A stretch of 47,305 nucleotides of DNA from Cytophagia bacterium CHB2 (GTDB lineage: Bacteria; Zhuqueibacterota; Zhuqueibacteria; Zhuqueibacterales; Zhuqueibacteraceae), in assembly GCA_030263535.1 (NCBI GenBank), contig SZPB01000007.1, positions 1 through 47,305 on the forward strand. Reading direction: 5' to 3'. Shown here piece by piece: positions 1-47,305 of the stretch. Both the position numbers and the translations under genes were made by a program. Numbering within the stretch: the first letter of the stretch is position 1; every line of letters starts with the position of its first letter. Below the pieces are notes generated by a model. It searched no databases. It worked only from the letters and a program-made list of their open reading frames with translations, and had not been told where the DNA came from.

Positions 1-39
1 ACTGAAAATTTTCTGACGAAACAATTGTCGAATTCTTCA

Positions 40-183
40 TCAAAAGCTCAAAATCTCTCGCCTCTGACTAACCAAACCCCAATAAGCGGCTTTGTTCTCC
101 TCCGACAAAAAACTGTTCCCAATCATTTCCTCCCACTTGGGAAAACTCTTCTTGAAAGCGGCCACGATGCGATCGCGGTTCAT
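40..183 (-). pseudogene. HipA C-terminal-like remnant, 47 aa
   Basis: A short reading frame of 47 codons with its own ATG begins 26 bp after the stop of the upstream nitrilase gene. It contains the run FPKWEEMIGNSFLSEENKAA followed by Y and a closing arginine pair. This resembles the last ~40 residues of HipA-family kinases (W..lI..SFLs.e.k..Y..l...R...L), seen from memory of the family and not from a search. A full HipA is 300-440 aa and none of its kinase core is present, so this is either a decayed remnant or an unrelated small protein. No clear Shine-Dalgarno sequence precedes it. Bases 1-39 hold nothing recognisable. Confidence 0.4.
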
Positions 184-209
184 CTTTTATATGGTTGGGA
201 ATGAAACAG

Positions 210-1133
210 TCAGGATTTCACTTTCAGTTTCTTCCTGTTGCTCTCAATTTTCTGCAAAGCCTTTTCTTTAGAAGCGCACTCAACCAACTCCCCATAAATC
301 TCCGGCCGGCGCGAGGCGATCACCGCCAGCGTGCGCTCATACTTCTCTTCGAAAAAGAATTGCGTCACACGCTTTTGTGATAAATCGATCTCATGCGTCA
401 AAACGCCGATGCCGCGCCCCATGTCCGCGAGAATCAAGCCATCCGGCCCGACGATGCCGCTGCGGCCGATCATCATGCCGGGTTTCCATTCGCCTTCTGG
501 ATAACCATAACATGCGGAAACAACATACAATCCTGTATCGATGGCGCGCGCGCGATAGCGGATTTCCCAATCCACTTCTCCCCAACCCGCCTGCACGTGA
601 GGAAATAAAAGAAGCTCCGCGCCATTGAGCATGAGAATCTGAGCGACTTCGGGATACTCGATATCCATGCACGTCATGACGCCAATCTTGCCAAAATCCA
701 AATCATAAACCGCCAGATCATTTCCCGCTTTTATGCCGAGTTCTTGCTCAGGCATGGTGGGATGCGTTTTCTGATAACAGCCGACCATCCTGCCCTGGCG
801 ATCGCAGATAACGGCATGACTCGACAAAATGCCGTTGAACTCGCCAAACATCGGCATCACAATGTTCATGCGATACTTCTTCGCATAACGCGCGATCATG
901 CGCGTGAATGTTCCCGGAATGGGTTCCGGAACATACTCGCGCAGATTGCTCGACCACGTGCGATGATGCAAATTGGCATATTCTCCGAACAAGACCAGAT
1001 CAGAAGCGCGTTCACCGGCGATTTTTAACATGGCCTTAATGTGCTTACGATTGTTGGCTTGTTTATCGGCAAACGAACGCCCGGTAATTTCTGTTACCAA
1101 TTGAATCGTGCTGATGCGAACGGGACGAGGCAT
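210..1133 (-). CDS. Carbon-nitrogen hydrolase (nitrilase superfamily)
   Basis: This 307 aa cytoplasmic protein has the length of single-domain nitrilase-superfamily amidohydrolases, which cleave amide or nitrile C-N bonds by a cysteine nucleophile. The catalytic triad is visible: Glu51 in LFGEYANL, Lys122 in YQKTHPTMPEQE and Cys155 in MTCMDIEYPE. A second conserved Glu is in the MPEQE segment. The lysine-rich C-terminal tail after residue 285 is likely a disordered extension. The ATG at 1133 is preceded by AGGAA at good distance. It lies downstream of a sodium/solute symporter on the same strand, separated by 111 bp that hold two palindromes. The substrate cannot be assigned; a small amide taken up or released by the glycan pathway is possible. 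Confidence 0.88.
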   Translation of the reverse strand: MPRPVRISTIQLVTEITGRSFADKQANNRKHIKAMLKIAGERASDLVLFGEYANLHHRTWSSNLREYVPEPIPGTFTRMIARYAKKYRMNIVMPMFGEFNGILSSHAVICDRQGRMVGCYQKTHPTMPEQELGIKAGNDLAVYDLDFGKIGVMTCMDIEYPEVAQILMLNGAELLLFPHVQAGWGEVDWEIRYRARAIDTGLYVVSACYGYPEGEWKPGMMIGRSGIVGPDGLILADMGRGIGVLTHEIDLSQKRVTQFFFEEKYERTLAVIASRRPEIYGELVECASKEKALQKIESNRKKLKVKS

Positions 1134-1156
1134 AGCCCATTTCCTGGTTGATATTT

Positions 1157-1236
1157 TAACCGCCCGGGCGGTTAGTCATAGAGCGCAACAAGCTCAATAA
1201 GCAGCTTCTTCCTTCATTACAAACCGCCCGGGCGGT
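1157..1236. repeat. Paired GC-rich palindromes, 64 bp apart
   Basis: A perfect 18 bp palindrome TAACCGCCCGGGCGGTTA lies at 1157-1174 and a 14 bp core copy ACCGCCCGGGCGGT at 1223-1236. Their centres are 64 bp apart, about six helical turns. The pair begins 9 bp after the symporter stop codon. A similar pair occurs at 27908-27986. On RNA each can fold only as a 5-6 bp stem with a CCGG loop and has no good T-run, so a protein-binding site or a mobile repeat is as likely as a terminator. Confidence 0.7.
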
Positions 1237-1244
1237 GATGGTTT

Positions 1245-3011
1245 TTAACCTGTTTTCCTCTTAAAAAACCACACCATCAAGAGTCCCACTGCCAGCGAAC
1301 TGAACCCGGCAATCGCATTCAGCCAAAGCGCTGCGCTGGAAGCCGGCACAAACGTGAGCAGGATCAGCACAATCCCAACCGCCGCAGTCAACACCCCAAT
1401 CACTTTGTAAGATTGCATGGTATTCGGGTCCCAACCCCGCTCCGTGGCCAGGGCCGGTGTCTGCAACTGTTGCGCAAAATCCTTGATGCGCGTGACGGCC
1501 TGCGGGTCGCGTTCCCGCCAAAACGAAGAAAGGAAAAAAATCAACGCGCTGGCGAATACGCCGACAAAAATATTCGCTTCGTATTGATGCGTGGAAAAAT
1601 CGAAGACGACGTTGCATGCCAGCACCAACAACAACCCGGTGAGCGCCGAGACGATGGCGGACCAGGAGGGCGTCTTGGTATAAATGAATCCCAGCATCAC
1701 CGGTGTGAGCATGGAAGGCGTGAACCAGGAATAATACATTAACGCAAATTCAAAAACCCCCTTGGCTCTTTGCACGATCAATGCCGACGCAATGGCCATG
1801 GCGCCAAGCACCAGCACGATCACACGCCCCATGCGCAGTTGCTGATTGTGCGAAGGCTCCGGCCGGCTGAAATTTTTCTTGAGGCGCAGATAAACATCGC
1901 GCACCAGAATCGAGGCGAGATAATTCAACCCGGTATCGACCGCGCTGGTCGTCGCGGCCAGCAGCGCCGACATGGTGACGCCGATCATGCCGTTGGGCAG
2001 CAACATAAGCGAGAGCGTAACGAACGAAGCTTCCGCCGGTTCGGCAAGTTGCGGCCAAAGCTCTTTCATCGAGGGTAGCAGCACACGGGCAGCCATGGCC
2101 GGCGCGATCCACAACAGCGGCAGGAGAAAGCTGAGCGCGCTGCACAGCAACGCCATTTTGCGCGCATCGCGCTCGGAGGGAACACTTTCATAGCGCTGTC
2201 CGATGAACCAGGCGGCATTATAGCCGATGAAAATATTCACGAGATATGCCAGATAAAATCCAGGCCGGCGCGCCAAATCCGCCAAACTGAAATAACCCTC
2301 CGGCGCTTCGGTCAGGAGCCTTTGCACTCCTGCCACGAAACCCTCGCCGTTGCCGAGCGCCATGAACGCCAGCGGAAAGATCATCAGCGTCATGATGATG
2401 ATCACGAGAAATTGCATGACATCGGTAATCATCACGCCCCACAGGCCGCCGGCGCTGTTGTAGATCAACAAAACCACGCCGGTGACCAGCATCGTCACTT
2501 CCAGGCCGCTCAGCGTAACCAAGCCGGTGTTGAGCTGCCAATTGCCCAGGCCGAGCGCGGTTGAAAGAAAGATGCACAAGGTGTAGATGCCCAATCCCAT
2601 TCCCAAAATCGCCGGCGGGATCGAGAGCAAAGTGTACCAATACGTCGTCGCCTGAGAAAAGCGCTTGGTCAAAAACTCCATGGGCGAGGACAGCCGGGCG
2701 CGCCGCCATTTAATGGCGTAGATAAAATATCCCAGCGCATAGCCCCAGCACGCCGAGGTAAAAAGCAATATCGCCGAGAGGCCGTTTTTGTAAGTATGCC
2801 CGGCCGCTGCCACGAACATGAACGCCGTAAACCCGGAAACAAAAGTGGAAAGGCCGGCAATCCACCACGGCGTTTTGCCGCCGCCTTTGAAAAAGTCATC
2901 GACGGTTTTGTTGAATTTGGTGAGATAGATGCCCACGCCGCTGAGCATGAGCATGTAAAGTACAACGACAATGTAATCGAGATAGTTGAGTTGCTTGATG
3001 GAGTCGAGCAT
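1245..3011 (-). CDS. Sodium:solute symporter (SSS family)
   Basis: This 588 aa integral membrane protein belongs to the SSS family, which moves sugars, amino acids or organic acids inward with Na+. The N-terminus (LDYIVVVLYMLMLSGVGIYL) is a typical first helix, followed by the TVDDFFKGGGKTPWW segment matching the family's conserved 'eeyFlggR.lp.w' block. About 13 hydrophobic segments follow, with the conserved GGLWGVMITDVMQ block near residues 187-200. The ATG follows the upstream gene's stop after 6 bases and has GAGG of that junction as ribosome binding site, so translational coupling is likely. Context beside an epimerase and methyltransferase cassette suggests import of a carbohydrate or its acid derivative. 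It is not closely similar to the second symporter at 35920. Confidence 0.9.
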   Translation of the reverse strand: MLDSIKQLNYLDYIVVVLYMLMLSGVGIYLTKFNKTVDDFFKGGGKTPWWIAGLSTFVSGFTAFMFVAAAGHTYKNGLSAILLFTSACWGYALGYFIYAIKWRRARLSSPMEFLTKRFSQATTYWYTLLSIPPAILGMGLGIYTLCIFLSTALGLGNWQLNTGLVTLSGLEVTMLVTGVVLLIYNSAGGLWGVMITDVMQFLVIIIMTLMIFPLAFMALGNGEGFVAGVQRLLTEAPEGYFSLADLARRPGFYLAYLVNIFIGYNAAWFIGQRYESVPSERDARKMALLCSALSFLLPLLWIAPAMAARVLLPSMKELWPQLAEPAEASFVTLSLMLLPNGMIGVTMSALLAATTSAVDTGLNYLASILVRDVYLRLKKNFSRPEPSHNQQLRMGRVIVLVLGAMAIASALIVQRAKGVFEFALMYYSWFTPSMLTPVMLGFIYTKTPSWSAIVSALTGLLLVLACNVVFDFSTHQYEANIFVGVFASALIFFLSSFWRERDPQAVTRIKDFAQQLQTPALATERGWDPNTMQSYKVIGVLTAAVGIVLILLTFVPASSAALWLNAIAGFSSLAVGLLMVWFFKRKTG

Positions 3012-3017
3012 GCGGCC

Positions 3018-3869
3018 TCAAAAGTGGTAGGAGATTTCCCAATGCTTTTCGCCCTGCGGCAGCACGGTGTGTTGATGAAACGGCTCGAATGAAAAGGTTC
3101 TGTCGTTCGCCCAAATCGCCACATCCGCAAGCGGGAAATCGCAACGCGTGTGAATCTCGCCGAGTTGATCGTGGCGCAGCCAGGCTTCCAGATGCGCGCC
3201 ATTCAAATGCGCAAATTTGAGAAAGCATCCCTCCTGCCAATTGTGCTCGGCGTTCATGACGATATATCCTTCATTGTCCAATTTAAATCCCGGATTCTCC
3301 GGCAAAAAAGCAAGCCCGGACACGCGGCAGCAACGATAATCCTGCGTCAAAGGAAAAAAGGGATGCGCGAACCAGCGAAAAGGCACAGGCGCCTCGCCGA
3401 GATTTTGCAGCGTCGTGCGCGAATGCAGGCTGCGTTCGTGCAGACCGACTTCCCGAATCAAGCGAAACGACCATTGCTTGAAAGACTGCGTTGTCTCAAA
3501 GCGCAGATACGTGTCGCTTTGCCTAACTTGCCATTGACAAAAGGATAGAACCTGTGCATTGTTGAAAAGGTTGTATGGCCGCGTTGTGTCGCGCTTATCG
3601 ACAAGTCCTACACCGATAATGAGCCTTTTTTCTTCAATTTCAAGCTCATCTTGATATAGCGTGAATTGAAATACCTCGGGCAATCCTTGACCATTCACGA
3701 CAGCGGGATATTTTGCAGGAAACTCCGGGCCGCTGAGCAAAAATCCATGGCGTGCATCTTCAACCTGATAAATGTATCCACCGCTGCAAAAGCGCCAGCC
3801 GAGTCGGGCTTGATCAGCAAGCGGATCAAGGATATGAACCTTGAGTGAGGAATTGTTGAGGATGTACAT
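3018..3869 (-). CDS. Aldose 1-epimerase-like (galactose mutarotase fold) protein
   Basis: This 283 aa cytoplasmic protein shows features of the galactose-mutarotase-like beta-sandwich: a start with GLPEVFQFTLY, a central FRWFAHPFFPL resembling the HPYFN motif that carries the catalytic His of aldose epimerases, and a C-terminal FSFEPFHQHTVLPQGEKHWE, where the Glu of FEP sits where the family's catalytic base lies. The family interconverts alpha and beta anomers of sugars or acts on related sugar derivatives. It is immediately upstream of the symporter (6 bp gap) and 183 bp downstream of the methyltransferase cassette, with a small repeat between. The substrate is unknown. Confidence 0.72.
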   Translation of the reverse strand: MYILNNSSLKVHILDPLADQARLGWRFCSGGYIYQVEDARHGFLLSGPEFPAKYPAVVNGQGLPEVFQFTLYQDELEIEEKRLIIGVGLVDKRDTTRPYNLFNNAQVLSFCQWQVRQSDTYLRFETTQSFKQWSFRLIREVGLHERSLHSRTTLQNLGEAPVPFRWFAHPFFPLTQDYRCCRVSGLAFLPENPGFKLDNEGYIVMNAEHNWQEGCFLKFAHLNGAHLEAWLRHDQLGEIHTRCDFPLADVAIWANDRTFSFEPFHQHTVLPQGEKHWEISYHF

Positions 3870-3915
3870 AGAAGCTCTATTTGAGTTACAGAGGTTAATG
3901 TTTGTATGAAGAGGG

Positions 3916-3988
3916 TGTCATTCCGTATGGAATCTTGTGAAGTACATATACTGCACCTGATAATTCACAAGCTCCCTTTTGGATGACA
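3916..3988. repeat. TGTCATTCC-type inverted repeat, copy A
   Basis: A 73 bp imperfect inverted repeat with the ends TGTCATTCC and GGATGACA and the inner arms GAATCTTGTGAA and TTCACAAGCTCC. It belongs to a family with copies at 14413, 16705, 22237, 38087, 38191 and 40389. The loop begins GTAC, as in the copy at 40389, so these two form a subtype. It lies between the mutarotase-like gene and the second URO-D gene and can fold as a long hairpin in either transcript. Confidence 0.85.
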
Positions 3989-4052
3989 GGCTCACACAAA
4001 CAGAAGATTCTGTAGGATGCAAAAAATCAGCACAAAGAAAACCGGGCAGTTT

Positions 4053-5057
4053 TCACGAATACACTGCCAATTCTTCGGCGCGCTCATAAGCCGCGGCAAT
4101 CACTTCGAGCGGTGTGTCATCCTGAAACATGTGTGACCCCGCGAAGATGAAACCGCCGTCATTTTTGAGCAGCGCAAAAACGCGCTCGACTTCGCGGCGG
4201 ATTTCCGCGGCATTCATCACCGGCAGTGCGGTGATCGTATCGAGTCCGCCCATGAGGCAGACTTTTTTGCCGAAAAACTCACGCACATGCTTGGGCGACA
4301 TGCCCGCAGACTCTTGCACGGGATGAAGCCCGGACACGCCGAGTTTGAGGATGCCGTCCAGAATCTGCGTCACGTCTCCATCACTGTGCAACAACACCGG
4401 CACGTGCAGCTCATGGGCGCGATCCAGAATGATCTTCATCGCCGGATAAACCATGTCCCACCACATTTCCGGACTAAACAGCATGGTCTTTTGCTGGCCC
4501 CAATCATCGGAAAGCTCGATGGCATCAACACCCGCCTTCACCGCTGTCTCCACACAATCCGCGGTCCAGGCCGCGAGTTTGAAAAACATGCGCTTTGTCT
4601 TCTCGGGCTCCATTGCCATGTTGAGCAAGGCTTGCTCGGTACCGGGCAGCATGTTCTTCTCGAACAAGAATTGTGACAGCTCAAACACACCCCAAGCGTG
4701 GCAGAAAACGGCTTTATCGGAATCGTGAGACTTCAGCGCCTGCGCCACGGTTACCGAAAGAACTTCATCGCAGGGCGTTGTGAGTATGCCGGGAGAATCG
4801 GGCGCGTCCGGCTCAAACTCGAGATATTGATCCAAATCCAGAATGCGCGCATGATTTTCAGCGCCGCCAAAGGGAAAGCGCGGTAGAACGCCGGTGACAA
4901 TGTCAATGCGATGCCGTTCATTGAAAGACTCAATGCTGCCATAACGCGCCTCGACTTTGCGGCGCACCTCGGGATTCCAACCCGCAAAAACATTGAACGG
5001 AACTCGATCCGGTTTTTCGCCGGCGAGCACGGCAAGCACTCGTTCGCGTGAGGTCAT
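4053..5057 (-). CDS. URO-D superfamily protein lacking zinc cysteines
   Basis: This 334 aa protein is a uroporphyrinogen-decarboxylase-fold (TIM barrel) protein of the type found in corrinoid-dependent methyl transfer: it starts TSRERVLAVLAGEKPDRVP, the standard URO-D N-terminus, and carries HSDGD at residues 224-228, GLHPVQESAGM and LMGGLDT. The family's methyltransferases use an HxC...C zinc site. Here only the His is kept (HSD in place of HTC), and the later Cys is also absent (SHMFQDDTP). It may act on the methylcorrinoid or substrate without that zinc site. The start at 5057 was chosen because AGGAGG lies 6 bases upstream; a GTG further up would put this site inside the gene. The upstream corrinoid-protein stop overlaps that site, so the two are coupled. 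Confidence 0.82.
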   Translation of the reverse strand: MTSRERVLAVLAGEKPDRVPFNVFAGWNPEVRRKVEARYGSIESFNERHRIDIVTGVLPRFPFGGAENHARILDLDQYLEFEPDAPDSPGILTTPCDEVLSVTVAQALKSHDSDKAVFCHAWGVFELSQFLFEKNMLPGTEQALLNMAMEPEKTKRMFFKLAAWTADCVETAVKAGVDAIELSDDWGQQKTMLFSPEMWWDMVYPAMKIILDRAHELHVPVLLHSDGDVTQILDGILKLGVSGLHPVQESAGMSPKHVREFFGKKVCLMGGLDTITALPVMNAAEIRREVERVFALLKNDGGFIFAGSHMFQDDTPLEVIAAAYERAEELAVYS

Positions 5058-5063
5058 GTTCTT

Positions 5064-5069
5064 CCTCCT
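5064..5069 (-). promoter_or_regulatory. AGGAGG ribosome binding site for the second URO-D gene
   Basis: A perfect AGGAGG lies 6 bases before the ATG at 5057. The TGA stop of the corrinoid gene (5069-5071) shares its first A, giving tight stop/start coupling. It decides for the ATG over the in-frame GTG at 5072. Confidence 0.85.
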
Positions 5070-5722
5070 CACGCCGGCAGTGCAAGCAAGGCTTGGACTT
5101 CCTCAACTGCCGTCACGGCATCTTTGGCGTAGCCGTCAGCGCCGATTTCTTCAGCGAAGCCGCGCGAGACTGGCGCGCCGCCCACAATGATCTTCACCTG
5201 TTCGCGTTGCTGCGCAGCAGCGATCGCCTCGATGGTCTTTTTCATATGCAACATCGTGGTGGTCAGCATGGCGGACATGCCCACAATCTGTGGCTGATGT
5301 TGCGCAATCGCGTTGATAAATTGTTCCGGCGGCATGTTGATGCCGATGTCGATCACTTCGTATCCGGCGCCGCGCAACATGATGCCGACAAGATTCTTGC
5401 CGATGTCGTGCATGTCGCCTTTTACCGTGCCGAGCACGACGCGCGCCACAGGCTGCACGCCGCTATCAACCAAATGCGGCTTGAGAACTTCCATCGCGGT
5501 CTTCATAACACTGGCGCATTGCAACACTTCAGGGAGATACATTTCACCACAACGCATTTTCTCTCCGACCACCGACATGCCGGCAATCAAGCCTTCATTC
5601 AAAATCGTCTGCGGCGTGACGCCATTATCAAGAAGTCTCTGCAGAAGATCCTTAACGGCAGCAGTATTACCCTGCTGCAGCAAATCAGCTATTGCTTTTA
5701 GTTCAGTTGCAGCGTTCATCAT
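5069..5722 (-). CDS. Methyltransferase cognate corrinoid protein
   Basis: This 217 aa cytoplasmic protein has the two-part layout of corrinoid carriers in one-carbon transfer (MtaC/MtbC type): a helical cap domain over residues 1-88, then a Rossmann-like B12 domain. The cobalt-ligating DxHxxG motif is D103-M-H105-D-I-G108, and the downstream GMSAMLTTT and GGAPV segments complete the base-off/His-on signature. It carries a methyl group on cobalt between a substrate-specific methyltransferase and an acceptor methyltransferase. It is flanked on both sides by URO-D-fold proteins on the same strand (38 bp after the first, overlapping the ribosome site of the second), so the three work as a unit. 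No reductive activator of corrinoid proteins is in the window. Confidence 0.93.
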   Translation of the reverse strand: MMNAATELKAIADLLQQGNTAAVKDLLQRLLDNGVTPQTILNEGLIAGMSVVGEKMRCGEMYLPEVLQCASVMKTAMEVLKPHLVDSGVQPVARVVLGTVKGDMHDIGKNLVGIMLRGAGYEVIDIGINMPPEQFINAIAQHQPQIVGMSAMLTTTMLHMKKTIEAIAAAQQREQVKIIVGGAPVSRGFAEEIGADGYAKDAVTAVEEVQALLALPA

Positions 5723-5760
5723 AAGACTCCCAACAAGTTTGACAGAGATGATATGCCCAT

Positions 5761-6903
5761 TTAAGCAGCATACCGCCCGTAGGTTTTCGCCACTTCCACC
5801 AATGCAAAAATATTATCATCGGGCGTGTCGCGTCCGCATTGATCGCCCGTCGCAAGAATGAATCCTCCACCTGTTGCCGCGGCGTCGATACACGCCTTGG
5901 CTTCACGGGTGACGTCCGCGACCGTGCCATTGAGCATGGTTTCAAACGTATTGACATTGCCTTTCAGGCAAAGCTTGTCTCCGAAGCGTTGTTTGACTTC
6001 GGCGAGATCGACATCACCGCCCGGCGAGCGCTCCAAAGGCTCCATCACGTTGATGTCGGTTTCATTATAATTGATTTCAACGATGAGACGAGATCGGCCA
6101 CACGTGTGTTGATGGCAAATGACGCCGGCCTCTTTGCAAAGCGAAGAGATGCGTTGAATGATGGGCAAATCGTATTGTCGGTAGATGGCGGGTGAGCTTA
6201 AACTGAGCGATGACGCCGAACCGTTGATTAATATCTCATCAGGGCCCTCGGGCAACACGCGGCGCAAGGTTTCATCAACATAGTCTAAATAGAATTTCAA
6301 TACCTGTAGCATCATCTCCGGCTGTTCATAGAAATCGCGCAGAGCCTGCATGGAACCGCCCTCGCGCACCCACACCCAAAAGCCCATAAACGTCTCGAAG
6401 CCCAAACCGTAGATGCCCTGTTCGCCGATCTTCACGCGATTCTTGCAGGGATCTTCCAGCGGGCGCTGCGTCATGTACCATTTCAGCTTGGGAAAATCTT
6501 GGGCAATGTCCTTGATCATGGCGCTCATGTGCCACGGCGGATCTGCCACCGGATAGCAAACAACTTCCTCCAGGCGGCCGAACGGCGTGTCGAACCAACG
6601 CTCAACCTGCAATTCGTCATCAGAAGAGGCGAGCATACGCTCATGCCACTTCGGAACTTCATACATGGTCAAATTATCGTAGAGGTACCAGCCATCAATA
6701 CCGAAGTACTTTACCGCGTTGAGGTAGGCTTCATCCAGCGGAGGATCTTCATGCAAATAAATCTGCCAAAACGGTTTGCCGAGCAGCCGGCAGGGAATCA
6801 TATTGGAAATATCGGGCATGACAGGCACATGATCGGGCATTTGCCGGCGCATCGCGGTGAGAATGCGCTGGCGCGGCGTCATCGGTGATCTACGCTTTTC
6901 CAT
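5761..6903 (-). CDS. URO-D family corrinoid methyltransferase with full zinc motif
   Basis: This 380 aa protein is a URO-D-fold methyltransferase. It has the start MTPRQRILTAMRRQMPDHVP, and its zinc site is complete: H266-T-C268 in HQHTCGRS and C356 in GDQCGRDTP, with LKGNVNT between them. In MtaA/CmuA-type enzymes this HxC...C site activates the thiol or methyl acceptor. It is the first gene of the three-gene methyl-transfer cassette. The ATG at 6903 has GGAG seven bases upstream; an internal ATG at codon 8 is possible. Preceding it is a 206 bp gap with a CTCCGGAG palindrome, which could hold a promoter. The methyl donor is unknown; a methoxylated sugar or aglycone is plausible because it lies among glycosidases. 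Confidence 0.88.
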   Translation of the reverse strand: MEKRRSPMTPRQRILTAMRRQMPDHVPVMPDISNMIPCRLLGKPFWQIYLHEDPPLDEAYLNAVKYFGIDGWYLYDNLTMYEVPKWHERMLASSDDELQVERWFDTPFGRLEEVVCYPVADPPWHMSAMIKDIAQDFPKLKWYMTQRPLEDPCKNRVKIGEQGIYGLGFETFMGFWVWVREGGSMQALRDFYEQPEMMLQVLKFYLDYVDETLRRVLPEGPDEILINGSASSLSLSSPAIYRQYDLPIIQRISSLCKEAGVICHQHTCGRSRLIVEINYNETDINVMEPLERSPGGDVDLAEVKQRFGDKLCLKGNVNTFETMLNGTVADVTREAKACIDAAATGGGFILATGDQCGRDTPDDNIFALVEVAKTYGRYAA

Positions 6904-7109
6904 ATTGATACTCCATCAATTTTGCACCGGATTTGGCCGAGTAGGCAATCGGTGCGTTTTCGAGCGCGTTGCGAGCCACCCTATATCACTCCTCCGGAGT
7001 TTAAAGGGATGATGGGATGGAATTCACTATAAACATTCCACCGCTTCGCAGTTTTTTAAAACGATGATCGATTTTTTCGCATTTATCTCAGCAAGCAGAA
7101 TTAATATAC

Positions 7110-8438
7110 TCAGATTACTTTAAATAACTTTCTGCCCAAATACGCCACCGCCGTGGACGACCAGCCATGCAGCGGCACCACAGGATAGCGCTCGCGCGGG
7201 CATTCAAGATTACCGGCGACGACATTATACTTTTCCCAAAGCACGCCGGTACGATCAAACCAATCGAGCTGCAGCCGGAGAAACTTGCACGCCAGGCGCT
7301 GCGCGATTTCAATATAGCCATATACTTCCAAAGCATCAATCACCATGATTTGAAACGGCGGCCAGCCATTGGGATAACTGAATTGCAGCGCGCTGAATTC
7401 CGGATGCGGACTGGCATATGGTTGATCGGTTTGCGTCAAGCCGTGTTCGTGTTCGAAGCGCGCCAGATGTTGCACGAGTTGTTCTGCTTGCGCCGTTGTT
7501 GCCACACCGGCCCACATGGTCCAATATGCCGCCAATGACCAAAAGGGCAATTGCTTTTGCTGTTCGAATTGATATTCGAAAAAGAAGCCTTGACCTTCGT
7601 CCCAACAATGCGCCCGAATCAGCTCGGCGCGGCGTTCGGCTTCCGCCTGCCATGTGCGCGACTCTTCCTGCCAGCCAATTTCAGCGGCCATCCAGGCCAG
7701 AGTGTTGGCATGGCGCACTAAGGCGCAATTGGTTTGCAGCGGCACACACTGGCGGATATCGCCTGCAAAGATCGCAGTGAAATCGGTTACTTCAGCCTCT
7801 GCGGCCAGCTCCGGCCGCAAACGCGTGGCGCTCAAACCGAATTTTTCGAGATGATCGCTGCCCAACGCCGGATCAGAAAGATCACGATTGGTGGTCAATC
7901 CGATGGGCGTTTGATGATGTGGGGCGCACCAATACTCGTAATACTCCCGTTTCATAACCGGATACGCGCGCGCCAGCAAATCGCGATCGCGGTGATGCTC
8001 ATAATACCGCTTCACACTCAAGGCATGCAGCGGCGTCTGCGAGCGGCTCAAATAATAAACGCGATTGCCGGTGAGTAGATAGCCGTAACGCTCGATGATG
8101 AAAAGCTGATTGAGAATGTGATTGCGAATGATTTCAAACCTTCCGTGCGCAGCCAAGCCGAGATTGATGAAATACGTATCCCAGCAATACATTTCCGGAA
8201 ATGCGGCGCCGCTGCCGCCGGGAGAGATGAAGGGAAACGGCAGATACAACAGTGTCGGAACATCATCCTCTCCCTCCTGCTGCTCGCGTTGGCGATGTTC
8301 TTCATCCACATACCAAATCTGATTCAGCACCGGATCGCGCAATTCCGGTTCACGCGCCCGCCGTATGTCGGCGTCCCACCAGGATTTGATTTGTTCATCC
8401 AGCGTGCGCCAGCGCGTTTCAAGTTGGCCGAGAGGCAT
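7110..8438 (-). CDS. GH37-like (trehalase-fold) glycoside hydrolase
   Basis: This 442 aa protein has an (alpha/alpha)6 toroid layout. The first trehalase-type signature is seen at residues 73-90 (PGG then PEMYCWDTYF), and the second as YPNGWPPFQ near 355-363, where trehalases have QWDxPNGWxP. WEKYN near residue 401 matches the catalytic-base segment. The classic ESGWDxSxR block with the catalytic Asp is not found; NRDLSDP stands at the expected place. The specificity is therefore probably not trehalose. GH37/GH63-like enzymes acting on other alpha-glucosides or manno-glycosides share this pattern. No signal peptide is present, so it acts in the cytoplasm. It starts 14 bp after the upstream glycosidase gene, with AGGAT as ribosome site. 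Confidence 0.75.
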   Translation of the reverse strand: MPLGQLETRWRTLDEQIKSWWDADIRRAREPELRDPVLNQIWYVDEEHRQREQQEGEDDVPTLLYLPFPFISPGGSGAAFPEMYCWDTYFINLGLAAHGRFEIIRNHILNQLFIIERYGYLLTGNRVYYLSRSQTPLHALSVKRYYEHHRDRDLLARAYPVMKREYYEYWCAPHHQTPIGLTTNRDLSDPALGSDHLEKFGLSATRLRPELAAEAEVTDFTAIFAGDIRQCVPLQTNCALVRHANTLAWMAAEIGWQEESRTWQAEAERRAELIRAHCWDEGQGFFFEYQFEQQKQLPFWSLAAYWTMWAGVATTAQAEQLVQHLARFEHEHGLTQTDQPYASPHPEFSALQFSYPNGWPPFQIMVIDALEVYGYIEIAQRLACKFLRLQLDWFDRTGVLWEKYNVVAGNLECPRERYPVVPLHGWSSTAVAYLGRKLFKVI

Positions 8439-8452
8439 GTGTTGATCCTGTC

Positions 8453-11053
8453 CTATCTATTCTTGAGAGTAAGCTCGATGGTAGTATCTTGTGTGGGATC
8501 GAGTTGCACGTAATCAGGCAGAGCTTTGCCGTCTTTCATCACATAACCTTGTTGCCGGAAGGCTCGCAGGTGAAGCAGCATCTTATTATGAGCTATTGCG
8601 TTGCGCAGCCGGGCAATGAAAATTGAGGCGGTGCGGCCATCTTCGGCAATCTGCGCGCGCAACGAGAGCAGGCCGAATTCTGTGGGCGCCTGGTTGAGTT
8701 CGATTTTTACATTGGGCGCCAGCCATGCTGCCGGCACACCGGCAAGCAATGAGAGTTGATCGCCCTGCTCCGACACCAGCATACGGCGCAGCAAGGCGAT
8801 ATAAAAAGCGCTGGCGCTGGCATTGGAAGCATCGCCGGCAGTGCGATTGCCGATACCTTGTGGATGTTGCTCTTCCACCCAGGTTCCCAAAGGCGAAGCA
8901 TGATTGGCGATCGCGTACAATGCCGCAACGGCTTGCTCGCGATTGCCGTACCAAAGATGCGCCATGCCGCGCAGGGCATCAAAGAATGGCCAGACGCCAT
9001 TCATTAACCATCCGGTGTTGACCGTAAGCCCCTGCTTCAAGCTATCGTCGAGCACGGCGAGTGTGCCGGTAACCAGCTCATTTTTTGCTTCAAGAAAGCC
9101 GCCGCGAAAGATGGCTTCCAGCGGCGCCCATTGGCCGCGCTGTGGCGCCTCGGTTTTGGAAGTGTCGGCCACGCGCATCGGCAAGTACCAGTGACCGTGC
9201 GCATCCTGGCGTTTGTCGCGTTCATACGCGCGCTGAAAAGAAGCCATGAACTCATCGAACAATATTTGCCATTGCCGCGCTTCGTTGGCATGTCCCAGCC
9301 AAACTGCCGCCTCGCGCGCCTGGCGCAGCGCAATCAACGACCAATATACGCCGCTGTATTCAGCATTGATGCCAGGAATGCCGCCATCGGTAAAACTCGG
9401 CGGCATCAAACCAAAAAAGGAAGCGTTTGAGTCTGCCAGTGTTTGACGGCGCGTGGCATCGATCCAGGCCAGTCCACGCGTGACGTTCTGCCAGCGCGCG
9501 TTGAGCCACGCAGGATCATTCGCCAGTTGCGCATAGCGGCATACCAGGTAAACCAACAGCGGTGTCTCGCGATACATGACATGCGGCGCCATCACGCGAA
9601 TCTGGCCATCGGGCTGTTGCAAACGTAACACGTTTTCCACTACCGCACGCGCGCCGGCAAGATCGCCCAAAAACGCCGCCGCTTCGACAGCATAAACCAT
9701 GTCATGTAACCACATGCCGCGATAGACGCTCGGCCCGGGTTGAAACTGCAAACGGCCATCCACAGCCTCGCGGATTTGATACATGTTGCGCGCACTGGCT
9801 TCGAGCAAATATTGTATGCCGCGATCGGGAACGTGAATTCGCCCCTGCGGCACATGTGCTTCCTGTTCCCAGAAATTTATCACACGCTGCCGTTCTGCTT
9901 GCAAATCCGGCATGCCCACGAGGCCGCTGGTTACGGCATTGCCGTGCAAAACGATCCCCTCAACTTGGCGGGCGCCAGCAGGAAGTTCGAGCAGCCACTC
10001 GCCGTTGTTGGAGTTTGCGGAAATCGCGCGCGGTGAGGAAAGCAAATACGGCTTGCCATTCCACTTGAGCAAGCCCGTGTCCTTGTCAAAATCAAAATCG
10101 CGCGAAGATTGAATTTTGATGACCGGCGTCACGCTCTCGCCGGCTATTGTCGCGCGCAAGGCGTCGATTCTCGTGGTGGGCGCGTGTGATTCGTTTTCCA
10201 GGCCACAGGGATAATACACCTCCGCTTGCGCGGAAAGCTCGCCGCTCACAATTTGTTCGGTAGAAACCGCCGCGTCCGCAGAAAAAATCCAAAAGGCATT
10301 GAGAAAAACATTGGGATCGGGACTCGCAAGCGCCGCATGCACTTCTATCGCAAGTTCACCGTCGGTGTTTTCATCGTGCGCTTCAAATAAAAATACCTGC
10401 GGGAGATTTCTGCGTCCCTCAGCCATGGGATCGACCGTTTGAAAAGCTGCGCCTTCTACGCGCAATTCCAGAATGCGCATGCCAGCTCTGGGCTTGTAAG
10501 GCTCACAAATGCCGAGCGCGACGCGTTTCTTGCTTCCCGGTTGAATTTGCACGCGATATTGAATTGGGCGATTCACGCCCCACGCGGCATTGCGAAAAGC
10601 AGGATCGGCAACACCTTCGGGCGCGGCCCATCCCACGGCGCCATTCAAGCCATTCAATCTTTTCACGCGCGCGGAAGAAACGGGCGTGGCAGCAATGCGC
10701 GGATTCGGCAGAAGCGCAAAAGCCTCCTGCCGCATGGTGAGGCCATCCCCGGCCCACTCTGTCACCGCAATGGGAATGCGGGGATTTTCAAAATACTGCT
10801 TCGTCAAAGCCAATTCTTTTTCCTTGATGCCGATGCGGATGGTGGTGAGCGGCTTCGCATACGGGCCCGGCCCGAAATCATAGGCCAGCTCCCCTTTCTC
10901 GTTGATCAAGCTTTTTTGCCAATCATCAGGAAAGCAGAGAGCAGCCAGATAAGTTGCCGGGCTGTAGCGGAAGTCAACAGCAGGCTGCTGGCCGAAAATA
11001 GTCGTGCTGAGCAAGAAGATAAAAGTCAGTAATGTTGCGTAAAATTTTTGCAT
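8453..11053 (-). CDS. Secreted six-hairpin glycosidase-like protein
   Basis: This 866 aa protein starts with a signal peptide (MQKFYATLLTFIFLLSTTIFG, then QQ) and so is exported to the periplasm or beyond. Residues ~25-400 look like beta-rich N-terminal domains. From ~410 the (alpha/alpha)6 barrel runs, with YLLEASARNMYQIREAV and then YRGMWLHDMVYAVEAAAFLGD, a pattern typical of six-hairpin glycosidases (rhamnosidase, GH15/GH65/GH116-like clans). I cannot assign a GH family. It is upstream of the GH37-like gene in the same run and likely shares its transcript. The weak ribosome site (GAGA) makes the start slightly uncertain, but the signal peptide supports it. Confidence 0.72.
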   Translation of the reverse strand: MQKFYATLLTFIFLLSTTIFGQQPAVDFRYSPATYLAALCFPDDWQKSLINEKGELAYDFGPGPYAKPLTTIRIGIKEKELALTKQYFENPRIPIAVTEWAGDGLTMRQEAFALLPNPRIAATPVSSARVKRLNGLNGAVGWAAPEGVADPAFRNAAWGVNRPIQYRVQIQPGSKKRVALGICEPYKPRAGMRILELRVEGAAFQTVDPMAEGRRNLPQVFLFEAHDENTDGELAIEVHAALASPDPNVFLNAFWIFSADAAVSTEQIVSGELSAQAEVYYPCGLENESHAPTTRIDALRATIAGESVTPVIKIQSSRDFDFDKDTGLLKWNGKPYLLSSPRAISANSNNGEWLLELPAGARQVEGIVLHGNAVTSGLVGMPDLQAERQRVINFWEQEAHVPQGRIHVPDRGIQYLLEASARNMYQIREAVDGRLQFQPGPSVYRGMWLHDMVYAVEAAAFLGDLAGARAVVENVLRLQQPDGQIRVMAPHVMYRETPLLVYLVCRYAQLANDPAWLNARWQNVTRGLAWIDATRRQTLADSNASFFGLMPPSFTDGGIPGINAEYSGVYWSLIALRQAREAAVWLGHANEARQWQILFDEFMASFQRAYERDKRQDAHGHWYLPMRVADTSKTEAPQRGQWAPLEAIFRGGFLEAKNELVTGTLAVLDDSLKQGLTVNTGWLMNGVWPFFDALRGMAHLWYGNREQAVAALYAIANHASPLGTWVEEQHPQGIGNRTAGDASNASASAFYIALLRRMLVSEQGDQLSLLAGVPAAWLAPNVKIELNQAPTEFGLLSLRAQIAEDGRTASIFIARLRNAIAHNKMLLHLRAFRQQGYVMKDGKALPDYVQLDPTQDTTIELTLKNR

Positions 11054-11111
11054 GATTCTCTGAGCCTATTCATTTGATGATGATTGCAGATTTTGTGCTC
11101 CGGCGATTTTA

Positions 11112-13532
11112 TCAGAACTCGCGAAAGCGCTCTAGTGCCGTTGCCAGCACGCCGAATTGATCGGTCAACAAACCTTCATAACCGCAGGGGCGATCATCCC
11201 AAAATCGCCAATCCACGCCAGTTTTGTTGCCGCCAAAGACCAGGCCGCGCGCCAGGCCTTCACACAGGCGAGACAGCAGCTCATCAGCTTCATCTTTCAT
11301 TCCGACCCAGTAAAGCGCATTGACGAAATGCCGCGTCTGCGCATGCGTGCGGCCGCCGTTTTGATAATAGCCCAGAGGATAACCCTGCATAATATCGGCA
11401 AGATCGGCATCGGGAATGTGCCAGAGATTGCCCGGCAAACCAAGCCGCGGATCAGGCATACCAACTCTTTTGGTTTCCTGCCACAACCGGGCGATGATAG
11501 CACGCGCTACATCATAATCCAACAAGCCGCAACTCACAGCCGCGCCGTTGACAAAAAGAAAAGCGTAATCGTGCAGTTTATTTTCGGCGCAGCGCCAACC
11601 GGCGAGCCATCCGGTTTGGGGATTGAAAAACGTGGCATGATAATTCTTCCGTAAGTCACGCGCCCACACGGCCAACCCTTCCGCAAGTTCTGCCGCTTGC
11701 AATTTGGGAAAAACTTCAGCAAGCACCATCAGTGCGCGATAAAGAATCGCATTCGAAAAGGCGTCTTTCCAACCGAAAGAAATCACATCGAACCAACACG
11801 TGCTCCACTGGCCGGCGCCGCTCACGCCGGTGCGATAGCGGCTTTCGATCAAACCGTCGTGATCGAGATCACGCGCGCACATGAGCTGCAATTGCTGGGA
11901 AATGGCGTCACGATGCTCCTGCACCCAGGCAGGCGTGCCCGAATGTTGCAGATATTCACCGAGTCCCAACAAACAGGCCGCGCCGGTGAGCAAGTATTCG
12001 TCTTCGGTTTGATGAAACTCGCCGTGTTGCCGCATGGCGCCGCTGGAGTAGCCCGGCGCGCCATCCAGCCAGCGCTCGAGCGAGTCGCGCAGTAAATCGA
12101 CGGCATGCAGATGAGGCAATACCTTTCCCATGCGAGTGGTAATCGCCGACCAGTTATCCATGCAAATGGGACAATGCATGGAAGCGCCATTATTGCTCAA
12201 CGTGGCGGTATCCGGGCGATAGGTGAGAGCAGTGAAAGCACATTTTTGAATTGCCGCGGCGATTGGCGACGGCGTGTTTGCAGCCAAAGGAAGCGCGGGC
12301 CGCGCCAGCTTGAATTGTACAACTGATTCAAATGCGCCGGCGGGCAAAAGATAGTGGCCTTCGGGCTGGGGAAGTTCGCCGAGTTTCAATTCGCTGGTGG
12401 TGAGATCCATGGGCCGGTACGTATCCGCGCGCCACAAGGCTTGGCCCTGCAAAGTCTCGATGCGCAACGTGCCATAACGCGGCGCGTGCAGCAACAGCGG
12501 CAATTCCAATAACCCCGTTTCACCTGCGCGCGTGATTTTGCCGATGACATGCGCGGGCGAAACCGTTGGCCGCAACCCTATGAACCACGCACTGCTGTGC
12601 CAGGCCGCCACGCTCTGCGTGGCCTTGCGTGTGGCATGCAGAATCAAACGATCTTCTTCGATTTCCCAATCAAAGTGATAGCGTTGGCCGGCCTGTGGAA
12701 TTTCAAGGTCATATGTTACGCGATTACCTTGCACGCGCGTGGCGCCTTGTACCTCATAGCGCAAGATGGGCGCTGCCAGAGGCCATGAATCCACGGGATG
12801 CAACATCACGCCCTGGGCAAAACTGCCTGCTTGCAGAAAAAGAATGTTCTCATCAGTATTGCCGCGGCCCGACTCATCTATGCCCAAAAAAGAAAAGCCG
12901 GCGCGATTCAAATAAAATCCAATTTGAAGAAAGCGAGTGCGAAAGCGAACTTCACCGGCGCTGCTCTCCACAGTGACGCCTTTGGGCGCGGGCGTAAGTG
13001 AAATCGATTCGCTCGCCAGCGTGCGCTCCTGTCGCGGCGCAAGATCAGAACGTAATTCTCCTTCCAAGACGAACGCACCGGATACTAGATTCCAGGAGGG
13101 CCACCAATTGTCAATGCCGGAGCGCCGGCCTTCGATGATCACAGCGGACGTTGCAATTCCGTTGAGGTCGAACCATTGAGTTTTGCCATTCGGCGCAGCG
13201 TCCACTTCCTGGTTTTGAACATGCACGCGCCACTGGCCCTCCTGCCAAACCAACAAACGAAAAGACGTAATCCAATCCAGATCTTGATAGCTGCCGCATT
13301 TGTGATAACCTTGCGCCGGCCGCAGACCGAGGCGCTGCAAGCGCGCCGGGCCATGGCATTGCAAAACGCGGCTGTGAATAATGCGGCGCTGCGGGGCTTG
13401 TGCTTCGCCGGGCAGCCGCTCCGTCCAAAGCGCGCGTGTGAACGCCAGGCGTTGATGTGAAAACAAATCGCCCATGGGCGGTGTGTGATCGGCAAGCTGT
13501 AGCATATCCATCATCATATCTTTCATCTTCAT
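11112..13532 (-). CDS. Six-hairpin glycosidase-like protein (cytoplasmic)
   Basis: This ~806 aa protein has no signal peptide. The N-terminal half is beta-rich (residues ~20-390). The C-terminal half is an (alpha/alpha)6 barrel, with ARDLDHDGLIESRYRTG (a D.D.DGL element typical of GH63/GH116-type barrels), STCWFDVISFGWKDAFSNA, and PLGYYQNGGRTHAQTRHF near the end. The family is unassigned. The start is ambiguous: GTG at 13535, ATG at 13532 and ATG at 13526 are all in frame, and a GAGG overlapping the upstream sulfotransferase stop fits 13532 only loosely. The N-terminus is unusually rich in methionine (seven Met in the first eleven residues). The small gap to the upstream gene indicates one transcript. 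Confidence 0.7.
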   Translation of the reverse strand: MKMKDMMMDMLQLADHTPPMGDLFSHQRLAFTRALWTERLPGEAQAPQRRIIHSRVLQCHGPARLQRLGLRPAQGYHKCGSYQDLDWITSFRLLVWQEGQWRVHVQNQEVDAAPNGKTQWFDLNGIATSAVIIEGRRSGIDNWWPSWNLVSGAFVLEGELRSDLAPRQERTLASESISLTPAPKGVTVESSAGEVRFRTRFLQIGFYLNRAGFSFLGIDESGRGNTDENILFLQAGSFAQGVMLHPVDSWPLAAPILRYEVQGATRVQGNRVTYDLEIPQAGQRYHFDWEIEEDRLILHATRKATQSVAAWHSSAWFIGLRPTVSPAHVIGKITRAGETGLLELPLLLHAPRYGTLRIETLQGQALWRADTYRPMDLTTSELKLGELPQPEGHYLLPAGAFESVVQFKLARPALPLAANTPSPIAAAIQKCAFTALTYRPDTATLSNNGASMHCPICMDNWSAITTRMGKVLPHLHAVDLLRDSLERWLDGAPGYSSGAMRQHGEFHQTEDEYLLTGAACLLGLGEYLQHSGTPAWVQEHRDAISQQLQLMCARDLDHDGLIESRYRTGVSGAGQWSTCWFDVISFGWKDAFSNAILYRALMVLAEVFPKLQAAELAEGLAVWARDLRKNYHATFFNPQTGWLAGWRCAENKLHDYAFLFVNGAAVSCGLLDYDVARAIIARLWQETKRVGMPDPRLGLPGNLWHIPDADLADIMQGYPLGYYQNGGRTHAQTRHFVNALYWVGMKDEADELLSRLCEGLARGLVFGGNKTGVDWRFWDDRPCGYEGLLTDQFGVLATALERFREF

Positions 13533-13548
13533 CACAAACGCTCACGCC

Positions 13549-14376
13549 TCACGAGAGATAGCCATAGTGCTTGAGCAATTCTTTCGCGCCCGGCTCGTGC
13601 AATAATTCTGCAATAATATTCTGGAATTTGCTTTCCTGCCAGCGGCCAATCGAGCGGTCATTCATGGTTTGCGCCGGATTGAACCAGGCAATGCTTTCTT
13701 TTACGCGGGCAGAATCGGGATAGTGGAGAAACGCCGGAGTGAATTCTTCTTCGATAAACTCACAAATGCGGCGCATGCTTACTTCATAATTGCGCACCAA
13801 ATCTTCATATCGAATGGTGAGCACTTGCGAATGGTTTTCCAACCGCCGGCCCGCGCTGACATCCATGACCCAGCGATGTGACGTGACCCAATAACGTGAA
13901 GCATCGCGCGGATGCACGGAGGTGACAACGTCGCGGCCATCGCGCACAAGGTGAATCAAGCGCGCCGCCTTGCCGAAATGCCGCAGAATGCGCTCGAAAT
14001 AGATCACATTGCGCGGCGTTTTTTCGCACCAACGCGTGCAGCGCACAGGAATTTCATGAGTGAGCAAATACTCATAGATTTTTTCAAGCTTGAAAGGCAT
14101 GTCGAGGTTCGGATTGCGATTGTACATGCCATCCGCGCCATAGCCGTCCGGACACAGCGCCGTGGTTTCGATGTCGATCGCGAAAATTCTGGGATGGCAC
14201 GATAAAATCGAAAGCAGCAGCGTCGTGCCTGAGCGGCCGCAACCGCCAATCACAATCGGCCGCTTGCCAAGCTGCATGATACGCTTTGCTTGTGCGCGCG
14301 AGGCTTTTTGAAAAAGCTGGATTTTTGCCCGGCGATGCGCTTGCCGGCGCGCCAGGGCGTTGCGGAGTTTTTGCAT
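13549..14376 (-). CDS. Sulfotransferase family protein
   Basis: This 275 aa protein carries both PAPS-binding motifs of sulfotransferases: the 5'-phosphosulfate loop GGCGRSGTT at residues 44-52 and the 3'-phosphate-binding strand LIHLVRDGRDVVTS at 140-153. The family transfers sulfate from PAPS to a hydroxyl or amine. The first 38 residues are basic and lack a signal peptide, so the enzyme is probably cytoplasmic or membrane-associated. It sits inside a catabolic cluster between a GH42-like gene (70 bp upstream, holding a half-repeat) and a glycosidase (14 bp downstream). This is odd, because a sulfate-adding enzyme is not expected in breakdown. No sulfatase was recognised in the window. Confidence 0.85.
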   Translation of the reverse strand: MQKLRNALARRQAHRRAKIQLFQKASRAQAKRIMQLGKRPIVIGGCGRSGTTLLLSILSCHPRIFAIDIETTALCPDGYGADGMYNRNPNLDMPFKLEKIYEYLLTHEIPVRCTRWCEKTPRNVIYFERILRHFGKAARLIHLVRDGRDVVTSVHPRDASRYWVTSHRWVMDVSAGRRLENHSQVLTIRYEDLVRNYEVSMRRICEFIEEEFTPAFLHYPDSARVKESIAWFNPAQTMNDRSIGRWQESKFQNIIAELLHEPGAKELLKHYGYLS

Positions 14377-14412
14377 TCACTGAGGCGAAGTTTCGTTCGC
14401 GTATTCTTGCAA

Positions 14413-14440
14413 TGCTTCACAAGATTCTTTCAGAATGACA
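14413..14440. repeat. Half copy of TGTCATTCC-type repeat, copy B
   Basis: Only the right arm (GCTTCACAAGATTCTTTC then AGAATGACA) is present. No matching left arm is found in the preceding 40 bases. It ends 6 bp from the stop codon of the GH42-like gene. Confidence 0.7.
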
Positions 14441-14446
14441 TTCGGG

Positions 14447-16669
14447 TTAGTCGGCCGCGATGAAAAGCCGCACATCTCCCAGTTCCATTTTCAGATGAAG
14501 AACGCGCTGCCGTTCCCCGCTTTCAACGCCGGTCAAGGGTTTATGCAAAGACAGCGTGCGTTCGCCCTCGGAAGTTGCCACAATCATGGCAACATCTTCT
14601 GCGGCAATGACGATATCCGGTTGCGTACTCCACAAATCTGCGCCCGCTTGCTGCGCAAGCCAGCGTAATATTTCAACCGGCAGCGGCGCAGCGCCAACAT
14701 AAACCGAATGCCAGCCTTGATAAGATTTGCGCGCAAACGCGATTTCCTGGGTATCGTGCCAAACGCCCAAAGCTGTTGCGCCATTGTCTTCGACGGCAAA
14801 ACGCGGGGATACTTCTTTCTTCACGCCAAACACAAGCTCACGCCCGGCGACATCGCTGCGAATCAGCATCGGGCCGGGTGTTTCTAAAATTCTGAACCGA
14901 AAACCCGCGAGTTTTTTCATGCGCGCCAAATCCAGCTTGTCCGGCGCAACGAATCCCGGCGCATAAAACCAAACGACGGTGGCGTTGCTGTCTTTGAGCA
15001 CAGCGTGCAAACCTGCGATTTCATCATCGGTGAGATAGAACAAATTCATCATGAGCAACAAACGGTATCTCCGTGCATCAGCAGGTTCGAGATCGAAGCG
15101 ATACAAAAAATCGATTGGAGCGCCCAGGCGGTGCAAGGCGCGCGCCTGCGAATCCATAAACCAGCGGGTGAAAAAATCCAGGCACTGGCCGCCTTTGGAA
15201 TACGGCGCTTCGGCGCGCCAATGGCGCGTGGCGAACAAGCTCTTAGCTTCGTAAACCGCGGCGATTTGCGCGCGCGAACGCATGTCCCAACGCTCGCGCT
15301 GTTCCCCGAGCTTGGTTAAGCGCGCGACTTCGGCAGTGATTCTTTCATCGGCATACCAGCTTTTGCGCGTGCGCAACACCGGGCCGAAATCAAACAACCA
15401 GCCGCCGTTGCCGCTCACCAGCATGCGGCCAAGATCACGCTGCAAAATGCGGCGTGTGCCCTCGAGCGTAGTCGAGCCCACACCGCCGATCATGCACTGC
15501 TCTTTTTCCACTTGTGTGCCGCCGCTGCCGTCGGGATTGATGGGCGGCGGTTCGAGAAACGTGCTGGGATCGATTTCCGCAAAGTAAAGCTTGCCGTGAC
15601 GCTTGAGAGATTCCAACAAAACGCGATAGCCCGCATCGCCGGCCACGCCGCGCGTGCGGCCGAGGTAGTTGCCGGCCTCGTCATAGATTTCATGTTCCCA
15701 CCATTGCCGCTCTTCTTGATTGGTGGTTTGATAAGAATAGGGACTCGCGAGAAAATCAATATCCGGGCTATTCAGAATTTTCTCCGGAGCGAGATGGCCG
15801 CCTTCGTGAATCCACACATTTTCGAGTTGATAACCATAAAAAGCGCCGCAGAGTACTCGATTTTTTGTTTCTTCTTTGGCCACGCGCGCGAAATGCAGCA
15901 ACAAATCCGCATTGAATTCATGAAAGCGGCGATAGTATTCCATCACCGGCTGCTCATGCTCGGGATTGCGCAGCAAGCCGAATGTGGTTTTCACGCGCGC
16001 GTCCAAATCAGGAATGTATCCGAGCTTCTGTTGCATGGGCTTGCTCAAATCCGGCACAAACTCGGACATGAAATAATGCCATTCGCCATAAATGCCGCAA
16101 CCGATTTGATAGCCAAAAATGCGGCTGCGCAGCGGCGAGTTTTCGACGTATTGCAAAAATGCGCGAAACAAATTCTTCATGTCCGCACGCCAGATATCCG
16201 AAGCGAGTGAAGGTTCGCGCAATTGAATGCCCCACAGCCAGCCGCCTTCTTCGCTGCGTATCGCTGCGCGGTATTGCCGGGTATCTTCCGGCTGCAAGGG
16301 CAGCGCGCAAACGATCAACTCACTTTCATGTTCGTCTTTCCACCACTCCGGCACATCCAGCAAAATACGCGGCAGGAAAAACGCCTCAGGATTTTGGGCG
16401 AGCAAACGCGCAAACAAAGCATCGTATTCCGACCAATCATAAATCTCCGGCGCGGGCCAGGCGGCATTCAAGCCCAAAATGGGGTGCAATAAATCAATGC
16501 CGGCTTGTTTGAAAAAAGGCGTGCTGTGTTCGAGTCCCCAGCTCCAGGCCAGCAAGGGATAGACTTCTTCGCCGTTTAGGATCAAACGCGGTGAGCCATT
16601 CTTGACGTTCACGCGCGCATGTGCGGGCGGTTCGTGGCGTAGTTTATCAAGGGTGGAAAATGTTGGCAT
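14447..16669 (-). CDS. GH42-like TIM-barrel glycoside hydrolase
   Basis: This 740 aa protein resembles the beta-galactosidase/GH42-type clan-A TIM barrels. A first strand ends VYPLLAWSWGLEHSTPFFKQAGIDL. The acid/base candidate is Glu196 in GIYGEWHYF and the nucleophile candidate is Glu365 in LYFAEIDPSTF. A class-I glutamine amidotransferase-like or trimerisation domain (LLMMNLFYLTDDEIAGL...) follows, as in GH42. The open frame extends back to a TTG at 16774, but that stretch is a repeat element (16705-16773), so the ATG at 16669 is chosen. No signal peptide is visible, so it is cytoplasmic. The exact family is not certain. Confidence 0.75.
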   Translation of the reverse strand: MPTFSTLDKLRHEPPAHARVNVKNGSPRLILNGEEVYPLLAWSWGLEHSTPFFKQAGIDLLHPILGLNAAWPAPEIYDWSEYDALFARLLAQNPEAFFLPRILLDVPEWWKDEHESELIVCALPLQPEDTRQYRAAIRSEEGGWLWGIQLREPSLASDIWRADMKNLFRAFLQYVENSPLRSRIFGYQIGCGIYGEWHYFMSEFVPDLSKPMQQKLGYIPDLDARVKTTFGLLRNPEHEQPVMEYYRRFHEFNADLLLHFARVAKEETKNRVLCGAFYGYQLENVWIHEGGHLAPEKILNSPDIDFLASPYSYQTTNQEERQWWEHEIYDEAGNYLGRTRGVAGDAGYRVLLESLKRHGKLYFAEIDPSTFLEPPPINPDGSGGTQVEKEQCMIGGVGSTTLEGTRRILQRDLGRMLVSGNGGWLFDFGPVLRTRKSWYADERITAEVARLTKLGEQRERWDMRSRAQIAAVYEAKSLFATRHWRAEAPYSKGGQCLDFFTRWFMDSQARALHRLGAPIDFLYRFDLEPADARRYRLLLMMNLFYLTDDEIAGLHAVLKDSNATVVWFYAPGFVAPDKLDLARMKKLAGFRFRILETPGPMLIRSDVAGRELVFGVKKEVSPRFAVEDNGATALGVWHDTQEIAFARKSYQGWHSVYVGAAPLPVEILRWLAQQAGADLWSTQPDIVIAAEDVAMIVATSEGERTLSLHKPLTGVESGERQRVLHLKMELGDVRLFIAAD

Positions 16670-16704
16670 ATCAATTATTATAGCGCTTTCTGAGTGTGTG
16701 AGTA

Positions 16705-16773
16705 CGTCATCAGAAGGAATCCTGTGAAACTTAGCCCTGATCAAATGCTTCACAAGATTCCTACGGAATGACA
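16705..16773. repeat. TGTCATTCC-type inverted repeat, copy C
   Basis: A 69 bp copy: the left arm CGTCATCAGAAGGAATCCTG is partly decayed at the tip, and the right arm CTTCACAAGATTCC then GGAATGACA is intact. It lies between the sugar isomerase gene and the GH42-like gene and creates a false 35-codon upstream extension of the latter. Confidence 0.82.
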
Positions 16774-16812
16774 ATCACCATATGCAAACAAAAACTACCA
16801 TAAATTGCGAAG

Positions 16813-17625
16813 CTAATGCCGCAGCCGCTCCTTCAACATATCTTTCATATAACAATTGATCTCCCACAAATCGGCAACCGGTTGCCGGGAATAGGGCATC
16901 GTCATCATATAATCCGGCGGCCCGAATTCCGGGCAGATGGTCAATACTTTTGTGCCGATCTGCTTATGATGATCAACGATCTTTTGCCACCATTGCACGT
17001 GGAAATTCACCGCACCCTCCCACTCCGGCGCACGGGGATCAGCGACCTGCGGGCCTTCGGGAAAACCGACGCGCGCATGAATGTGATGGCTGTGCGCAAT
17101 CGCGGCGTGCATGGCTTCATCCTGATCCTGCAAATAGGATTCATGCACGCAGCACCAATGCGAAAAATCTGCCGTGAGTTTCAGCTCCGGCATTTTCTTC
17201 AAAAGCGTCGTGGTCGCAGTCGTGGAGAATGTCATTCTACCGCGATGAATTTCGTGTGTGACAGTGAAGCCGAGTTCTTGCTCCAGCGCTGCAGCTTTCC
17301 AGCAAATTGACAGATTGTTGGCGGTGGTAAAGTAGTCCTTGCCGGTGTGTGAATTGACCAGAACGGGATTCAACTCGGTATTGCGGCGGTACTGCAATTC
17401 AAAGCTCTGTGCGTGTTCTTTGGGAGTAGCGCCTTCTGTCCACTGCTGCGCGACAAACAACAAATCCAGATCGCGCAGCAGTGTTTGCAGTTCCTGGCGC
17501 TGCACGGGATCAGCCGGCGCACCCATTTCCACGCCGTCGAAGCCGCCGTTTTTAATCATTTGCAGATTTGCCGCAAGCGTGGGCTGTTCCATGCCCCACA
17601 TACCGCGGATGAATTTTAGTTGCAT
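16813..17625 (-). CDS. Sugar phosphate isomerase/epimerase-like TIM barrel
   Basis: This 270 aa protein matches the xylose-isomerase-like/AP-endonuclease-2 TIM-barrel superfamily. The strand-end metal ligand set is visible: Glu125 in THEIHRG, Asp153 with His156 in TADFSHW, His183/Arg185 in HIHARVGFPEGPQ and Glu233 in CPEFGP. The family includes ketose 3-epimerases and inosose dehydratases/isomerases. It probably rearranges a sugar or inosose released from the glycan. There is no signal peptide. The ATG at 17625 lacks a clear ribosome site. It lies downstream of the GH172-like gene, with a tandem repeat in the 150 bp gap. Confidence 0.85.
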   Translation of the reverse strand: MQLKFIRGMWGMEQPTLAANLQMIKNGGFDGVEMGAPADPVQRQELQTLLRDLDLLFVAQQWTEGATPKEHAQSFELQYRRNTELNPVLVNSHTGKDYFTTANNLSICWKAAALEQELGFTVTHEIHRGRMTFSTTATTTLLKKMPELKLTADFSHWCCVHESYLQDQDEAMHAAIAHSHHIHARVGFPEGPQVADPRAPEWEGAVNFHVQWWQKIVDHHKQIGTKVLTICPEFGPPDYMMTMPYSRQPVADLWEINCYMKDMLKERLRH

Positions 17626-17641
17626 GATTTAATTGAGAAGT

Positions 17642-17775
17642 GAAGTCAGGCTTGAACGCAAAGCGTTAATATGGTATTTTGACCGATTGCATCCAAGCCT
17701 GACTTCGCCGGCTTGGACGCAACGCATTGAGATATATTTTGATCCATTGAGTCCAAGCCTGGCTTCGCTGGCTTG
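17642..17775. repeat. Tandem ~60 bp inverted-repeat unit, two copies
   Basis: Unit 1 starts CTTGAACGCAA at 17651 and unit 2 starts CTTGGACGCAA at 17712; each ends in TCCAAGCCTG(A/G)CTTCGC. Period is 60-61 bp. The first unit is bounded by a perfect 13 bp inverted pair GAAGTCAGGCTTG (17642-17654) and CAAGCCTGACTTC (17694-17706). Related arms occur at 41361-41422. Confidence 0.8.
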
Positions 17776-18822
17776 TTATCTCGGAAACCTCATTTCTCTT
17801 TCAGGTAATGGCGGAAAATCCGCATGCGGCTCGGTTTGATACCAATAAGCCACCGAAGAAATATCATCCGTCAATGGTTGATACTGCCGCGTCGGCCACC
17901 AACCCAAAGCCTGAATCGTCACGCGCAAATCTTGTGAGAAGCGGATGGGATCCGGCACATGCCAGCGATACATGGCATGCTTGGGAATCTCGTTTGCTTC
18001 TTTGCGCCAAAGCGGGTATCCCAGAAACGGCGTGGAATACGTTTCGCCAAAGCACCATGCCCCGCCGAAATAATCTTCCGTGCCGGTGCCGCAAATCGTC
18101 GGATACTCGCCATCACCATCAATAAAAAATTTTACTTCACCTTCACCCCACCAGCCGTTGGAAAGCTGCTCCCACGCGAGAACTGTGCCGGCGTAATGGC
18201 CGCGGCCGTGCACGTTGTCCAAAATAACATGCTCGGGATGCTCGCGCCGTGTCATGCTGCGCCGCCATTGCGCGTGAAAATACCCGGCGTTTTCCGGAAC
18301 TTTATCCAAAGCATAAGTGATTTGATAAAAGAAATGCGGGAACTCTACTTCATGTTGATTTTCAACCGTGACGCGAGCGTGCCGGCGAAAAGGCATGGGC
18401 CAGTAGCAATTGCATCCGCCGGAGGGATTAACGGCGACCATCAGAGAGCTGATGTTGTAGCGCAAACCATGTCCCAGCGCGAAGAAGTCGCCAAGCGGGA
18501 CTTCGACGGAAGGCTCGGCTTCTTCATCCCAATAAAAGCGCAGAATGCAATCGCGATGGGCTTTGACGTCGGTGGTGATCCAAATATGCTGAATCACACC
18601 CGGGCCGGCAATGTCGGCTAGCGTTGCGGTTTGTTGCGGCGGCAAGGCAATGCAGGGCCGCACCTTCCAGCCTTTGCCGAGATGGAAAGCCGCATTTTTT
18701 GCGTCTTCAGGCACAGCGCGTGCGCCGCCGGCTTTTTCACCGGTGGGGTTTTCCGCAGAAATGGAGCGTGTTTTGGCAGAAGTGATCAGTGGCAAGCTGG
18801 CGAGGTTGAGAAAGTCATTCAT
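17776..18822 (-). CDS. DUF2961 / GH172-family protein
   Basis: This 348 aa protein (from the ATG at 18822) shows the DUF2961 pattern: GPGVIQHIWITTD near the N-terminus, then GEGEVKFFIDGDGEYPTICG and GTEDYFGGAW, which hold the conserved acidic residues of the fold. DUF2961 proteins are now GH172 in part, with fructofuranosidase or difructose-dianhydride activity on fungal or plant-type glycans. The activity here is not known. The start excludes an upstream 30-codon extension rich in the repeat-derived string ATLRLCVWL, which comes from a CGCAAAG-type repeat (18854-18910). The protein appears cytoplasmic: there is no clear signal peptide. Confidence 0.82.
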   Translation of the reverse strand: MNDFLNLASLPLITSAKTRSISAENPTGEKAGGARAVPEDAKNAAFHLGKGWKVRPCIALPPQQTATLADIAGPGVIQHIWITTDVKAHRDCILRFYWDEEAEPSVEVPLGDFFALGHGLRYNISSLMVAVNPSGGCNCYWPMPFRRHARVTVENQHEVEFPHFFYQITYALDKVPENAGYFHAQWRRSMTRREHPEHVILDNVHGRGHYAGTVLAWEQLSNGWWGEGEVKFFIDGDGEYPTICGTGTEDYFGGAWCFGETYSTPFLGYPLWRKEANEIPKHAMYRWHVPDPIRFSQDLRVTIQALGWWPTRQYQPLTDDISSVAYWYQTEPHADFPPLPEREMRFPR

Positions 18823-18853
18823 GGCACGTTGTTGTTCAAAAAACGCAAGCCAC

Positions 18854-18910
18854 ACGCAAAGGCGCAGAGTCGCAAAGGGACCGCAAAGAAATCCTCTGCG
18901 TATTCTTTGC
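18854..18910. repeat. CGCAAAG/GCAGAG-type inverted repeat
   Basis: ACGCAAAGGCGCAGAG at 18854-18869 is mirrored by CTCTGCGTATTCTTTGC at 18894-18910, with a further CGCAAAG copy between. This is a low-complexity intergenic repeat type common in environmental genomes. It lies between the dioxygenase and the GH172-like gene and accounts for a false N-terminal extension of the latter. Confidence 0.7.
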
Positions 18911-18945
18911 ATCTGGGCGCCGTTGTGGGTGGGCTTTGCATTCTG

Positions 18946-19731
18946 CTATTTGCTTTGCGCCCGCTGCTCGCGCGCGGTTTGTTTGATCTCGTTCCAGTGA
19001 AACCGCCGCGGTGTGGCGCGCTTTTTCTGCGCTGCGCCAAATCCGAGAATGTACGCCCGGCGTGGGATAGCGGAACGATTCGGCGGTGTGTAATGCAGCG
19101 TGCGCGAGGCATGCACGGTTGCGCCGCCGGGCGGCAAGGGACAAGCAATCGCCTGGGATAAATCAACCAGGCTCATATCAACTTCCAAACCGTGAATGCG
19201 CGGATCATGATTGATGGAATGATGCGGCAAAACTTCCAGGCGGTGGCTGCCGGGAATGAAATACATGCAGCCGTTTTCCGGCGTGGCTTCTTGCAGCGGC
19301 ATCCAAAAGCTGCCTTCGTTATAATCCAACTCAGGATTCCAATACGCCTCATCTTGGTGCCAGGGCGTTTCGGCGCCATAGTGCGCCGGCTTGAAAATCG
19401 CGTGCTCACCTTTGTATGATGAGGCAGCGCCAAAAAGCTGTTGCGAGATTGCCAACGCATTGGCGCGATAGAGCGTATGCGCCAGCTCCGGCGCGTATTT
19501 CACCGGCATGAGAATTTGCGGCAGCGCGGCCGTTGCACCCTCTTCATCCGCGCCGGCCAAATCAAATTGATTGCCTTCCGCGCGGCCCGCTTGTTTGGCA
19601 AACAATTCATCATAGATTTCGCGAATGCGCGCGACTTCTTCCGCGGTGGTGATGGCGGGAATCACCAAGTAACCTTCGCGATGGAAGAAATCGATTTGAT
19701 CTTGTGTGAGTTTGATCGTTGGCTCGGGCAT
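18946..19731 (-). CDS. Phytanoyl-CoA dioxygenase (PhyH) family, Fe(II)/2OG oxygenase
   Basis: This 261 aa protein has the PhyH double-stranded beta-helix pattern. The iron triad is visible: His125 and Asp127 in TPWHQDEAYW, and His207 in GGATVHASRTLHYTPPNRS. The 2-oxoglutarate-binding Arg219 follows 12 residues later. GCMYFIPGSHRLEVLPHH is a family hallmark. These enzymes hydroxylate or oxidatively cleave C-H next to heteroatoms, so an oxidative demethylation or hydroxylation of a sugar is possible but unproven. The start at 19731 begins PEPTIKLTQDQIDFFHREGY, the usual PhyH beginning; an upstream extension to 19890 covers a hairpin and is not used. It lies between a heparinase-like gene and the GH172-like gene on the same strand. 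Confidence 0.88.
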   Translation of the reverse strand: MPEPTIKLTQDQIDFFHREGYLVIPAITTAEEVARIREIYDELFAKQAGRAEGNQFDLAGADEEGATAALPQILMPVKYAPELAHTLYRANALAISQQLFGAASSYKGEHAIFKPAHYGAETPWHQDEAYWNPELDYNEGSFWMPLQEATPENGCMYFIPGSHRLEVLPHHSINHDPRIHGLEVDMSLVDLSQAIACPLPPGGATVHASRTLHYTPPNRSAIPRRAYILGFGAAQKKRATPRRFHWNEIKQTAREQRAQSK

Positions 19732-19815
19732 GTTGTTTTTTTCGATATTTCTGCGGGAGCGAGCCGTCTCTGATGAATTTTGGCAATCAGAACCGGGTTC
19801 ACATTTGTTCCGCAG

Positions 19816-19860
19816 CGGCTTGGCCGTGACCGCCACGAAGGGCAAGCCACGGCCAAGCCG
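19816..19860. repeat. 13 bp perfect inverted repeat in intergenic gap
   Basis: CGGCTTGGCCGTG (19816-19828) and CACGGCCAAGCCG (19848-19860) form a perfect 13 bp stem with a 19-base loop. No T-run follows on either strand, so it is not a standard terminator. It could stall the leftward transcript between the heparinase-like gene and the dioxygenase. Confidence 0.75.
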
Positions 19861-19902
19861 TGGCTGAACATTGCCGAACGTGACTATCAAAACCCGCCGG
19901 AT

Positions 19903-22242
19903 TTATTTCGCCGCTTCTGCTTCCCAATAACGCAATTTTCCTACGCCCGGCTGATCCGGACTGCCGTCAAAATTCAATCCGAAGTCCGACGGCGCTTGTT
20001 CGTGCAGCACGCGATTTTTGTGGAGAATTTTCACGCCGCCGGTGAAGGCGTAATGAATCTTGTCGCGTTCTTCCACCACAAACAGATGATAGGCATCGGT
20101 TTCGTAATCGCCATAAACCGTTTTGCCGGAATCATAGGTGTATTTGGGCCGGCGCCAATCGCGAATCAATTCGGCTTGCAGATCCAGCTTCGCGCCGATG
20201 AGATATTTCTTCTGCGGCGTGTTGATCGCAAGGCCAACGGCTTGAGGATAACTCGAAATACTCAACATTTCAATTTGACGGCGATACTTTTCCGGATCAT
20301 CGTTTTGATCATGCGGAATCAATACCGTGACGAAAACTTGTAAGTCGCCGGGAAAACCGTGCCGGCCAATGAGTTGATAGATGACTTTCTCCTGCTGCCA
20401 ATAGCGCATTTGCGTTTCCACGCCCTCTTCCAATTGCGCGCGTTGCGGAAAATAAATCAACAGCCGCTCGCTGCCGCCCACGGGCAGAGTTTGCAAGGAA
20501 TCATACGTGGTGTCATACCAGCCTTCGCCCTGCGCCAGAATTTTTCTGGTGTGCCAAAGATTCGCGAGCGTCAGGTAGGTATCTTTTTTGAAGCGGATAA
20601 CATCGAAAATAACGAACCAATCGAGCTCTTTGACATAATTGATGATGCGATCGGCATCGTAGCCGAGATGCTCATCAATCAGGCGCGTGCGCGAGAGATC
20701 AAAATGCTTGAGCGCGAGAAAGTCAATTTTCTGCGTGCGCACCGGCCGGTAGGCGCCGGAGTTGCGAAAGAAATCCAGCAGGTTTTGCCCGGGCACGGCC
20801 GCGCGGCCCGGGGAGGCAAAACGGAATTGCCCCTGTTTTTGCCCGAGCGCAATTTTTCCGTCGCGCGCCACGATGCGGTTGTGAAAATAATCCGCGCGAT
20901 ATGCGCCGTACGGACCGCTGGGCATGAAATCGCGATAGCCGCCGTCGTGCAGCAGCATGGTGTTGTTCTTCATCAACAACACAATGCTGTTTTCATCGGA
21001 ATTGCCATGATGCATTTTCTCTTCTTCGACGGGAATGGTGTTGCGCAAATATTCCCGGAAGAGCCAGCCGCCGTCGCCTTCATCGCGGTAGTTGAGCAAC
21101 AGATATGTGCTGTTGGGCTGCCAGCCATTGCGCAATACAATTTTCTTGCCGACGATGTCTTCCAGCACTTCCTGGCTTCCGGAGGTTGGCGCTGCGGCCT
21201 CCAAAGAAAAATCTGACCAGCGATAGGCATCGGAAAGCACCAGAGCGGTGAATACGCCTTTGCGTTCCGGCAAGGGATGAAGGTATTTGCGAAAATGTTG
21301 CGCGGCCGCCCAGCGCAAACGCGCATCCTGAAAAACGGCGGCGCCCTTTTCAAAAAACGGAATCATGCGTTCCCAGCCGCCGCCCCAATTCGCGTCGCCG
21401 AAATCCGGCACAATGCCCGCCGGACTGATCAACCCAAGAAAGTATTGAAAGTAATAATTCATCACCGGCGTTTGATACAGGCTTTCATCTCCGCGCACGT
21501 CGCTGGCATAGGCCAGCAAAGAATAGAGCCAAACCGCATGATAGCCGGTGGCATCTTCGATTTCCCACTGGCCCCAATTGTCGTTGGCAATGGCATTACC
21601 CATAGTCTGCCATTTGTCGCGATGCGGATGCTCCGGCAAGACTTTGGCCGCGTAGAGCAAGCCTTCAGCGCGCAGGATCGCGCGATTCATCGGGCCCCAT
21701 TCTTGAAAATTCACAAAAAAATCCGCGCTCTCGGCAATATTCTGGTCGATGATCTGGCGTTCGCGCGGACTGAGCAACACGTGCTTGCGCAGAATAGCGT
21801 AGGCATGAATGTATTTGCTGAAGGTAAAAATATTCGGAAGCGCGGGCAGGCCCTGGGCATATTGCGCCTGGGTTTTGTAATAATCCGGCGGATAAGCCTT
21901 TTTATGCTCGGCGTAATGCAGCAATATTCTGCGCGCGCGATCCAAAAATTTCGCGTCGCGGCTGATTTCAAAAATATTGGCGGATAGCGCGGCGAGATAA
22001 ACTTCGTTGCCCGGCGGAAGATAACCGAACACATTGTTCACGTCGATGTTCTTGCGCCAGTTTTCGCGCTCGGCTTCCAAATTTTGCCAGCCCTCTTCTG
22101 CTGCCGCCAAAATGTAGGTGAGATACTCTTCCGGCGAAACAGCATCGGTTTGGGATGATGCGATAGAGCATAAGCCCAGCAAGAAGAAGATTGACAACAA
22201 CGCCCATCTCCCTGGCAGGCTATACCTGCCCCTCCGTGTCAT
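19903..22242 (-). CDS. Secreted heparinase II/III-like lyase
   Basis: This 779 aa protein has a signal peptide (MTRRGRYSLPGR, then WALLSIFFLLGLCSIASSQ). Its body is an alpha/alpha toroid (residues ~40-340), with PMNRAILRAEG and EDATGYHAVWLYSLLAY carrying candidate catalytic Asn and Tyr/His. A beta-sandwich follows, with EEEKMHHGNSDENS (His411, His412, Asp416) and LLHDGGYRDFMPSGPYG, typical of heparinase II/III-family polysaccharide lyases. These cut uronic-acid linkages by beta-elimination. It is a paralogue of the 25210-27474 gene with the same blocks in order. The ATG at 22242 is the tail of a repeat element (22237-22307). The alternative start at 22356 gives a 38 aa extension encoded by that repeat; the signal peptide favours 22242. 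Confidence 0.8.
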   Translation of the reverse strand: MTRRGRYSLPGRWALLSIFFLLGLCSIASSQTDAVSPEEYLTYILAAAEEGWQNLEAERENWRKNIDVNNVFGYLPPGNEVYLAALSANIFEISRDAKFLDRARRILLHYAEHKKAYPPDYYKTQAQYAQGLPALPNIFTFSKYIHAYAILRKHVLLSPRERQIIDQNIAESADFFVNFQEWGPMNRAILRAEGLLYAAKVLPEHPHRDKWQTMGNAIANDNWGQWEIEDATGYHAVWLYSLLAYASDVRGDESLYQTPVMNYYFQYFLGLISPAGIVPDFGDANWGGGWERMIPFFEKGAAVFQDARLRWAAAQHFRKYLHPLPERKGVFTALVLSDAYRWSDFSLEAAAPTSGSQEVLEDIVGKKIVLRNGWQPNSTYLLLNYRDEGDGGWLFREYLRNTIPVEEEKMHHGNSDENSIVLLMKNNTMLLHDGGYRDFMPSGPYGAYRADYFHNRIVARDGKIALGQKQGQFRFASPGRAAVPGQNLLDFFRNSGAYRPVRTQKIDFLALKHFDLSRTRLIDEHLGYDADRIINYVKELDWFVIFDVIRFKKDTYLTLANLWHTRKILAQGEGWYDTTYDSLQTLPVGGSERLLIYFPQRAQLEEGVETQMRYWQQEKVIYQLIGRHGFPGDLQVFVTVLIPHDQNDDPEKYRRQIEMLSISSYPQAVGLAINTPQKKYLIGAKLDLQAELIRDWRRPKYTYDSGKTVYGDYETDAYHLFVVEERDKIHYAFTGGVKILHKNRVLHEQAPSDFGLNFDGSPDQPGVGKLRYWEAEAAK

Positions 22243-22307
22243 TCTGTAAGAATCCTGTGAAAATCCACTACTGTCCTCAAAATTCACAAGATTCTTTCGG
22301 AATGACA
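22237..22307. repeat. TGTCATTCC-type inverted repeat, copy D
   Basis: A 71 bp copy: TGTCATTCTGTAAGAATCCTG on the left and CACAAGATTCTTTC then GGAATGACA on the right. The terminal TGTCAT supplies, on the minus strand, the ATG of the downstream heparinase-like gene, and the AGGATT inside the arm lies about 11 bases before that ATG, where a ribosome site would be. Confidence 0.85.
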
Positions 22308-22365
22308 GCGCAAAGTGTTTATGCAGATTAAAGCGTTTGCTTCCCAGTCTTTTCATGATCTCATC

Positions 22366-24438
22366 TCAGGTTGCAATTTCAAACTCCGGAATCGTCTCCG
22401 TATCCAGCACACGGCAAGTGATTGCGCGCGAGGATTTGTTTAATTTGACCAAAAGTTCCGGCGCATTCGTGCGGGAAATTTCCACCGCGCCCGGCGCCTC
22501 GCCTTTGCGCACCGGCAATAAAACCGTCACCAGAAAAGATGCCAAATCCGGCGTCTGAGTGCTGACTTCCGCAAAGGGATGCTTGGCCGCATTTTCTTCG
22601 GGAATGGGCAGGCGCAAGACTTCAACACCAATACCGTTCTGGCTGGCTGCGAAGGCATGCAACTCTGCGTGCGGCCGCATTGTTTTGAAGCCGCTGCTTG
22701 CGGGGGTGATGCTGCCCTTGCCATCCAAATTGTAGGCAAAGAAGCGGGCTTGTATGCGGGAGGGCTGCGCCGTTTTCACAACTTTGTCCAATATCAAAAC
22801 TCCAGGCAGCTCATGCAGAACGATTACGGTGCGTGTTATCGACTTCACATCGGGCGTCACCAATTGATACGCCGGTGTGGCATCGCTCGTCCAGAAAAAA
22901 TATCCGGACCGCTCGCCTTTGCGAACGATGCGGGCCGCAGCTTGCGAGGCATTCGTGCCCTCCGAGCCGTCATGATATTGATGCGGCCGGCCGTCGATCA
23001 GCACCGCGCTGTGTCCCGCGGTTGTGCGCATCATCCAGCTCGGATCGCTGAAGCTGTACGGTGGGCGATAAGGATCCGCCACGAGGTGTTCGCCAAAGCA
23101 TTTCACGATGATGCTGTTGCGGTCGGCGTGCTCGTGATTCGAGGGGCCGCCGCTGCGCATCGCGACAACTAAATCTTTAGGTTGATAACCCGTACGCGCC
23201 ACAATCCAATCCAAATCCGAATGCCACAATTGCGGACCCGACTTGGGCGCCACGGCTTGCATCTGCGGCCGATGCCAGATTAAGGCCCATTCATCCAGGT
23301 CTCCGCCCAATTTTTCTGCGAACCACAAAGCCTGAGGTTCATGAAAGTGAGCGGCAATCCACATGGGCATGGAACTGCGTTTGGGTTTGCCAGCCTCCCC
23401 GGTCTTGGCGTTGCCATTGTCGCCGAAGTTGACGATTTCATAAAGATCATCCTGCACCGGCATGGCCATGCCGTAGACATAATCCAAATAACCCGGCCAA
23501 TTGATCAAATCGTATAGATCCGCCATCCCGAAGCGATGCAAGATCGTTGTGGCTTGCGCGAGGTGCAACGCGGTGTAATGCGCGTAAGAAACGCCTTCAT
23601 CGTATGAACCATCGCGCGCGAAAAGATCGCGAAACGTTTTGATGCTGTAAATCGCCTGTTCCAGCCAGCGTTCGGTTTTTTCACTTTTGCCGAATTGTTG
23701 CTGGTACGCAACCGCGCCGATGGTCAAAGCCGAGGCCGGCACAGCCTTGAGATTAGTTCTGTCCAAAATATGCGGCCAGTTGCTGAGGTCGACACGATCG
23801 CCCGGACGATGTTCGAAGTAGGTGCTGGTTTGATCCATGCTCCACCCCACGACGCGCTCGGGGTAACGCATGCCATAGAGACTGCGAAAACATGGCTCGC
23901 AGCCGCGCTCGCCCATGGTTTCCAACCAGCTCGCGCGCTCTTTTTTATCCACGAAATCGCCCAGCCAATCGGCGCAGAAAGCCGCAGCCAGAACGGAACT
24001 CGAGGCGCGCTGAATGCCGATCACGTCTTTGCCGGCTTCTAAAAAGTAATCCCACTTGGGGAATTTCATCATGGTGCGAATGCAATCCGCCGCAAGCTTG
24101 GCCGCGTCTTTATCTTCCGTCATCGCATAGAAAAAAGCCATTTGTTGCGCGGAATCGCTGAGGCGCGCAATGTGATAGAGATGATCGTTATAGCGCACTT
24201 CGGATTTGAGAAACTTGCGTTCTTTGGCGCGATCGAACGCGGCGAGGCGCCGGCGCAGCGCGACAAACAATGCGTTTTCCGAAAAGGCAGCGCGCATGGC
24301 TTGAAGTTGGGTCTCATCAAAAAACAGCTTTCCGGCAAGCGGCGAGCCGCCCCGGGACAAATTCAGAAGCGGCATCGGCAGGAACATTGCCGGCGCGGCG
24401 AGCGAAGCAAGCTGGAGGAAATCGCGGCGGGTAGGCAT
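22366..24438 (-). CDS. Tat-exported heparinase II/III-family protein
   Basis: This 690 aa protein begins MPTRRDFLQLASLAAPAMF, a twin-arginine (RRDFLQ) export signal, implying export of a folded enzyme. The toroid carries DGSYDEGVSYAHYTALHLAQ (residues 276-295, with the candidate catalytic Tyr). The beta-sandwich carries PSNHEHADRNSI (residues 432-442, His435, His437, Asp439), close to the heparinase II/III hallmark. It is not a close paralogue of the two neighbouring heparinases (different toroid sequence). It ends 9 bp before a possible ATG of the next gene. The substrate is unknown, though a uronate-containing glycan is likely. Confidence 0.85.
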   Translation of the reverse strand: MPTRRDFLQLASLAAPAMFLPMPLLNLSRGGSPLAGKLFFDETQLQAMRAAFSENALFVALRRRLAAFDRAKERKFLKSEVRYNDHLYHIARLSDSAQQMAFFYAMTEDKDAAKLAADCIRTMMKFPKWDYFLEAGKDVIGIQRASSSVLAAAFCADWLGDFVDKKERASWLETMGERGCEPCFRSLYGMRYPERVVGWSMDQTSTYFEHRPGDRVDLSNWPHILDRTNLKAVPASALTIGAVAYQQQFGKSEKTERWLEQAIYSIKTFRDLFARDGSYDEGVSYAHYTALHLAQATTILHRFGMADLYDLINWPGYLDYVYGMAMPVQDDLYEIVNFGDNGNAKTGEAGKPKRSSMPMWIAAHFHEPQALWFAEKLGGDLDEWALIWHRPQMQAVAPKSGPQLWHSDLDWIVARTGYQPKDLVVAMRSGGPSNHEHADRNSIIVKCFGEHLVADPYRPPYSFSDPSWMMRTTAGHSAVLIDGRPHQYHDGSEGTNASQAAARIVRKGERSGYFFWTSDATPAYQLVTPDVKSITRTVIVLHELPGVLILDKVVKTAQPSRIQARFFAYNLDGKGSITPASSGFKTMRPHAELHAFAASQNGIGVEVLRLPIPEENAAKHPFAEVSTQTPDLASFLVTVLLPVRKGEAPGAVEISRTNAPELLVKLNKSSRAITCRVLDTETIPEFEIAT

Positions 24439-24508
24439 GGGGGTCTCTCTTTTGATATAGGCGAAGCTTGACTGGTGGTCAAGATTTCATTTTGCTCTAT
24501 CAAACGTA

Positions 24509-24536
24509 TTGTATCTATAAAAACTTTTGTTATATT
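24509..24536 (+). promoter_or_regulatory. Candidate promoter of toxin-antitoxin pair
   Basis: TTGTAT (24509-24514), a 16-base spacer and TATATT (24531-24536) lie 46 bases before the antitoxin ATG. The surrounding A+T-rich stretch contrasts with the neighbouring genes. The match is to the sigma-70 consensus; FCB-group promoters can differ, so this is a guess. Confidence 0.4.
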
Positions 24537-24582
24537 TCCGGCAACGCTTTGGTTTACTCATACGAGAAAGGAATCAACGGCC

Positions 24583-24801
24583 ATGCTTGAAACGATCACG
24601 GTCACGCTGCCGGCAGATCTTGAGCCGGCATTTAATGACGCCATAAAAGAAGAAGGCATTTCACCAAACGAATTTGTCAGTGTGGCTGTCAAAGAGTACC
24701 TTTTTCTGCGCCGGTTTCGGCTGCTTCGCGAGCGCATGGTGATGCAGGCGCAGGCTCAGGGCATTTATACCGATCAAGACGTTTTTAAACGTGTCTCATG
24801 A
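24583..24801 (+). CDS. Ribbon-helix-helix-like antitoxin
   Basis: This 72 aa protein starts MLETITVTLPADLEPAFNDA and continues into EEGISPNEFVSVAVKEYLF, the beta-strand plus two-helix pattern of CopG/ribbon-helix-helix antitoxins that bind DNA as dimers and neutralise a paired toxin. AAAGGA precedes the ATG; the longer frame beginning at 24475 is not used. Its stop overlaps the toxin start (ATGA at 24798-24801), showing translational coupling. The pair lies on the opposite strand to the surrounding glycan genes, so it probably was acquired separately. Confidence 0.8.
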   Translation: MLETITVTLPADLEPAFNDAIKEEGISPNEFVSVAVKEYLFLRRFRLLRERMVMQAQAQGIYTDQDVFKRVS

Positions 24802-25201
24802 AGATCGTATTGGACACCAACGTTCTTATTGCAGCGCTGATTACACGAGGCGTTTGCAGCCAACTGATCGAGCACTGTTTTGAAAGCCACGAGCTTTTCA
24901 CTTCAAAATTTATTTTAGACGAGGTGAGCACAAACCTTTTCAATAAGTTTCGCTTTAATTCAGATGACATTACAGAAGCCCTCGATCTCCTGCAATCCAA
25001 AATGCAGCCGGTTACGCCTGTTGAACTGAAAACGCCTGTATGCCGCGATCGGGATGACGACATGATCCGGCGACGGCGCTGGCTGCGGACGCCGCCTGCA
25101 TTATTACCGGCGACAAAGATTTGATCACCCTGCAACGTTTTCAGACGATTGACATCGTCTCACCCGCAGACTTCATCGACTACGAATCGCGTCGTCAATA
25201 A
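24798..25201 (+). pseudogene. PIN-domain toxin with a single-base frameshift
   Basis: The N-terminus MKIVLDTNVLIAALITRG holds the first PIN acidic residue (D6), with a later Glu in FILDEVST. PIN toxins of this class are RNases that use four acidic residues. In the open frame the protein turns to RRRRWLRTPP after the DRDDDMI motif and stops near 25124. Reading in the frame that is one base shifted from about 25068 gives ALAADAACIITGDKDLITLQ and then a PADFIDY ending, stopping at 25199-25201, which is the usual PIN C-terminus. One T missing near 25068 (ATC CGG for ATC CTG GCG) explains it. The missing part includes the conserved TGDKD Asp. It ends 8 bp from the convergent heparinase gene. It could be inactivation or a sequencing error. 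Confidence 0.85.
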
Positions 25202-25209
25202 AGTCTTCC

Positions 25210-27474
25210 TCATTTCGATGTGATCGACACGCTATCCTCCCAATACCGCCACTTCACAAACCCCACGCGATCGGGCGCGCCGTCAAGCTGCAAGCCGTGC
25301 GTGTTGGGCAAGGCCTCCATCAACGCTTTGCCTTGGTAGATCACCTTCAAAACCTCTGAAGCAGAATAACTGATCTCATTGCCGGAAATCGTGGCAAAGA
25401 GAAAATGCGCATCGGTTTCAAAATCGCCATAGGGCACGCGGCCTGCTTCCCAGGTGTAGCGCGGGCGAATATTCTCGCGCACGACGCCGAGGTTCAAATC
25501 CAGCTTCACGCCGAGAACGGAAACCTCTTTGCCGTTTTTGATTTCAATGCCGATGGCACGCGGAAACGCCGGCATGGGAATGAGGCGCAAGTTCTGCAAT
25601 CGCGCCGATGGGCTTTCGCCGTTCTTCACCGGAATCAAAGCCGTCGCAAATACTTCATAGTCGCCGGCGCGGTAGTAGCTGGATTGGGTTTGATAAATCG
25701 CGATCTCTTCTTGATAATGGCGCGTTTCATCGTAAGTGCCAATTGTTTTGGCGCGGGTTTCCAAAAATTGGATCAGCAGGTGTTGATCCTGCGGCAGCGC
25801 GATATTGCCGATGGAATCAATCGAGGTCACGAAGAAATTAGCGCCTTTCTCTTGAATCTTGCGCGTGTGCCAGAAATTGGTAAAGGTGTAATAATCGGTT
25901 TGCTTGACTTCGATTGCGTCGATCACGATGAACATGTTTTGTTTTTTGAGATAGGTGATGACACGATCCCACGCATAACCGAGCGCGTCATCGTGTAGCC
26001 GCGTACGGCTCATATCCACCTCACGCAAATTGAGAAAGTCGATCTTCTGCGTGCGCACCGGCCGGTAGGCGCCGGAATTGCGCACGAATTCTTGCAGCGA
26101 TTGATGCACATCGCGCTTGTTCTTGCGCGCCACCAGGCGATTGTGAAAATAATCCGCGCGGAATTGGCCGTATTTGCCGCTGGGCAGGCCGTCGCGATAG
26201 CCGCCGTCATGCAACAACACTGAGCCGCCGGACATGAACAACGTAATATCATTCTCATCCGAGTGGCCGTGGTGCATTTTTTCTTCTTCCACGGAAATCG
26301 TATTGCGCAAAAACTCGCGATGCACAAAGCCGCCCTCGCCTTCATCACGGTAGTTCAGTAAAAGATATGTGCTTACCGGCTCCCACCCATTGCGGAAGAC
26401 GACTTTTTTGCCGATCACATCATCCACAACTTCCTGACTCAACGATTGCGGTTGTTGCGCCAACAGCGTTTCATCCGCCCATTGATAAGCAAATGCAAAT
26501 GACGATGCTGCACCGGTGCCTTTCTGCGGATAAAGCGCCGTCATCTTTTCAAACATGCGCTCGGCAATCCACTTCAGTTCTGGATCGCGATAGCGGCTCG
26601 CCATGCGTTCGAATACGGCGATGTAACGATCCCACGAGGGATTCCAGTTGGCATCGCCGAAATCCGGAATGTTATGGGCCGGCGTGAAGAGACGTTTGAA
26701 ATATTCGGCATAATAGCGCATGAATGGCGTGTCATCAAGCTGCTCATTACCGCTGATGTCAGCGTACGTGAAAAGCGAGAGCAGCCACACGGGATGATAA
26801 ATGCTGGCGTCTTCGATTTCCCATTGCTTGAGATTATCGCTGGCAATGGTTTCGGCCATTTGCCTCCATTTTGCCGCGTGCGGATGGTTGGGCATGGCGA
26901 GATAGCCGTAATACAAGCCCTCCGCTCTCAGCATGGCGCGATTGTGCGCGCCCCATTCGGGAAAATGAAAAACAAAATCCAGACTGTGCGCCAGCTCGGC
27001 TTCGATTTTGGCCTTGATTTTATCCGTAAGCACACCGCTGTCGCGAATGCGCTGATAAGCGCGCACGTAGGGCGGCAGAAAGAAAAAGTTCGCCAGCGCG
27101 GGAATGCCGTTCACATACTCTGCACGCGTTTTCGCATAGTCTTTGGGATAGGCGTTGCGCAGATCGCCGTATTCCGCCAGTAATTGCGCGGCGCGCTCGG
27201 CATGAATCTTTTCTTGCGTTTCTTGAAAAAGAAATCCCAAAACATCGGCAAGATAAATCGGCTCTGCCGGCGAGTTATAACCCCACAGGGTGCTGGGATT
27301 GACGTTGGCTTTCCACTTGGAAATGATTTCGGGATGTTTTTGCCAGGCTTGTTCAGCAGTGGCCGTAATGTAAGCTAAATATTTTTCCCGAGAGGATTGC
27401 GCAGAGAGAGGAAGAGAAGCGATCATAAGAAACAAAAGCAGCACAAAGAACAACTGAGACATTTTTTTCATCAT
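25210..27474 (-). CDS. Secreted heparinase II/III-like lyase (paralogue)
   Basis: This 754 aa protein has a signal peptide (MMKKMSQLFFVLLLFLMIAS then LPLSAQ). The toroid has HNRAMLRAEGLYYG and EDASIYHPVWLLSLFTY. The beta-sandwich has EEEKMHHGHSDEND (His401, His402, Asp406) and LLHDGGYRDGLPSGKYG, and a C-terminal block WHTRKI...PYGDFETDAHFLF. Every block aligns with the 19903-22242 protein, so they are paralogues with the Tat-type enzyme and the TA pair between them. Both are probably periplasmic or surface polysaccharide lyases on a uronate-containing glycan. Alternative ATGs at 27471 and 27462 are possible. The conserved Asn-Tyr/His triad of the fold is kept. Confidence 0.82.
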   Translation of the reverse strand: MMKKMSQLFFVLLLFLMIASLPLSAQSSREKYLAYITATAEQAWQKHPEIISKWKANVNPSTLWGYNSPAEPIYLADVLGFLFQETQEKIHAERAAQLLAEYGDLRNAYPKDYAKTRAEYVNGIPALANFFFLPPYVRAYQRIRDSGVLTDKIKAKIEAELAHSLDFVFHFPEWGAHNRAMLRAEGLYYGYLAMPNHPHAAKWRQMAETIASDNLKQWEIEDASIYHPVWLLSLFTYADISGNEQLDDTPFMRYYAEYFKRLFTPAHNIPDFGDANWNPSWDRYIAVFERMASRYRDPELKWIAERMFEKMTALYPQKGTGAASSFAFAYQWADETLLAQQPQSLSQEVVDDVIGKKVVFRNGWEPVSTYLLLNYRDEGEGGFVHREFLRNTISVEEEKMHHGHSDENDITLFMSGGSVLLHDGGYRDGLPSGKYGQFRADYFHNRLVARKNKRDVHQSLQEFVRNSGAYRPVRTQKIDFLNLREVDMSRTRLHDDALGYAWDRVITYLKKQNMFIVIDAIEVKQTDYYTFTNFWHTRKIQEKGANFFVTSIDSIGNIALPQDQHLLIQFLETRAKTIGTYDETRHYQEEIAIYQTQSSYYRAGDYEVFATALIPVKNGESPSARLQNLRLIPMPAFPRAIGIEIKNGKEVSVLGVKLDLNLGVVRENIRPRYTWEAGRVPYGDFETDAHFLFATISGNEISYSASEVLKVIYQGKALMEALPNTHGLQLDGAPDRVGFVKWRYWEDSVSITSK

Positions 27475-27581
27475 GTTGTGGCCATAAAATCACATTCGCA
27501 AAGATTAAGAAAGTCGCCAAAGACCGGAGGGTTATGAGAAAGAGTCAAAGTATCTTCGGCGACTTTCGTTGTTGCAGTGAA

Positions 27582-27622
27582 CAAAAAATGCTCCCAAGGC
27601 GGCGCTCTTTCCCGGGAGCATT
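27582..27622 (-). terminator. Rho-independent terminator, minus strand
   Basis: AATGCTCCC (27587-27595) pairs with GGGAGCATT (27614-27622). On the minus-strand transcript the 9 bp stem is followed by a run of T (27583-27588). It would end transcripts coming from the PorV-like gene, about 390 bp past its stop and before the heparinase gene. Confidence 0.65.
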
Positions 27623-27786
27623 GAGGCGGCGAGCAGCAGCCCTTACCTGAGCCTGACCAGCCCGCGCCCCAAAAAGCGCACGCGGAGACGCATCGAAAAT
27701 TGTTAACACCCTACGGCTTTGGGTCTCCGCGCGAAAGCCTTTGCTGTACAGCGATAAAACCTTGTTCACGTCGTTTGAAAACAACA

Positions 27787-27917
27787 CCGTCCGGCCCAAT
27801 GCCGTTTCCTTAGGCGATATTTCGTAGTCCCGGCCCCTCGTGGGCCGCTGAATTTGTAACATTTTCAGTGCCCCACAAGGGGCAAGACTACTAAGGAAAC
27901 GGCATTGCCGTCCGGCC
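27787..27917. mobile_element. MITE-like element with target-site duplication
   Basis: The element (27797-27907, 111 bp) has 17 bp perfect terminal inverted repeats (CAATGCCGTTTCCTTAG and its complement at 27891-27907). The interior arms continue imperfectly (TAGTC..CCCC..GTGGG...CTGAA against its complement). It is flanked by the exact 10 bp repeat CCGTCCGGCC at 27787-27796 and 27908-27917, reading as a target-site duplication. It has no transposase, so it is non-autonomous. Removing it and one duplicate restores ACCGTCCGGCCGGTT, a relative of the GC-rich palindrome motif, so the insertion went into one of those sites. Confidence 0.75.
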
Positions 27918-27986
27918 GGTTATGCACAAAACAATTCATCAGCTACGGCATTCATACAAGCTTTACAAATAACCGCCCGGACGGTT
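27908..27986. repeat. Second pair of GC-rich palindromes, 65 bp apart
   Basis: CCGTCCGGCCGGTT (27908-27921; partly MITE flank) and AACCGCCCGGACGGTT (27971-27986) have centres 65 bp apart. The pair lies 24 bp after the stop of the PorV-like gene. The sequence just before the second palindrome (TTACAAATAACCG) resembles that at the first locus (TTACAAACCG at 1217-1226), so the pair looks like a repeated element. Confidence 0.65.
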
Positions 27987-28009
27987 GCACAATTTTAAAC
28001 GAACACGAA

Positions 28010-29044
28010 TTAGAACGACACGTTGACCGTGAAGCGGTGCGTGTTGTCCAATATGCCGAATTCGGTGAAAGCGTAATCAACCATGATCTTGTTCTCACCC
28101 ATCGGCACACGCAGACCGGCGCCGAAGGAAATGCCTTCTTCGCTGCGTGGGACATCGTCCAAAATCTGACTATCAAACTCATTGCGTTTCGATTCGGAAA
28201 CGCCGGAGTAGTTGAACTTGTAGCCGCCGCGCACCGCAAAATAATCACTGAAGGAGTATTCGCCGCCGGTGAAAATCAACTGATCGGTATCCTGCGGTTT
28301 GGTGGCGTCCGCCATGAACTTAATCGTGTGCTGCTCGTTGTGATACAGGTCAATCGAAGCGCCGACGCTGAACACCAGAGGCAGGGGCGCGCCGATATCA
28401 TAGAACCTGAGATCTTTGCCCAGGTTGTTGATGCGGGCGCCGATCACGGCATTGCGGAATCCGATGTTGTACGTCGAGCCAAAATCGAAAGCATAGCTCG
28501 TGGTGCTCACATTATCGATGCCCTGCCGGATGAACTTCACCGAAGTTCCCAACGCCAGCCGGTCGGTAAACCTGCGGGCGTAGGTGATATTCACCGCCAG
28601 ATCGAGGTAATCGTAGGTGTCGCCCGTTTCGTTGTCGTAGGGGGTGAACGTCGAGAGCAAAAAGCTCGGGACGACGTCACGATCCGCGGCAATACCCGAA
28701 ACGCCCAATGAAACAAAGCCGATGCCCAACGTGCCGAAATTGCCAAAGTCATGGGCAATGGCGCCGGCATTGTGGGAAAGATCCGCGATCCAACGGTTGT
28801 AGCTAAACGACGCCTGCCATTGGTTGTTGCTCAGCGCAATACCGGCGGGGTTCCAAAACATCTGATTGACATCACCGGAAAGCGAGGTGGTGGCGGAACC
28901 CATGGCAACGGCTCGCGCGCCCACGCCAACCTTCAAAAAGGCCGCGCCGGTATAGCCGCTTTTCTTCTGAACTTGGCCAAAGCTCAAACCGGTGGCAACG
29001 AGCACCAGTATTAGCGCAGCCATGACGCGTTTTATGAGATTCAT
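28010..29044 (-). CDS. PorV/PorQ-family outer-membrane protein
   Basis: This 344 aa protein starts MNLIKRVMAALILVLVATGL and then has a cleavage-type SFGQ. The body has GAAFLKVGVGARAVAMGSAT, GDVNQMFWNPAGIAL and many alternating amphipathic strands ending in FTVNVSF, the pattern of the PorV/PorQ 14-strand beta-barrel family. PorV carries type IX secretion substrates to the attachment complex, so it would serve the adjacent surface protein. The ATG at 29044 with GGAG upstream is chosen over a TTG 15 bases earlier. It is downstream of the surface protein in the same transcript, separated by a hairpin. Confidence 0.85.
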   Translation of the reverse strand: MNLIKRVMAALILVLVATGLSFGQVQKKSGYTGAAFLKVGVGARAVAMGSATTSLSGDVNQMFWNPAGIALSNNQWQASFSYNRWIADLSHNAGAIAHDFGNFGTLGIGFVSLGVSGIAADRDVVPSFLLSTFTPYDNETGDTYDYLDLAVNITYARRFTDRLALGTSVKFIRQGIDNVSTTSYAFDFGSTYNIGFRNAVIGARINNLGKDLRFYDIGAPLPLVFSVGASIDLYHNEQHTIKFMADATKPQDTDQLIFTGGEYSFSDYFAVRGGYKFNYSGVSESKRNEFDSQILDDVPRSEEGISFGAGLRVPMGENKIMVDYAFTEFGILDNTHRFTVNVSF

Positions 29045-29088
29045 ATTCTGTGTCTCCAAAAGATATTGAAATGCTTCTGTGCCATTTC

Positions 29089-29125
29089 ATGCCGCCCGGC
29101 ATTCGACCATCGAACCGGACGGCAT
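29089..29125 (-). other. Strong intercistronic hairpin
   Basis: On the minus-strand RNA, ATGCCGTCCGG and CCGGGCGGCAT form an 11 bp stem (one U-G pair), and inside it TTCGA/TCGAA form a further 5 bp with a TGG loop. No T-run follows, so full termination is unlikely. It may protect or process the transcript between the surface protein and the PorV-like gene. Its CCGTCCGG/CCGGGCGG arms are like the palindrome pairs at 1157 and 27908. Confidence 0.65.
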
Positions 29126-29142
29126 CATGAACGAGGTGCTCG

Positions 29143-31668
29143 TTATCTCAGGATCGAAAAATAACCGGTTTGCTGGCCGCCGTCATATTCCGCCACGTAG
29201 ATATACAAGCCGCTCGCGACTTCGATGCCGTCTTTGGAGAACATATCCCAAAAGAGCGTGCCATCATTCGGGTTCTGGCCGGTAAACGACAACACATCAA
29301 TGACCTGGCCGGACACATCAAAAATCGTGATCCTTGTGCCCGTCGGCAAATTGAAGAAGAGGATCTTGTGTTCCAGACCCGTGTCATGCAAGGCTTGTTG
29401 CTTGTAAGGATTCGGCTTCACACGAATCTTCAAATCACCGTTCACCAAGGACTGCGCCTGTACCAACGGCGCCTTGAGCACAAAGTTGGCGCCAATGTCC
29501 TTCAGGCCGGTCAGGGTTTTCGGATAAAACGAACTGGCCGTGGCAAAATTGTAGGTGCCGGTCCACAGGCCGCTGCGACCATTCCAGTTGGTTTTGTGCG
29601 TTTCCAGGCTGGTATAAGGCATGCCCGCCATGGTGCCGCTCTCGTTATCATAGGCCGCGACATAGTACCAGTAGGTAAAACCAAACTGCACCAACTCGTT
29701 GGGATCCTCAAACGCATATTTGTATTGATTGGCATCCGCACCGGTGTTGAGATAATTCGCCAGTTCGGCTTTGGGGATCATTTTGACGAGTTTGTACGGA
29801 CCCGAGGCGTCGGGATCCTGCACGCGATAGAAATCCGAGGCTGCACTGATGTTGGGGTTGTTGGGACGTCCCAGCGCTGCCAGTTCCGCATCCGTTGGAT
29901 TTTCCTTGGTTTGCAGATGGTAGGTTTCCATCATGCGCCGGCCCACTTGCAGGGAATTCACGCGCGGGAACGCGGTGGTGCGATAAATTTTGTAACCCGC
30001 AAAATCAGCCGCGGCTTCAGCGCGATTATCCCACTTCACATTCACCTTCACGTTGACGCTGGGCTCGACTTTAATGTCGGGCGTCGGCGGCGGTTCGGGC
30101 ACGTTCCAATTGTTCTCGTAAGCCCACTGCGCCGCTTTGCGCGATTGCCGCGCGCCTTGCAGACGGAAGCCCATGTACTCGATCATGACTACGTTGATGG
30201 TTTCCCCGACTTCAAGAGAGAAGGGGCCAACGCCGACATAAAAATCACCATCGAAGCCATGTGAATAAGAATAACCTTCCGTCCAGTTGTCTTTGGGATC
30301 GGGATTGTCCAGTTCCCAATTCTGTGTCCAGGTATTGTTGTACTTCATGCTGCCATCGGGACGGCCACGCTGGCCTTCCGGCTTCACGATGCCCACGAAC
30401 GACAACGGATTGCCGACTTCATACGGCTGGGTGGTGTCAAACCAATTAGGATCGGGCCTCAAATCAAATTTGGTGCGATCCCACACTTTGCCGCCGTTGG
30501 CATACCAGTTACCCATCGAGAGAATGTGGTTTTCCCAGGGATTGTGGTCGTTGTTGCCGTAACCTTTGCTGACCGAGGTAAACCATCCCCGTTGCGAACC
30601 TGCGCCCACCGGATGACTGTCATAAATCGTCTTCTTGTCCGGTTGCGCCACACTGCTGCCCGAGGCCGGCAAGGGGCCTTGCTTGACAGCAATCCAATTG
30701 TGGCCGACATAAATATCCTGATAATTCCGGCGACCGTTCATGGTATTTCCCAACGTGCGAGCGCCATCAGCGGCCCACGGAATGGTGACGGTCTTGCCCG
30801 AAGCGGTGGTGAAGGTTTTGGTGGTCTTTAGATCCGTCGGCGAGGGGCCAGTGAAATTCACCGGCACATCCCACGGTTCGCCATTTTCATCAGGTGTGGC
30901 ATCGTAACCGGTTGTCGGACCCGTGAACCAGCCGCTGGCCCCGCGCGTGCCCGCCAGACTGTTGGACATGCTGTTGATCGGCTCGCTGCGCATGTTCAAA
31001 ACCAGCGCATTGATGCGATTGTTGGTGCTTTCCGGCGTGCCGTTGCCGTCGGCATCCAACACACCGGTGTTGGTCAATTCAAACTCAACCGCGATAAAGT
31101 CGTTCATGTTGGCGTGATTGAGCGCATACTGGCGCACGCGCATCTTCACGTAGATGCCGAGGTTGGTCGGGCCTTCGGCGTTGTAAATCATCTGATGGCG
31201 ACTGTTGGGATCGACCCAGCTCGCGGCATTGTCGGCCAAGCGTTGATTATATGGCGCCGGCAAGCTCACTTTACTGGTTTCGAAAGCATAGACATAGTCT
31301 TTCGCCAGAGGATCAGTAGAGCTGGTGAAATTATTGATACCTTTGGAGTATTCAATCATTTCAATGGCCTGCTTCCACGGAATATGCAAGTCGGTTCCGG
31401 CAATGTTTTGCGTCGGCGTCGTCCACTGCCGTTCAAGATTTCCGACGCGTGCAAGATACCAGGATTGGTTGGGGTTATCTTGCGCTTCGTAGTACGTCTT
31501 TCTTACCCAAGTCGGCGCAAAGGTATCCCAAAGATCGCCGGCCGTAATGACGCCGACTTTTGGGTAGGGATCATTGGGCTTTGACAAATTTTGCGCCCAT
31601 GTCGCCTGCTGTATAACCATGCCGAGAATCAGCCCGACAAGTATGAACAGGAATTTCTTGTTTTTCAT
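29143..31668 (-). CDS. Large secreted protein with T9SS/FlgD-like C-terminal domain
   Basis: This 841 aa protein has a signal peptide (MKNKKFLFILVGLILGMVIQ then QATWAQ). Residues ~25-530 are beta-rich without a known domain. Around 545-690 a fibronectin-III-like part has WDNRAEAAADFAGYKIYR and YWYYVAAYDNESG. The end, LKIRVKPNPYKQ...ILFFNLPTGTRITIFDVSGQVID...GLYIYVAEY...GYFSILR, is the FlgD Ig-like/type IX sorting-type module. It is probably displayed on the surface; function unknown, possibly glycan binding or an adhesin. GAGGAA precedes the ATG. It is between the TonB receptor and the PorV-like gene, suggesting one outer-surface unit. Confidence 0.8.
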   Translation of the reverse strand: MKNKKFLFILVGLILGMVIQQATWAQNLSKPNDPYPKVGVITAGDLWDTFAPTWVRKTYYEAQDNPNQSWYLARVGNLERQWTTPTQNIAGTDLHIPWKQAIEMIEYSKGINNFTSSTDPLAKDYVYAFETSKVSLPAPYNQRLADNAASWVDPNSRHQMIYNAEGPTNLGIYVKMRVRQYALNHANMNDFIAVEFELTNTGVLDADGNGTPESTNNRINALVLNMRSEPINSMSNSLAGTRGASGWFTGPTTGYDATPDENGEPWDVPVNFTGPSPTDLKTTKTFTTASGKTVTIPWAADGARTLGNTMNGRRNYQDIYVGHNWIAVKQGPLPASGSSVAQPDKKTIYDSHPVGAGSQRGWFTSVSKGYGNNDHNPWENHILSMGNWYANGGKVWDRTKFDLRPDPNWFDTTQPYEVGNPLSFVGIVKPEGQRGRPDGSMKYNNTWTQNWELDNPDPKDNWTEGYSYSHGFDGDFYVGVGPFSLEVGETINVVMIEYMGFRLQGARQSRKAAQWAYENNWNVPEPPPTPDIKVEPSVNVKVNVKWDNRAEAAADFAGYKIYRTTAFPRVNSLQVGRRMMETYHLQTKENPTDAELAALGRPNNPNISAASDFYRVQDPDASGPYKLVKMIPKAELANYLNTGADANQYKYAFEDPNELVQFGFTYWYYVAAYDNESGTMAGMPYTSLETHKTNWNGRSGLWTGTYNFATASSFYPKTLTGLKDIGANFVLKAPLVQAQSLVNGDLKIRVKPNPYKQQALHDTGLEHKILFFNLPTGTRITIFDVSGQVIDVLSFTGQNPNDGTLFWDMFSKDGIEVASGLYIYVAEYDGGQQTGYFSILR

Positions 31669-31797
31669 AAATTTTCCTCACAATGAAGAGAAAAGTTGAG
31701 TCGTCGTCCCGAACCTTTTGCAGGCCGCCATTTTGACACGAACATCTGTCTTAACGAAGCCGCCTGCGCTCGGAAGCAGCGAGAACTACGATGACAA

Positions 31798-34731
31798 CTA
31801 GAATGAGAAATCAATGCCAAAATACAACTCACGAGCAATGTCATACAACGGCACGCCGTCAGCAGTTGTGGGCCGGTTCAGAGTGCCAGTGGGATTTTGG
31901 TCTTTTTCCCACAAAACAGAGCTGGCAATATCAAAATTGTCCCACGTCAAGATATTGCTTTGATTGAAGATATTGCGGCCTTCCACAAACAACCGGCCAA
32001 AGCGTGTGCCGCCAAAGTTGAAGCCCTTGCTCAAACGCAGATCAGTACGATAGCTCCACGGCGAACGTTTTTGTTCGCGGCCGCGCAGATCGGTGGTGGT
32101 GTTCGTCAAGAAATACCAGAACCCGCTTTGCGCCGAACTGATACCCGTAATGTCAATCTCGTAGGGCAGGTCAACCAGGAAGGTCATGGACATGCGATGC
32201 TCGCGGTCGAAACCAGAAGCCAGCGCATTACCGCCGCCGGTGATATTGACCGGGAAGGTGTTCCATTGATAGCGGTCATCAAACGGAATTCCGTTCGCGG
32301 CATCTGCCGCAGCGGAAAAAGCATTTTTGTTGGGGGAGATGCTGGAGGCATTTGCCGCACCTTTGATATAACTGAAGGCATAGCTAAACCGGCCGGACAA
32401 CCATCCCGAAGGCCGTTTTTCCAGTGTTAGCTCAATGCCGCGCGCATCGGCATAGCCGAAGCTGGTCACGTAGGTGTAGGAGCCGAAACCCTGGCCGGCG
32501 GCTGGATTGATAGAATAGCCCGTCGTGCCATAGTTGCTGATGTCGCGATAGTAGGCCGTGGCGTCCATGCGGAAATCCGGCAAGAACGACCACTGCACGC
32601 CGATTTCATAAGCCGTCGCCGTGGGCGGATCCAAAGTCACATCTTGCACATAGGGCAAGGAGGGATTCGAGAAATTGCCGTAGTTCTCGAAGATCAAGCT
32701 AAACGACGGCGGGGAGAAGAAACGGCCCCACGAATAGTGCATCGCCGCATTGTCCGAGATCGGGTGTGAAATACCGAGGCGCGGGCCGAAGAACCACTTG
32801 GTGGGCACATTGGCCGAGCGCAATTGCGTGCGTTGAATCGCGCCGCTGGGCAACGTGTCGGAACGCGACACATTGAAGAAGTCGCCAAATTGTTCCGCGC
32901 CCGTGTCAAAGCCGTCAATGCGCACGCCGGCATTGATGATGATGCCCTGATATTCAATGCGATCTTGCGCATATAAGGCAAATTCCTGGGGATTCAACTT
33001 ATATGAGGTTTCCTCAAATGGGAAGTTTCTGTCGAAGGTCTTGATGACCTGGGTGCGCTGTTGAAAATCTTCCACGGAATGGCGGCGATACAAAAAGCCG
33101 GCTTTCAACTGATGATTGAAATTGATCTGGCTGGTGAGATCACCCTTGAGCTGAATCGCATTGCGCTTGAGTTCTTCATAATAGAAGCCGGGCTGGCCAA
33201 AGCGATATTGCCCGGAGCTGAACGGCACATCATGATAGCGCTCGTTGCCGGGGTCGCCGGTGAAGAAGGTGCGTTGCGTGCCGATCACACCGCTGCCGCC
33301 AACGCCGAGGTACTTTTCGGATTGTTCTTTGGTCGTCAGCTTGAGAAACTCGCCGTCTTCGCCTTGTTCGATTCTGCCATTGCCATCATCATCGGAGTAG
33401 CCAAAACGCGAGGTGCGGCCGATGTAGCTGGCGCGGACATCAAAGAAGGTTTTGGGCGAAATGCTGTTGGTCCAGGCCAGATAGCTGACCAGTCCCAGTT
33501 TCTCGTTTTGCGGATTGCCCACCGGGAAGAATTTGAAACGGCTGCTGAAGGTACGATTCTTCCAGCCGCCCAGAATGCCGCCGTCATTAAGAATGACATT
33601 GGCCGTCAATTTTTGGGTGTTGGTGAGGTTGTAGTTCAACTTCAACGAGGAGTTGATTTCGCGGGTGAACTCGTTGGTGAAACGGCCGTGCGAATTGAGC
33701 ACGCGGCTGCTGAAATAGAAATTGCCCTTTTCAGTCAACGGGCCGCCCAGGGAAAGCTCGCCGTCCATCGTCGGGTCTTCACCGTAGCCAAACGTCGATT
33801 TCGAGTTCTCGTCGAAAGCCATCAATCTGGCGCGCGCGCTATCCGACGCGGTTTTATTGTTCAACAGGGATTGGCGGTCGTTCTGAAAGCGCGCTAGATC
33901 ATTGTAAACGCCCGGGCCGGCATGATTCAGCCCGCCGGCGCTGCTGCGAAAAAAGACCTTACCGGAAAGCTTGCGGCCGCCATCGCGCGTGGCGATATTG
34001 ATGATACCGGCAGAAGCCGCATCGTATTCTGCATTAAATGTTCCAGCCAATACCGCCAACTCGGAAACTGTTTCAGGGTTCACGTTGACGACATTGGTTT
34101 CACTACCTTCCGAACGCCGCGTGGAGGTGTATAGCTGATAGACGCCATCGCCGGTACCGCCGGAGAAATAGGTATCGGAGATATTGATGCCATCGACCAG
34201 GGTGCGGGATTCATACTTGCGGCCGCCGCGAATGTAACCACGGAAGGTGCTGGCCGTGGTTTCCACAACTTCGGCGATGCTGGAGGTGGGAAGAGTATTA
34301 TTCAACTCGTTGGCGCTGATGCTGGCGCGAGAGGCGGTCAGCGTGCGGTCAACCAGTGCACGTTCGGCCACCACCGTGACTTCTTCACCAGCAACCACGG
34401 TTTGGGTGAGCGTCACATCGATTGGCGTGGTCACATCCAACCGCACAGCCACGTTGTTGATCACTTTGGTTTCATAACCGATGTACGTCACGCGAACGCT
34501 GTAAACGCCCGGGGGCACATTTAAAATGAAGTAATTGCCATCGGCGTCACTGCTGGCACCCAAAATGGTGCCAACCACCGTCAAGTTTGCTCCCGGAAGT
34601 GGCGCACCGGTTTGAGCGTCTTTGACCGTGCCGGCAATTTTTCCCAAGGCCGCAAATGCATTGGTTGCGGCCAATAGAGTAAGAGCTATCAGCAAAGCGC
34701 CAACACCTCTTCTCGATACTCGATGTTGCAT
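31798..34731 (-). CDS. TonB-dependent receptor with CarboxypepD_reg-like domain
   Basis: This ~977 aa outer-membrane receptor starts MQHRVSRRGVGALLIALTLL then AATNAFA (signal peptide). The next ~85 residues (GKIAGTVKDAQTGAPLPGAN...GVYSVRVTYIGYE) are a carboxypeptidase-regulatory-like domain. A plug domain follows (VVAERALVDRTLTASRA...RTLVDGINISDTYFSGG), then the 22-strand barrel, ending YFGIDFSF. The ATG at 34731 has GGAGG seven bases upstream; a longer frame to 34818 is not used. No SusD homologue lies beside it, unlike classic Bacteroidota starch-type pairs. It is the first gene of the leftward run and likely imports glycan fragments. A LacI-type operator is upstream. Confidence 0.9.
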   Translation of the reverse strand: MQHRVSRRGVGALLIALTLLAATNAFAALGKIAGTVKDAQTGAPLPGANLTVVGTILGASSDADGNYFILNVPPGVYSVRVTYIGYETKVINNVAVRLDVTTPIDVTLTQTVVAGEEVTVVAERALVDRTLTASRASISANELNNTLPTSSIAEVVETTASTFRGYIRGGRKYESRTLVDGINISDTYFSGGTGDGVYQLYTSTRRSEGSETNVVNVNPETVSELAVLAGTFNAEYDAASAGIINIATRDGGRKLSGKVFFRSSAGGLNHAGPGVYNDLARFQNDRQSLLNNKTASDSARARLMAFDENSKSTFGYGEDPTMDGELSLGGPLTEKGNFYFSSRVLNSHGRFTNEFTREINSSLKLNYNLTNTQKLTANVILNDGGILGGWKNRTFSSRFKFFPVGNPQNEKLGLVSYLAWTNSISPKTFFDVRASYIGRTSRFGYSDDDGNGRIEQGEDGEFLKLTTKEQSEKYLGVGGSGVIGTQRTFFTGDPGNERYHDVPFSSGQYRFGQPGFYYEELKRNAIQLKGDLTSQINFNHQLKAGFLYRRHSVEDFQQRTQVIKTFDRNFPFEETSYKLNPQEFALYAQDRIEYQGIIINAGVRIDGFDTGAEQFGDFFNVSRSDTLPSGAIQRTQLRSANVPTKWFFGPRLGISHPISDNAAMHYSWGRFFSPPSFSLIFENYGNFSNPSLPYVQDVTLDPPTATAYEIGVQWSFLPDFRMDATAYYRDISNYGTTGYSINPAAGQGFGSYTYVTSFGYADARGIELTLEKRPSGWLSGRFSYAFSYIKGAANASSISPNKNAFSAAADAANGIPFDDRYQWNTFPVNITGGGNALASGFDREHRMSMTFLVDLPYEIDITGISSAQSGFWYFLTNTTTDLRGREQKRSPWSYRTDLRLSKGFNFGGTRFGRLFVEGRNIFNQSNILTWDNFDIASSVLWEKDQNPTGTLNRPTTADGVPLYDIARELYFGIDFSF

Positions 34732-35919
34732 AACAACCCTCCGTGTTAGGACAGGAGATAGAGAATTTAACCTCAGTCTTTTTGACTCACATAACTGCAT
34801 CAAAACACAGCGAAACAATTATATCGGGAGACTCACCTCCTTCACCTTGTTTGTAAACGCTTTAATTTTAGGTTAATCAAAAGTGAACGTTGGCGGTCAT
34901 TCATCTTGAAATTCTGTCGAAACTGTTCGTCAAGAGGCATGCAGCATTAAGCTCAAGGTTTCAGGAAGTTTGAGATTTTCTAATGCTGATTACTAAACAT
35001 GGCACATTAGGACAGTGCCCGGAGCGCCGTTTTCACAAAGCCTGAAAGATTGTGAATGAACGAAGAGGGCAAGGAACGAAATCGTGCTATGAACCGTTTT
35101 GTCATTATAATTTTTTTTCGACTAAAACCAGTTCAACCGCCTTTTTGAGGAGAGTATAAAGCCCGTCATCAACCATTAATAAGATTTAAACGATGAACGC
35201 GCGTTACACTATGTTATTATGGAGCATCAGAGGGAAATCAGCCAAACGTGTAATAATCAATCATTTTTGCGGCCAATATCTTTGCAACCGCTGCTAAAAA
35301 AATTGGCCTTTTTGGCGCATGGGGTTTGGCCGGATTTGGGGAATTTTAGAAATTTACGTTGCCGGTGTGAAACAAGCGCTGCGGCGTTGTTGGCGGCTGC
35401 CGGAGTCCAGCCCGGCTCAAATCGGAGGCGCGCCGCGCAGCTTTTAACCGCCCGCACAGGAAGGTATCTCAGTTTTGCGGGCAAAAAGCTTTCGGAACAC
35501 TATGCAAAAATCCCATCGAAGAGTCAAGCGGATAAGGTTTGACATTCAAATTCGGCAAGACTCAGCCGCGGCTTGACCATCCAGAGACGACACACGGCAA
35601 AACCAACCAGGGTTTCCGGTTTTCATAATCACATTCCATTCGAGAGTAGCAGGAACGTGCTTTCGAATGCCAAGAAAATTCGCCTGAAGCGCAATGAAAT
35701 TTGCGTGCGCGCCATTAAATTGTTAAGGCTTGATTCATACCGGTTCTTTATCGTACACTATTTTTCAACGTGCGCGCTTCAGGAATTCCGTTTCCCCTCT
35801 GCGCAGGACTCTGGCAAAAGGCCAGACAAGCGCTGTGTGATTGCCAGACGATTCGACCGTGCTCACCGCTCATAACCAAGGGCAAGCCACTCAGCCCCCT
35901 TCACCCCTCGGAGGATAGA
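34732..35919. other. 1.19 kb divergent intergenic region, no gene seen
   Basis: No convincing gene is present; a 107-codon frame from 35219 lacks a ribosome site and family traits. It must hold the promoters of both runs. Seen: the LacI-type palindrome (34852-34865), an inverted repeat 35637-35669 (CATTCGA with TCGAATG), and TTGATT (35730-35735), 18 bases, TACACT (35754-35759) as a possible rightward promoter. The 5' leader of the receptor gene would be long enough for RNA regulation. No riboswitch was recognised. Confidence 0.6.
34852..34865. promoter_or_regulatory. LacI/CRE-like operator upstream of the receptor
   Basis: TGTAAACGCTTTAA has the central CG and near-palindromic AAACG/CGCTTT layout of LacI-family operators (compare TGAAAACGCTTTCA for catabolite response elements). 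It is about 120 bp upstream of the receptor ATG. No LacI-family regulator gene lies in the window, so the regulator would be elsewhere. Confidence 0.45.
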
Positions 35920-38031
35920 ATGCACATTATCGGCATGCATATCTTGGACGTTGCTATCATCATTTCGTATTTCGTGATCATGATTTGGATTGGCAAACGC
36001 CTGCAGGAACGCATGCGAACGACCGAGGAATACTTCATCGGCGGCCGGCGGATGGGAAGGCTCTATCAATTCTTCCTGAACTTTGGCGCTTCCACCGACG
36101 CCAGCCAGGCCGCGGCTCTCTCGCGCGAAATTTACCGCCAGGGCATTGCCGGCATGTGGATTCAATACCTGGTTTTGTTCCTGACCCCGTTCTACTGGTT
36201 CACCTCGATGCTGTTTCGCCGCGCCCGCCTCATCACCATCGGCGATTTTTTCACGGAACGCTTCGAAAGCAAATTTTTGGGCGGCGCCTTTGCGGTGTTC
36301 ACGATTGTCATGGCCTTGTTCGGCACGGCCGTCGGCTATCTTGTCTCTGCCAAGACCTTCATGGCGCTTACCCCCAAACCGGCGCATGAGTTTACCGTCG
36401 AAGAGAAACTGCGCGTCGAATCCTATCACGAGTTCAATCAACTGCGGGGCTTGTATCTCGACGGGCGTTTGCCCGACGAGCAAAAGACGCGCTATCAAGA
36501 ATTGCGTAACATGGATAGTCAGGGTAAACTCGGCGCGTTTGTATCGTATGTCGATCCGGTGTATTTCTACTTTTTGTATGGCAGTATTGTGTGCATTTAT
36601 GTATTGCTGGGCGGCTTTACCGCTGCGGCCATGACCGACGTGGTGCAAGGCGTGCTCATGATCATATTTTCCTGCATTCTCATTCCATTTGGCATTTATA
36701 AAATTGGAGGATTCTCCGGCCTGCACGCCGCTGTGCCGGAACACATGTTTTGGCTGTTCGGAACCGAAGCGTTGAGTGAGTATGCCTGGTACACCATTGC
36801 CGCCATGTCATTTGCCAATCTTGTCTCCATCGTGGCCGTGGGCACCGGTATGCAGGTCATGGGGTCTGCTACAAACGAGAAGACTGCGCGTTTTGGCATC
36901 ATTGGCGGCATGATGTTCAAGCGCGTGATGATGATTTTCTGGGCGCTGGCCGGCTTGCTGGCCATTGGGTTGTACGCGGGACAACTGAACGATCCCGACT
37001 TGATTTGGGGCTACATGACAAAACAATTGCTCGGCCCCGGTTTTATCGGCATTATGATGATCGGTGTGCTTGCCGCCAATATGTCCTCGCTCGACGTGCA
37101 ATCCGTTTCGCTGGCAGCATTATTCGTGCATCAGGTTTACAAGCCGCTGTTTCCGCACAAATCTGAGGAGCATTATTTGTTCGTGAGCCGCATCATCATT
37201 TTTCTTACGATTTTTGGTGGCATCGGCATGGCGCTTTACGTCAAGAACTTGTTGGAACTGTTCAAATATTTCATCAGCATGCCTGCCATTTTTGGCGCGG
37301 CAATTTGGCTGGGATTCATGTGGCGCCGCCTGAGCAAAACCGCGGTAACGATTCAAATCTTCGTCTCGTTTCTCATCATCGTGATCATTCCCAATGTGTT
37401 TAGCTCGTGGGACGCGACACGCAGCTATGCGCCCTTTCTCAAACAAACGCAGGAACGCCAAATCGTGGTCGAAACCAAGGCGCTGCGCGCAGATGTGGAA
37501 GCCGGCCTGGCACAGCACGCAGGCGAACGCATCACCAAAACGCGGATGGTTCCGCCCTATCCCCTGTTCTTCGATCGCATCACGCGCGAAGACCCCGCCG
37601 ACCCCAATTCACGCCTGCTCGGGGTGGGCCGCTTCAACGCGGAATTGTGGGTGTTGAGCTGGTTCGGCATCAATTTTTCCGGCTTCAACAAGGCGCAGCT
37701 TGAAGCCACACGCTTTGCTTTTGATGCGATTTTCCCGCTTTTATGTTTGATTGTGCTGAGCTATTTCAGCAAGCCGGCCAGCCGCAAAACGCTGGATTAC
37801 TTTTTTGCCAAAGTGCACACCCCCATCCAACCCACGCCTGAAGAAGATCAGCGCAAGGTGGAGGAGAATGCCGCGCACATGCATCATTTCGAGTCGCGCA
37901 AGCTGTTCCCCAAAACCCACTGGGAGCTGCACAAACCGATGAAAATGGATTATATCGGTTTCTTCGGCACGTGGGCTTTGGTTGCACTAATCATTTTATT
38001 GCTGTGGTTTGTCGTTAATATCGGTGCGTAA
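35920..38031 (+). CDS. Sodium:solute symporter (SSS family), long form
   Basis: This 703 aa membrane protein opens with MHIIGMHILDVAIIISYFVI and then RTTEEYFIGGRRMGRLYQF, the conserved 'eeyflggR' block, and has about 13 hydrophobic segments. GGFTAAAMTDVVQGVLM is the family's conserved sodium-site region. It differs from many SSS members by a hydrophilic insertion near residues 150-210 (PKPAHEFTVEEKLRVE...) and another near 500-560. The ATG has GGAGG 5 bases upstream, which decides it against the longer frame from 35770. It heads the rightward run, so it likely imports the sugar or sugar acid worked on by the genes that follow. Confidence 0.88.
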   Translation: MHIIGMHILDVAIIISYFVIMIWIGKRLQERMRTTEEYFIGGRRMGRLYQFFLNFGASTDASQAAALSREIYRQGIAGMWIQYLVLFLTPFYWFTSMLFRRARLITIGDFFTERFESKFLGGAFAVFTIVMALFGTAVGYLVSAKTFMALTPKPAHEFTVEEKLRVESYHEFNQLRGLYLDGRLPDEQKTRYQELRNMDSQGKLGAFVSYVDPVYFYFLYGSIVCIYVLLGGFTAAAMTDVVQGVLMIIFSCILIPFGIYKIGGFSGLHAAVPEHMFWLFGTEALSEYAWYTIAAMSFANLVSIVAVGTGMQVMGSATNEKTARFGIIGGMMFKRVMMIFWALAGLLAIGLYAGQLNDPDLIWGYMTKQLLGPGFIGIMMIGVLAANMSSLDVQSVSLAALFVHQVYKPLFPHKSEEHYLFVSRIIIFLTIFGGIGMALYVKNLLELFKYFISMPAIFGAAIWLGFMWRRLSKTAVTIQIFVSFLIIVIIPNVFSSWDATRSYAPFLKQTQERQIVVETKALRADVEAGLAQHAGERITKTRMVPPYPLFFDRITREDPADPNSRLLGVGRFNAELWVLSWFGINFSGFNKAQLEATRFAFDAIFPLLCLIVLSYFSKPASRKTLDYFFAKVHTPIQPTPEEDQRKVEENAAHMHHFESRKLFPKTHWELHKPMKMDYIGFFGTWALVALIILLLWFVVNIGA

Positions 38032-38086
38032 CCACGGGTTTACGCGCTCATGCCTTATCACATTAATTCAGCCGATCGGCCAATCG

Positions 38087-38157
38087 TGTCATTCCAAGAG
38101 AATCCTGTGAAGTGCTTGAAGCCGTACTGGAATCCTCACGAGGTTTGCGTGCGAATG
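38087..38157. repeat. TGTCATTCC-type inverted repeat, copy E (decayed right end)
   Basis: The left arm TGTCATTCC then GAATCCTGTGAAG is intact; the right arm is decayed (TCCTCACGAGG then TGCGAATGCA). It is followed by copy F 104 bp later, with the same leading ATTCAGCCGA, so the two came from a tandem duplication. Confidence 0.7.
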
Positions 38158-38190
38158 CATTTTCATATGATTCAGCCGAGCACGCAATCC

Positions 38191-38263
38191 TGTCATTCCG
38201 ACAGAATCTTGTGAAGGCCTTGAGGGCGTGCTGGAATCTTCACAAAATCCTTTCAGGATGACA
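38191..38263. repeat. TGTCATTCC-type inverted repeat, copy F
   Basis: A 73 bp intact copy with TGTCATTCC then GAATCTTGTGAAG on the left and CTTCACAAAATCC then GGATGACA on the right. It lies 30 bp before the aldolase gene and would form a strong hairpin in its leader. Confidence 0.85.
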
Positions 38264-38292
38264 GATCGGGACAAAACAAAAATGGAAAACCT

Positions 38293-39123
38293 ATGCAAAA
38301 AAAATTTCGCCTCCACCGCCTCTTCGGCAAAACCGGCAAATGCCTGGATGTTGCCCTCGATCACGGCTTTTTCAATGAAGTGAGTTTCTTGAGCGGCATC
38401 GAAAATATTGAAAAAGCCATTCATGCCCTTGCCGCCGCACAACCCGATGCCATTCAACTCACTGTCGGCCAGGCGGAAATTCTGCAAAGCATTCCCGGCA
38501 AAGACAAGCCGGCGCTGGTGCTGCGCACCGACATCGCGAACTGCTACAATGCCAAAGTGCATGAAGTCTTGTTCAGTTGTGTGATTGCCGACGCCGTCGA
38601 GCAGGCGCTGGTGCTGGATGCTGCGTGCGTGGTGGTGAATCTGCTGATCCTGCCGAACCAGCCCGATCTGCACCGCCAGTGTGTTGAAAACGTCTCCCGC
38701 TTGAAGCCGATTTGCGAGCGCTACGGCATGCCGCTGATGGTGGAGCCGCTGGTGATGCGCCCCAATGAAGAAAAGGGCGGCTATCAAGTTGATGGCGATC
38801 TTAACAAAATCCTGCCGCTGGTGCGCCAGGCTTGCGAATTGGGCGCGGACATTATCAAAGCTGATCCCTGCGACGAGGTGAGCCAGTATCACCGCGTCAT
38901 TGAAATTGCCGGGCGGCCGGTGCTGCCGCGCGGCGGAGGCAAAGCCAGCGAACGCGAGGTTCTGCAGAGAACGTATGAACTCATGCAGCAGGGCGCGAGC
39001 GGCATTGTGTACGGCCGCAACATCATTCAACACGAAAAACCGGTGCACATGACGCGCGCCCTCATGGCCATCGTGCACGAAGGCGTGAATGTCGAGCAAG
39101 CTATGGCCATCATAAAAGGGTAA
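38293..39123 (+). CDS. Class I aldolase, DhnA/LsrF type
   Basis: This 276 aa protein matches the DhnA/LsrF/fructose-bisphosphate aldolase class I fold: LDVALDHGFF near residues 18-27, VVVNLLI, EPLVMRP and IIKADPCDE with the Schiff-base Lys189. RPVLPRGGGKAS is the phosphate-binding loop. Such enzymes cleave or condense ketose phosphates. It probably splits the phosphorylated product of the imported sugar. Start: the ATG at 38293 with a GGA seven bases upstream. It is placed between the symporter and the oxidoreductase, on the same strand. Confidence 0.83.
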   Translation: MQKKFRLHRLFGKTGKCLDVALDHGFFNEVSFLSGIENIEKAIHALAAAQPDAIQLTVGQAEILQSIPGKDKPALVLRTDIANCYNAKVHEVLFSCVIADAVEQALVLDAACVVVNLLILPNQPDLHRQCVENVSRLKPICERYGMPLMVEPLVMRPNEEKGGYQVDGDLNKILPLVRQACELGADIIKADPCDEVSQYHRVIEIAGRPVLPRGGGKASEREVLQRTYELMQQGASGIVYGRNIIQHEKPVHMTRALMAIVHEGVNVEQAMAIIKG

Positions 39124-39156
39124 TTTGTATTGAATGCGAAACTAGGAATAAGATTC

Positions 39157-40311
39157 ATGGCCTCAAAACGAAAAATCCGCTTCGGCGTCATCGGCTGCGG
39201 CTTGATGGGCCGCGAGTTTGCCGTGGCCTCGGCGCGCTGGCCTGCGCTGCTGGACACGAAGGCGCAACCTGAAATCGTGGCGATTTGCGATCTCAATGAA
39301 AAACTATTTGATTGGTACACCGACAATTTTTCTTCGATCAAGCTCGCCACCACCAATTATCAAGATTTGCTTGCCTCCAAGGAGGTTGAAGTTGTTTATT
39401 GCGCAGTGCCGCATAATTTGCACGAGAAATTCTACTGCGACATCCTATCCGCCGGCAAACATTTGTTCGGCGAAAAGCCGTTCGGCATCGACCTGGCCGC
39501 GAATCAAAAAATTCTGGAGACAATTCAAGCGCATCCGCAAGTGTTCGTGCGCTGTTCCTCCGAATATCCCTTCTACCCCGGCGGCCATCAGATTCACAAA
39601 TACATTCTGGAAAATCCCTGGGGCCGCATCATCGAAGTACACAGCGGCTATCTGCATTCCTCTGATTTGAATTTCAACAAGCCCATCAACTGGAAACGCA
39701 TGCTGGCGTTCAACGGGGAATACGGTTGCCTGGGCGATCTCGGCATGCACGCGCTGCATCTGCCGTTGCGCGCGCGCTGGATTCCCTCACGTTTGTATGC
39801 TTCACTTTCCAAAATCGTCACACAACGCCCGGATGGCAAAGGCGGCATGGCACCGTGTGAAACCTGGGACAATGCCACGCTGCAATGCGAAGTGCGGCAT
39901 CCCAGCGAAGGTTACACATTTCCCATGTCCGTCAAAACCTATCGCATTGCGCCCGGCGAAACCGATACCTGGTATATCGAAATCATCGGCACGAAATTCA
40001 GTGCGCGCTACAGCACGAAATTCACCAAGACCCTGCAGACCATGCGCTATGAAAACGGCGGGCCGCAGATTTGGCAACATGAGGATATCGGTTACACCTC
40101 CGCCCATGCCACGATAACCGGCGGGATTTTCGAATTCGGCTTTACCGATGCCATTCTGCAAATGTGGGCGGCTTTTCTGGATGAGCTGCACGAACCGAAA
40201 CCCAACATGCCGTTCGGCTGCATCACCCCGGAAGAAACTTTGCAGCAGCACAAAATTTTGACGGCAGCGCTGGCCTCAAACAAAAGCGGCCAGGTGGTTA
40301 CTCTGGAGTAA
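39157..40311 (+). CDS. Gfo/Idh/MocA-family oxidoreductase
   Basis: This 384 aa NAD(P)-dependent oxidoreductase has GVIGCGLMG (residues 10-18) as the dinucleotide-binding loop, Asp45 after the second strand (an NAD preference), and EKPFGIDL (E106-K107-P108) as the family's catalytic lysine motif. The family oxidises sugars or inositols, or acts as a dehydrogenase of uronate-type substrates. Start chosen at 39157: AGGAATAAGATTC precedes it; the ATG at 39130 is 7 bp after the aldolase stop and has no site. It likely follows the aldolase in one transcript. Confidence 0.88.
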   Translation: MASKRKIRFGVIGCGLMGREFAVASARWPALLDTKAQPEIVAICDLNEKLFDWYTDNFSSIKLATTNYQDLLASKEVEVVYCAVPHNLHEKFYCDILSAGKHLFGEKPFGIDLAANQKILETIQAHPQVFVRCSSEYPFYPGGHQIHKYILENPWGRIIEVHSGYLHSSDLNFNKPINWKRMLAFNGEYGCLGDLGMHALHLPLRARWIPSRLYASLSKIVTQRPDGKGGMAPCETWDNATLQCEVRHPSEGYTFPMSVKTYRIAPGETDTWYIEIIGTKFSARYSTKFTKTLQTMRYENGGPQIWQHEDIGYTSAHATITGGIFEFGFTDAILQMWAAFLDELHEPKPNMPFGCITPEETLQQHKILTAALASNKSGQVVTLE

Positions 40312-40682
40312 CGATGCAATCGCTGCCAAGCGCGTCACATTAAAGACTACTTCGCACTTTCGCCCTAATTCGTATGAGTACATTGATTTGTCAGTCTGCA
40401 AGAATCTTGTGAAGTACCCGGCACTGAGCCTAAAACTTCACAAGCTCCCTGTGGGATGACAGGGCAGAAAGTGATAAATTTTTCAGCATAACAGTGCATG
40501 ACTCATTTCCCCCGGAACCACCAAAACACATCAATTACCGATTTGCGATAATTTGCGTTCATTCGCAGTCAATGGATTCGCGCCAAATTTCCTCTGTGCA
40601 TTATTTGTCTTGCCAACTTTATACCGATTTGGGGTTGCATGTTTAATTTTTGATTGTATGATTTGAATTGGGAAAACAGGCT
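40312..40682. other. 371 bp gap holding repeat copy G only
   Basis: Apart from the repeat at 40389-40461 nothing is seen: no gene frame, no clear promoter. The A+T-rich stretch at 40601-40670 could hold a promoter for the isomerase gene. Confidence 0.6.
40389..40461. repeat. TGTCATTCC-type inverted repeat, copy G
   Basis: A 73 bp copy: TGTCAGTCTGCAAGAATCTT on the left, CTTCACAAGCTCCCTG then GGATGACA on the right, with a GTAC-led loop as in copy A at 3916. Copies A and G lie on opposite sides of the divergent region. Confidence 0.83.
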
Positions 40683-41354
40683 ATGAAACGTTCCGAAATC
40701 AACGCGCTGCAACGCGAGGCCGCCGCCTTTTTCAAACAACATCATTTTCATTTGCCGCCCTGGGCTTTCTGGTCAAAGGAAGAATGGCAAACGCACCGTC
40801 TCGACGCGCAAGAAATCATCCATAACAAACTCGGCTGGGATGTGACGGATTTCGGCTCGGGCAGATTTCACGAAATCGGGCTGCTTGTATTCACCGTGCG
40901 CAACGGCGAGCCGGGCGAGGCAAATGGCAAAGATTACTGCGAAAAAATCATGATCGCGCGCGAAGCGCAGGTGACGCCCTGGCATTTTCATTGGCACAAG
41001 ATGGAAGACATCATCAATCGCGGCGGCGGCGAATTGATAATCGAAGTTTGCAATGCTGCCGCAGATGAACAACTGGCCGATTCCCCGGTTACTGTGCTGA
41101 CGGACGGCATTCGCCGCACCGTGCCGGCACAAAGCAGAATCGTGTTGCAACCGGGCGAGAGCATCACCTTGCCGCCGCGCATGTACCATCAGTTTTACGC
41201 CGCTGCGGGCAAGGGTATGGTGTTGATCGGCGAAGTTTCGCGCGTAAACGACGATGCCAAGGATAATCGCTTTCTCGCACCCATCGGCCGCTTTCCCCAA
41301 ATCGAAGAAGATGAACCGCCGTTGTACTATTTGTGCAATGAATATCCTGAGTGA
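40683..41354 (+). CDS. D-lyxose/D-mannose isomerase-like cupin
   Basis: This 223 aa cupin protein has the D-lyxose isomerase pattern: HFHWHKMEDIINRGGGELII (residues 101-120), with His101, His103 and Glu108 as metal ligands, and His169 in PRMYHQFYA. D-lyxose isomerase (EC 5.3.1.15) turns D-lyxose into D-xylulose and D-mannose into D-fructose. The length fits the family (about 170-230 aa). The ATG at 40683 has AGG four bases upstream; the frame's TTG at 40668 is not used. It suggests pentose or mannose in the substrate. Confidence 0.83.
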   Translation: MKRSEINALQREAAAFFKQHHFHLPPWAFWSKEEWQTHRLDAQEIIHNKLGWDVTDFGSGRFHEIGLLVFTVRNGEPGEANGKDYCEKIMIAREAQVTPWHFHWHKMEDIINRGGGELIIEVCNAAADEQLADSPVTVLTDGIRRTVPAQSRIVLQPGESITLPPRMYHQFYAAAGKGMVLIGEVSRVNDDAKDNRFLAPIGRFPQIEEDEPPLYYLCNEYPE

Positions 41355-41360
41355 AATAGC

Positions 41361-41422
41361 GAAGCCTGACTTGCGCAACGAGAGTTTTGGATTAAAAGCG
41401 GCTCACACGCAAGTCAGACTTC
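41361..41422. repeat. Inverted repeat related to the 17642 tandem unit
   Basis: GAAGCCTGACTTGCG (41361-41375) and CGCAAGTCAGACTTC (41408-41422) pair at 14 of 15 positions. The arms match GAAGTCAGGCTTG / CAAGCCTGACTTC at 17642-17706. It lies between the isomerase and the DUF4432 gene, and would form a hairpin before that gene's ATG. Confidence 0.75.
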
Positions 41423-41436
41423 ACCCCTTTGAGCCC

Positions 41437-42519
41437 ATGCCCTCTCTCTTCAATAAAAACTGGACACGCGCAGAATTACTGCGTTATATCGGCGACATTC
41501 GCCAACTCGCCGAAGTGCGCTTTTGCGAGTTGATTGACGGTCCCGGCCGCGGCGTGCGCCTCGCCGAATTCAAAACCGGTTCGGGCTTTGCATTCACCGT
41601 GTTGCTCGATCGCGGCCTGGACATTCACGGGGCCAGCTACAAAGGTGTACCGCTGGCGTGGCAATCTGCGGGCGGCATTACCTCCCCCTCCTTTTACGAA
41701 CCCGAAGGCACAGGCTGGCTGCGCAATTTTCACGGCGGCTGGTTGAATACTTGCGGCTTGACCAATGTTGGTTCTCCCGGCCGCGACGAATTGGGCGATT
41801 ATGGCCTGCACGGCCGCGTCTCCAATTTACCTGCACAATTGCTTCGTTGCGGCGGCCGCTGGCTTGGAGAGGAATACGAGCTTTGCCTGGAAGCAGTGCT
41901 GCGTGAAACTTCTGTTTTTGGATTTAATCTGCAATTGACGCGGCGACTGACCACACGCTTGGGCGAAAGCGCGCTGCAAATTACCGATACTGTTGAAAAT
42001 CTCGGTGATCGTGAAGCGCCCTTCATGCTGCTTTATCATTGCAACTTTGGTTTTCCGCTGCTGGCAGAAGGCAGCCGGCTCGTGATGAAAAGCAAAGTCT
42101 CACGCCCGCGTGACGAGGCAGCCCTGCCGGGACTCACGACACATCTCCTAATGGATTCGCCGCAAGCGGGTTATGCCGAGCAAGTTTTCTTTCACGACAT
42201 GATTCCTACCAAAGACGGTTTTGTTACGATCATGCTGGTCAATGACGATCTGCAATTGGCGGGTTATGTTTCTTATCGCCAAAAAGAATTGCCCGAATTG
42301 ATTCAATGGAAGCAAATGGGTTCGGGAACTTATGTTCTTGGCATTGAGCCGGCGAATTGCCTGGTCATGGGCCGCGATGCAGAACGCAAACGCGGCACCT
42401 TGCGCATGCTCGCGCCGGGAGAAACTTGCGAAACGCTGCTGCGGCTCGGCGTTGTTGAAGGGCCGCAACAGATACAACAGATGATTGCAACCATTCAAAG
42501 CAGCCCAACCCTCGCCTGA
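41437..42519 (+). CDS. DUF4432 (aldose 1-epimerase-like) protein
   Basis: This 360 aa protein has the DUF4432 pattern: the N-terminal AEFKTGSGFAFTVLLDRGLDIHGASYKG, NFHGGWLNTCGLTNVGSPGRDE, and FMLLYHCNFGFPLL (the mutarotase-type His segment), ending in GIEPANCLVMGRD. The fold is galactose-mutarotase-like; the true substrate is unknown. The open frame begins at 41254 inside the isomerase gene; the ATG at 41437 was chosen because the frame before it covers an inverted repeat (41361-41422). The rightward run continues into the methyltransferase 30 bp later. Confidence 0.83.
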   Translation: MPSLFNKNWTRAELLRYIGDIRQLAEVRFCELIDGPGRGVRLAEFKTGSGFAFTVLLDRGLDIHGASYKGVPLAWQSAGGITSPSFYEPEGTGWLRNFHGGWLNTCGLTNVGSPGRDELGDYGLHGRVSNLPAQLLRCGGRWLGEEYELCLEAVLRETSVFGFNLQLTRRLTTRLGESALQITDTVENLGDREAPFMLLYHCNFGFPLLAEGSRLVMKSKVSRPRDEAALPGLTTHLLMDSPQAGYAEQVFFHDMIPTKDGFVTIMLVNDDLQLAGYVSYRQKELPELIQWKQMGSGTYVLGIEPANCLVMGRDAERKRGTLRMLAPGETCETLLRLGVVEGPQQIQQMIATIQSSPTLA

Positions 42520-42549
42520 TTTTTAGGATTAATCTGCAACGATTCGCTT

Positions 42550-43266
42550 ATGCAAAAAATGTATCATGAACTGGCGGCGTGGTGGCCTTTGATTTCGCCG
42601 CTGGAAGATTACGCCGAAGAAGCCGCATTTTTTTGGCAGACGCTGGCCAGCGCCGGATTGCCGGGCTCACCCTCGCTGCTCGAATTGGGATGCGGCGGCG
42701 GCAGCAACGCTTTTTATCTCAAGAAGAATTTTGCCCGCGTAACGCTGTCCGACATGTCCCCGCAAATGTTGGCAGTGAGCCGCAGCCGCAATCCGGAATG
42801 TGAACATGTGGAGGGCGACATGCGCACACTGCGGCTGGGCCGTGAGTTCGATGCGGTTTTCATTCATGATGCCATCGATCACATGATCACCGTCGGCGAT
42901 CTCCAACAAGCGATGCAGACGGCTTTCGTGCATTGTAAAGCCGGAGGCCTGGCTTTGCTCGTCCCCGATCATCTCCGCGAGACCTTTGCGCCGTCGACGA
43001 GCCACGACGGCTATGATGGCGAGGGCCGCGCCATTCGATATCTGGAATGGACGTATGATCCGGACGAAGCGGATACGTTCTATTATACCGATTTTGCCTA
43101 TCTGCTGCGCGACGGCGATCGCCCCGTACAGATCGTTTATGATCAACATATCTGCGGGCTTTTCCCGCGCGCCGAGTGGCTGCGTTTATTGAGTGAAACA
43201 GGCTTCACGCCAGAGATTATTCGCGATTCCTATGGCCGCGATCTGTTCCTGGCGCGGAAACCATAA
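42550..43266 (+). CDS. Class I SAM-dependent methyltransferase
   Basis: This 238 aa cytoplasmic protein has the SAM motif LLELGCGGGSNAFYL (residues 43-57), the acidic Asp68 after strand 2 (TLSDMSPQM), GDMRTLRLG (89-97), and the HDAIDHM post-motif. It adds a methyl group to an unknown small molecule. There is no clear Shine-Dalgarno sequence. It follows the DUF4432 gene in the same run. A methylating enzyme opposite a methyl-removing corrinoid cassette at the other end of the locus is notable. Confidence 0.88.
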   Translation: MQKMYHELAAWWPLISPLEDYAEEAAFFWQTLASAGLPGSPSLLELGCGGGSNAFYLKKNFARVTLSDMSPQMLAVSRSRNPECEHVEGDMRTLRLGREFDAVFIHDAIDHMITVGDLQQAMQTAFVHCKAGGLALLVPDHLRETFAPSTSHDGYDGEGRAIRYLEWTYDPDEADTFYYTDFAYLLRDGDRPVQIVYDQHICGLFPRAEWLRLLSETGFTPEIIRDSYGRDLFLARKP

Positions 43267-43302
43267 TGTGTATTGTGGCAATAAACAAATCACGGCAAGC
43301 TC

Positions 43303-44277
43303 ATGACCATTCGCAATCTCGACTATGAATGCTATCTCGATGCCGTCAACAGTCAGCGCGAGTATCAAGAAGATTGGATTAAAACGGGCTATGTCCCGCG
43401 CGGTTTTTATCTCAAAGATTTTTGTTTGATCGAAAACGAAGGCATCTATCATCTCTTTCACATTGCCGGTGTGCCCAATGTGAGTTGTTGCCTGCCGGGA
43501 AATGAAATTTGGTTCGGACACGCGACGACGAAGAATTTTCAAACCTGGCAAACATATGAGCCTTGTTTTTATATTGATCCCCACGGCTGGGACAACGGCC
43601 ATGTGTTTGCGCCGTTCGTGATAGCAGCAAACGACGCCTATTGGATGTTTTATACCGGCGTGACACTAGAAAACACGCAACGTATTGGCATCGCCACTTC
43701 AAAAGACTTGTTTACCTGGGAACGCGTGGGGCAGCAGCCGGTGATTCGTCCGGAAGAATACGATTGGGCTTTTTGTCCCACGGAAAAAGGCGCAGCATGC
43801 CGCGATCCGCACGTGATCAAACATCACGATGAGTATTGGCTCTATTACACCGCAGTGACGCGAACCGGCAAGGCCTGCATCGCGCGCGCGGTTTCAAAAA
43901 ACCTTATTGACTGGCAGGATCGCGGCCCGGCATACATTGAAAAAGATCTGACGCATCCCGAATCGTGTAACGTGCAAGAGTTGCACGGCAAATACTTGCT
44001 CTTCTTTGGTGGGCATATCGAGCACTGGTCGTATGTGATTTCCGACGATCCCGCGCATTGGCTCGAACAACAGCCCCGGCCAATTGGCAAGGGCCTCACC
44101 GCTATGGAAGTCGTTAAACGCAACGACGATCGCTGGCTGGTGGCCTATTTCAAAATGGGCGTCGGACACAACTCGGACGGGTTTCGTCTGTTTCTCGGCG
44201 TCATCAACTGGGCGGCTGATGCCCCAGTCATCCAAGAAATTTTCAACGCCGGTCAATTGCGTGAGTTTGGATTTTAA
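43303..44277 (+). CDS. GH43/GH32-like five-bladed propeller glycosidase
   Basis: This 324 aa protein has the repeated propeller-blade strings (YWMFYTGVTLENTQRIGIATS, YWLYYTAVTRTGKACIARAVS). GHVFAPF (residues 99-105) and ACRDPHV with RDP at 167-169 match the conserved GH32/GH43 catalytic segments, and Glu220 in HPESCNVQE is a candidate acid. No signal peptide, so it is cytoplasmic. GH43 enzymes remove arabinose, xylose or other furanoses, GH32 fructose; glycosyl-phosphorylase relatives are another possibility. The exact family is not settled. It is 37 bp after the methyltransferase in the same run. Confidence 0.75.
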   Translation: MTIRNLDYECYLDAVNSQREYQEDWIKTGYVPRGFYLKDFCLIENEGIYHLFHIAGVPNVSCCLPGNEIWFGHATTKNFQTWQTYEPCFYIDPHGWDNGHVFAPFVIAANDAYWMFYTGVTLENTQRIGIATSKDLFTWERVGQQPVIRPEEYDWAFCPTEKGAACRDPHVIKHHDEYWLYYTAVTRTGKACIARAVSKNLIDWQDRGPAYIEKDLTHPESCNVQELHGKYLLFFGGHIEHWSYVISDDPAHWLEQQPRPIGKGLTAMEVVKRNDDRWLVAYFKMGVGHNSDGFRLFLGVINWAADAPVIQEIFNAGQLREFGF

Positions 44278-44408
44278 CGATTACCAGTGGCGTTTTATGA
44301 TTTTTCATGCGTATTTTCGGGATCATCATATGAATTCGCAGCGCCAGGCTCAATTCTACCGGGATGTTTAGATATTTTCGCGCGAACAAACCTTGCAAAG
44401 GACACCTC

Positions 44409-47084
44409 ATGCGGCTTCTACATTTTCAAAAAACGTCGTGGTTACTGCTTCTTCTCCTCCTCACTTTCGGATCACTCATGGCCCAATCTTCCCATCCGCG
44501 CCTGTTGGCCGATGCCAAAGACGTCGCACAGGCAAAGCGCTGGTATCAGCAACACACTTGGTATCGCAAGCTCATCGATCAAAATCAGGCTGAAATCGAC
44601 CGCTTTCTCAAGCGCCGTCCCATTTACGTTTCGCCGATCAAGCAAACATATCAATATAAAATGTACACGTGTCCCAAGCATGACGTGGAGTTGAAATACG
44701 AACTCTTTCGGCCGCACGATCACCGCTGTTCGGCCGACACCACCGAAGTGCATCGTGGGGAAAAATTTGACTCCGCCTGGTCGGGCTGGTACAATCGCAA
44801 ACTCGCAGGCTACCTGGTGTGGATGGGGACGCTGTATCAATTGCACGGCGAGGAGAAGTACGCCGAGGCTGGCCGCGAGATGCTCATGCAGTTCGCCGAT
44901 ATATATTTGAAGAATCCTACCACCAACACCATTCTCGGTCCGGCGCATCTTTTTTTCGGCACGCTTTCGGAATCCTTTTGGGGCGTGGACATGGCGTACG
45001 GTTATGACCTGATTTACAACTATAAAGGCTTCACGCACGCTGATCACCAAAAACTCAAAGACAAACTCTTTTATCCGCTCGCCAAGATCACCCAGCAATT
45101 TCCGGAATCCGCCTCCAATCGCCAACTGTGGTACAACAACGTTTCTGCGGCGGTCGGCTTTTTGTACAACGATCCCGAGCTGATCGACTTTGCCATCAAG
45201 GGGCAATACGGTTTTGATTGGCAACTCGGCTCGGCGCTGCCGGAAAGCGGATTCTATGCCGAAGGCCCGGGGTATCATTATGTTGCGTTGCACGGCATGA
45301 TTCATCTCGCGGAAATGGCGCGGCACAACGGCATCAATTTGTATCAACGCAAAATCGCCGGGCGCACGATGAAAAAAATGTTCGACGTGCCCTTTGAATT
45401 GATCAAACCGAATTATGAATTCCCGCGCATCAAAGACAGCGGCGGCGGCAATATTCTCGAATATGCCCCGTTTTATGAAATCGGCTATGCGCTCTACAAA
45501 GAGCCAAAGTATCTTGCGCTGCTTCATCTCACCGAAGTCAAACGCGGCACACAAGTGGTCGGAGAGGATTCCGGTTTGGGCAGCAAGCGTGCGCCCATCA
45601 GCCTGTTCAATCTCGTGCCGGACCTGCCCTTTCCCAAAGATACCACCAGCATTTATCCGGAACAGAGCTTTGATCTCAAGGGCAACGGCTTTGCGATTTT
45701 GCGCAACGGCGATGGGCGCGAGCGCCGTTATCTTTATCTCGATTACGGCATCATGGGCGGCGAGCACGGCCATCCCGATCGTTTACAAATGGGTTATTAT
45801 GCCCTCGGCGATAATTGGATTCTCGATCCGCTGAACGAATCTTACTTCAATCCCAATTTGCAGCTTTGGTACCGCCAGAGCATCGCGCACAACACCGTGG
45901 TGTTAAATCAAACCTCGCAGACGTGGACGAACGGCTATGGCAAATTTTTCGGCGCACTGCCGGGTTTGCAAGTGGCCTCGGGCGGCAGCGTCACCGCATA
46001 TGGCGGAGCCAAACTCACGCGCACGCTGCTGCAGGTGGGAGATTACTTCATCGATCTCTTTGATGTTGCATGCCCGGAAAAACGCATCATGGATTGGCCG
46101 CTTCATAGTTTCGGGAAATTGACTCTCTCTGGCATCGATTTAAAAAAACAGCCCCTGGATTTGTTCGGCCATCCGCCCGGCATCCCCGGCTATGATCAAT
46201 TCGAAGAAATCTATGCGGGGAAAACCGGAGAGGCGTGGCGCGGGAATTTTGTGTTGCCGGACGGCAGAGGCATGCAGGTGCAGGCCATCGGCGAGCCGGG
46301 CACCGAAGTCTTTCAAGCGATGGCGCCGCCCATCGGCGGCTCCTATAAACAGATGGCCCGCGATCAAAAGCCCGTGCCCATGCTCATGAGCCGCCGCGTC
46401 ACAGACGTCACGCGCTTTGCGCATTTGATTCAAGCGTATGCGCAGACGCCAAGCGTCGCCGCTTTTGAGAAAGATGCCGCTCCCAACACCTATCGCGTGC
46501 GCCGCGAGACCGGCGAGGATGTTTTATATGCGGACGTCGAACAATCGCGCTACTCGCTGTTGCGCCGGGAAAACGGCAAGCCCGTGCTGCTCGCCGGCTT
46601 CAATCTGAAAGAGATGGAATCGGAAAGCACGATGCTGTTTTCTGCAACACTTCCTCTCGAACAATTTGAATGCGCGTGGCAGGGCGAAAAGCTTTCCGTC
46701 ACCGCGCCGATTCGTTTTGGCCGATTGAGAATTTGGGCGCCGGAAACAAAAACGTTGGAATTGAACGGCAATCCGGGGCAATTCAGAAGAGAAGGCGATT
46801 TCATCGTCATCCGGCAGCGTGAAGGCATCGCGTTTGTGGTCGAAGATTCCACGTTGTTTTTGGGCATGCCGAATCAACTCACCGTGCGCGTGATGAATCC
46901 CACCGGCAGCGCAGTTTCCGGCCGCGTCGCATCCGGTAGTCCCAGCCAGCGCCGGAACGTTCTTCGTACCGGCATTCAGCGGAATCTGGTTGATATCGGA
47001 GTCGCGGTCCAGGTCCCTGCTCCTCGATCCGACATAGGCGACGCTCACGATATTGTTTCCCGGCAATTCGCGTTCAATCGTTAA
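44409..47084 (+). CDS. Secreted heparinase II/III-family protein, 3' end fused to foreign sequence
   Basis: From the ATG at 44409 (AAAGGA upstream) the protein begins MRLLHFQKTSWLLLLLLLTF then GSLMAQ, a signal peptide. The toroid has ASNRQLWYNNVSAAVGFL and EGPGYHYVALHG. The beta-sandwich has MGGEHGHPDRLQMGYYALG and DPLNESYF, the heparinase II/III hallmark. It is a separate subfamily from the three minus-strand enzymes. From about 46905 to the stop at 47082-47084 the frame reads the antisense of an Oar-like receptor gene (SQRRNVLRTGIQRNL...), so the true C-terminus is missing. This may be a chimeric contig join. The large minus-strand frame inside (44472-45773) is a shadow. Confidence 0.78.
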   Translation: MRLLHFQKTSWLLLLLLLTFGSLMAQSSHPRLLADAKDVAQAKRWYQQHTWYRKLIDQNQAEIDRFLKRRPIYVSPIKQTYQYKMYTCPKHDVELKYELFRPHDHRCSADTTEVHRGEKFDSAWSGWYNRKLAGYLVWMGTLYQLHGEEKYAEAGREMLMQFADIYLKNPTTNTILGPAHLFFGTLSESFWGVDMAYGYDLIYNYKGFTHADHQKLKDKLFYPLAKITQQFPESASNRQLWYNNVSAAVGFLYNDPELIDFAIKGQYGFDWQLGSALPESGFYAEGPGYHYVALHGMIHLAEMARHNGINLYQRKIAGRTMKKMFDVPFELIKPNYEFPRIKDSGGGNILEYAPFYEIGYALYKEPKYLALLHLTEVKRGTQVVGEDSGLGSKRAPISLFNLVPDLPFPKDTTSIYPEQSFDLKGNGFAILRNGDGRERRYLYLDYGIMGGEHGHPDRLQMGYYALGDNWILDPLNESYFNPNLQLWYRQSIAHNTVVLNQTSQTWTNGYGKFFGALPGLQVASGGSVTAYGGAKLTRTLLQVGDYFIDLFDVACPEKRIMDWPLHSFGKLTLSGIDLKKQPLDLFGHPPGIPGYDQFEEIYAGKTGEAWRGNFVLPDGRGMQVQAIGEPGTEVFQAMAPPIGGSYKQMARDQKPVPMLMSRRVTDVTRFAHLIQAYAQTPSVAAFEKDAAPNTYRVRRETGEDVLYADVEQSRYSLLRRENGKPVLLAGFNLKEMESESTMLFSATLPLEQFECAWQGEKLSVTAPIRFGRLRIWAPETKTLELNGNPGQFRREGDFIVIRQREGIAFVVEDSTLFLGMPNQLTVRVMNPTGSAVSGRVASGSPSQRRNVLRTGIQRNLVDIGVAVQVPAPRSDIGDAHDIVSRQFAFNR

Positions 47085-47305
47085 ATTGAACTGATGGATT
47101 TTCGGGCGTATGCCCTCCATCGGAAACGCCCGGAAGCCGGTGGGACCCAGAAGTCCGGTACGCGGAGTTGTATATCCCTGGATGTCGAAAACCGTTGGCG
47201 CTTGTCCGTACGGCGGCGGACCATAGGCGAGGACAGCGCCGGGGGACCGGCTGAATCCTGTATCGGTGAATATCCCATAGCCGCCCCGGATCACCAGCTT
47301 GTGTG
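46910..47305 (-). CDS. Partial Oar-like TonB-dependent receptor (C-terminal part, foreign)
   Basis: On the minus strand from the window end to about 46910 the frame reads KLVIRGGYGIFTDTGF, IHQFNLTIERELPGNNIV, AYVGSRSRDLDRDSDIN and NAGTKNVPALAGTTGCDAAG. This is the barrel of Oar-like receptors typical of Acidobacteriota (IRGGYGI..., QFNLTIERELPG..., YVGSRG...). The start lies beyond the window and the frame is cut at about 46910, where the heparinase gene's antisense begins. It is not similar to the receptor at 31798-34731. Confidence 0.7.

Follow-up and report, generated by a model that had tools for sequence, protein, structure and literature searches.

A conserved corrinoid/URO-D gene cassette in a glycan locus of candidate division KSB1 and its possible role in demethylation of methylated sugars

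In many glycans of algae, plants, and bacteria, sugar catabolism is blocked by O-methyl groups, and the locus described here raises the question of whether a corrinoid protein flanked by two URO-D-fold proteins could remove such groups. The window, namely the whole stretch of 47,305 nucleotides that was analyzed, is an entire contig (G000:C7) of a candidate division KSB1 MAG. Its minus strand holds all assigned genes from 210 to 34818, which begin with a CN-hydrolase, an SSF symporter, the cassette (UROD_A, CORR, and UROD_B), and trehalase-like and rhamnosidase-like glycosidases and also include a sulfotransferase, DUF2961, a PhyH dioxygenase, heparinase II/III-like proteins, PorV, and a TonB receptor (Table 1). 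A plus-strand operon comes next, with SSF, DeoC/LacD aldolase, GFO/IDH, lyxose isomerase, DUF4432, a GH32/130-like protein, and heparinase. The cassette consists of three intact open reading frames on the minus strand with gaps of at most 38 bp; namely, 38 nt separate UROD_B from CORR, and ~11 nt lie between the stop of CORR and the ATG of UROD_A. In the preliminary description, a corrinoid carrier had been placed between two URO-D-fold proteins and among glycan genes. The open reading frames and Pfam domains agree with the former, and the glycosidase-, heparinase-, SSF-, and TonB-type neighbors found by Pfam agree with the latter; also, no recognizable methylamine or aromatic-ring genes are annotated beside the locus. 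Among the other genes, the protein at 19903 shows a weak match to heparinase III in PDB, and p14447, p16813, and p3018 were assigned to no family even at loose cut-offs (p3018 to no Pfam family at E 5). Promoter and terminator scans of the locus gave results at the chance level.

Table 1. Features of the analyzed contig, with the support for their assignment
Feature	Position	Strand	Support and remarks
SSF1, sodium:solute symporter	1245..3011	-	Pfam SSF 2.2e-29; adjoins the cassette in G080 too
p3018, 283 aa, no Pfam family	3018..3869	-	Beside UROD_A in G075, G076, and G077 too
UROD_A, URO-D-fold	4053..5057	-	Pfam URO-D 3.1e-29 (for 4053-5072)
CORR, free-standing corrinoid (B12) carrier	5069..5722	-	Pfam B12-binding_2 1.9e-21, B12-binding 1.4e-31
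UROD_B, URO-D-fold	5761..6903	-	Pfam URO-D 2.3e-24
Trehalase/GH37-like glycosidase	7110-8438	-	Pfam Trehalase 2.6e-66
Six-hairpin rhamnosidase-like glycosidase	8453-11053	-	Pfam Bac_rhamnosid6H 3.3e-07
p14447, no family	14447..16774	-	Homologues adjoin corrinoid/URO-D clusters in G024, G027, G028, and G061
PhyH dioxygenase	18946-19890	-	
Heparinase II/III-like proteins	19903-22356, 22366-24438, 25210-27474	-	Pfam Hepar_II_III_C
Outer-membrane unit: PorV-like, p29143, TonB-dependent receptor	28010..34818	-	Pfam TonB receptor 1.9e-21; PorV weak

CORR is a protein of ~215 amino acids, in which the cobalamin motif DxHxxG reads DMHDIG (residues 103-108), and its best-fit structure in PDB is 1y80 (7.3e-60). 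The combination of the B12-binding_2 and B12-binding domains with this motif is that of MtaC/MtbC/MtgC-type proteins, and we consider it very probable that the cassette performs corrinoid chemistry. In terms of substrate class, CORR falls below every curated NCBIfam cut-off, the best score being 204 of 370 bits for MtgC, with 177 of 215 bits for pyl_corrinoid; indeed, none of UROD_A, UROD_B, and CORR reaches any NCBIfam cut-off.

In UROD_A, a strong ribosome site (AGGAGGA) immediately precedes the ATG at 5057, and 4053-5057 is therefore the better extent of this gene, with the longer GTG start at 5072 less likely. HSD (residues 224-226) and the missing late cysteine, which had been noted previously, are both seen in UROD_A, but the site is not merely degenerate. 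When aligned with MtaA and CmuA, the third zinc-Cys column is occupied by His309, which is invariant in 13 of 13 full-length homologues and takes the same position as a His in HemE; UROD_A thus has an invariant polar site of its own, His224-Asp226-His309. Kountz and Balskus have related the H-C-C site to S/Se substrates and its replacement with a carboxylate to O-substrates (PMC10418091), and UROD_A looks O-type because a carboxylate stands in for Cys. Its AF2 model (pLDDT 91.9) hit HemE structures first in Foldseek and MtaA at rank 5, with scores of 44 of 235.4 bits against TIGR01463 and 43 of 303 bits against TIGR01464 (hemE).

A full HxC...C zinc motif had been claimed for UROD_B, and H266, C268, and C356 are indeed all present in the sequence; however, the aligned site is His-Cys-Asp. 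Both in a profile alignment with MtaA (4ay7) and in a 55-protein alignment including CmuA, the third zinc-Cys column corresponds to D354, invariant in 18 of 18 homologues, and C356 is located two residues downstream, with T or V in five of the 18 (G002, G003, G027, G028, and G006). Being off register against MtaA/CmuA and lost in those homologues, C356 is unlikely to be the third zinc ligand. Indeed, CORR shares a gene cluster with the C356-less UROD_B in G027/G028, and in G002/G003 one contig carries both, CORR being ~22-26 kb upstream; C356 is hence dispensable where corrinoid genes occur. A plain His-Cys-Cys thiol enzyme is accordingly not what the aligned residues of UROD_B support, and its type would be ambiguous by the Cys/carboxylate rule (PMC10418091). 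Metal binding by the H-D-H residues of UROD_A and the H-C-D residues of UROD_B is predicted from sequence. A URO-D methyltransferase I can also work without zinc, as in CdmB (PMC13222342). The AF2 model of UROD_B (pLDDT 86.7) is closest to MtaA (4ay7) in Foldseek, and UROD_B scores 76 of 235.4 bits against TIGR01463 and is unlisted for TIGR01464. The possibility that the two proteins are HemE paralogues is ruled out, since both are far under the hemE cut-off and the genome has a proper HemE (a separate HemE-like protein with 464 bits to Pfam URO-D).

The two URO-D partners had also been described as unequal, which holds in phylogeny as well as in the H-D-H and H-C-D sites. In a tree of the 55 URO-D proteins, which include MtaA and CmuA, the UROD_A and UROD_B families form separate clades (99/98 and 100/100), and UROD_B adjoins an H-C-C group from its own genome (C480) and G079 (97/85, with a long-branch warning).

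Across 82 genomes of one phylum, the order of the cassette is kept, at 70-100% identity, in G075, G076, and G077, as are the surrounding glycan genes, and CORR lies between both URO-Ds with the 11-38 nt spacing in all of the four genomes of the genus, that of the window included. The cassette is a genuine, conserved corrinoid/URO-D unit in a glycan locus. In the sister genus (G080), the order is HepII_2, UROD_B (84%), CORR (73%), MtaB, and SSF1 (71%), and MtaB thus occupies the position of UROD_A. This MtaB ends after ~311 of 454 residues in a MAG with 9% contamination and may therefore reflect gene decay or faulty assembly. Even so, its position is informative; namely, the slot of UROD_A would be the donor side, since MtaB takes it.

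Farther away in the phylum, G027 and G028 have a cluster of RACo, CORR, MtaB, two or three further URO-Ds, UROD_B, and UROD_A, with SDR, cyclase, FAA-hydrolase, 2-hydroxyacid dehydrogenase, ADH genes, and p14447 as neighbors, and the core of this cluster is also found in G024 and G026. CORR and URO-D are linked to sugar-acid genes (SDR, FAA hydrolase, 2-hydroxyacid dehydrogenase, and ADH) in G026-G028 and, in other families, to homologues of heparinase and p14447 (G024/G027/G028 and G061). In G061, a run on one strand contains CORR, an H-C-D URO-D, SSF, GH1, radical SAM, amidohydrolase, and ThuA, followed by DegT, deacetylase, heparinase, p14447, SSF, and heparinase. G002 and G003 have a homocysteine methyltransferase, a PocR-AraC regulator, CORR, and RACo and, farther along the same contig, MtaB (upstream and on the opposite strand in G002), p19903, TonB, PorV, UROD_B, a heparinase homologue, and UROD_A. 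The homologue of the outer-membrane unit is present in this locus and also beside CORR in G031-G033, where CORR directly precedes the TBDR, p29143, and PorV homologues. The neighborhood comparison that had been proposed as a check therefore gave repeated co-location of CORR with URO-D and/or MtaB and heparinase/glycan genes, in G075-G077, G080, G024/G027/G028, G002/G003, and G061.

Could such linkage arise by chance? Homologues of p14447 (at least ~45% identity) occur in 13 genera of six families, and CORR is found within ~25 kb in five genera of three families. With one to three CORR per ~5 Mb genome, 1-3% would be expected per locus by chance, and the binomial tail by family, allowing 1-5% per locus, is ~2e-5 to 2e-3, a range to be read with caution, as the families cannot be treated as independent, several of the loci are close to the end of a draft contig, and the choice of threshold was post hoc. 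The linkage between p14447 and CORR is hence supportive but not conclusive.

The preliminary description had tentatively assigned one URO-D to the methyl donor and the other to the acceptor. The former part is backed by MtaB in the slot of UROD_A in G080, and UROD_A is probably the donor-side methyltransferase that transfers a methyl group from the donor to the corrinoid; the latter is more weakly backed, and we lean only slightly toward UROD_B as the acceptor-side enzyme that transfers it from the methyl-corrinoid. Regarding the acceptor, some ten genomes (G001, G002, G003, G036, G037, G038, G041, G043, G044, and G055) have a standalone gene for homocysteine methyltransferase next to a standalone CORR gene, which suggests homocysteine as a methyl sink within the phylum. 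MtaA/MetE-type folds activate thiols. Given these pairs and folds, homocysteine is favored as the acceptor. Neither an activating enzyme nor a folate methyltransferase is present in the locus of the cassette; the genome encodes its sole RACo on contig C13, which also holds CORR, a URO-D, a pterin-binding protein, and an MTHFR-type protein and has UxuA close to them. Pterin-binding proteins are found only on C340 and C13 in this genome, and an alternative exit of the methyl group to folate could thus exist in trans via the C13 genes.

Taken together, we infer, from substrate binding onward, a corrinoid methyl-transfer module that would serve the carbohydrate locus. The His-Asp-His pocket of UROD_A would bind a glycan breakdown product that carries a methyl group, probably on oxygen, and pass this group to Co(I) of CORR; UROD_B would then hand it from CORR to an acceptor, for which a thiol (e.g., homocysteine) is the most likely choice. 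The demethylated sugar would then enter catabolism with the methyl group salvaged. To the chain in its entirety, in which the donor is a methylated product of the glycan, we assign a probability of roughly 45%, and a methyl sugar is our best single guess at the substrate. The tight CORR-centered gene order, which four genomes of the same genus share together with glycan genes, argues for the chain, as does the fold of UROD_B, closest to that of MtaA, a methyl-corrinoid:thiol enzyme. Counting against it are the URO-D homologues without CORR, the lack of a RACo hit in the genome of G077 (where reactivation of Co(II) would need another explanation), His-Cys-Asp in UROD_B versus His-Cys-Cys in known thiol methyltransferases, and the truncation of MtaB in the contaminated G080 MAG. 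If true, the corrinoid route would explain how anaerobes could handle methylated glycans and would link the breakdown of polysaccharides with B12 and one-carbon metabolism; specific proteins for testing this are available in the cassette and in its relatives with MtaB.

Alternatively, the substrate might be another methylated compound (methyl-S/Se or methylated osmolytes), with the siting in a glycan locus being regulatory or historical; both URO-Ds could then be donor-side, and the methyl group would reach folate via the pterin-binding protein on C13. Type 1 mlp, the nearest described kind with multiple URO-Ds and a corrinoid protein, indeed acts on methyl-Se/S compounds (PMC10418091), and the pterin-binding methyltransferase, MTHFR-type protein, and RACo on C13 could serve in trans. 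Neither URO-D, however, has the His-Cys-Cys site of mlp, the same linkage to glycan genes recurs in several families, and G077 has the cassette with no RACo found in its genome; we consider this alternative unlikely.

Methanol or another simple C1 compound freed from methyl-esterified uronic acids of the glycan might also be scavenged by the cassette, with UROD_A replacing MtaB for a small substrate of a related kind. MtaB, which belongs to the methanol:cobalamin methyltransferase family, is directly beside CORR in seven genomes (G006, G016, G024, G026, G027, G028, and G065) as well as in the UROD_A slot of G080, and heparinase-type lyases suggest a uronic-acid glycan. MtaB is absent, however, from the genome of the window, no pectin methylesterase family is found among the annotated genes of the window, and UROD_A is not homologous to MtaB; we regard this alternative as improbable.

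It is about as improbable that UROD_A and UROD_B are glycan-locus enzymes in no need of a corrinoid protein, with CORR serving something else. Homologues of UROD_A without CORR exist in G074, G081, and one contig of G080; in G073 and G074, they come after a homocysteine S-methyltransferase gene, and the stretch read in G081 has a sugar-isomerase-like gene beside the homologue but no corrinoid gene. Similarly, UROD_B homologues in G037 are beside GH10 and alpha-amylase genes, without CORR in the part read, and more distant URO-Ds are on a Chloroflexota plasmid with sugar genes and on a Subdoligranulum plasmid with GH2, GH78, and ROK, in both cases with no CORR in the stretch read. Since a single-protein scan of genome contigs returned only two KSB1 pieces, from nearly the same species, the reach beyond the phylum rests on these two plasmid records. 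URO-Ds in sugar loci are a wider pattern and therefore need not imply B12, and inference from neighborhood only is weakened because both URO-D families also occur without a corrinoid gene. Nonetheless, CORR lies between the URO-Ds at close spacing throughout the genus and stays with UROD_B in G080, and in G026-G028 the URO-Ds are grouped with CORR, MtaB, and RACo. Lastly, the PhyH dioxygenase is a less favored candidate for the demethylase; the corresponding position in G076 gave no match to a homologue.

How, then, does the cassette compare with known systems? The acetogen and archaeal O-demethylases (MtvABC, Odm/Vdm, and MtoABCD) and CdmBCA likewise combine a URO-D-fold methyltransferase I with a free-standing corrinoid protein, and some of these methyltransferases I are without zinc or Cys ligands (PMC13222342; PMC8630106). 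Their substrates, however, are aromatic methyl ethers or haloalkanes, and they work with an activating enzyme and a methyltransferase II of the folate/pterin type; in the cassette, a second URO-D is in the place of methyltransferase II, and neither a folate/pterin methyltransferase II nor an activator is in the locus. Type 1 mlp (Kountz and Balskus, PMC10418091) is similar in having several URO-Ds and a corrinoid protein with no folate methyltransferase in the cluster, and the cassette indeed has a corrinoid protein and at least two URO-Ds, all encoded in the same direction, which concerns gene content and direction only. The mlp enzymes are nonetheless S/Se methyltransferases with a His-Cys-Cys site, and their cluster includes a Ram/RACE gene, whereas the cassette has His-Cys-Asp and His-Asp-His sites and no such activase within 2 kb (nor RACo in the locus), and membership in type 1 mlp is thus rejected on two counts, activator and metal site. 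MtaABC and MtbA of methanogens follow the same three-part logic of a donor methyltransferase, a corrinoid protein, and a URO-D-type second methyltransferase (MtaA), but UROD_A is of the URO-D fold instead of MtaB, UROD_B scores far below the cut-off of the MtaA/MtbA models, and the His-x-Cys...Cys site of MtaA/CmuA/MtbA (SCMT) is found in neither URO-D, both of which are also under the TIGR01463 cut-off for this group. To our knowledge, coenzyme M is not expected in the bacterium of the window.

For carbohydrates, removal of an O-methyl group from a sugar in a polysaccharide locus, as is only proposed for the cassette, is known for a P450, which demethylates 6-O-methyl-galactose in porphyran degradation (PMC10033563); that route is oxidative and O2-dependent, yields formaldehyde, and employs proteins unrelated to those of the cassette. 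It is tentatively possible that some KSB1 demethylate O-methylated sugars during polysaccharide breakdown by a corrinoid cassette, as an O2-independent alternative to P450 in which the methyl group is saved. Our literature search found no B12-dependent sugar demethylation among open-licence papers, which is weak evidence of absence, and a B12 route would be new for carbohydrate breakdown. In conclusion, the cassette is a new form of the known corrinoid methyltransferase systems and stands outside every named one.

The window's own genome holds a second corrinoid system on another contig (C13), which is fuller than the cassette of corrinoid carrier protein (CORR) and URO-D-fold proteins in the window; a gene for UxuA, mannonate dehydratase, lies near it. 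Within one KSB1 family, furthermore, a cluster of the corrinoid activating enzyme RACo, CORR, a protein of the methanol:cobalamin methyltransferase family (MtaB) and two URO-D proteins is kept, and both of its URO-D proteins carry the H-C-H motif. The partners of this cluster are either sugar-acid genes (SDR, cyclase, FAA hydrolase and ADH) or homologues of p14447, an unknown protein of the window.

RACo found no match anywhere in the genome of G077, a member of the same genus (100% complete, 20 contigs), although the cassette is present there. In the sister genus (G080), the UROD_A position is occupied by MtaB, which stops after approximately 311 of 454 residues, immediately ahead of the symporter gene.

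Features examined in the window and in the KSB1 genomes compared
Feature	Location	Remarks
SAM-dependent methyltransferase-like gene	window 42550-43266	plus-strand operon
Sulfotransferase-family gene	window 13549-14376	
C13 corrinoid system	L061 7792-16799; L181 661-8387	RACo, 421-aa unknown, URO-D, CORR, MTHFR-type protein, pterin-binding protein
RACo/CORR/MtaB/URO-D cluster	L139 7111-16001; also L062, L164, L175	
G077 cassette	L045	
MtaB of G080 cassette	L125 9267-10274	in UROD_A position

In the window itself, the methyltransferase-like gene has no match in the corresponding operon of G076 and G077. The sulfotransferase-family gene is kept at approximately 70% in both of these genomes, and the locus around it is apparently catabolic.

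Outside KSB1, several URO-D proteins are encoded amid GH2, GH78, ROK and PocR-AraC genes on a Subdoligranulum plasmid (L146 102-16954), a stretch in which no corrinoid gene was found.

CORR homologues also occur in other contexts. In several families a DegT aminotransferase gene lies 3' of the homologue (L154, L155, L156 and L158), with a GHMP-kinase-like gene also following it in L155 and L156 and a glycosyltransferase gene upstream in L156; this context differs from the others and is possibly biosynthetic. Also, standalone CORR genes directly adjoin standalone homocysteine S-methyltransferase genes in G001, G036, G041, G043, G044, G055 and other genomes, and such pairs resemble a split methionine synthase.
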